A DNA stretch of 35,200 nt from Armatimonadota bacterium (GTDB lineage: Bacteria > Sysuimicrobiota > Sysuimicrobiia > Sysuimicrobiales > Humicultoraceae): assembly GCA_031459715.1 (NCBI GenBank), contig JAVKIA010000026.1, forward strand, positions 1 to 35,200, in the 5' to 3' direction. The notes beneath the pieces were generated by a model. That model made no database searches and was not told where the DNA came from. It saw only the letters and a program-made list of their open reading frames with translations. Below, in pieces: positions 1 through 35,200 of the stretch (the stretch's first letter is position 1; each line of letters opens with the position of its first letter). Both the position numbers and the translations under genes were made by a program.

Positions 1-1
1 G

Positions 2-256
2 ATGCTGGCCCGTCTGAGTCTTGGACCGGAGCACGAGTCCTGGATGATGATGAGCGGACTCATCGCTCTTTGCGTCTTGCTGGCAGTGGCGCTGGTCGTC
101 CTGCCCCTGTTCGGGGCGCGCGTGGCCGTGGTCACGGCGGTCACGGCCGTCCTGGGGATCCTGGTCATGTGCTACATCATCTGCGTATCCCGCGTATTTC
201 TGCGGAACACGCCCGCCGGCCATGCGGGCAGGCATGTGCACCGGGGTTTCCACTGA
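2..256 (+). CDS. Small two-TM membrane protein, possibly 5'-truncated
   Basis: This 84-aa frame has two hydrophobic stretches (about residues 18-38 and 41-63) and a short tail with four His residues (GHAGRHVHRGFH). The first ATG is at base 2, so the window edge may hide a longer N-terminus. A run of three Met codons from base 44 could equally be the real start and would give a 70-aa protein. I do not recognise the family. It sits 63 bases before the copper ATPase gene and points the same way. The His-rich end would suit a metal-related accessory role, but that is inference from context. Confidence 0.5.
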   Translation: MLARLSLGPEHESWMMMSGLIALCVLLAVALVVLPLFGARVAVVTAVTAVLGILVMCYIICVSRVFLRNTPAGHAGRHVHRGFH

Positions 257-319
257 GCTCTGGCGCCGCCGGAGCGGGACGGCCCACATCGGCCGATCTC
301 TGAGGAGGAAGCTGTCAGA

Positions 320-2917
320 ATGATTGATCAAAAGCAGAAGCACGTCGGGAACCCCAAGCTGACGGAGATCGCCCTCCCGGTGAGAGGGATGTCCTGCGCG
401 TCATGCGTGGCCACCGTGGAAGGCGCGCTGCGCGGCATCGACGGTGTGGCCTCGGCGACGGCCAGTCTCACCGCCGAGAAGGCCTTCGTTACCTTCGATC
501 CGGGCAAGGTGCGCCTGGCCGACCTGGAGCAGGCCATCCGGGATGTCGGGTACGAGGTGGGGAAGGAAGTCCTGGCGCTGCAGATCGGCGGGATGAGCTG
601 CGCCTCCTGCGTGACGTCCATCGAGACGGCGGTGGGCAGCCTGCCGGGCGTAGCCTCCGTGCAGGTGAACCTGCCCGCGGGGACGGCAACGGTGACGTAC
701 TACCCCGGCCTGGTCACCCCGGCCCTGATCAAGCGAACGATCCGCGATCTGGGCTACCAGGCCGCCGAGAGGCTGGAGGGAGCGGCGGCTCTGGACCGGG
801 AGCGGGAGGCCCGCCGTCGGGAGATCCGCCGCCAGGGGCGGTGGATGCTGGTGGCCTGGCCGCTGGCGCTGGTAGTCATGCTGGGGACCTTCCAGGATGT
901 CTGGATCCTCCCGCGTTTCGTGCCAGGGGTCCTGGCGAATCCTCTCATCCTCTTCGCCCTGACCACGCCCATCGTCTTCGGCCCCGGGTGGCAGTTCTTC
1001 ATCAATAGCTACAGGGGGCTGCGCCACGGGGTGACTGACATGAACCTGCTCTACGCCACAGGAATCGGCGCGGCCTACCTCATCGCCGTGATCAACACCT
1101 TCTTCCCCCATGCAGGTTTCGGCGGGCCGGAGGCGACGTTCTACGAGGCGGCAGCGCTGCTCACCGCCTTCATCATCCTGGGCCGATACCTGGAGGCGCT
1201 GACCCGCGGCCGCGCCTCGGAAGCCATCCGCAAACTGATGAGCCTGCAGCCGAAGGTTGCCCGGGTGCTGCGTAACGGCGCCGAGGTGGAGATTCCTGCG
1301 GACGAGGTAGAGGTGGATGAAGTGGTCGTTGTGCGTCCCGGCGAGCAGATCCCGGTAGACGGGATCGTCCTTGAGGGCTACTCGGCTGTCGACCAGTCGA
1401 TGATCACCGGCGAGTCCATGCCTGTGGAAAAGCGGGCGGGCGATGAGGTCATCGGCGGCACGATGAACAAGACGGGCGCCTTTAAGTTCCGGGCCACCAA
1501 GGTCGGCCGCGACACGGCGCTGGCACAGATCATCAAGCTGGTCGAAGACGCCCAGACCAGCAAGGCGCCCATCCAGCGGCTGGCTGACCTGGTCGCCGGC
1601 AAGTTCATATTCTGGGTACACGTGCTGGCCCTGGCAGTCTTCCTCTTCTGGTTCTTCATCGGCTACGCCCGGTTCTTCTCCCCGGAGACCCGCCTGATGC
1701 TCACCCCCTACACGCTGGCCGGCGTGGGGGTGTTCGGCTTTGCCCTGCTGGTCTCCGTGGCGGTGCTGGTGATCTCCTGCCCCTGCGCCGTGGGCATGGC
1801 CACGCCCAGCGCCATAATGGCCGGCACCGGTAAGGCGGCGGAGCACGGCATCCTCTTCAAGGGCGCCGACGCCATCGAGGCGGCCAGCCGGCTCACCCAC
1901 ATCGTCTTCGATAAGACCGGCACCCTGACAAGAGGCGAGCCGTCGGTTACCGACGTGGTGGCCGCAGAGGGGTGGTTGGAGGACCGGGTGCTGCGCCTGG
2001 GGGCGGCTGCGGAGGTGAACTCGGAGCATCCCCTGGGAGAGGCCATCGTGCGGGCGGCGCGCGGCCGCGGGCTGGCCGTGGACGAGCCCGAGGCCTTCAG
2101 CGCCATCCCCGGACATGGAGTGGAGGCCCGTGTCGGCGGCCGCATGGTGCTGCTGGGGAACCGGCGTCTGATGCGTGACCGCGGGGTAGACATCACTGCC
2201 TTTCGGGGTCAGGCGGAGCGCCTGGAGGAAGACGGCAAGACAGTCATGTTTGTGGCCGCCGACGGGCAAGTAGCCGGCCTCATCGCCGTAGCCGATACGC
2301 TCAAGGAGCACTCTGCGGAGGCCGTGCACATCCTGCACCGTCTGGGGCTGCGCGTGGTCATGATCACCGGAGACAACCGGCGGACCGCGGAAGCCATCGC
2401 CCGGCAGGTGGGGATCGACCGCGTCCTGGCCGAGGTCCTGCCGCAGGACAAGGCCCTGGAGGTCAAGGGCATGCAGATGCGCGGCATGCGCGTGGCCATG
2501 GTCGGTGATGGCATCAACGACGCCCCTGCGCTGGCCCAGGCCGACGTGGGCATGGCCATCGGCTCGGGCACCGACGTGGCCAAGGAGACGGGGCACGTGG
2601 TCCTGATCAAGGACGACCTGCGGGACGTGGTCACGGCCATCGAGGTGGCCAAGGCCACGATGCGCAAGGTCAAGCAGAACCTCTTCTGGGCGTTCGTCTA
2701 CAACACGGTGACCATTCCCATCGCCGCCGGTCTCCTCTACCCCTGGTCCCGGCAGGTGGTCAGCCCGGAGATCGCCGCCTTCCTCATGGCCATCAGCTCG
2801 CTGACGGTGACGCTGAACACGACGCTGCTCAAGCGGTTTGTCCCCAGCCTGCGAGGCGGCAGGGCTCTGGCTGGCATCCGGCGGGAGCTGGCACCCCTGG
2901 TAGGCGTCCCGCACTGA
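320..2917 (+). CDS. copA: Copper-translocating P1B-type ATPase (CopA-like)
   Basis: This 865-aa protein exports Cu(I) across the cytoplasmic membrane using ATP. It has two N-terminal heavy-metal-binding domains with GMSCASC at residues 23-29 and 91-97. The actuator loop is TGES (363-366), the transmembrane metal site is CPC (487-489), and the phosphorylated Asp is D531 in DKTGT. It also has the SEHPLGEA loop of P1B pumps, GDGINDAP (729-736), and the last two helices with YN and MAISS. The CPC, YN and M-SS residues are those of the Cu(I) subgroup, not the Zn/Cd or Co subgroups. AGGAGG (303-308) lies 11 bases before the ATG. The length is normal for a two-HMA CopA. No linked CopZ or complete CsoR/CueR regulator is visible; the nearest regulators are the two-component genes from 5599. 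Confidence 0.95.
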
Positions 2918-2929
2918 GGAGGAAGGGCC

Positions 2930-3130
2930 ATGCGACAGAGCAGCACCGTGCGCCTGGCAGGTCTTCTGGGCATGGGCATCGCGCTGGCCGCGGCGGCGGC
3001 CTTCTACGGCGCGGCCACCGTCGCTGGCTACGCCCCCGTTGCCCGCTACGGTGGGGCCCTGTGGGTGGGCCTGCTGGCCTGGATCATCACCATGCCTGTG
3101 CTGGCGCCCCTGCTCCGGCGGCGGGCGTAG
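2930..3130 (+). CDS. Small two-TM membrane protein
   Basis: This is a 66-aa protein with a short basic N-terminus, two hydrophobic segments (about 10-32 and 41-60) and a LRRRA end. The ribosome site GAGGAGG overlaps the stop codon of the ATPase gene, with only 12 bases between the two frames, so it is very likely cotranscribed with copA. It contains no Cys or His motif. I do not recognise the family. Its place between CopA and a His-rich membrane peptide suggests a membrane accessory of the copper module, which is inference only. Confidence 0.6.
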   Translation: MRQSSTVRLAGLLGMGIALAAAAAFYGAATVAGYAPVARYGGALWVGLLAWIITMPVLAPLLRRRA

Positions 3131-3160
3131 GCGGAGGACCGCTTTCGGGAGGAGATGGCG

Positions 3161-3463
3161 ATGGCAGAGCTGTGGCAGGCATACGGGAACTGGATTCTCT
3201 TCGCGCTGTTCTTCATCCTCATGATGGGGCACCATCTGTTCATGGGACACGGCGGCCATGGCGGGCGGCGCGTTGCGGCGGGCGGGACGGCGCACGGAGA
3301 GGGGCACGGAGAGGGGCACAGGGAGCGGCACGATGAGGCGCCCAAGGAGGTGCACGGAGAGGGGAACCTGGAGGGGCACGCAGAGGGGCACCCTCACAGC
3401 GCGAAGGGGAGCGCCGCCACGCCGCGTCGCTACCGGGGGCATTCCGGGGGCTGCTGCCATTGA
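3161..3463 (+). CDS. His-rich single-TM protein with HxEG repeats
   Basis: This 100-aa protein has an N-terminal membrane helix (about residues 10-26, ending in MMGHHLFMGHGGHGG), then a soluble tail made mostly of His, Gly and Glu, closing with GGCCH. The tail contains eight tetrapeptide units of the type H-x-E-G. The layout resembles short DUF2933-like proteins found beside copper and mercury genes, but no formal match was made. Two ATGs lie six bases apart. I prefer 3161 because GGGAGG (3148-3152) is then about eight bases away; from 3155 it would be only two. It probably binds divalent or monovalent metal at the membrane surface (inference from composition and the copA neighbour). Confidence 0.65.
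   Translation: MAELWQAYGNWILFALFFILMMGHHLFMGHGGHGGRRVAAGGTAHGEGHGEGHRERHDEAPKEVHGEGNLEGHAEGHPHSAKGSAATPRRYRGHSGGCCH
3292..3387 (+). repeat. Eight tandem copies of a 12-bp unit inside the His-rich gene
   Basis: Units begin at 3292, 3304, 3316, 3328, 3340, 3352, 3364 and 3376 with a strict 12-base period. The consensus is GCACGGAGAGGG. Copies 1, 2 and 6 are identical; the others carry one to several substitutions. The period is a multiple of three, so each unit encodes one H-x-E-G tetrapeptide and copy-number change would not break the frame. Confidence 0.9.
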
Positions 3464-3479
3464 GCCAAGGAGGGCTGGC

Positions 3480-4121
3480 ATGCGGCTGAGGCGACGGTTG
3501 GCTGCTGTGGTCCTGTTGGCCGCGGCATTTGCCCTAACCCCTGGGGGCACGGCGCTGGCGCACAAGGGGAAGTTGCCCCAGGACGCCCTCACCCTGGTGC
3601 GACAGGCCGCCGCCCTGCTGGCGCAGAACCCGGGGATGACTGGCGAGGTGCGGGAGCGCCTGCAGGCCGCCCTGAAATCCAGGAAGCCGGAAGGCGTTCG
3701 CCTGGAGCAGGTGGCTGAGGCGCTGCGCGCCCTGGAGCGGCGGGACGTCGCTACCGCGCGTCGCCTGCTGGCGATGGCCATCATGCCGGCCGGTATGCCG
3801 ATGCCTGCTCCGGGACCTGGTGGCAGCGTGCCGCCGCGCCCGCAGGGACGGGTGGGTCTCCCCCGGACCGCGCCGGGGCTCGGTTCGGTGCCCGTGCCAC
3901 CTCCCGCTGCACCGGAGAGCCAACAGCAGGCCTCGCCCGTTGCACCGACGGGCAGGCAACAGGCCCAACCGGCGTCCGTGGTGGCAGCAATGCAGATGAG
4001 CGAGCCCCTGCGCGCCCGCTTCGGCGGTTCGACGGTGGAGATCCTCTTTCTGGCGGCCGGCATCGGGCTCGTCGGGCTGGGTCTGTTCCTCCTGCGGCCA
4101 GGAAAGGAGGGAGGGCGGTGA
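3480..4121 (+). CDS. Exported helical/Pro-rich protein with C-terminal TM
   Basis: The frame is open upstream of 3480, but AAGGAGG at 3468-3474 and the signal peptide that follows (MRLRRRL, then a hydrophobic core ending near TALA-HKG) fix the start here, giving 213 aa. The mature part has a helical domain of about 75 residues (roughly 30-105), then a Pro/Gly/Gln-rich linker, and one membrane helix near the C-terminus (about 185-206) followed by a basic tail. The protein should therefore sit outside the membrane, anchored at its end. I do not know a function. It lies between the His-rich protein and the cytochrome b gene, and its stop overlaps the cytochrome start (GTGA), which implies translational coupling. 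Confidence 0.6.
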   Translation: MRLRRRLAAVVLLAAAFALTPGGTALAHKGKLPQDALTLVRQAAALLAQNPGMTGEVRERLQAALKSRKPEGVRLEQVAEALRALERRDVATARRLLAMAIMPAGMPMPAPGPGGSVPPRPQGRVGLPRTAPGLGSVPVPPPAAPESQQQASPVAPTGRQQAQPASVVAAMQMSEPLRARFGGSTVEILFLAAGIGLVGLGLFLLRPGKEGGR

Positions 4122-5143
4122 CCGGAAAGACCGGTCTGTGGCGGGCCGTGGACGAGCGGCTGAAGCTGTCGGAACTGGCTTATCCTGTCCCGCGCCACGC
4201 CAACACCCTGGCCTACTCTCTGGGGGGCATCTCCCTCATCGGTTTTCTCGTGCTGATCGTCTCCGGCGTCCTGCTCGCCCAATACTATGTGCCGTTCCCG
4301 CAGTCCGCCAACGACAGCGTCCGGACCATGATGCAGACTACCGGCATCGCCCGCCTCCTGCGGGGCGTACACTACTGGGCCGCACAGGTGGTCATGGTTA
4401 CGGTGCTGCTGCACATGATCCGGGTCTTCACCGCGGGGGCCTTCAAGAAGCCCCGTGAGGCAAACTGGATCATCGGTGTCGGGTTGCTGGCTTCCACCGT
4501 CGGCCTGTTCTTCACCGGGACGGTCCTGAAGTGGGACCAGGAGGGCTTCGAGGCCCTGGAGCATAACGTGGCCATCGGCCACCTGCTGGGCGGCCTGGGG
4601 CACTGGTTTACCCCGTCGTTTGCGGAAAACGTCCCGCTGCTGGTCCGCCTCTACATCGCCCACATCAATATCCTGCCGGGCATCCTGCTGTTGCTCGTGG
4701 CCGCCCACTTCTGGCTGATCAAACAGCACGGCATCTCCCGGAGGCCGGGTCAACCGGCAGGGGAGATGCTGCCCTTCACGACGCACCTCAAGCATCTGGC
4801 CAAGTACGGGCTGATCCTGGGTGGGCTCCTGCTGATCCTGGCAGTCCTGCTCCCGCCGACAGTGGGGCCGGCTCCCGTGGAAGGGATCGAGGTGACGAAA
4901 CCGCCCTGGCCCTTCCTGCCTCTCTTCGCCGTGGAGAACTGGATCGGCATCCCCGGTCTGTTCTGGGCCAACGTCCTCATCTTCATCCTCCTGCTGCTGG
5001 TTCCGTTCGTCGATCGTCGCCCGGAGGAGACTGCGGTCCGGCCGCCCGTCCGCCTCGTGGTGGGGCTCGCCGCGCTTCTGGGGCTGGTCGTGCTTGGGCT
5101 GCTGGCCTGGCTCACGCCGGGGGCGGTGCACGTGGGAGGCTAG
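4118..5143 (+). CDS. b6-like diheme cytochrome b
   Basis: This 341-aa integral membrane protein should carry two b hemes and take part in quinol oxidation. Heme ligands are visible as H85/H99 and H182/H197. The spacings are 14 and 15; the 15-residue spacing in the fourth helix is that of cytochrome b6 rather than mitochondrial-type cytochrome b. About four further membrane segments follow, so the protein appears to join b6-like and subunit-IV-like parts. The Qo-site PEWY motif is replaced by PPWPF. No Rieske protein, cytochrome c1 or other bc-complex gene is in the window, so its partner is unknown. The GTG start overlaps the previous stop, with GGAAAGGAGG just upstream. It could belong to a bc-type complex encoded elsewhere or to a stand-alone membrane oxidoreductase. 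Confidence 0.85.
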   Translation: MTGKTGLWRAVDERLKLSELAYPVPRHANTLAYSLGGISLIGFLVLIVSGVLLAQYYVPFPQSANDSVRTMMQTTGIARLLRGVHYWAAQVVMVTVLLHMIRVFTAGAFKKPREANWIIGVGLLASTVGLFFTGTVLKWDQEGFEALEHNVAIGHLLGGLGHWFTPSFAENVPLLVRLYIAHINILPGILLLLVAAHFWLIKQHGISRRPGQPAGEMLPFTTHLKHLAKYGLILGGLLLILAVLLPPTVGPAPVEGIEVTKPPWPFLPLFAVENWIGIPGLFWANVLIFILLLLVPFVDRRPEETAVRPPVRLVVGLAALLGLVVLGLLAWLTPGAVHVGG

Positions 5144-5175
5144 GACATGCTGCCGCGTGGCAAGGAGACGATGCC

Positions 5176-5295
5176 GTGAGACCGCCAGGCGATAACCTGC
5201 CCGAGGAGCCAGCGGGCGACCGCGTGCTGGCCCTGCTCCTCATCCTGGCTGCGGGGGCGCTGGCCCTCATGCTGGTCTGGCTGGTGGGGCGATGA
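5176..5295 (+). CDS. 39-aa single-TM peptide after cytochrome b
   Basis: This short frame starts with GTG, preceded by AAGGAG (5162-5167) at eight bases. It encodes a polar N-terminus of about 15 residues and a single 21-residue membrane helix ending in VGR. Tiny one-helix subunits are common in cytochrome b complexes, so it may be a small subunit of the cytochrome encoded 32 bases upstream. That role is inferred from position and topology. The frame is short, so coding status is likely but not proven. Confidence 0.5.
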   Translation: MRPPGDNLPEEPAGDRVLALLLILAAGALALMLVWLVGR

Positions 5296-5369
5296 TGGAC
5301 CCCCTGGACCGGATCGACCTCCTTGCCCGGCTGCGGACGATCCGCGGACACCTGCTATGGCCCGTCTGA
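5292..5369 (+). CDS. 25-aa ORF overlapping the previous stop
   Basis: ATG overlaps the upstream TGA (ATGA), and a second ATG follows directly. The product reads MMDPLDRIDLLARLRTIRGH and five more residues. Residues 9-19 look a little like the first helix of CsoR/FrmR copper or formaldehyde regulators (D-L-L-x-R-L-R-x-I-x-G), but nothing CsoR-like follows in any frame. It may be a translated coupled peptide, a gene relic or chance. Confidence 0.25.
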   Translation: MMDPLDRIDLLARLRTIRGHLLWPV

Positions 5370-5544
5370 CCGTGGGCGGGGCACGATGTTTCCGACGTGC
5401 GCGCTGGCGAAGCATGTTCCCGGAGACCCCCGCCGGCAGGAACTGAGCCTCCTCTCCCCCGCGGAGTACCTCATCAGCCGAGTTCCCGGCTGCGATGTCA
5501 AACCCCGGGCCGCGGCTGTCGTATAGTGAGGAGGGCTCTCGCCC

Positions 5545-5580
5545 ATGAGGAAAGAGGCCTGTCAATCCGGGCGTGGCTGA
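5545..5580 (+). other. Possible 11-aa leader peptide before the response regulator
   Basis: The short frame ATG...TGA (MRKEACQSGRG) has a strong ribosome site, AGGAGGG, about nine bases upstream, whereas the response regulator start 18 bases downstream has only a weak G-run before it. A TATAGT box lies at 5522-5527, but no convincing -35 element precedes it. The rest of 5370-5598 shows no gene. Leader function is speculative. Confidence 0.25.
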
Positions 5581-5598
5581 CGCTGTCGGGGGCCGCGG

Positions 5599-6279
5599 AT
5601 GAAGATCCTGGTGGTGGATGACGAGGAGACTATGGTCCGGTCACTCTCGGCCCTGCTGGCGCAGGAAGGCTACACCGTCGCTGTGGCCACCGACGGTCCC
5701 CGGGCGCTGCAGGCCGCCCGGGTGGAGCGGCCCGACCTGATTCTCCTGGACGTGCTGCTCCCGGGGATAGACGGGATCGAGGTCTGCCGGCAGATTCGCA
5801 CCTGGTCGACGGTCCCCATCATCATGCTGACAGCGAAGACGGCAGAGGTGGACAAGGTTGTCGGGCTGGAGGTCGGTGCCGACGACTACGTGACCAAACC
5901 CTTCAGCCCGCGGGAGCTGGTGGCGCGGGTCAAAGCTCAGCTACGCCGCGCGCAGATGCAGGCGCAGGAGGCCGGGCGAGACCGGCTGCGGTCCGGCGAG
6001 GTAGAGCTGGACATCGCCCGGCACCGGGTGACTGTCCGCGGCAAGGAGGTGGCCCTCTCCCCCAAGGAGTTCGATCTGCTGCGGGTACTGATGAGTCACC
6101 CCGGCCGCGTCCTGGGGCGCGATTACCTCCTGAACCAGGTCTGGGGTGAGGATTTCTTCGGCGACACGCGCACGCTGGACGTCCACATCCGGTGGCTGCG
6201 GGAGAAGATCGAGTCCGATCCCAGCACCCCCACCTACATTCAGACCGTCCACGGCGTGGGCTACCGCTTTCAGGGATAG
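5599..6279 (+). CDS. OmpR/PhoB-family response regulator
   Basis: This is a 226-aa two-component response regulator. The receiver domain (1-115) has the acidic pair D7/D8, phospho-acceptor D51 in LILLDVLLPG, T78 and K100 followed by PF. The C-terminal part (about 128-225) is a winged-helix DNA-binding domain with the usual LSPKEFDLL, GRVLGRDYLL and VHIRWLREKIE segments. All phosphotransfer residues are intact. The cognate kinase gene starts eight bases after the stop. The signal sensed and the targets are unknown. The upstream copper and cytochrome genes are candidates, because the order resembles metal- or respiration-responsive systems, but that is only context. Confidence 0.93.
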   Translation: MKILVVDDEETMVRSLSALLAQEGYTVAVATDGPRALQAARVERPDLILLDVLLPGIDGIEVCRQIRTWSTVPIIMLTAKTAEVDKVVGLEVGADDYVTKPFSPRELVARVKAQLRRAQMQAQEAGRDRLRSGEVELDIARHRVTVRGKEVALSPKEFDLLRVLMSHPGRVLGRDYLLNQVWGEDFFGDTRTLDVHIRWLREKIESDPSTPTYIQTVHGVGYRFQG

Positions 6280-6287
6280 ATGCCACC

Positions 6288-7691
6288 ATGTTCCGGCGCA
6301 TCCGCTGGAAGCTGCTGGCCACCTATCTCATCGTGGTCTCCCCGACGATCGTCTTTCTGGGTGTGCACCTGACGCGCCAGTTTGAGGCGGCCTACAGTGA
6401 GCGGTCCGAGGCGGACCTGCGGGACCTGGCCCGGCTGCTGAGTGCCGTGGCGCTCGACGGGCTGGGCAGCGGTCGTCCGGAGGTCCTTCGGCGGCAGGTG
6501 CAGGCTGTGCCCCCAAGAGCGGACCTCGCGGTCTTCGTGACCGACGCGGCGGGGACCGTGGTGGCCTCGCGGGGGCCCGCAGCTCCGATTCCCGGCGTCA
6601 GGGCTGAAGGTGCCGCTGTTGCTAATGCCCTGCGGGGAGAGGAGGTCAGCGGTACGGGCGCGGTTCCAGGTGGAGGAGAGGCCGTCTATGCCGCCGTGCC
6701 GGTGCGGGCCGGAGGTCGCGTCCTGGGAGCGGTGTACGTGCTGCGCCCGCTGACGTCGCTGCACGGGCAGATTCGGCACGTTCGCTGGGTGGTGGCCTGG
6801 GCCACGGTCGTGGCGCTGGCCATTGCCGGAGGGCTGGCCCTGCTCCTGGCGCGCAGCATCGCCGGCCCGGTCCAGGAGATGCAGGTCGCGGCCAGCCGCC
6901 TGGCCGCTGGCCACCTGGACCAGCGCATCCCCGTACGCACGCGCGACGAGCTGGGGGACCTGGCCCGTTCGCTCAACTACATGGCCAGCGAGCTGGCCCG
7001 CATCGATTCCCTGCGCCGGCAATTCGTCGCGGACGCCTCCCACGAATTGCGGACGCCCGTAGCCAACCTGGCCGTTGCCGTGGAGGCCCTCAAGGGCATG
7101 GTCTCCCCTGACCGGGGCGATGCGGCAGTATTGGTGGAAGCGGTGGAACACGAGGTGGGCCGGCTGCGCCGGCTGGTCGAAGACCTGCTGGACCTCTCCC
7201 TCGTTGAATCAGGTGAGGTGCGCCTGAATCTGCTCACAGTGCCTCCCGCCGAGATCATCCACCGCGCGGTGCAGCCCTTCTATCCCCGGGCGGAGGCGGG
7301 AGGCATCAGGTTGCAGGTGGAGCTCCCGGCGCGGCTGCCGTCGGTGAGAGCCGACCCGGAGCGGACGGTGCAGGTACTGACCAACCTGCTGGACAACGCC
7401 CTGAAGTACACGCCGCCCGGTGGCCAGGTAACTGTCAGCGCCAGCGAGCGCCGCGGCCACGTCCTGCTGGGCGTGGCCGATACCGGACCGGGAATCCCTG
7501 AAGCCGATCTGCCGCACATCTTCGACCGCTTCTACAAGGTGGACAAGTCGCGTACCGCCGCCCGCGGCGGAGCGGGGCTTGGCCTGGCCATCGCCAAGCG
7601 CCTGGTGGAGGCTCAGGGCGGGATCATTATGGCGGAGAATGTGGAGGGCCGTGGCGCGCGCTTCCTCGTGGCCCTTCCCCGGGCTGGATGA
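6288..7691 (+). CDS. Membrane sensor histidine kinase
   Basis: This 467-aa kinase should phosphorylate the adjacent response regulator. It has an N-terminal membrane helix (about 9-28), an extracytoplasmic sensor region of about 135 residues, a second helix (about 166-190), a HAMP linker, a HisKA domain with H252 in ASHELRTP, and a HATPase domain with N370 in LLDNALKYTP and the G boxes DTGPGIP and GGAGLGLAI. The reading frame is open further 5', but the ATG at 6288 gives a normal basic start before the first helix and lies just after the regulator stop. The sensor region shows no Cys or His cluster that would reveal a metal ligand. Confidence 0.93.
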   Translation: MFRRIRWKLLATYLIVVSPTIVFLGVHLTRQFEAAYSERSEADLRDLARLLSAVALDGLGSGRPEVLRRQVQAVPPRADLAVFVTDAAGTVVASRGPAAPIPGVRAEGAAVANALRGEEVSGTGAVPGGGEAVYAAVPVRAGGRVLGAVYVLRPLTSLHGQIRHVRWVVAWATVVALAIAGGLALLLARSIAGPVQEMQVAASRLAAGHLDQRIPVRTRDELGDLARSLNYMASELARIDSLRRQFVADASHELRTPVANLAVAVEALKGMVSPDRGDAAVLVEAVEHEVGRLRRLVEDLLDLSLVESGEVRLNLLTVPPAEIIHRAVQPFYPRAEAGGIRLQVELPARLPSVRADPERTVQVLTNLLDNALKYTPPGGQVTVSASERRGHVLLGVADTGPGIPEADLPHIFDRFYKVDKSRTAARGGAGLGLAIAKRLVEAQGGIIMAENVEGRGARFLVALPRAG

Positions 7692-7725
7692 ACCGCGGCT
7701 GGGCAAAGCAGAATGTCAGCGCGGT
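7692..7725. terminator. Hairpin between convergent genes
   Basis: ACCGCGGCTG (7692-7701) can pair with CAGCGCGGT (7717-7725) with one bulged base and a 15-base loop. It fills the gap between two convergent genes and could stop transcription from both sides. There is no T-run on either side, so it is not a classic intrinsic terminator. Confidence 0.35.
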
Positions 7726-9329
7726 CAGAGGTGTCCGAACACCTGAACGCCGCCGATGAAGGTCGCCATCACGCCGATCTCGCCGAGCGCGTCAGGCTCG
7801 GCCGCAAACGGATCGTGCGACAGGACGACGAAATCGGCTAATTTTCCGGGTTCGAGGCTGCCGAGATGGGCTTCCTCGAAGGCGGCGTAGGCTCCGCCAA
7901 GCGTGTACCACTGGAGGGCTTCGCGCAACGTGATCGCCTCTTCCGGCACGCATGCGGCCCCGCTTACCGTTCTGCGGCAAATGGCGGCACACATACCCCG
8001 CAGTGGCGCACCGTCTACCACCGGCCGATCGGAGCTCAGAGCTACAGGAATGCCGCGGAGACTGGCCAGCGGGTAGGTGAGTCGCAGGCGATCCTCACCA
8101 AGAGCGCTTCGAAACCCATCCCCGAGTTCATAGATGAACCGCGGCTGGGTAACCACCACGACGCCGAGCCGCCTGATTCGCTCGATCAGGTCGGCCCGCA
8201 GAACCCCGCAGTGCTCAATGCGGGGCCGCCAGCGACCTGCCCCCGGCCCCATGGCGCGCTCAATGGCGTCCAGCCCCACCTCGATGGCCCGGTCCCCGAT
8301 GGCGTGCATGGCGACCTGCCATCCGCCGGCATGGGCCATGCGCACCTGTTCCGCGATCCGTTCTTGGGACTTGACCAGCAGCCCACAGTTGCCGTCGGTA
8401 TCGGCATACGGATCGGATAGCGCCGCCGTGCGCCCAATCAGCGACCCGTCGATGAAGATCTTGACAGCGCCCAGCCGGAGCCTCTCGTCTCCAAACCCTG
8501 AGTGCAGGCCGAACGCGAAGTCGAAGCGGCCGTCGCGGACCGCCAGCGACTCCACATCCACCATCAAACGCACCCGCTGCAGCAGTAGCCCTTCGCGGGT
8601 TGCCTCCTGGTATGCGCGAAACTCCTGAGGCGCGATCCAGCCGGCCCAGGCGTCCTGCACGCTGGTGAGGCCCTCGGAGGCCATCTGGCGTCCGGCAGCG
8701 GCCAGCGCCTCCTTGGTCCTCTCCAGCGAGTAGGGCGGCAGGACGCGCTTGACCAGTTCCTGGGCCGTTTCCTTCAGGACCCCGGTCGGCTCGCCGCCGG
8801 CTCCACGGTCAATCACTCCCCCCGGAGGATCGGGTGTGTGCCGGGTAATACCCGCAAGGCCCAGGGCGCGGGAGTTGGCGACGCCCATGTGGCCGGACAC
8901 GTGGATTAGCCAGACCGGATGGTCCGGAGAGGCGGGATCGAGATCGTGGCGGGTTGGGTGCCGGCGCTCGGCCAGCTTGTTCTCGTTGTAGCCGCCTCCC
9001 CGAATCCATTCACCGTGAGGGTATTGGGCCGCCCTGGATGCAACCGCCGTCACGATGTCGTTGATGCATGTGGCCGCTCTAACGTTGACTTCGATCAGAC
9101 TCAGCCCGAAGAGCAGCACATGACAGTGGGCATCGTGGAAGCCGGGTACGACGGTCCGGCCTTCGAGGTCAACGATCTCCGTGGACGGTCCGGCCAGGCC
9201 GCTCAGGTCTTCATCCATGCCCACAGCCACAACCTTTCCCTCCCGGACCGCGAGAGATTGCGCCTCCGGACGGTCGGGGTCAAGGGTGATGATACGGCCC
9301 CGGCGGAAGAAACGGTCAGCGAAAAGCAT
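7725..9329 (-). CDS. YtcJ-type metal-dependent amidohydrolase
   Basis: This 534-aa protein of the amidohydrolase superfamily (Amidohydro_3/YtcJ type) probably hydrolyses an amide, formamide or ester bond in the cytoplasm. The metal-binding HxH is H68/H70 in HDAHCHVLLFG. Further family marks are GAVKIFIDGSL (metal-bridging Lys region), MHAIGDRAI, IEHCG and the late Asp in SSDRPV. The N-terminal beta-sandwich and the C-terminal LGSLEPGKLADFVVL segment are both present, so it looks complete. It starts eight bases after the alcohol dehydrogenase stop and should be the last gene of that operon. The substrate cannot be read from sequence; the liv-type transporter upstream suggests an imported amide or amino-acid-like compound. 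Confidence 0.88.
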   Translation of the reverse strand: MLFADRFFRRGRIITLDPDRPEAQSLAVREGKVVAVGMDEDLSGLAGPSTEIVDLEGRTVVPGFHDAHCHVLLFGLSLIEVNVRAATCINDIVTAVASRAAQYPHGEWIRGGGYNENKLAERRHPTRHDLDPASPDHPVWLIHVSGHMGVANSRALGLAGITRHTPDPPGGVIDRGAGGEPTGVLKETAQELVKRVLPPYSLERTKEALAAAGRQMASEGLTSVQDAWAGWIAPQEFRAYQEATREGLLLQRVRLMVDVESLAVRDGRFDFAFGLHSGFGDERLRLGAVKIFIDGSLIGRTAALSDPYADTDGNCGLLVKSQERIAEQVRMAHAGGWQVAMHAIGDRAIEVGLDAIERAMGPGAGRWRPRIEHCGVLRADLIERIRRLGVVVVTQPRFIYELGDGFRSALGEDRLRLTYPLASLRGIPVALSSDRPVVDGAPLRGMCAAICRRTVSGAACVPEEAITLREALQWYTLGGAYAAFEEAHLGSLEPGKLADFVVLSHDPFAAEPDALGEIGVMATFIGGVQVFGHL

Positions 9330-9337
9330 GGCCCACC

Positions 9338-10468
9338 CTACGCGAACCGGATCACCTGCCGGACCACTTCCCCACCGGCCAGCGCGTCGAAAGCTGGGTT
9401 GATCTCGTCCAGCGCGATCGTGCGGGAAAGCAGGCGATCCACCGGCAGCAGCCCGGCCTGATAGAGGGCGATGAAGCGGGGGATATCGCGGCGCGGCACG
9501 GCTGAACCCATGTACGAGCCTCTGACCGTGCGCTCCTCGACCACCAGGCTCACCGCGGATACGGCAAACTGTCTCCCTGGGTGGGGAAGTCCAATGGTTA
9601 CCGTGACGCCGCCGCGCCGCGTGGCCTGGTAGGCCTGGGCCAGCACCCGCTCGCTGCCCACGCTCTCAAAGACATACGAGGCTCCACCGCCGGTGAGGTC
9701 GTGGACGGTCTCTACGGGGTCGCCTTCTTTCGCGCTCACGGTGTGCGTGGCGCCCACCTCTCGGGCTAGATGCAGCTTGCTCTCAACGAGGTCGACGACC
9801 ACGATCGGCCAGGCCCCTGCCAGGCGGGCGCCCATCACAGCGGAAAGCCCCACGCCGCCCAGGCCGAAGACCGCCACGCTGGCGCCTGGCTCGACCCGTG
9901 CCGTGTTGACCACGGCGCCGACTCCGGTCACCACCGCACACCCGAAGAGCGCCGCCTCCTCCAGCGACAGGGTCGGATCGATCTTGACCAGTGACTCCTG
10001 CGCGGCGACGGTAAACTGCGTGAAGGCTGAGACGCCCAGGTGGTGGTGGAGTGCCTGCCCGTCCCGGTCCCGGAAGCGGCGGGCGCCGGACAGCAGCGTA
10101 CCCGCCAGGTTGGCCTTCGCCCCATTCTCGCAGAGTGCCGGACGGCCGGTGGCGCATGGGCTACAGTGGCCACACGCCGGGACGAACGAGAAGACCACGT
10201 GATCGCCCGGTGCCAGGTCGGCCACCCCCGGCCCGATTTCGCGCACGACGCCGCTGGCCTCGTGGCCCAGCACCAAGGGCATGACGCGGGGGCGGGAGCC
10301 GTCGATCACCGACAGGTCCGAGTGACACAGCCCGGCCGCCGCGATCTGGATCAGCACCTCGCCCGGGCCCGGGCCGTCGAGGTCCACCTCCTCCACCACT
10401 AGCGGCCTCGACTCGGCATACGGCGGAGGCTGTTCCATCTTGTAGAGGACGGCGGCTCGCGTTTTCAT
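9338..10468 (-). CDS. Zinc-dependent alcohol dehydrogenase (MDR family)
   Basis: This 376-aa enzyme oxidises an alcohol or reduces an aldehyde with NAD(P). Catalytic zinc ligands are visible as C48, the GHE His at H69, and C177. The structural zinc lobe is C99-x2-C102-x2-C105-x7-C113. The nucleotide fold has GLGGVG at 202-207. Length and insertion pattern are closest to the class I/III long-chain zinc ADHs. An in-frame GTG two codons upstream is less likely as start, because GGAGG (10477-10481) lies eight bases before the ATG at 10468. It sits in a tight operon between an alpha/beta hydrolase and an amidohydrolase, which suggests stepwise catabolism of an ester or amide side chain. Confidence 0.9.
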   Translation of the reverse strand: MKTRAAVLYKMEQPPPYAESRPLVVEEVDLDGPGPGEVLIQIAAAGLCHSDLSVIDGSRPRVMPLVLGHEASGVVREIGPGVADLAPGDHVVFSFVPACGHCSPCATGRPALCENGAKANLAGTLLSGARRFRDRDGQALHHHLGVSAFTQFTVAAQESLVKIDPTLSLEEAALFGCAVVTGVGAVVNTARVEPGASVAVFGLGGVGLSAVMGARLAGAWPIVVVDLVESKLHLAREVGATHTVSAKEGDPVETVHDLTGGGASYVFESVGSERVLAQAYQATRRGGVTVTIGLPHPGRQFAVSAVSLVVEERTVRGSYMGSAVPRRDIPRFIALYQAGLLPVDRLLSRTIALDEINPAFDALAGGEVVRQVIRFA

Positions 10469-10513
10469 GCCCACTCCCTCCTCGGCGCGTCCCCGGATAT
10501 GTGTGGGGCGACA

Positions 10514-11314
10514 TCAGCCGATGAACGCAGCCAGTTCCTGTGAGAACTTGTCCGGCTCTTCCACCATCAGGGCGTGACCGCTGTTCTCGAACCACACGAT
10601 CCGGCACTCCTTGATGCGAGGAACCATGTACTCCGCCCAGCCGGGATGGCAGACCTGGTCGTGGCGACCGTGGCAGATGAGCACCGGCAGGTCTACCTCA
10701 CCCAGCCGCCCGCGCAGGTCTTCGGTCAGCAGCGTTTTGAAGTACTTGAAGCCGACGTACGCCGGCATTCTCAGCCACTGTGAGAGGAACCATGCCTTCG
10801 TCGCCTCGAGGTCGGTGCGGTGGTAATTCAGTCCGGCGAACGCGGCCATGGTCTCCGGCAGGCCGCGCCGCACGGCCTCTAGCGACGCGGCCGCGGTGGC
10901 CTCGTCCATCCCGTAGGGTTCGGTGGGGGTCTGCGTGAAGCGGGGTGTGGCCGGCCCGACCATGACCAGCCTGGTCACCCGCACATCCTGGTTGTAGTCC
11001 AGCACGTACTTCAGCCCCACCCCCGCCCCCATCGACCAGCCCACGAAGGTCACATCCCGCAGGTCCAGCGATCTGAGAAACGCGCGCAGGTCCCCACACA
11101 TCTCGTCATAGGTATACGCGGAGTACGGCTTGTCCGAGTCGCCGTGGCCCCGGAGGTCTACGCATACACAGCGGTAGCGGTCATGGAGGTCGAGCACGGC
11201 GTAGTTCCACGTGTCCACCGTGGCGGAGAACCCGGGAACGAACAGGATCGGCTTCCCCCGGCCTCCATCCCGGTAGTGCATGCGGATTCCAGTCTCGAGG
11301 TCGATAAACGGCAT
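10514..11314 (-). CDS. Alpha/beta-fold hydrolase
   Basis: This 266-aa alpha/beta hydrolase has its catalytic triad visible as S94 (GWSMG elbow), D219 (HGRHDQV) and H247 (NSGHAL). The oxyanion-hole region is VPGFSATVD. The RGHGDSDKP loop is typical of esterase, peroxidase and C-C hydrolase members, so the exact reaction stays open. It has no signal peptide and should be cytoplasmic. GGGAGGG just upstream supports the ATG. It follows the broken livF-like gene by 42 bases on the same strand and leads the hydrolase-dehydrogenase-amidohydrolase group. Confidence 0.9.
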   Translation of the reverse strand: MPFIDLETGIRMHYRDGGRGKPILFVPGFSATVDTWNYAVLDLHDRYRCVCVDLRGHGDSDKPYSAYTYDEMCGDLRAFLRSLDLRDVTFVGWSMGAGVGLKYVLDYNQDVRVTRLVMVGPATPRFTQTPTEPYGMDEATAAASLEAVRRGLPETMAAFAGLNYHRTDLEATKAWFLSQWLRMPAYVGFKYFKTLLTEDLRGRLGEVDLPVLICHGRHDQVCHPGWAEYMVPRIKECRIVWFENSGHALMVEEPDKFSQELAAFIG

Positions 11315-11355
11315 GACCCTCCCTCCCGTTCGCTCAGTGTCCTATTGCGCTACGC

Positions 11356-11871
11356 TCAGCCCCGCGCAGCCACGATTTCGCCGCGTTCGATCGTGTACGT
11401 TCGGTTGGCGAGCGCATCGATGTGCGTCAGTTCCGACTCGGCGATGAGAACGGCGACATCCTTGCCTGCCAACCGTCGCAGCACACTCGTAATCTGCTCG
11501 ACCAGGGTCGGGGCCAAACCCTCGAAGGGTTCGTCCAGCAGCAGGAGGCGGCTCCCGATCAGTACCGCCCGAGCCAGCGCCACCAGCTTCTGCTGCCCGC
11601 CACTGAGCTGCCCGGCCCGGCGGGCAGCCAACGATTGAACGATCGGCGGCATCATCTGGTAGACGCACGCCAGCCGCTTGCGCCCATCATCCAGTCTGTT
11701 GGCCCACACCGGCACCAGGAGATTCTCCTCCACGGTGAGCAACGGGGTGAGCCTGCGATCCTCCGGGAGGTACCCGATGCCCAAGGCCGCCCGCCGGTGG
11801 GGTGGCATCTGCCGGAGATCGGCGCCATCGAGGGTGATGGAACCGGCAGAGGCCGGCATCAGGCTAGCCAA
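11356..11871 (-). pseudogene. livF-like ABC ATPase lacking its Walker A end
   Basis: The 171-residue frame matches the C-terminal three quarters of a LivF-type ATPase. It keeps the signature LSGGQQKLVALARAV, Walker B LLLLDEPFEGLAPT and the typical C-terminal RTYTIERGEIV. It begins inside the family sequence at the segment equivalent to GLLRPxxG, so about 47 N-terminal residues with the Walker A P-loop are absent. The only start is an unsupported TTG at the junction. Directly upstream, in another frame, lies a fragment of a binding-protein gene. It cannot work as an ATPase alone. It is the remnant of a second liv locus or an assembly join. Confidence 0.75.
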
Positions 11872-12091
11872 TGACCAGGTCCACCCGTTCGTCCAGGGCC
11901 AGACGCCGGAGTTCGGCCATCTGCCGGTCGGCTCCGCCCGCCTCGTCGATGATCACCCCCCGGATGGGCACCTCGGCCGGCCGCGCCGCCCCCGCGCGTA
12001 CTGACAACCCACCCGTGACGAGCAGGCCTGCCAGCAGGACCGGGACTAGCAGACTTCGCGGTCTGGCGATCCGCGAGCACCGAACACGCAT
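11864..12091 (-). pseudogene. livK-like binding-protein 5' fragment
   Basis: This 75-aa frame has a good ribosome site (GGGGGG about nine bases before the ATG) and a signal peptide (MRVRCSRIARPR, then a hydrophobic core to about residue 36). About 35 residues follow, ending DERVDLVIG, which resemble the first-lobe segment of Leu/Ile/Val-type binding proteins. A complete family member has about 400 residues. The segment before it (normally about 40 residues after the signal) also seems missing. The stop TAG falls at the junction with the livF-like fragment. It is very likely a decayed or truncated gene, although a short exported peptide could still be made. Confidence 0.65.
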
Positions 12092-12125
12092 ACGAGTTCC
12101 CCCCTTTTTGTCTCATCACCCCGGC

Positions 12126-13334
12126 TCACTCGCCGAAGAACTCCTTGACCGTCACCCACTTCCCGCGCCGGCCTTCAACGATGGCGAGTTGCCGGATGCC
12201 GGAGTGGTCGGTCCGGCTGTATCCGAAGGGCGGGGTTAGCCCGCCAGCGTTGAAGTTCCTGATGCCCTCCATCGCCTCGATGAAGCGGTCGCGCGTTAGA
12301 TCGCGACCGGCGCGCCGCAGCCCCTCCACCATCAGGGCCGCAGCGGCGTCGGAGGAGATGCTATAGCCACCGGGCACCTCTGCGGGAAACGCGGCCTTGA
12401 GCCGGCTGCGGTAAGCGACGACAGCAGGGTCATCGCCGTCCGGATCGAGCAGCCATGCTCCCGCCCGAACCCCCTCCATTTGATCGCCGGCCAGCCGGAA
12501 CATGACCGGATCGGCCAGCACGTAGGTCATTAACCACCGGGTCCGCAGGCCCAGCCGCGCTGCCTCCCGGAGCAGCGAAGCCGCGGGAACAACGATCGCG
12601 TAAACGAATACCAGGTCCGGATTGGCCTCGCGCAACCGGACGGCGTGCGCAGTGAAGCTGGTCTCCCCGGGTTCATAGGGGATGTCCGCGACCGGACGCA
12701 CGCCGTTGATCGTCAGCATCTGCACGAAGGCGTCCCGGCCTTCCTTACCATAGGAGTCGTTCTGGTAGAAGACCGCGATGCGCTTCGCCCCCATTGTCTC
12801 CAGCGCGTACTTGGCCATCAGCCGCCCCTCAAAGAAGTAGATGGGCTGGATACTGAAGTAGTTGCGTTTGAAGGGCTGGATCCACAGTGACGACCCCGAG
12901 GCCGGCGCGACGACGGGCACAGCGCGTTCGACGGTGTAGTCGATGATCGCAGCCCCGGTGGGCGTGCCCAGCGGGCGGAAGAGCGCGAAGACCTCGTCCC
13001 GCTCGACCAGCTTGCGTGCGGCGGCGAGCGTCTCCGAGGGGATGTAGCGGTCATCCTCGATGATCAGGCGGACGCGTCGGCCGTGGATGCCTCCCCGGTC
13101 GTTGACCCACTTGAAGTAGGCCTCGGCGCCCCGGGCCAGCGGGATGCCGATGGTCGAGACCGGGCCGGACATGGCCACCGGCATGCCCAGGGTGATCGTG
13201 TCCGCTGTGACGCCGGGGACACGCTGGGCCGTCGCCGGCGCCAGCACCACCGTCACCATCATTGCCGCGATCAACAACCCGAGGGCCTGCGCCCGGATCT
13301 GGTTCCCCTGCCCCGTCAGTCTTATCGTGCGCAT
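12126..13334 (-). CDS. livK: Branched-chain amino-acid type ABC substrate-binding protein
   Basis: This 402-aa periplasmic-binding protein of the type I (LivK/Peripla_BP_6) family captures the ligand for the LivHMGF transporter encoded just upstream. It has a signal peptide of about 36 residues ending near ATAQ, then the family start ITLGMPVAMSGP and the GGIHGRRVRLIIEDD segment. The frame is open ten codons further 5', but GGGGGAG lies six bases before the ATG at 13334. The FALFRPLGTPTGAAI part is where many members have a conserved ligand-binding Ser; the ligand may be aromatic or an amide rather than Leu, but this cannot be decided here. It follows livF by 51 bases. Confidence 0.9.
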   Translation of the reverse strand: MRTIRLTGQGNQIRAQALGLLIAAMMVTVVLAPATAQRVPGVTADTITLGMPVAMSGPVSTIGIPLARGAEAYFKWVNDRGGIHGRRVRLIIEDDRYIPSETLAAARKLVERDEVFALFRPLGTPTGAAIIDYTVERAVPVVAPASGSSLWIQPFKRNYFSIQPIYFFEGRLMAKYALETMGAKRIAVFYQNDSYGKEGRDAFVQMLTINGVRPVADIPYEPGETSFTAHAVRLREANPDLVFVYAIVVPAASLLREAARLGLRTRWLMTYVLADPVMFRLAGDQMEGVRAGAWLLDPDGDDPAVVAYRSRLKAAFPAEVPGGYSISSDAAAALMVEGLRRAGRDLTRDRFIEAMEGIRNFNAGGLTPPFGYSRTDHSGIRQLAIVEGRRGKWVTVKEFFGE

Positions 13335-13385
13335 CGCCATCTCCCCCTTTTGCCTTTCTCGCACCTGGTAGTTGCCGAGTGCCTG

Positions 13386-14090
13386 CTAGCGTCCGAGATA
13401 CAGCCGCTCCACTTCCGGATTGCGCCGAAGGTCAGCGACCGGACCGCTCAGCCGGATGCGTCCCTTCTGGAGCACATACGCCCGGGAGGCCAGGCCCAGC
13501 GCAAGATAGGCATTTTGCTCGACCATCAGCACGGTCGTCCCGGCCGCATTGATGCTGTGAACGATGTCGAAGATCTGCCGCACGATCCGCGGCGCCAGAC
13601 CCAGGGAGGGCTCATCGAGCAACAGCAGCGCCGGGCGCGCCATGAGCGCGCGTGCAATCACCAGCATCTGCTGCTCACCGCCGGACAGCGTCCTCGCCGG
13701 CTGGGCGAACCGATCGCGCAGGATCGGGAAGTGGGTCAGGACCCGATCGAGGTCGTCGCGCACACCGCCCCGGTCGCGCCGCGTGTAGGCACCCATGCGG
13801 AGGTTCTCGCCCACGGTCAGGTCGGGGAAGACCAGGCGGCCCTCGGGGACGTGCCCTATACCCGAGGCGACGATGCGGTCGGGGGGCAGGCCGTCGATTC
13901 GCGCTCCCCGGAATCGCACGGTGCCCGACCGCGGTCGCAGCAGGCCCGAGATGACCCGCAGCGCCGTGGTCTTCCCGGCCCCGTTGCCTCCCAAGAGGGC
14001 TACGATCTCGCCCTCATGCACGGCCATCGAGACCTCTGCGAGGACCACCACGGCGCCGTAGGCGGCGGTGACCGCTTCCAGGTCAAGCAC
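13386..14090 (-). CDS. livF: LivF-type ABC transporter ATPase
   Basis: This 234-aa ATPase is one of the two energy subunits of the liv transporter. Walker A is GGNGAGKT (34-41), the signature is LSGGEQQMLVIARALM, and Walker B is LLLLDEPSLGLAP, followed by the family's VEQN. A longer frame exists, but the GTG at 14090 gives the normal LivF N-terminus and has GGGGGAGG just upstream. It overlaps the end of livG by eight bases, which implies translational coupling. This copy is complete, unlike the second livF-like fragment at 11356-11871. Confidence 0.92.
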   Translation of the reverse strand: MLDLEAVTAAYGAVVVLAEVSMAVHEGEIVALLGGNGAGKTTALRVISGLLRPRSGTVRFRGARIDGLPPDRIVASGIGHVPEGRLVFPDLTVGENLRMGAYTRRDRGGVRDDLDRVLTHFPILRDRFAQPARTLSGGEQQMLVIARALMARPALLLLDEPSLGLAPRIVRQIFDIVHSINAAGTTVLMVEQNAYLALGLASRAYVLQKGRIRLSGPVADLRRNPEVERLYLGR

Positions 14091-14853
14091 GGGCAGCCTC
14101 CCCCAGATAGGCCTCGATAACCGCGGGATCAGAGCGCACCACGTGCGGACGACCTGAGGCAATGAGCTGACCAAAGTTCAGCACGACGATGTGGTCACAG
14201 ATGTCCATGACCAGCGCCATGTCGTGCTCCACCAACAGCATCGCGCATCCGTATCGATCCCTGATGCGTTGAAGTAGCGCGCCCAGTTCCTGGCTCTCCT
14301 CCGGGGCCAACCCAGCCGCCGGCTCGTCAAGGAGCAGCAGCCGGGGGAGCGAGACCAGCGCCCGGGCCAGGTCCACGCGCTTCTGGACAGCAAAGGGCAG
14401 TGCGCTGACGGGAAAGGACTCGACAGGCTCGAGCCCGAGCAGGGAGGCGACTTCACGAACCCGGTCCCGCATTTTCCGCTGTTCTCTTCGGGCCTGCGGC
14501 AGCATTAGCGCGTTGGCCAGGAGCCCAGCGCGTGCTACGGCGTGCAGTCCCACGAGCATGGTGTCCTGCACGGTCATGGTGCTGAACAGCACCACCCCCT
14601 GGAATGTGCGTCCGATACCGTACCCGACGATCTCGTGGGGCGATGCAGCCAGAATCTCGCGCCCGTCAAAGCGGATCGACCCCGCCTCCGGCTCGACGAA
14701 TCGGCTGACAGCATTCAGCAGCGTCGTCTTCCCCGCCCCGTTGGGTCCGATCAGCCCGACGATCTGCCCCTCGGGCACGTCGAATCCGACCCGGTCCAAC
14801 GCCAGCAGTCCGCCGAAGCGCACGGTCAGGTCGCGGATCTCAAGGCGCGGCAT
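14083..14853 (-). CDS. livG: LivG-type ABC transporter ATPase
   Basis: This 256-aa ATPase partners LivF. Walker A is GPNGAGKT (36-43), the Q-loop region is IGRTFQGVVLF, Walker B is LLLLDEPAAGLAP and the switch His is in VEHDM. The usual signature is replaced by LPFAVQKRVDLARAL, a variation common in LivG, where LSGG is often not conserved. The C-terminal VLNFGQLIASG and VIEAYLGE segments are typical of the branched-chain amino-acid ATPase C-terminal extension. It overlaps livM by 14 bases. Confidence 0.93.
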   Translation of the reverse strand: MPRLEIRDLTVRFGGLLALDRVGFDVPEGQIVGLIGPNGAGKTTLLNAVSRFVEPEAGSIRFDGREILAASPHEIVGYGIGRTFQGVVLFSTMTVQDTMLVGLHAVARAGLLANALMLPQARREQRKMRDRVREVASLLGLEPVESFPVSALPFAVQKRVDLARALVSLPRLLLLDEPAAGLAPEESQELGALLQRIRDRYGCAMLLVEHDMALVMDICDHIVVLNFGQLIASGRPHVVRSDPAVIEAYLGEAARA

Positions 14854-15835
14854 GACCGACCTCCTCGCGCGTCTCGCCCGAAGGCCGGGCGGGAATTAGG
14901 CGCCGGAGCCCGGGCAGGCTGCCCGGCACCCTCCAGAGCCCGCCAGGCAGGAAGATGACCATCAGCACCAGGGCGAGCCCGTAGACGACCTGGCGGAGAT
15001 CCCGCACGGCCCCCAGCGCCTGGAAACCCACGGTCAGGACCAGGGCGCCCACGATCGAGCCCGGGATCGAGGCCAGGCCGCCGATCACGATCACGCTGAG
15101 GAGAAAGATCGAGATAGACAGGTTGAAGTCGAACGGGCTGATGAACCCGACCACGTGGCCGTAGAGCGATCCTGCGATCCCCGCGTAGAAGGCGCTGATA
15201 GCGAACGCGAGGGTCTTATAGCGTGACAGGCTGATCCCCGAAGCCTGGGCCGCGGGTTCGCTGTCGCGCAGGGCCACAAAGGCACGGCCGACCGGGCCGC
15301 GCAGGAGGTTGGCCGCCAGCATCGCCATCCCCACCAGGACAGCCACTGCCAGGTAGTACAGGGCGGCATCGCCGGTCAGCGTCCAGGGGCCAAACGATGG
15401 TGGCGGAGGCTTGATCCCCATGTAGCCGCCGGTCACCGGCTCCCACTTGACCAGGATCTGGGAGACCGCGGTCCCGAATCCCAGGGTGGCAATGGCCAGG
15501 TAGGGACCGGAAAGGCGCAACGCCGGCACGCCCAGCAGCCATCCGACGCAGCCGGCAGCCAGGGCAGCAGCCGGCAGAGCGAGCCAGAATGGCCAGCCCA
15601 GCCTGATAACCAAGATGGCCGAGAGGTAGGCCCCGATCCCCATGAAGCCAGCATGCCCGATGGAGATCTGTCCGGCATACCCGGTCAACAGATTCAGGCC
15701 AATCGTGGCGATGGCCCAGATCGTCCCCAGGGTGAGGATGTAGAGGAAATAGCCTGGAATCAGCACCGGCGCTGTCACCACAGCCGCCGCCGTCGCGGCG
15801 GCCAGCCACAGGCGAGCAGAAGGCCACAGCTTCAT
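14840..15835 (-). CDS. livM: LivM-type ABC transporter permease
   Basis: This 331-aa multi-spanning permease has the LivM marks LNLLTGYAGQISIGHAGFMG near residues 48-67 and the cytoplasmic ATPase-coupling (EAA-like) loop near YKTLAFAISAFYAGIAGSLYG. About eight to ten membrane helices can be drawn. The C-terminal tail (PSGETREEVGHAAP) overlaps the start of livG. Its own ATG overlaps the livH stop by four bases. With LivH it forms the membrane channel of the transporter. Confidence 0.93.
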   Translation of the reverse strand: MKLWPSARLWLAAATAAAVVTAPVLIPGYFLYILTLGTIWAIATIGLNLLTGYAGQISIGHAGFMGIGAYLSAILVIRLGWPFWLALPAAALAAGCVGWLLGVPALRLSGPYLAIATLGFGTAVSQILVKWEPVTGGYMGIKPPPPSFGPWTLTGDAALYYLAVAVLVGMAMLAANLLRGPVGRAFVALRDSEPAAQASGISLSRYKTLAFAISAFYAGIAGSLYGHVVGFISPFDFNLSISIFLLSVIVIGGLASIPGSIVGALVLTVGFQALGAVRDLRQVVYGLALVLMVIFLPGGLWRVPGSLPGLRRLIPARPSGETREEVGHAAP

Positions 15836-16716
15836 ACGCGTTTTCTCACCGCCTGCCCGAGCAATCCCTGGGGGCGGATGGCGAGCACCAGGACGATCAG
15901 CAGGAACGCGAACGTGGCTTTCAACTCAATTGAGATGAAGGCCCCCACCAGATTCTCAAGAATCCCAAGACAGAGGCCGCCGAGAACGGCTCCGGGGAGG
16001 CTCGTCAGCCCGCCCAGCACCGCGGCTGCGAATCCCTTGATGAGGAGGTCCACCATGCGGTTGGGTTCGAGGAATAGCGCGGGCGTGGCCAGGACTCCGG
16101 CCACCGCTCCGAGCCCGACCCCGATGCCCCAGCTGACGGCGAACACGCGGTTCACAGGGATACCCATCAGCAAGGCCGCTGTGCGGTTGGAGATTGTCGC
16201 CCGCATGGCAATCCCCAGCGTGGAGTATCTAAAGAAGAGGTAGAGGACGGCGGCCAGGCCCAGGCTCACGGCAAGGTTTAAGACTTGATCGAGGGGAACC
16301 AGAATGTTACCGGCCCGCAACGGCGGGCCGGTAACGGCATAGGGGAAACTCTTCACGTCGTGGCCCCAGACTAGGCCGGCAACGCCGTTGAGGATCAGGG
16401 CGAGACCCAGCGTAGCGACAACCAGACCGAGCACGGTGGCCCGCCGGTCGCGCGCCGGCCGCATCACCACGCGCTCGATGAGGACGCCGAGCAGCACGGC
16501 GAAGGCCAGCGCGCCGGCAAACGCCAGCATCGTGGGCCAGCCCAGCTGAACGAGCAGCGCGTACGCTACGAACGTGCTGATCATGGCCATATCGCCGTGG
16601 CCGAAGTTCACGATGTCAGTGGTCTTGTAGATGAGCGCCAGCCCCAGCGCCATCAGGCCGTACAGCGCGCCCGCGCTCACACCGCCTGCGAGGAGATCTA
16701 CAAGGAGGCGCATCAA
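15832..16716 (-). CDS. livH: LivH-type ABC transporter permease
   Basis: This 294-aa permease has the typical LivH opening GVSAGALYGLMALGLALIYK, followed by TDIVNFGHGDMAM, and a C-terminal LAIRPQGLLG segment. About eight membrane helices are visible. It is the first transporter gene of the operon. Its ATG overlaps the stop of the 76-aa gene upstream by four bases, so that small gene is tied to the operon. Length and motifs are complete. Confidence 0.93.
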   Translation of the reverse strand: MMRLLVDLLAGGVSAGALYGLMALGLALIYKTTDIVNFGHGDMAMISTFVAYALLVQLGWPTMLAFAGALAFAVLLGVLIERVVMRPARDRRATVLGLVVATLGLALILNGVAGLVWGHDVKSFPYAVTGPPLRAGNILVPLDQVLNLAVSLGLAAVLYLFFRYSTLGIAMRATISNRTAALLMGIPVNRVFAVSWGIGVGLGAVAGVLATPALFLEPNRMVDLLIKGFAAAVLGGLTSLPGAVLGGLCLGILENLVGAFISIELKATFAFLLIVLVLAIRPQGLLGQAVRKRV

Positions 16717-16943
16717 ACCCGTTCACCTAGTACGTGGACGGGCAGGATCTCGACCATGAAAGCAAGCGCCTCGTTGAGCCGGCTGAACGATACCTCGCGG
16801 CCCGACTGGACGTGACGGATGGTGCCGTACCAGGAGGACGCAGACGCGCCCGGCGAGGTCCCTTCGACGAAACGGATGACGAAAGACGTGACGCGCCTCG
16901 GTCCGCCCCCAGGAGGTCGGCGACCGGCCCGACGGGAAGCCAT
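16713..16943 (-). CDS. Small conserved-looking protein before livH
   Basis: This 76-aa protein has a short Arg/Gly/Pro-rich lead and a compact domain (about residues 18-70) with FVIRFVEG, WYGTIRHVQSG and FSRLNEALAFMVEIL. This beta-strand plus helix pattern resembles small uncharacterised proteins that I have seen as stand-alone genes in several bacterial phyla; no function is known to me. The stop overlaps the livH ATG (ATGA), suggesting coupled translation. The start has only a weak ribosome site (TAGGTG). It lies 48 bases after the large regulator gene on the same strand. Confidence 0.6.
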   Translation of the reverse strand: MASRRAGRRPPGGGPRRVTSFVIRFVEGTSPGASASSWYGTIRHVQSGREVSFSRLNEALAFMVEILPVHVLGERV

Positions 16944-16991
16944 AACGCACCTAGCGTACTACGGCGCCGCTTCAGCGTCGTTACGCAGCCG

Positions 16992-19900
16992 CTACAGGGA
17001 ACGGGTTGCCTGGCCTGGCAGGGCGCTAGACGCGTCCCGTTGTCGGGCGATGGCGTCGCGCAGCGCCACGGTGCGTGGGGAAGGCATCACCCCAAGGTCC
17101 TGGGCGAGGCGGGTGGCGCATCGCTGATAGATGCGCATGGCCAGGGCGCGGTTCCCCTGCTCCGCGTGACAGCGCATCAGGAGGTAGTACGCATCCTCCC
17201 AGCATGGATCTCGTTCCAGGATCTGCTGGCACAGGTGGACGGCTTCGTCGTAGCGCCGCCGGTCCGTAAGGAATTCCGCCACCCGGACCCCTGCCGACAG
17301 GTAGAGTGACAGCAGCCGCTCCCGTTCGTCGGCCGCCCAGTCCTCATAGGCGCAGTCGGCCAGGAAGTCGCCCTGATAGAGTCGGAGGGCCCTGCGGTAC
17401 TCTTCGAGAGCTGCATCCGGGTCACGGGCCTCCATGCCCCGGGCCCGCTCGACGAGCCGCGTGAACTCGTCCGCGTCGACTCGGAGGTCGATCTCTGGAT
17501 TGAGCCATAGAGCCTTCCCGTCGGACAGCACAGCCGAGGATAGATCGTCTCCGGGCCGGTCTGGCTGCTCCAGGCGCAGGACGCGCTTCGCGGCCGCGAG
17601 TGTGACTCTCAGCCGGGCCGAGGCTTCCCTGGGCGTAGCCTCTGGCCACAGGGCGGCGGCCGCCTGCTCCCGCCGGACCCGCCGGCCCTTGTGGCACAGC
17701 AGGATCTGGAAGAGGCGCAGCGCCTTCTCCCGGCCCCAGGCCGACCTGGGGATCTCGCGGTCGCCCAGCCAGATGCGGAACTCTCCCAGCGCTTGTACGT
17801 GGATAGACGAAGCCCTTGGTACCCGTCCTTCAGAGAGCCGGACCCACCAGGGACGTCGCTCCGGGGTTCCCGTTGCCTCCGGGTGCCGCTCAACCAGCTT
17901 CTGCAGCAGGCGTGCGGCGTAGTTGTTCTCCACACCCCGCTCCCGCGCCCGCCGTAGCACTTCCAATCCCTCGCGCAGAGGATTTGGACCGAGCAGCGTC
18001 TGCTCCAGGAAGAGGAACTCGTAGCCCTGTGCCGCTGACGCCGCGAGGATCCGCGCGCAGGCATCGTCGAAGCGTGACCAGTCGGGATGGCGGCAGGCCA
18101 GAACCGCCTGCCAGAGGGCTGCCACCGCAGGACCGAAGAAGTCGCCACAGCTACGGCCGATCGTTTCTGCCTCGGTCAGCCAGGCCGCGGCCTCCGCGTG
18201 GCCGCAGGTCACGGCAGCGCCGCCGAGGGCGAGCCGGACAATCCCTGCCAGGTAGGCGTCGCCGGCGTCGGCGAGGATGGCCAGGGCGGCGTGGGCATCC
18301 CGTTCTGCCAAGGCGAAGTCGCCCAGCCGACATCCGGCGATGGTGCGACCCATCAGCGACTCGACCTTGAACCGCTCGACGCCGATGCGCTCAGCCACCT
18401 CCAGCGAGCGCCGGTAGCAGTCCAGCGCGCGTCCGATGTCGGCATCAGGGCCTGCCAGCCAGGCGTGGCCGAGGCGGGAGAGCGCCACGCACTCGACGAT
18501 CGGGGACCGGAGCTCGCGCCCCACCTGTAATCCCCACTCGGCATAGCGACGCGCAGCCTCGCCGTCCCCGCACAGTGCGCACACCCACGCCAGGAGTACG
18601 GCGGGCTCTCTGTGCGAGCGCGGCATGCGGGGCTGGCCCACCCCCCATGGATCATCGCGCAGATCGCGTTCGAGAACCTCCCGAGCCGCCTCCAGCCGGC
18701 CTGTCCGGACGGTATGGCGGATCTCGATACCGGTCGGCACCGGGCACTCGCCGTATCTCTTTATCGCCCCCAGCAACCGTGCCGCCTGTGGGAGCCGGCC
18801 CTGGTTGATCCGGTTCTCAGCCAAGAGGCTCAACAGAAGCGGCTTCATGTCAGGAGCTGCCCGCCTGACCAGCCGGCGAGCCTCCTGCAGCAGCGGCTCG
18901 GCCCGCACCGGCTGGACGGTGTCGAGATACACAAGGGCATGCCCCTGCCGTGCCCGCGCCTGTGCCACAGGATCCCCCGACGCCTGCGCCGCCCTGTAAG
19001 CCGCTTCGTAGTGAGAGACAGCCTCCTGGTAGCGGCTGGTGAGCCGGTAGGCGTCACCGCGGCTGATTCCCAGTTCCGGGTAGCCCGCCAGCACCGACTC
19101 CGGCAGGCGGTCAAGCCACGACGCCAGAGTTTCGTACCGGCCGGCCTGAATCATACCTGAGGCGATGCTGGCCAGCAGCTCGGCAGCCGCACCATGCTCT
19201 CCGGCCTGCAGGAGGTGGTGGATGGCCTCGTCACGTTCTCCCCGCCGCCGGTAGAACGCGGCGGCGCGGCGATGGAGCACGCCTCTCTGTTCCTCACCCA
19301 CACTCCTGATCAGGAAATCCTGGAACAGGTGATGGTAGCGGTAGCTCCCGTTGCCGAGGTGGATCACGAACAGGGAGTGGTCGTCCAGATATTGAAGCGT
19401 CGAGGCACTGTCGGGACGGCCCAGGACCTCGTCACAGACCTCCGCATCGAGCCGCCTGAGCACCGACGTCCCGACCAGGAAGTCCCGAATCTCGGTCGGC
19501 TGACCCATCAGGACGTCTTCGGCGAGGTAGACGAACAGACCGGGCAGCGAGTCGGGGAGCCGCCCCAGCAGCCGGTCCACTCCCCTAGCGCCCGTGCGCT
19601 GAAGATGCTGGCAAACCATCAGCAGCGCAATCGCCCATCCCTCGGTCTCGGCAACCAGCGCCTGGGCGTGCTCCGCCGACAGCCTGATGCTGACGCGGCG
19701 ATCAATCAGCTCGGCGACCTCGTCGGGCGTGAAGGCCAGATCGTCCCGACCAATCTCCAGGACATCGCCTCGGGCCCTCCACCGGGCCAGGCGCGACAGA
19801 CGAGGGCTGTGGCGGGTGACCAGCACCACGTGCAGGCTGGGCGGCATGTGCTCGATCAGGCGCTCCACGATGGCCTGCACCTGCGGCCGGTCCACCAGAT

Positions 19901-20318
19901 GGTAGTCATCTAAGACAAACACGGTGTCTTGTTCCAGATGATCCAGGAGGTCGTTGACCAGAGCGTCCACAGCCGGCGCCCACAGTTTCGCTGCGCCGCC
20001 CTCCTGCTCGAGCAGCGACAGCGCCGTCCGCCCGCACGCGGGGAGCCTGGCGCGGAACGCCGCGATGAGATGGAGGAGAAAGAGCAGCGGGTCCGCGTCG
20101 GCTTCGGAGAGGCTGTACCAGAAGTACGGCCTGGGCGAAGCGCACAGATGAACCGCCACAGCCGTGCTCTTTCCGTAGCCGGCGTCGGCCTTAATCACCG
20201 TCAGTGGGACGTCCAGCATGCGACGCAGACGGTCAGCAAGCGCTGGCCGCGCAATGAGATCACCCCGCACCCGCGGGGGGATCAGCCTGGTCCGAACAAC
20301 CAGGTCGCTGGCCCGCAT
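16992..20318 (-). CDS. MalT-like STAND ATPase with C-terminal SARP/BTAD regulator domain
   Basis: This very large transcriptional regulator has 1108 aa from the ATG at 20318; the open frame reaches 20441. The start is chosen because LVVRTRLIPPRVRGDLI is the usual N-terminus of MalT-like proteins. The P-loop is GYGKST (residues 47-52) and Walker B is VFVLDDYHLV. A long TPR-like helical region (about 390-830) follows. The C-terminus is not a LuxR helix-turn-helix: it has a winged-helix domain (about 838-935, LGEFRIWLG, KALRLFQILL) and a bacterial transcriptional activator domain (about 940-1085). Such proteins hold a ligand-gated activator in an ATP-dependent switch. It lies upstream of the liv operon and diverges from the molybdoenzyme operon, so either could be its target. 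Confidence 0.88.
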   Translation of the reverse strand: MRASDLVVRTRLIPPRVRGDLIARPALADRLRRMLDVPLTVIKADAGYGKSTAVAVHLCASPRPYFWYSLSEADADPLLFLLHLIAAFRARLPACGRTALSLLEQEGGAAKLWAPAVDALVNDLLDHLEQDTVFVLDDYHLVDRPQVQAIVERLIEHMPPSLHVVLVTRHSPRLSRLARWRARGDVLEIGRDDLAFTPDEVAELIDRRVSIRLSAEHAQALVAETEGWAIALLMVCQHLQRTGARGVDRLLGRLPDSLPGLFVYLAEDVLMGQPTEIRDFLVGTSVLRRLDAEVCDEVLGRPDSASTLQYLDDHSLFVIHLGNGSYRYHHLFQDFLIRSVGEEQRGVLHRRAAAFYRRRGERDEAIHHLLQAGEHGAAAELLASIASGMIQAGRYETLASWLDRLPESVLAGYPELGISRGDAYRLTSRYQEAVSHYEAAYRAAQASGDPVAQARARQGHALVYLDTVQPVRAEPLLQEARRLVRRAAPDMKPLLLSLLAENRINQGRLPQAARLLGAIKRYGECPVPTGIEIRHTVRTGRLEAAREVLERDLRDDPWGVGQPRMPRSHREPAVLLAWVCALCGDGEAARRYAEWGLQVGRELRSPIVECVALSRLGHAWLAGPDADIGRALDCYRRSLEVAERIGVERFKVESLMGRTIAGCRLGDFALAERDAHAALAILADAGDAYLAGIVRLALGGAAVTCGHAEAAAWLTEAETIGRSCGDFFGPAVAALWQAVLACRHPDWSRFDDACARILAASAAQGYEFLFLEQTLLGPNPLREGLEVLRRARERGVENNYAARLLQKLVERHPEATGTPERRPWWVRLSEGRVPRASSIHVQALGEFRIWLGDREIPRSAWGREKALRLFQILLCHKGRRVRREQAAAALWPEATPREASARLRVTLAAAKRVLRLEQPDRPGDDLSSAVLSDGKALWLNPEIDLRVDADEFTRLVERARGMEARDPDAALEEYRRALRLYQGDFLADCAYEDWAADERERLLSLYLSAGVRVAEFLTDRRRYDEAVHLCQQILERDPCWEDAYYLLMRCHAEQGNRALAMRIYQRCATRLAQDLGVMPSPRTVALRDAIARQRDASSALPGQATRSL

Positions 20319-20719
20319 ATGGCGTGCTCGATCTGCCTCCCCTCTGCTGGTCCGGTAGGACGGGAAGCCTGTGCGCGCGTGGTTTTCTCCGAGGAGAACC
20401 GTCCTCCCTCCGCCTCCAGGTGCCTGCAGCACTTTCGCCATCTGGCGCGGGGTGGGGATGAACTGTCACAACTAGCCGGGCAGGAGTGAAGCGGCTGTCT
20501 GGGAGCTCGGCAAGTCCGCACCGTCCTGCTCTTCGGCGGCGAGAGAGCCAGCGCCGACTACAGTGGGCCCCAGGTAGACGTCCTGGTGATCCAGCCCTGG
20601 ATTTAGGACACCGTGCTCTCCCCGCCCTCCCAGGCTCCCACAGGGGTGTGAGGGAAGGCACGCCGGTGGGTGCGGAGATGCCATCGAGCTAGGTTCGCAG
20701 GACCGCAGCGCGGTAATGG

Positions 20720-20809
20720 CCGCACCAACCAGATAAGGTCCTCGCCTTACTATCCGCGCCCTAGATGGATAAGGTCTTTTTACTGTCTACGCCCTAAACG
20801 GATCAGCTC
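20720..20809. promoter_or_regulatory. Three imperfect direct repeats, 33-34 bp apart
   Basis: Cores lie at 20720-20740, 20754-20776 and 20787-20809. The second and third, CCGCGCCCTAGATGGATAAG... and CTACGCCCTAAACGGATCAG..., agree at 17 of 23 positions. The first shares GATAAGGTC with the second. The spacing is about three helical turns, so a regulator could bind the same DNA face three times. They end about 30 bases before the TATAGT box, where an activator would sit. Confidence 0.5.
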
Positions 20810-20839
20810 CCCGTCCGATATACCGTCATCCCAACGGGC

Positions 20840-20845
20840 TATAGT
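20840..20845 (+). promoter_or_regulatory. Candidate -10 box of the molybdoenzyme operon
   Basis: TATAGT is five of six to the sigma-70 consensus TATAAT. No TTGACA-like -35 is found about 17 bases upstream, which fits an activator-dependent promoter served by the repeats just upstream. The transcription start would be near 20852. Confidence 0.35.
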
Positions 20846-20861
20846 CTACCAAAGGAGCAAG

Positions 20862-20888
20862 TTGCGTGCAGACGGGGTGAACGCGTGA
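20862..20888 (+). other. Possible 8-codon TTG leader coupled to the molybdoenzyme start
   Basis: AAAGGAG at 20850-20856 is the best ribosome site in the region. It serves a TTG at 20862, opening an 8-codon frame that stops at 20886-20888, overlapping the GTG start of the catalytic subunit (GTGA). The GTG has its own weaker GGGGTGA. Translation of the leader is unproven. Confidence 0.2.
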
Positions 20889-23461
20889 GGATCTCGCGAC
20901 GGACTTTCGTAAAGGGGGCGGCTGCGGCCGGTGGGGCGGCCGTAGCCGGGCGAGTCATCCCCCGCGGTATGGAGACGCTGGTGGCCGCCCGGCAGATCTC
21001 AGCCCCGGCGGTCACCGAGGAGTGGGTACCCACCACCTGCTGGATCGGCAAGCAGGACTGCGGGATACTGGCCCGCCGCATCAACGGGCGGATCGCGAAG
21101 CTGGAGGGCCATCCCGGGAACCCGCTCAACCGCGGCACCCTCTGCCCCAAAGGCGTGGCCCAGATCATCGCCGTCTACGACCCCCACCGGGTCAAGGCCC
21201 CCCTCATCCGCACCAACGAAAAAGGGGTCTCCGGGCGCTGGCGGCAGGCCACCTGGGACGAGGCTCTGGACCTGGTGGCCCGCCGCATCCGGGAGGTGCG
21301 GGCCAAGGACCCGAAGCTCCTCGTCTGGCAGAAGGGACGGAGCAAGGGCAAGGCGTTCTACGACGAGGCCTTCGTCAAGGCCTCGGGCGCCACCAAGCTG
21401 CACCATGGCGCCTTCTGCTCCGACGCCGGGTATCGCGCCTGCGAGTACACCGTGGGGATGTCCGGCGTGCTGCACCCCGACTTCCGGCACACCCGCTATC
21501 TGCTGGCCTGGGGCTGGAACGCCACCAACGCAGGCGGGAACCAGCTCTGCTGGATCACCTGGCCCCAGCAACTGGTGGCGGCGCGGGAGCGGGGACTGAA
21601 GGTGGTGGCGATCGACCCGCGGCTGCGCGGCGCCGGCCCCTTTGCCGACGAGTGGCTGCCCATCCGGCCGGGGACGGACCTGGCCCTGGCCCTGGCCCTC
21701 TGCCACGAGCTGGTCCGCCAGGGGACCATCGACCGCGACTACCTGACCCGGCACACCAACGCCCCGTTCCTGGTGCAGGAGGACGGTTTCTTCCTGCGGG
21801 TCGACGGCAAGGAGCAGGTCTGGGACGGCGCGCGGCACGCCCCCCGTCCCGCCGACGCGCCCGGGGTCACCCCGGCCCTGGAGGGGGAGTTCACCGTGGG
21901 GAGGCGGAAGGTGCGGACGGCCTTTCAGGTGTTCCGGGAGCACCTGGCCGCGTACACCCCGGAGTGGGCGGCCGAGGTCTGCGGCATTCCCGCCGAGACG
22001 ATCAGCCGCGTGGCCCGTGAGCTGGGAGAAGAGGCGCGCATCGGCAGCAGCACCGTCGTCGACGGCGTCACCCTCCCCTACCGTCCCGTGGCCATCATGG
22101 CCTACCACGTCTCCCAGCAGGAGCTGGGCTTCCAGGCCGTGCGGGCCATGCTGCTGGTGATGATGCTGCTGGGGGCGGTGGGCGCTGTAGGCGGGCAGCG
22201 GGTGGATGTGGGCGGGTGGAGCGTCCACGAGAACTTCGAGAAGCTGGAGCACATCGAGATCAAAGACCCTCCCTACAACATCTACCTGAAGGACAGCAAG
22301 TACTTCCCCATCAACAGCAACAACTCGTCGATGGTGGCCAGGGTGATGCTCAACCCGGAGAAGTACGGGGTGAAGGATCGACCGGAAGTGCTCATCGTGC
22401 ACATGAGCAATCCACTGGTGGCCTTTGCCTCGCAGCCCGACCTCATGGAATCCTACAAGAAGTTCAAGTTCGTGGCGGTCATCGACCCCTTGCTCTCGGA
22501 GACGGCCGACTACTTCGCCGACGTGGTGCTTCCGGCGGCCACCATCGAGAAGTACGAAGGTCCCAGCAAGGCCAGCGACCAGTACACAGACGGAGTCGCC
22601 CTGCGCATCCCTCCCATGAAGCCCCTCTTCCAGACACGGGGAGACATCGACATCTACCTGGACCTCTGTGAAAAGGCCGGCATCCTCTATGGGAAGGGCG
22701 GCTATCTGGACCACCTCAACCAGGCCCTCAAGCTCAAACCACCCTACCTCCTGCCTCTGGACCGCAAGCCCACCACACGCAGCATCTTCGACCGGTGGGC
22801 CCGCTCGGAGGGAATCAGCGACGGCGTGGCCTACTTCGAGAAGCACGGGGTGAAGGTGAAAGGCCCCATCCCTCCCGCTAAGGCGTACGGCTACGCCACC
22901 AGCCCGCCTTTCGGCGGGGTGCGCCACCGCCTCTACGGGGAGGCCCTGCTGCGCTACCGCCAGGAGATGCGCCAGCGCGGTGTCGCGCCCCTCTACTGGC
23001 AGGACTACACCCCGCTGCCCACCTGGCGCCGCCCCACCATGGAGGAATCTCCCGCCCGCTACGACCTCTACCTGATCAGCTACAAGATGATCGAGTTCAA
23101 GCAGTCGCGCAGCAGCTTCATCCCCCTGCTGGCGGAGCTGGCCCCCAGGCAGCGCCTGGACATCAACCCGCGGACGGCCCGGCAGCGGGGGATCCGCAAC
23201 GGCGAGGAGGTCTGGGTGGAGTCGCACAACGCCCTCACCGGGGAGACGCGCCGGGTGAGGGTGCCGGTGCACTACACCGAGGCTATCCGCCCGGACACGG
23301 TGGGCCTGCCGCACCACTACGGGCTGTGGAGCCATCCCTGGGCCAAGGGTCAGGGCCCCACGGCCAATGCCCTCTTCTTCACCGGCGAGGGCTACGTGGC
23401 CAACACCGCGGACCAGTCGTTCCATGTGAAGGTCCGGGTGTACAAAGGGGAGGAAGGGTAG
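20885..23461 (+). CDS. Tat-exported molybdopterin oxidoreductase, DMSO-reductase family catalytic subunit
   Basis: This 858-aa catalytic subunit of a complex iron-sulfur molybdoenzyme has a twin-arginine signal (SRRTFVKG), so it should act outside the cytoplasmic membrane. The N-terminal FS0 motif reads C52-x2-G55-x3-C59-x27-C87, with Gly in place of the usual second Cys, followed by the PKG Lys. C178 in HHGAFCSDAG is the likely Mo ligand, as in the type I polysulfide, thiosulfate and tetrathionate group. The C-terminal molybdopterin-binding domain is complete (LDINPRTARQRGI, NGEEVWVESHN). The GTG start directly follows an upstream in-frame stretch without a better start. It heads an operon with an Fe-S subunit, an NrfD anchor and a chaperone. 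The substrate (a sulfur oxyanion, polysulfide, arsenic species or other) cannot be told. Confidence 0.9.
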   Translation: MRISRRTFVKGAAAAGGAAVAGRVIPRGMETLVAARQISAPAVTEEWVPTTCWIGKQDCGILARRINGRIAKLEGHPGNPLNRGTLCPKGVAQIIAVYDPHRVKAPLIRTNEKGVSGRWRQATWDEALDLVARRIREVRAKDPKLLVWQKGRSKGKAFYDEAFVKASGATKLHHGAFCSDAGYRACEYTVGMSGVLHPDFRHTRYLLAWGWNATNAGGNQLCWITWPQQLVAARERGLKVVAIDPRLRGAGPFADEWLPIRPGTDLALALALCHELVRQGTIDRDYLTRHTNAPFLVQEDGFFLRVDGKEQVWDGARHAPRPADAPGVTPALEGEFTVGRRKVRTAFQVFREHLAAYTPEWAAEVCGIPAETISRVARELGEEARIGSSTVVDGVTLPYRPVAIMAYHVSQQELGFQAVRAMLLVMMLLGAVGAVGGQRVDVGGWSVHENFEKLEHIEIKDPPYNIYLKDSKYFPINSNNSSMVARVMLNPEKYGVKDRPEVLIVHMSNPLVAFASQPDLMESYKKFKFVAVIDPLLSETADYFADVVLPAATIEKYEGPSKASDQYTDGVALRIPPMKPLFQTRGDIDIYLDLCEKAGILYGKGGYLDHLNQALKLKPPYLLPLDRKPTTRSIFDRWARSEGISDGVAYFEKHGVKVKGPIPPAKAYGYATSPPFGGVRHRLYGEALLRYRQEMRQRGVAPLYWQDYTPLPTWRRPTMEESPARYDLYLISYKMIEFKQSRSSFIPLLAELAPRQRLDINPRTARQRGIRNGEEVWVESHNALTGETRRVRVPVHYTEAIRPDTVGLPHHYGLWSHPWAKGQGPTANALFFTGEGYVANTADQSFHVKVRVYKGEEG

Positions 23462-24207
23462 TGGCGCGCTACGCCATGGTCATCGACCTGGAGCGCTGCA
23501 CCGGGTGCCGCGCCTGCATGGAAGCCTGCAAGGTGGAGAACAATACCCCGCAGGCCAATTTCTGGATGTACGTCTTCCGCTTTGAAGAGGGGGAGTACCC
23601 CAACACTCGCGTCTGGTTCATGCCCCGACCGTGCATGCACTGCGACAACGCCCCCTGCGTCAAGGTCTGCCCTGTGGGGGCGCGCTACAAGCGGCTGGAC
23701 GGGCTGGTGGCCACCGACTTCGACCGCTGCATCGGCTGCCGCTACTGTGAGGTGGCCTGCCCCTACGGGGTGAACTACTTCAACTGGAAGAAGCCGGAAC
23801 GTAATCACTACATTGACTGGACGGACCGGGAGGCGGCCGCGCTGAACCCGGTGACCAACGGCGCGGTCCCTCCCTACAAGAACCCCGACCTGGAGAAGCC
23901 CTACGGGCCGGAGCGGCGGCGTATCGCCGGCGGCGGGCACCTCAAGGGCGTCATCGAGAAGTGCACCTTCTGCGTGCACCGGGTGGAGCGGGGCCAGCAG
24001 CCGGCCTGCGTGGCCAACTGCCCGCTCTTTGCCCTGCACTTCGGGGACCTGGACGACCCCGGCAGCAGGGTCTCCCAGTTGCTGCGCCGCCGGCCGCACT
24101 TCCGCCTCCTGGAGGAAGCGGGGACACAGCCGCGGGTGTACTACCTGGGCGGCAAGCCGCCCGGCGAGGAGAGCCGGCAGATCGAGGCCGTGCGGGCGAG
24201 GGTGTAG
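23461..24207 (+). CDS. Four-cluster [4Fe-4S] electron-transfer subunit (DmsB/PsrB type)
   Basis: This 248-aa ferredoxin-like subunit passes electrons between the catalytic and membrane subunits. The first motif is C13-x2-C16-x2-C19-x3-C23. Further groups are CMHCDNAPCVKVCP, CIGCRYCEVACP and CTFCVHRVERG with CVANCP, so four clusters are likely. It has no signal peptide and should be exported together with the Tat-bearing catalytic subunit. The GTG start shares one base with the previous stop. The length is typical of PsrB/TtrB/DmsB-like proteins. Confidence 0.93.
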   Translation: MARYAMVIDLERCTGCRACMEACKVENNTPQANFWMYVFRFEEGEYPNTRVWFMPRPCMHCDNAPCVKVCPVGARYKRLDGLVATDFDRCIGCRYCEVACPYGVNYFNWKKPERNHYIDWTDREAAALNPVTNGAVPPYKNPDLEKPYGPERRRIAGGGHLKGVIEKCTFCVHRVERGQQPACVANCPLFALHFGDLDDPGSRVSQLLRRRPHFRLLEEAGTQPRVYYLGGKPPGEESRQIEAVRARV

Positions 24208-24209
24208 CC

Positions 24210-25496
24210 ATGGTGACACGGGCGCAGCCGATTCCATACGGGGTGGGCCGCTTCTCCCCGGCGGCGGCACTGGTGGTCCTGCTGCTGCTGGCGGTGGTCG
24301 CTGCCGGGTTGTACGCCCTCTACACCCAGCTCACCGAGGGGTTGGTGGTGACCGGTCTGCGCGACATCGGCACCATGGGCGGCTCCGCCTGGGGCCTGTA
24401 CATAGCCTTCGACGTCTATTTCGTGGGGGTCAGCTTTGCCGGGATCACCACCGCCGCGCTGGTACGCATCCTCAACCTGCAACACCTGCGGGCGGTCTCC
24501 CGCATGGCCGAGCTGCTCACCATCGTTTCGCTGATCCTGGCCGCCTTCAGCGTCCTTCCCGACCTGGGCCAGCCCCTGCGCGGCATCGTCTACCTGTTCA
24601 AGTACGCCCGCCCACAGTCGCCGTTCTTCGGCACCTTCACCATGGTCATCGCCGGCTACCTCTTTGCCAGCCTGGTGTACTTCTTCCTGGACGGGCGGCG
24701 GGACGCCGCCATCTGCGCGCAGCGGCCAGGACGGCTGCAGTGGTTCTACCGCCTCTGGGCGTCGGGGTACCGGGGGACGGCAGAGGAGCGGGAGCGACAC
24801 GCCCGGGCCAGCTTCTGGCTCTCCCTGGCCATCCTCCCCCTGCTGGTGATCGCCCACTCCACGCTGGGGTTTGTCTTCGGGCTGCAGGTGGGGCGGCCAG
24901 GGTGGTTCAGCGCCCTGCAGGCGCCGGCCTTCGTCATCCTGGCGGGGGTATCGGGAGTGGGGCTGCTCATCGTCATCGCCGCCGTGGTGCGGCGGGTGCT
25001 GGATGCGCAGGACCGTCTCACCCCTGAGGTCTTCCGCTGGCTGGGCAACATGCTCATGGTGCTCATCGCCGCCTACCTCTACTTCATGGTCGTCGACTGG
25101 TTGACCGCCACCTACGCCGCGCCCAGCCACGAGGCCCGCACCTCCCGGGCCATCTTCTTCGGCCGGTATGCCCATATCTACTGGACCTCAGTGGTCGCCC
25201 TGGTGGTCGCCTTCGTCGTACAGTTCCGGCAGTTCATGCGGCAGCGCTATGAACTCTGGCGCATCGTTCTAAGCGGCGTGCTGGCCAACGTGGCCGCGGT
25301 GGGCAAACGGCTGCTCATCGTGGTCCCCTCGCAGACGCACGGCACCCTGCTGCCGTACCCGCCGGGGAGGTACAGCCCAACCTGGGTGGAGTATGGTATC
25401 GTTGCTGGGTTGTTTGGCCTGGGCACCTTGATGTACATGGTGGTTTCGAAGATCTTCCCCATCATCGAGCTCCCGGAGGAGGGAGTGGAGGGGTAA
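24210..25496 (+). CDS. nrfD: NrfD/PsrC-family membrane anchor, about 10 TM
   Basis: This 428-aa polytopic protein is expected to anchor the molybdoenzyme and exchange electrons with quinones. About ten membrane helices can be drawn, so it belongs to the longer HybB/TtrC-like branch of NrfD proteins rather than the 8-TM PsrC type. The second helix has WGLYIAFDVYFVG, with the acidic residue common in this family. The late segment PSQTHGTLLPYPPGRYSPTW is also typical. The ATG lies two bases after the previous stop. No heme-ligating His pairs of a diheme b protein are apparent. Confidence 0.9.
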   Translation: MVTRAQPIPYGVGRFSPAAALVVLLLLAVVAAGLYALYTQLTEGLVVTGLRDIGTMGGSAWGLYIAFDVYFVGVSFAGITTAALVRILNLQHLRAVSRMAELLTIVSLILAAFSVLPDLGQPLRGIVYLFKYARPQSPFFGTFTMVIAGYLFASLVYFFLDGRRDAAICAQRPGRLQWFYRLWASGYRGTAEERERHARASFWLSLAILPLLVIAHSTLGFVFGLQVGRPGWFSALQAPAFVILAGVSGVGLLIVIAAVVRRVLDAQDRLTPEVFRWLGNMLMVLIAAYLYFMVVDWLTATYAAPSHEARTSRAIFFGRYAHIYWTSVVALVVAFVVQFRQFMRQRYELWRIVLSGVLANVAAVGKRLLIVVPSQTHGTLLPYPPGRYSPTWVEYGIVAGLFGLGTLMYMVVSKIFPIIELPEEGVEG

Positions 25497-25499
25497 GCC

Positions 25500-25757
25500 A
25501 TGCGGGCATTACTCACACGGTTGACGGTGCTCGCGGGGGTAGCGTTCGCGGTCACCAGCTTTGCGCTGGGACTGCGCCTGCCCATCCCGGGGGTTCCTCA
25601 GCTCGCCGCCACGCCGGCGGGACTGCCTGCGGAGATTCCTTACCTACCGGCCTTCTTCATCCTGGGAATCATGCTGATGTTCCTCTCGGCGGTGGTGTAT
25701 GAACTCCTCCCCGGCAACCGCAACGCCTCGCCACCAGTCCGCCCCCGGCCGCGCTGA
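25500..25757 (+). CDS. Small two-TM protein of the molybdoenzyme operon
   Basis: This 85-aa protein starts three bases after the NrfD stop with GAGGAGGGAG upstream. It has one hydrophobic N-terminal helix (about 7-25, possibly a signal anchor), an exposed Pro-rich loop of about 25 residues, a second helix (about 50-68) and a Pro/Arg-rich tail. I do not recognise it. Position and topology suggest a small membrane subunit or assembly aid for the NrfD protein. Confidence 0.6.
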   Translation: MRALLTRLTVLAGVAFAVTSFALGLRLPIPGVPQLAATPAGLPAEIPYLPAFFILGIMLMFLSAVVYELLPGNRNASPPVRPRPR

Positions 25758-26472
25758 CGGCGGGAGGAGCCGGGGGAATCCTCTGATTTCCCTACCCGCG
25801 CTGGCCCGCTGGCGCGGCGAGTGCTACCAACTGTTGGGGTGTGGCTTTCTCTTCCCCACGCCCGAGCGCCTGGAAAGGATGACCAAGGCTGCCCTCCGCC
25901 AGGAGCGGGCCGGCCAGGCCTTCGCCGGCCTGGCCATCTACCCCCGTTGGCGGTCACTCCTGCGGATGGTGCGGCAGGCCGGAGGGCAGGCCGACGCGCT
26001 GCAGGCGGATTTCAGCCGGTTGTTCGTCGCCGGCCGCGATGGTTGCGCTCCGAACGAGTCCCATCAGCTCGCCCTCGAGCCTGCGGAGGCCACGGTTCTG
26101 AATGCGGCCCTGGAGCGGGAGTACGCCGACGAGGGGGTCACGTTGCACCCTGCGGCCGGGGAGCTGCCGGACCATGCCGCGGTGGAGATGGAGTTTGTGG
26201 CGTTCCTGTGCGACAGGGAGCGCGCGGCCTGGAGGAACCGGCATGGAGCGGAAGGGAGGCGTCTCCTGCTGCGCCAGCGGCAGTTCCTCCGGCAGCACCT
26301 GGGGCGGTGGATTGCGCGGTTTGCCCGGGAGGTGCGGCGGGCGGACTCCCGGGGATGGTACGGCGAGGTGGCCGGGGCGGCTGCTGCCTTCATCCACCAC
26401 GACCAGGATCTCGTGGACCTTCTGGTCAGATGGACTGAGGAATCCGATGGCAGCGGGGTAGGGACGGGATGA
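25699..26472 (+). CDS. TorD/DmsD-like molybdoenzyme chaperone
   Basis: This is a helical protein of up to 257 aa, resembling the TorD/NarJ family that guards the Tat signal and cofactor insertion of a cognate molybdoenzyme. Family features are the ADFSRLFVAG segment, then APNESH (with C116) where many members have a P-x-E-S motif, and the AAVEMEFVAFLC helix. The similarity is moderate. The only ATG lies 59 bases inside the previous gene and has a weak ribosome site. The first 27 residues look non-native, so translation may really begin near 25775 at an unusual codon, after GGGAGGAG. It probably serves the catalytic subunit encoded at 20885. Confidence 0.7.
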   Translation: MNSSPATATPRHQSAPGRADGGRSRGNPLISLPALARWRGECYQLLGCGFLFPTPERLERMTKAALRQERAGQAFAGLAIYPRWRSLLRMVRQAGGQADALQADFSRLFVAGRDGCAPNESHQLALEPAEATVLNAALEREYADEGVTLHPAAGELPDHAAVEMEFVAFLCDRERAAWRNRHGAEGRRLLLRQRQFLRQHLGRWIARFAREVRRADSRGWYGEVAGAAAAFIHHDQDLVDLLVRWTEESDGSGVGTG

Positions 26473-28085
26473 ACCGGCCCGCCGGGGAAGGCAACGGGCA
26501 CCCGCCGGCGGCGGTCCTGCTGTGCGCGCACCTTGACGGTGTCGGAAGCGGGCTTGACGTGCGCGTGGTGCGGGGGACCCTGGAGGAGACCCTGCCGGCC
26601 GTGCACGTGCGCACCCTCGATGAAGTCTGCCGCCAGCCCCGGAGGATCAGCGCCGCCGTCCGCGCCACCGGAGCAGTCAGGCTGGTCCTGGGCCTCTGCC
26701 GGCACGGCTATGCGGCAGCGGAGCTTCAGGCCCAGGTACGGAAGGCCGGCCTCGACCCTCTGGGGGTTGAGGTGGTGGACCTGGGGGCCTACGCTGCCTG
26801 GGTGCACTCCCGCCAGGAGGCGACGCAGAAGGCCCGGGTCCTCCTGGCTGCGGGGATAGCCCGGGCGCGGGCATTCACCGAAAGCCGTCCCCAGAACCTG
26901 AAACCGCTCCTGCCGGGGGCGGTGAGCCGGCGTGGCCTCCTCAGCCTTTCACTTCTGGAGTACCAGGCGGTTCCGGCCGTCGCGGTGGAGCGCTGCCACG
27001 CCGAAGAGGGCTGTCGGGAGTGCCTGGGCACCTGCCCGCACCAGGCATTCCGCCTGGAGGACGGTGAGATCCGACTGAATAAGTCGCGCTGCACCTCCTG
27101 CGGGACCTGCGTAACCGCCTGCCCCCACGGGGCCATGGACCTGCCCGGCTGGACGGCCGGACAGGTGGAAGCGTACCTGGGCGCGCTCCTTTGCGCTCCT
27201 CCTGAAGAGCTGGCCCCCCGGGCCGTCCTGGTTGTTTGCAGGCACGGGGCCGCCGCACTGAAGTCATTGGCCGCTTCAGGGGCATCCTATCCGGTGAACT
27301 GGTTTCCCCTGGAGGTCCCCTCGCTGGGGATGGTGCCGCCCACATGGCTGCTGGCCCTTCTGAACCTGGGGGCGGCGGGGGTGGGAGTTGTCTCCTGCCC
27401 CCAGGCATGTGGAGCCACCTCTTTGGCCCAGATCGAGAGGCGGGTGGACTTCTGCCGGGAGGTCCTCAAGCAGGCAGGAGAACATCCGGGACGGGTCGCG
27501 CTTCTCCCGGCTAGGCCCTCCGCCCTGCTGGAGACCCTGCGGACCGCGCCCAAGGAGTTCATCCCCGTGTCGGTCCAGGCTCCCCCGGTGGTTCCCGCCA
27601 TGGCTAGCCCCTTCGCCTACCCTTCCCGCGGCCGCGTGCTGACAGCCCTGGGTGAGCGCCTCGGCGCGTCCTCCCTCGTATTGCACCACCCGGCGTCGCC
27701 CTTCGGTCTCGTTCAGGTGGGTGCCGGCTGCACGCTGTGCGGCGCGTGCGCGGCGGCGTGCGGCCCGGGGGCTCTACGGCTGGAAGGCGATGGCGAGGCC
27801 GCCCTGACCTTTGACCCGACCCTGTGTACCGCCTGCGGGCGGTGCCTGCCGGCCTGTCCCGAGCCAGGTACCCTGATCCTCCACCCCAGAGCCGACCTGC
27901 GGATCCTCTCCCGTGGCAGGGTGGCCCTGGCCCGAAGCCACTACGGCCGGTGTGAGGCCTGCGGCGGGCCGATCGCGCCCCAGCCGATGCTGGAGCGGAT
28001 GGCTGCGCTTCTGGGAGGCGAGAACGCCCGGGGGGCGCACATCATCACCCGGTACTGCTCCGCCTGCCGCGGCCTGGCGCACTGA
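26469..28085 (+). CDS. HdrA-N / ferredoxin / MvhD-like / ferredoxin mosaic Fe-S protein
   Basis: This 538-aa cytoplasmic protein is built from parts of the heterodisulfide reductase system. Residues about 14-140 resemble the HdrA N-terminal domain (VRLVLGLCRHGY, then KAGLDPLGVEVVDL and WVHSRQEATQKA). Residues 176-220 carry two [4Fe-4S] motifs. Residues about 235-345 look like MvhD/FlpD (AVLVVCRHGAAA, VGVVSCPQACGAT). Residues 421-470 carry two more [4Fe-4S] motifs, and a CEACGG...CSAC pair lies near the end. The HdrA FAD domain is missing: no GxGxxG is seen. It probably relays electrons between soluble carriers and the membrane complex or another enzyme. The ATG overlaps the chaperone stop. 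Confidence 0.75.
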   Translation: MNRPAGEGNGHPPAAVLLCAHLDGVGSGLDVRVVRGTLEETLPAVHVRTLDEVCRQPRRISAAVRATGAVRLVLGLCRHGYAAAELQAQVRKAGLDPLGVEVVDLGAYAAWVHSRQEATQKARVLLAAGIARARAFTESRPQNLKPLLPGAVSRRGLLSLSLLEYQAVPAVAVERCHAEEGCRECLGTCPHQAFRLEDGEIRLNKSRCTSCGTCVTACPHGAMDLPGWTAGQVEAYLGALLCAPPEELAPRAVLVVCRHGAAALKSLAASGASYPVNWFPLEVPSLGMVPPTWLLALLNLGAAGVGVVSCPQACGATSLAQIERRVDFCREVLKQAGEHPGRVALLPARPSALLETLRTAPKEFIPVSVQAPPVVPAMASPFAYPSRGRVLTALGERLGASSLVLHHPASPFGLVQVGAGCTLCGACAAACGPGALRLEGDGEAALTFDPTLCTACGRCLPACPEPGTLILHPRADLRILSRGRVALARSHYGRCEACGGPIAPQPMLERMAALLGGENARGAHIITRYCSACRGLAH

Positions 28086-28374
28086 GCGCCGCGACGAACG
28101 TTCGGGTCGGCCAGGGGCGAGTCAGGTCGGAAGAAACCAGCGCCAGCGGCGCGCACCGCCGGGAGAGATCGGATCCGACCCCGAAGGGCCTCGCCCTCTC
28201 AATCCAGGCGACCGCAACCGCTGGCTGCTTTACATAACCATCCTGCGATCCGGCCGTCAATCGCCAACAGGTGTTCGCTGATCCTTTCTGAGAAGGTGTT
28301 GCCGTCAGCCCGGAAATACACTCGCCGCCCGATTGCCTCCCGCCGGCACTATTCCTACGCTGGCCCTGAGATTC
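28086..28374. other. Intergenic region between the two molybdoenzyme operons
   Basis: No gene or tRNA is seen. The palindrome CGAACGTTCG at 28095-28104 has flanking CCG/CGG arms, and TCGGATCCGA occurs near 28175. A small hairpin AGGGC-CTC-GCCCT lies near 28188. No T-run follows, so termination of the first operon is uncertain. No strong -35/-10 pair was found. Confidence 0.45.
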
Positions 28375-28390
28375 GGCCGTTTTAACGGCC
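28375..28390. promoter_or_regulatory. Inverted repeat before the regulator gene
   Basis: GGCCGTT-TT-AACGGCC has seven-base perfect arms and lies 13 bases before the regulator ATG. Such a site suits autoregulation by the winged-helix protein encoded next. It is not followed by a T-run, which argues against a terminator. Confidence 0.45.
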
Positions 28391-28403
28391 ACAACCACTA
28401 TCG

Positions 28404-29126
28404 ATGCGGCGGACCGAGGGGGTCCACGGTTTGATCGACCTGCAGCCCACGCGCTCACAGTTGCTCCGCATCATCAGGGAGCGCGGCGGGGTGACGCTGC
28501 GCGACCTGCAGCAGGCCACGGGCCTCTCCCGGTCTACCCTCCGCCAGCACCTGACCATCCTGCAGCGCGACGGAGCCGTCCGGGAACGCCTGCTGCGGGG
28601 TCGGCCGGGACGTCCGCCCATCGTCTACGAGCCCTCCCCGGCTGCCCCGCGGCGTGCCCTGGAGAGCTATGCCGCCATCCTAGGTGCCGTCCTGCGCGTT
28701 GTCGGCGGGCAGGGTACGCATCAGGTGCGGCGGATCGCTGAGGCCGCCGCGGTCGAGATCGCCCGACGGCATGCCCACATCGCGACGCTATTGTCCCTGG
28801 AGGATCGCATCACCGCGGCCCTGGGAGCCCTACTTGAAGATGCCCGCACGGCGGAGGTCAGGCCTGTGGGGAGGGACTACGAGGTCGTCCTCCGCGATTG
28901 TCCCCTGCTGGCTTTGGCTGGGGAGCTCCCTCAGATCTGCGGGATCACCCGCGAGTTGCTGCACAGGCTCACCGGGGCGACGGTGGAGCAGCGCAGGTGG
29001 ATGCTGCGAGGTGACCCGTGCTGCTCCTTCCTGCTGAAGGCGAAACGGGCCGGCAGGCGCTCCCGCGCCGCGCCGGGGCGGCGAGAGGACGTGAGACCGG
29101 ATGGCTGGAGGGGCGTCCATGGATGA
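28404..29126 (+). CDS. Winged-helix regulator with Cys-containing C-terminal sensor
   Basis: This 240-aa regulator has an ArsR/SufR-like helix-turn-helix (about residues 14-75: GVTLRDLQQATGLSRSTLRQ, then HLTILQRDGAV) and a basic wing RGRPGRPP. The C-terminal part has C166, C179 and C206-C207 in the order CP...C...GDPCCSF. This is like the domain of SufR and V4R-type regulators, which can bind an Fe-S cluster or sense redox state. One Cys usual before the GD step is Met here. The frame ends in a basic tail that overlaps the start of the next gene by eight bases, so it is the first gene of the NXR-like operon and probably its local regulator. Confidence 0.8.
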   Translation: MRRTEGVHGLIDLQPTRSQLLRIIRERGGVTLRDLQQATGLSRSTLRQHLTILQRDGAVRERLLRGRPGRPPIVYEPSPAAPRRALESYAAILGAVLRVVGGQGTHQVRRIAEAAAVEIARRHAHIATLLSLEDRITAALGALLEDARTAEVRPVGRDYEVVLRDCPLLALAGELPQICGITRELLHRLTGATVEQRRWMLRGDPCCSFLLKAKRAGRRSRAAPGRREDVRPDGWRGVHG

Positions 29127-32100
29127 GAAGAGAAGGGATTCCCCGGCAGCGGAAGGCGAAGCGCCGGGAAACGGTGGCGTCTGCGGCGGCCTGACCCGGC
29201 GGGAGTTCCTGGGATCCGCGGGCGCCGCGGTGGGCGGCCTGGCGCTGGCCCAGGCCCTCCCCCTGCGGCTGCTGCAGCCGCTGGCAGCCATCGACAACCC
29301 ACTGGGCTTCTACCCGGACCGCGAGTGGGAAAAGGTCTACCGCGACCAGTACCGCTACGACGGCAGTTTCACCTTCGTCTGCTCTCCCAACGACACCCAC
29401 CACTGCCGCCTGCGCGCCTTTGTGCGCAACGGCGTGATCATGCGCATCGAGCAGAACTACGATGTGCAGCGCTACACCGACCTCTACGGAAACAGGGCCA
29501 CTCCCCACTGGAACCCCCGCGGCTGCCTGAAGGGCTACACCTTCCACCGCCGCGTCTACGGGCCCTACCGGCTGAAGCACCCCCTGGTGCGCCGCGGGTG
29601 GAAGGCATGGGCGGACGACGGCTTCCCGGAGCTCACCCCTGCCCTGCGGGGGAAGTACCGTTTCGACAGCCGGGGGACCGATGCGTTCGAGCGGGTCTCC
29701 TGGGAGCAGGCCTACGACTACATCGGGAGGGCCTTCATCGCCATCGCCCGGCGCTACAGCGGCCCGGAGGGCGCACGGCGGCTCCAGGCCCAGGGCTACC
29801 CGCCGGAGATGGTGGAGGCGATGCACGGGGCGGGGGTGCGCACCTTCAAGTTCCGCGGTGGGATGGGGCTGCTGGGGGTCATAGGCAAGTACGGCCTGTG
29901 GCGGGCCGCCAACATGATGGCGCTGCTGGATGCCCACGTGCGCGGGGTGGGTTCCGACCAGGCGCTGGGCGCCCGCAAGTGGAGCAACTACACCTGGCAC
30001 GGCGACCAGGCTCCGGGGCAGCCCTTCGTCCACGGCCTGCAGGCCTCGGACGTGGATTTCAACGAGCTGCGCCACGCCCGTCTGCACATCCAGGTGGGCA
30101 AGAACCTCATCGAGAACAAGATGCCGGAGTCCCACTTCTTCAATGAGCTGATGGAGCGCGGCGCGCGCATCGTCGTCATCACCCCCGAGTACAGCCCGCC
30201 CGCGGTCAAGGCCGACTACTGGATGCCTGTCCGCCCGCAGACCGACGCCGCGCTCTTCCTGGGCATCACCCGGCTCATGATGGACAACCGCTGGTATGAC
30301 GAAACCTTCGTCAAGCGGTTCACGGACTTCCCCCTGCTCATCCGGCAAGACACCCTGAAGCGGCTGCGCGCCGCCGAGGTCTTCCCCGACTACCGCCCCG
30401 GGCTGGACCCGCAGGGTCCCAGCTTTACGCGGCAGAACCTGCGGCCGGACCAGTACGCGCAGCTGGGCGACTTCGTCATCTTCGACCGCAGGACCAGGCG
30501 GCTGCAGCCGCTCACCCGCGACCAGGTGGGCGAGCGCATGGCCCGGGCGGGCCTGGACCCCGACCTGGCCTGGCGCGGCCGGGTGAAGCTGGTAGACGGC
30601 CGGGAGGTGGAGTGCCTCACCCTGTGGCAGGCCTACCGCGACCACCTGCGCGATTACGACCTGGACACCGTGGTCGAGATCACCCAGACCCCTAGGGAGA
30701 TGATCCGCCGCCTGGCGCGGGACATGGCCACCATCAAGCCGGTGGCCATTCACATCGGCGAGGGGATCAACCACTGGTTCCACGCCACCCTGGCCAACCG
30801 CGCCTTCTACCTGCCGCTGATGCTCACCGGGAATATCGGCGTCCCCGGCGCAGGCTGTCACACCTGGGCCGGCAACTACAAGGCCGGCATCTTTCAGGGC
30901 TCCCCCTGGACGGGTCCGGGGATCACGGGGTGGCTCTTCGAGGACCCCTTCAACCCAGCATTGGATCCGACCACGCCCGGGCGGCAGATCAAGGTGAAGA
31001 AGTACCTCAAGGACGAGGAGCCGGCCTACTGGGACCACGGGGACGTGCCGTTGATCGTGGAGACCCCCAAGGCGGGGCGCAAGGTCTTCACCGGCCAAAC
31101 CCACATGCCCACGCCCACCAAGGTCATCTGGTACAACAACGTCAACATCCTGAACAACGCCAAGTGGGCCTACGGGGTGATCAAGAACGTCAACCCCCGG
31201 GTGGAGCTGATCATCAACCAGGACATCGAGATGACCGCCAGCGCCGAGTACGCAGACATAATCCTGCCGGCCAACTCCTGGGTGGAGTTCCAGACCTACG
31301 AGCTGACCGCGTCCTGTTCCAACCCCTTCCTGCAGATCTGGAAGGGGGGCATCAAACCCCTCTACCAGACCAAGGACGACGGTGTGATCATTGCCGAGGT
31401 GGCGGCGAAGCTGACGGAGTTGACCGGCGACCGGCGCTTCCGCGACTACTTCAAGTTCTTGCTGGAGCGCCGCCCCGAGGTCTACATCCAGCGCATCCTG
31501 GACAGCGCCACCTCCACCGTCGGCTACCGGGTGGGGGACATCCTCGCCGGCCGATACGGTGAGCCCGGCGCAGCCCTCATGCTATTCCGCACCTACCCCC
31601 GGGTGCCGTTCTTCGAGCAAATCCACGACAGCGAGCCTTTCTACACCGACACCGGCCGGCTGAACAGCTACTGCGACCTGCCAGAGGCCATCGAGTACGG
31701 GGAGAACTTCATCGTACACCGGGAGGGGCCGGAGGCGACGCCCTACCTCCCCAACGTCATCGTCAGCGCTAACCCCCTGGTGCGGCCCAACGACTACGGC
31801 ATCCCCCTGGATGCGCTGCACTGGGACCAGCGCACGGTGCGCAACGTGAAGATGCCGTGGCGGGAGGTGAAGCGGACCAAGAACCCGCTCTGGGAGCAGG
31901 GCTATCGCTTCTACCTGCTCACGCCCAAAACCCGACACCGCGTGCACTCCTCCTGGAGCACCGTGGACTGGAATATGATCTGGGAATCCAACTTCGGCGA
32001 CCCGTACCGGCTGGACCGGCGCACTCCCGGGGTGGGCGAGCACCAGCTGCACATCAACCCCCAGGCGGCGCGGGACCTGGGGATCAATGACGGGGACTAC

Positions 32101-32631
32101 GTCTATGTGGACGCCTATGCCGCCGACCGGCCCTACATCGGCTGGAAGCCGGACGACCCCTTCTACCGCGTCGCCCGCTGCATGGTGCGGGCGCGTTACA
32201 ACCCGGCCTATCCCTACAACGTCCTGATGATGAAGCACGGCCCCTTCATGGCCACGGAGAAGTCGGTGCGCGCCCACGAGAGCCGGGCCGACGGGCTGGC
32301 CCGCTCCGCGGACACCGGCTACCAGGCCAACCTGCGCTACGGCAGCCAGCAGTCGGTGACCCGCGACTGGCTGATGCCCATGCACCAGACCGACACCCTC
32401 TTCCACAAGGCCAAGGGGGCGGTGGCCTTCGTATTCGGGGGCGAGGCGGACAACCATGCGGTGAACACCGTACCCAAGGAGACGCTGGTGAAGATCACCA
32501 AGGCGGAGGACGGCGGCATGGGTGGCAGAGGACTGTGGGAGCCGGCCCGCACCGGGTTCTCTCCTGGGCGGGAGAACGAGTTCATGCGCCGCTACCTCTC
32601 GGGCGCCCTGGTGGAGGTGAGGCGGCGGTGA
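29119..32631 (+). CDS. nxrA: NXR-clade type II molybdoenzyme, alpha subunit
   Basis: This 1170-aa catalytic subunit interconverts nitrite and nitrate in known relatives. A Tat signal (LTRREFLGSAG) places it in the periplasm, unlike cytoplasmic NarG. FS0 reads C88-x3-D92-x3-C96-x39-C136, with Asp where NarG has Cys. The likely Mo ligand is D296 in YTWHGDQAPG, the type II pattern. From memory, the CSPNDTHHCRLRAFVRNG region and the KFRGGMGLLGVIGKYGL, GEGINHWFHATLANR and RYGSQQSVTRDW segments match Nitrospira/anammox NxrA closely. An ATG six codons earlier exists, but GGAGGGG lies six bases before 29119. It could be a nitrite oxidoreductase or a periplasmic nitrate reductase of the same clade; perchlorate and selenate reductases are more distant options. 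Confidence 0.85.
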   Translation: MDEKRRDSPAAEGEAPGNGGVCGGLTRREFLGSAGAAVGGLALAQALPLRLLQPLAAIDNPLGFYPDREWEKVYRDQYRYDGSFTFVCSPNDTHHCRLRAFVRNGVIMRIEQNYDVQRYTDLYGNRATPHWNPRGCLKGYTFHRRVYGPYRLKHPLVRRGWKAWADDGFPELTPALRGKYRFDSRGTDAFERVSWEQAYDYIGRAFIAIARRYSGPEGARRLQAQGYPPEMVEAMHGAGVRTFKFRGGMGLLGVIGKYGLWRAANMMALLDAHVRGVGSDQALGARKWSNYTWHGDQAPGQPFVHGLQASDVDFNELRHARLHIQVGKNLIENKMPESHFFNELMERGARIVVITPEYSPPAVKADYWMPVRPQTDAALFLGITRLMMDNRWYDETFVKRFTDFPLLIRQDTLKRLRAAEVFPDYRPGLDPQGPSFTRQNLRPDQYAQLGDFVIFDRRTRRLQPLTRDQVGERMARAGLDPDLAWRGRVKLVDGREVECLTLWQAYRDHLRDYDLDTVVEITQTPREMIRRLARDMATIKPVAIHIGEGINHWFHATLANRAFYLPLMLTGNIGVPGAGCHTWAGNYKAGIFQGSPWTGPGITGWLFEDPFNPALDPTTPGRQIKVKKYLKDEEPAYWDHGDVPLIVETPKAGRKVFTGQTHMPTPTKVIWYNNVNILNNAKWAYGVIKNVNPRVELIINQDIEMTASAEYADIILPANSWVEFQTYELTASCSNPFLQIWKGGIKPLYQTKDDGVIIAEVAAKLTELTGDRRFRDYFKFLLERRPEVYIQRILDSATSTVGYRVGDILAGRYGEPGAALMLFRTYPRVPFFEQIHDSEPFYTDTGRLNSYCDLPEAIEYGENFIVHREGPEATPYLPNVIVSANPLVRPNDYGIPLDALHWDQRTVRNVKMPWREVKRTKNPLWEQGYRFYLLTPKTRHRVHSSWSTVDWNMIWESNFGDPYRLDRRTPGVGEHQLHINPQAARDLGINDGDYVYVDAYAADRPYIGWKPDDPFYRVARCMVRARYNPAYPYNVLMMKHGPFMATEKSVRAHESRADGLARSADTGYQANLRYGSQQSVTRDWLMPMHQTDTLFHKAKGAVAFVFGGEADNHAVNTVPKETLVKITKAEDGGMGGRGLWEPARTGFSPGRENEFMRRYLSGALVEVRRR

Positions 32632-32921
32632 GGGCAGTGGCCAAGCCCTTCGCTCCCGACGACCCGCTGGCGCTGGTGGGGGTGGCCCTGCCGCCCTCGG
32701 AAGGCGCCCTGGAGGAGATGGCGCGGACGTTTATCCAGGAGTACCTGCTGCAGGGGTGGGACGAGCGCAGGCTGCTGGCCCTCTTCCGCAACCCCTTCTA
32801 TCGGGCGCCGCACCTGGTCTACCGGGCACGCGGGGAGGAGTACGTCAGGCGGCTGATCGCCGAGGCCCTGGCCGGATGGGGCCAGACGTGTGCGCTGCAG
32901 GAGGAGAGTCACCATGCCTGA
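32628..32921 (+). CDS. 97-aa protein between the alpha and beta subunits
   Basis: The GTG overlaps the alpha-subunit stop (GTGA), and the frame ends eight bases inside the beta-subunit gene, so its translation is tied to both. The protein is soluble and helical. The central motif MARTFIQEYLLQGWDERRLL runs on into ALFRNPFYRAPHLVYRARG, a pattern I have seen in small uncharacterised proteins beside other bacterial respiratory gene clusters. There are no Cys pairs for Fe-S binding (one Cys near the end). An assembly or maturation role for the AB pair is plausible but inferred from position only. Nitrospira nxrAB clusters, as I recall them, lack a gene here. Confidence 0.7.
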   Translation: MRAVAKPFAPDDPLALVGVALPPSEGALEEMARTFIQEYLLQGWDERRLLALFRNPFYRAPHLVYRARGEEYVRRLIAEALAGWGQTCALQEESHHA

Positions 32922-34167
32922 CGTCTACAACTGGCACCTCGGCCGACCCATGTCCTACCGCTTCGCCGAGCGACACCCCCGCTTCCAGTTCGCCGCTGTC
33001 TTCAACATCAACCGCTGTATCGGCTGCCAGACCTGCACCATGGCCTGCAAGAGCACCTGGACCTTCAGCCGTGGCCAGGAGTATATGTGGTGGAACAACG
33101 TGGAGTCCAAGCCCTACGGCGGCTACCCCCAGTTCTGGGATGTAAAGCTGCTGCAGCTGCTGGAGCAGGCCAACCCCGGCGGCCAGACCTGGGATGCCCG
33201 GAAGCGGGACCCCGCCCGCGCCCCCTACGGGACGTACCAGGGGAAGACGGTCTTCGAAGCTGCGCCGGCCGGCGCCGAGGCGCTCGGGTACCTCCCCACA
33301 GACGAGGAGTGGCGCGCGCCTAACATCTACGAGGACACCTCCACGTCCTACCCCACCGGACCCGGCACCTTCCACTCCACCGGGGAGCAACTTCCCGAGC
33401 ACCGCACCTGGTTCTTCCACCTGCAGCGCATCTGCAACCACTGCTCCTACCCCGCCTGCCTGGCCGCCTGCCCGCGCAACGCCATCTACAAGCGGCCGGA
33501 GGACGGGATCGTCCTCATCGACCAGAAGCGCTGCCGCGGCTACAAGAAGTGCGTGGAGGCCTGCCCCTACAAGAAGCCCATGTTTAACGCGTACACCCGG
33601 GTCAGCGAGAAGTGCATCGGCTGCTACCCCCGGGTGGAGGGGCGGGAGCCCCTCTTTCCCGGCGCGCCGGTGGAGCCGCGCTGCATGGCCGCCTGCGTGG
33701 GGAAGATCCGCCTGCAGGGGCTGGTACGCCTCAACCCTGATGGATCCTGGGCGGAGGACCGGCGGAACCCCCTTTACTACCTGGTGCGCGTGGCCCGGGT
33801 GGCCCTTCCCCTCTACCCCCAGTTTGGGACCCAGCCCAACGTTTACTACATCCCTCCGCGCTGGGTGCCGCGCGCCTACCTGCGGCAGATGTTCGGGCCG
33901 GGCGTCGACGAGGCGGTGGAGACGTACATGGCTCCGCCGCGGGAGCTACTGGCGGTGCTGCAGCTCTTCCGCAGCGCGCAGCGCATCATCTTCAGCTACC
34001 GCATCGAGGAGGGGCCGAAGGTCCTGGAGACCCGGATCAACGGCCGGAAGTGGGAGATGTTTAACGACACGGTGATCGGGCTGGACCGGGCCGGCCAGGA
34101 GATCGTGCGCCTGTCGGTGCAGGAGCCTGTGTACACACGGCCGCGGCAGCACCTCAACTCCATCTGA
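32914..34167 (+). CDS. nxrB: NXR-clade beta subunit, four Fe-S clusters
   Basis: This 417-aa electron-transfer subunit begins MPDVYNWHLGRPMSYRFAER, close to Nitrospira NxrB as I remember it. Cluster motifs are C35-x2-C38-x2-C41-x3-C45, C174-x2-C177-x4-C182-x3-C186, C207-x2-Y210-x2-C213-x3-C217 (Tyr in place of a Cys, as in the [3Fe-4S] site of NarH-type subunits, which have Trp), and CIGCYPR with a later RCMAACVGK. The QEYMWWNNVESKPYGGYPQF segment is a clade hallmark. The frame opens eight codons earlier, but GGAGGAG about eight bases before 32914 and the homologous N-terminus fix the start. It has no signal peptide and should be exported with alpha. Confidence 0.88.
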   Translation: MPDVYNWHLGRPMSYRFAERHPRFQFAAVFNINRCIGCQTCTMACKSTWTFSRGQEYMWWNNVESKPYGGYPQFWDVKLLQLLEQANPGGQTWDARKRDPARAPYGTYQGKTVFEAAPAGAEALGYLPTDEEWRAPNIYEDTSTSYPTGPGTFHSTGEQLPEHRTWFFHLQRICNHCSYPACLAACPRNAIYKRPEDGIVLIDQKRCRGYKKCVEACPYKKPMFNAYTRVSEKCIGCYPRVEGREPLFPGAPVEPRCMAACVGKIRLQGLVRLNPDGSWAEDRRNPLYYLVRVARVALPLYPQFGTQPNVYYIPPRWVPRAYLRQMFGPGVDEAVETYMAPPRELLAVLQLFRSAQRIIFSYRIEEGPKVLETRINGRKWEMFNDTVIGLDRAGQEIVRLSVQEPVYTRPRQHLNSI

Positions 34168-34178
34168 AGGACGCGTTG

Positions 34179-34976
34179 ATGGACGCAGGGAGGCCCTTTA
34201 CGGTTCAGGATGCCGCCGGGCCCGCCGTCGCCCTGGCCCGCAGCGCCGTCTACCGGTTCCTCTCGCTGGCCTTCTTGCCCCCGGCAGAGGAACTGAGTGT
34301 GTTGCGGTCGGAAGGAACGGCCCTGCTGCGGGCACTGGATGGCCTGCGCGCCGCGGAGGGCGATGCCACCAGGGGCGGTGTGGTAGCGGGGGATCTGCTG
34401 GCCAGCCTTGGGAACACCGACGGGCCGGCTTTGCGCGCGCACTACCACCAAGTCTTCGGCCACCAGGCCTGCGCCGACTGCCCACTCTACGAGACCCCGT
34501 ATGTGGCCGCGGAGATCTTCCAGCAGGCGCAGCAGCTTGCCGACATTGCCGGGTTCTACCGCGCCTTCGGCCTCGAGGTCGCCGAAGAGGCCGGGGAGCG
34601 GTTAGACCACGCCAGCCTGGAGCTGGAGTTCATGGGCGCCCTGGCCTATCGGGAGGCCTACGCCCTGGTCCACCACGGGCCGGCGGAGGTGACCCTGCTG
34701 CAGGAGGCGCAGCGGGCCTTCCTCCGCGATCACCTGGCCCGGTGGGTGCCTCTCCTGGCCCGGCTGGTCAGGCGGCGTGCGGAGGGCTTCTACCGGCACC
34801 TGGCCGATCTGGCGGAGGCGTGGATCGCCCGGGAGGCGGCGGCATTCGGCATGGCCACCGCTGATGCCACCGGGGTCTCCCTTCCGGGAGCAGGGATGAC
34901 CCTCCCCACGCAGGATCCGCAGGTCCAGCCTGTGATGTGCACGGGGGAAAGATGCCCCCTGGACGACCTGCCGTAG
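34179..34976 (+). CDS. NarJ/TorD-family chaperone of the NXR-like enzyme
   Basis: This 265-aa helical protein of the TorD/NarJ family assists cofactor insertion and Tat proofreading of the alpha subunit. The core motif CADCPLYETPYV holds C98, C101 and E105; LADIAGFYRAFGLEV and LDHASLELEFMGAL are typical helices. AAGGA lies seven bases before the ATG at 34179; a TTG one codon earlier is less likely. The C-terminal tail adds GERCPLDDLP with another Cys, and a possible metal site is worth noting. It starts 11 bases after the beta subunit. It is clearly different from the chaperone at 25699, so each molybdoenzyme has its own. Confidence 0.88.
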   Translation: MDAGRPFTVQDAAGPAVALARSAVYRFLSLAFLPPAEELSVLRSEGTALLRALDGLRAAEGDATRGGVVAGDLLASLGNTDGPALRAHYHQVFGHQACADCPLYETPYVAAEIFQQAQQLADIAGFYRAFGLEVAEEAGERLDHASLELEFMGALAYREAYALVHHGPAEVTLLQEAQRAFLRDHLARWVPLLARLVRRRAEGFYRHLADLAEAWIAREAAAFGMATADATGVSLPGAGMTLPTQDPQVQPVMCTGERCPLDDLP

Positions 34977-35200
34977 CGCCGCCCGGCCTGCGCATCCGCT
35001 ACGATGCCGACCTGCTGGAGGCCGCCGTGGAGGCGGTGCTGCGACACGGCGGCGACCGTACAGCGGGGGAGCGCTACCGCCGTGCCGCGGACCGCATCTA
35101 CACCAGGTACCCGGACCCCGAGTCGCGCCGGCAGGCATTTGACGCCTTGCACGCCCGCCTCTTCGAGGAGATGGGCTGCGCCCCACCTGTGCGCGCGGCC
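34952..35200 (+). CDS. Unknown protein, cut by the window end
   Basis: An ATG with GGGGGA just upstream opens a frame that overlaps the chaperone gene by 25 bases and stays open for 83 codons to the edge. The visible part has a Pro/Gly-rich lead, then an amphipathic helical stretch rich in Arg, Glu and Ala (LRIRYDADLLEAAVEAVL, YRRAADRIYTRYPDP). No signal peptide or cofactor motif is seen. I do not recognise it. The overlap implies it is part of the NXR-like operon. Confidence 0.55.
   Translation, partial: MPPGRPAVAPPGLRIRYDADLLEAAVEAVLRHGGDRTAGERYRRAADRIYTRYPDPESRRQAFDALHARLFEEMGCAPPVRAA

Follow-up and report, generated by a model that had tools for sequence, protein, structure and literature searches.

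Introduction

TorD-bisC-nrfD operons are known, as are TorD-fdh operons with 'fer4' or hypothetical ferredoxins (Bay et al. 2015, PMC4464133), and a gene for a 4Fe-4S protein or polyferredoxin of unknown function beside a TorD/SreE chaperone gene is already in the literature (PMC4464133, PMC3189178). One such polyferredoxin is SreD of the sreABCDE sulfur reductase operon, encoded beside the nitrate-reductase-type chaperone SreE; the T. tenax sre operon, which is without Tat motifs, is also without sreD and sreE (PMC3189178). NapF of the nap operon is a cytoplasmic accessory of a Tat-exported molybdoenzyme. In E. coli it binds NapA, in Rhodobacter sphaeroides the Fe-S assembly of NapA depends on it, and its effects elsewhere are milder; a 2023 review notes that few answers are available for NapA and discusses conflicting NapF results (PMC10609526). 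HycF, subunit 6 of formate hydrogenlyase, has a cysteine quartet that holds a metal ion near the contact with the molybdoenzyme FdhF, and redox-dependent control of FdhF binding was proposed for this metal site by the authors of that study (PMC9474812).

Here we analyze a locus in a 35,200-nucleotide stretch of DNA (the window) from an Armatimonadota bacterium. It encodes a multi-cluster Fe-S protein that belongs to a family of Bacteria and Archaea whose sole annotation is '4Fe-4S binding protein'.

Results

Genomic context of the focus gene

The focus gene is an open reading frame of 538 amino acids at 26469..28085 on the + strand. As originally predicted, it lies 3' of a TorD gene, and the operon encodes a Tat-exported molybdoenzyme of NrfD type. 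The upstream genes, all on the + strand, are those for a PsrA/PhsA-like molybdopterin catalytic subunit carrying the Tat motif RRTFV (20885..23461), followed by a four-cluster Fe-S subunit of PsrB/NrfC type (23458..24207) and an NrfD/PsrC-type membrane anchor (24204..25496), the start codons of these last two being approximate. Next is the TorD/NarJ-family chaperone (25699..26472; PF02613, E 6e-19). The ATG of the focus gene (26469) overlaps the TorD stop codon (end 26472), an arrangement seen in translationally coupled genes.

The focus gene is followed, at 28404, by a gene for an HTH regulator with weak similarity to SufR (31 bits, cut-off 179) and cysteines near its C-terminus. It precedes a second molybdoenzyme operon (28404-34976 with the regulator, + strand) of the type II DMSO-reductase family, with NarG/EbdA-like and NarH-like subunits and a second TorD. 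This block also adjoins the focus operon in another family of the order (locus L025). Elsewhere in the window, a 1576-aa open frame (401-5131, − strand) runs antisense to a heavy-metal P-type ATPase gene and the genes following it, and is probably a high-GC artefact. The source genome contains three further FlpD/MvhD genes, at about 38-41 kb and 73-77 kb of G000:C2 and at about 11.6 kb of G000:C22; those on G000:C2 stand beside HdrA-like, HdrBC-like and hydrogenase-like ORFs, apart from the focus operon.

Domain architecture of the focus protein

The original prediction held that pieces of Hdr and Mvh type are fused here without the FAD domain, and domain searches agreed, matching HdrA-N, FlpD/MvhD and two Fer4 pairs. 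The HdrA N-terminal-type domain (aa 14-143; 26508..26897, + strand) carries invariant C19, C54 and C77. It was matched by phmmer against solved HdrA (aa 11-136, i-E 0.002), by an HMM built from 12 HdrA proteins (aa 14-143, i-E 9e-13) and by profile-profile comparison with HdrA at 98% probability. The first 4Fe-4S pair (aa 176-223; 26994..27137, + strand) opens with a cluster motif of unusual spacing, Cx5Cx2Cx3C. Between the two 4Fe-4S pairs is the FlpD/MvhD-fold domain (aa 256-347; 27234..27509, + strand), which was matched by Pfam model PF02662 over the same residues (E 5e-10, 39.9 bits against a cut-off of 22.3). The second, NapF/HycF-like pair follows (aa 421-466; 27729..27866, + strand), and the C-terminus bears a HycF-like CxxC-x31-CxxC metal site (aa 495-533; 27951..28067, + strand). 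Thus, the modules named in the prediction were right, while this metal site and one lost FlpD cysteine had been overlooked. Pfam returned no FAD/Pyr_redox match in the protein, and residues 143-176 form only a short linker. A signal peptide match was also absent, which points to a cytoplasmic location.

The AlphaFold2 model of the protein (pLDDT 88.8, pTM 0.88) was compared with the PDB using Foldseek, and chains of HdrA, HycF and MvhD ranked at the top: HdrA with an E-value of 3.5e-9, MvhD (5odc_D) with a TM-score of 0.66 of target and HycF with 0.64-0.68 of target. Across the window protein and five intact orthologues of 36-48% identity, 26 cysteines are invariant (16 in the Fer4 pairs, three in HdrA-N, three in FlpD and four in the C-terminal ribbon), indicating that the architecture did not arise by chance. 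C257, C310, C314 and C329 are present in the FlpD domain, and one canonical cysteine position is Ser285. C329 might substitute for this missing 2Fe-2S ligand; given Ser285, the FlpD cluster of the window protein is uncertain.

Comparison with HdrA2

HdrA2, the HdrA-MvhD fusion, is the best NCBIfam match of the focus protein (108 bits against a cut-off of 1100) and has HdrA-N, Fer4x2 and FlpD in the same order. In contrast to HdrA2, the focus protein is without the FAD domain and HdrB/C partners, has an extra HycF/NapF-like C-terminal module and differs in first-cluster spacing. The first cluster reads Cx5-9Cx2Cx3C in 36 of 38 family members, compared with CxxCxxCxxxC in the inspected HdrA2 controls; CHAEEGCRECLGTC of the window protein fits the family spacing. 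This cysteine signature and the neighbouring genes separate the family from HdrA2.

A tree of the Fer4-FlpD region (~190 columns) supported the window clade at 0.997 and joined it to TorD-linked members at 0.70. Five fdh-type members fell among the HdrA2 controls, possibly through long-branch attraction, and a tree this short does not settle the deep branch order.

Comparison with accessory proteins of other operons

The '4Fe-4S binding protein' of proteobacterial fdh operons with TorD, DUF3305 and DUF3306 shares with the focus protein the core Fer4x2-FlpD-like-Fer4x2-Cys ribbon, a TorD/Tat molybdoenzyme neighbourhood and, by profile comparison, an HdrA-N-like N-terminus. Unlike the focus protein, it accompanies a formate dehydrogenase rather than a PsrABC-type enzyme, has lost the FlpD cysteines (alphaproteobacterial type) and contains an extra segment of 100-150 aa between HdrA-N and the first ferredoxin pair. 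In three such proteins (L039, L042 and L072), all without the FlpD cysteines, this extra segment resembles, on visual inspection, a reduced Rossmann fold left over from the flavin domain of HdrA. Shewanella SO_4506 probably belongs with this type, and SreD is likened to the focus protein as well; the likeness is one of gene neighbourhood alone for SO_4506 and of operon alone for SreD. In the open-access literature, we found mentions but no functional study of DUF3305/3306, SO_4506 or SreD.

Similar to the focus protein, NapF has four 4Fe-4S motifs, and the first spacing is long in one of them, the third cluster in E. coli NapF; all 16 aligned family members matched NapF. However, NapF is only about 164 aa, with the module order swapped, no HdrA-N or FlpD, and NapD rather than TorD as its chaperone. 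This swapped layout and a TIGR00402 (NapF) score below cut-off (54.9 bits against 102.2) led us to reject the focus protein as a NapF orthologue. HycF shares a ferredoxin pair and a CxxC...CxxC metal site, spaced CxxC-x34-CPxC in HycF and CxxC-x31-CxxC in the focus protein, but it belongs to a hydrogenase complex and has neither HdrA-N nor FlpD, and the focus protein scored 38.8 bits against PRK12387 (HycF), below the cut-off of 204.

Distribution of the family

A scan of genome contigs with a single sequence found no relatives, whereas a profile scan did. The core profile of the TorD-linked Fer4x2-FlpD-Fer4x2 family, as we define it here, drew on the order set and the first profile-scan relatives, and it matched the focus protein over model positions 3-372 with an E-value of 2e-117, the window protein being itself in the seed alignment. 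In six other genomes of the same order the gene follows PsrA-PsrB-NrfD-TorD, one copy being split, and the TorD stop overlaps the start of the gene in the window and most order orthologues. Profile searches placed members in a SAR324 MAG, Bradyrhizobium, Spiribacter, a betaproteobacterium, Actinobacteria, Chloroflexi, Geoglobus and others, and the core profile afterwards brought up further members among 386 broadly sampled genomes and among 398 from an archaeal phylum. Proteobacterial members in fdh operons carry the annotation '4Fe-4S binding protein'. Archaea have exactly the architecture of the window protein: L236 encodes a 550-aa protein with HdrA-N (i-E 3e-25), FlpD (E 1e-26) and two Fer4 pairs, adjoining TorD. 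A plasmid search with the window protein gave no match, and viral contigs yielded a single weak match confined to the ferredoxin region.

Most members retain the cysteines of the FlpD domain and the fdh type has lost them; we therefore rejected the FlpD domain as a dead scaffold family-wide. Several irregular copies were also seen. The orthologue at L030 (G018, 8972-10352) is broken into three frames and is either a pseudogene or an assembly error. At L031 (G005, 9480-9821), a short copy of 113 aa covers no more than the last part of the C-terminal Fer4/metal module and sits immediately upstream of a PsrB-NrfD-Mo gene set. In L189, L190 and L192 the NapF/HycF-like C-terminal module is a separate protein of ~200 aa adjoining an HdrA2-type protein and a PsrB-like ferredoxin, so this module also exists unfused.

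TorD is the most constant partner of the family

The most constant partner of the family is a TorD-type chaperone, not NrfD, and the membrane anchor changes. TorD was found within 3 kb at 52 of 67 family loci, compared with none of 16 HdrA2 controls, and NrfD was found near ~30 of the 67 (about 45%); genes in surveyed loci were called by simple ORF finding and purpose-built profiles, and both counts can miss divergent copies. The TorD total comprises 34 of 39 loci plus 18 of 28 archaeal loci. In the unbiased bacterial set the comparison was 18 of 23 against 0 of 16 HdrA2 controls (Fisher p 1e-6). Co-occurrence with NrfD, which the original prediction had proposed to survey for NrfD-type operons, is far less frequent than that with TorD. 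HdrB/C genes were within 8 kb at one of 67 family loci compared with 11 of 16 HdrA2 controls, and neither HdrB nor HdrC was found among the annotated window genes.

The partner molybdoenzymes carry Tat motifs almost wherever a start could be called, while their anchor varies: NrfD (present in the window and six order orthologues), cytochrome b561, or none recognised nearby. Some relatives occur with cytochrome-b formate dehydrogenases without NrfD. Alphaproteobacterial members lie in fdh operons with TorD and DUF3305/3306, and the Fe-S carrier ApbC is added at some alpha- and betaproteobacterial loci. A universal TorD linkage was rejected, as 15 of the 67 loci have no TorD within 3 kb. Among loci without TorD, L175 and L177 encode proteins of about 313-321 aa two genes from TatC (Pfam E 1e-66 and 2e-64), and L169 has MoCF/FmdE genes nearby. 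Several archaeal and short bacterial copies stand away from molybdoenzymes.

Discussion

Because TorD usually adjoins its relatives, the focus protein most likely helps assemble molybdoenzymes rather than wiring them. We consider it probable that it is a NapF-like accessory (maturation) factor working with TorD on a Tat-exported Mo/W enzyme before export. By this proposal, the protein would descend from an HdrA2-type ancestor (HdrA-N, FAD, Fer4x2, MvhD) that lost the FAD domain and gained a HycF-like ferredoxin/metal module, the order of these steps being presumed. It would act in the cytoplasm with the upstream-encoded TorD on the PsrABC-type catalytic subunit before export, through a putative contact, and would assist the loading of clusters or cofactor by providing Fe-S clusters or low-potential electrons. 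The NapF precedent fits such a pre-export role and, together with ApbC at some loci and TatC or Mo-cofactor/FmdE genes at TorD-less loci, favours maturation. The likeness to NapF comes mainly from ferredoxin motifs, which are generic, and HdrA-N and MvhD serve electron transfer or docking where they are known, making electron transfer possible.

The role originally predicted was that of a soluble hub linking a cytoplasmic donor or acceptor through NrfD to the membrane molybdoenzyme. Electron wiring stays in consideration because all modules are redox modules, with up to five or six clusters plus the metal site; in the complex already known, FlpD/MvhD is the part that docks HdrA to a hydrogenase, and NrfD is encoded in the window and its six order orthologues. 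However, we judge such wiring unlikely, the weaker reading of the locus: NrfD lags well behind TorD in the survey and is absent from fdh-type operons, Hdr partners are absent, and the FlpD cysteines are lost in fdh-type members, one of them also in the window. Moreover, the Tat-exported catalytic subunit lies across the membrane, where a cytoplasmic protein cannot meet it after export, and NrfD proteins are not known to carry heme.

Still more doubtful is a sensing role, in which the protein would respond to redox state or metal and gate TorD-dependent export, for instance by retaining the precursor until its clusters are in place or there is no oxygen. The surface metal site resembles the one in HycF, where control of FdhF binding by redox state was proposed, and the gene is coupled with TorD, but the protein has no DNA-binding or signalling domain and its sequence offers nothing to tell a sensor from a maturation factor. 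Lastly, a soluble subunit of a cytoplasmic bifurcating complex of Hdr/Mvh type, that is, a shortened HdrA2 or a fragment of it, is largely refuted and highly improbable: HdrA2 is the best NCBIfam match and the shared regions are homologous, but the score is far under cut-off, the FAD domain is lost, HdrB/C are nearly absent from family loci, the first-cluster spacing differs and separate FlpD genes exist elsewhere in the genome.

The original prediction also held that this is not a described system. The operon type and the polyferredoxin gene had in fact been published, but we found no description of the HdrA/MvhD ancestry, the cysteine signature or the cross-domain TorD coupling in the open-access literature, nor any functional study or experiment on a family member; the HdrA/MvhD ancestry of the accessory protein thus appears undescribed.

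Returning to the maturation role, a broader version can be advanced tentatively, at somewhat less than even chances: this one HdrA/MvhD-derived family of bacteria and archaea may be a general redox maturation factor acting with TorD-type chaperones on Tat-exported Mo/W enzymes. If true, NapF-like proteins, archaeal SreD-like polyferredoxins and fdh-operon Fe-S proteins would come under one mechanism, and parts of heterodisulfide reductase would have been reused for enzyme assembly. How Tat-exported molybdoenzymes receive their Fe-S clusters and molybdenum cofactor is only partly understood, and a conserved Fe-S protein that is coupled to TorD, in operons for formate dehydrogenases, polysulfide-reductase-type enzymes and others, is a concrete candidate amenable to deletion and testing in ordinary laboratory bacteria. 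The family would also show a route open to HdrA-type proteins, in which the flavin domain is lost and another role is taken.
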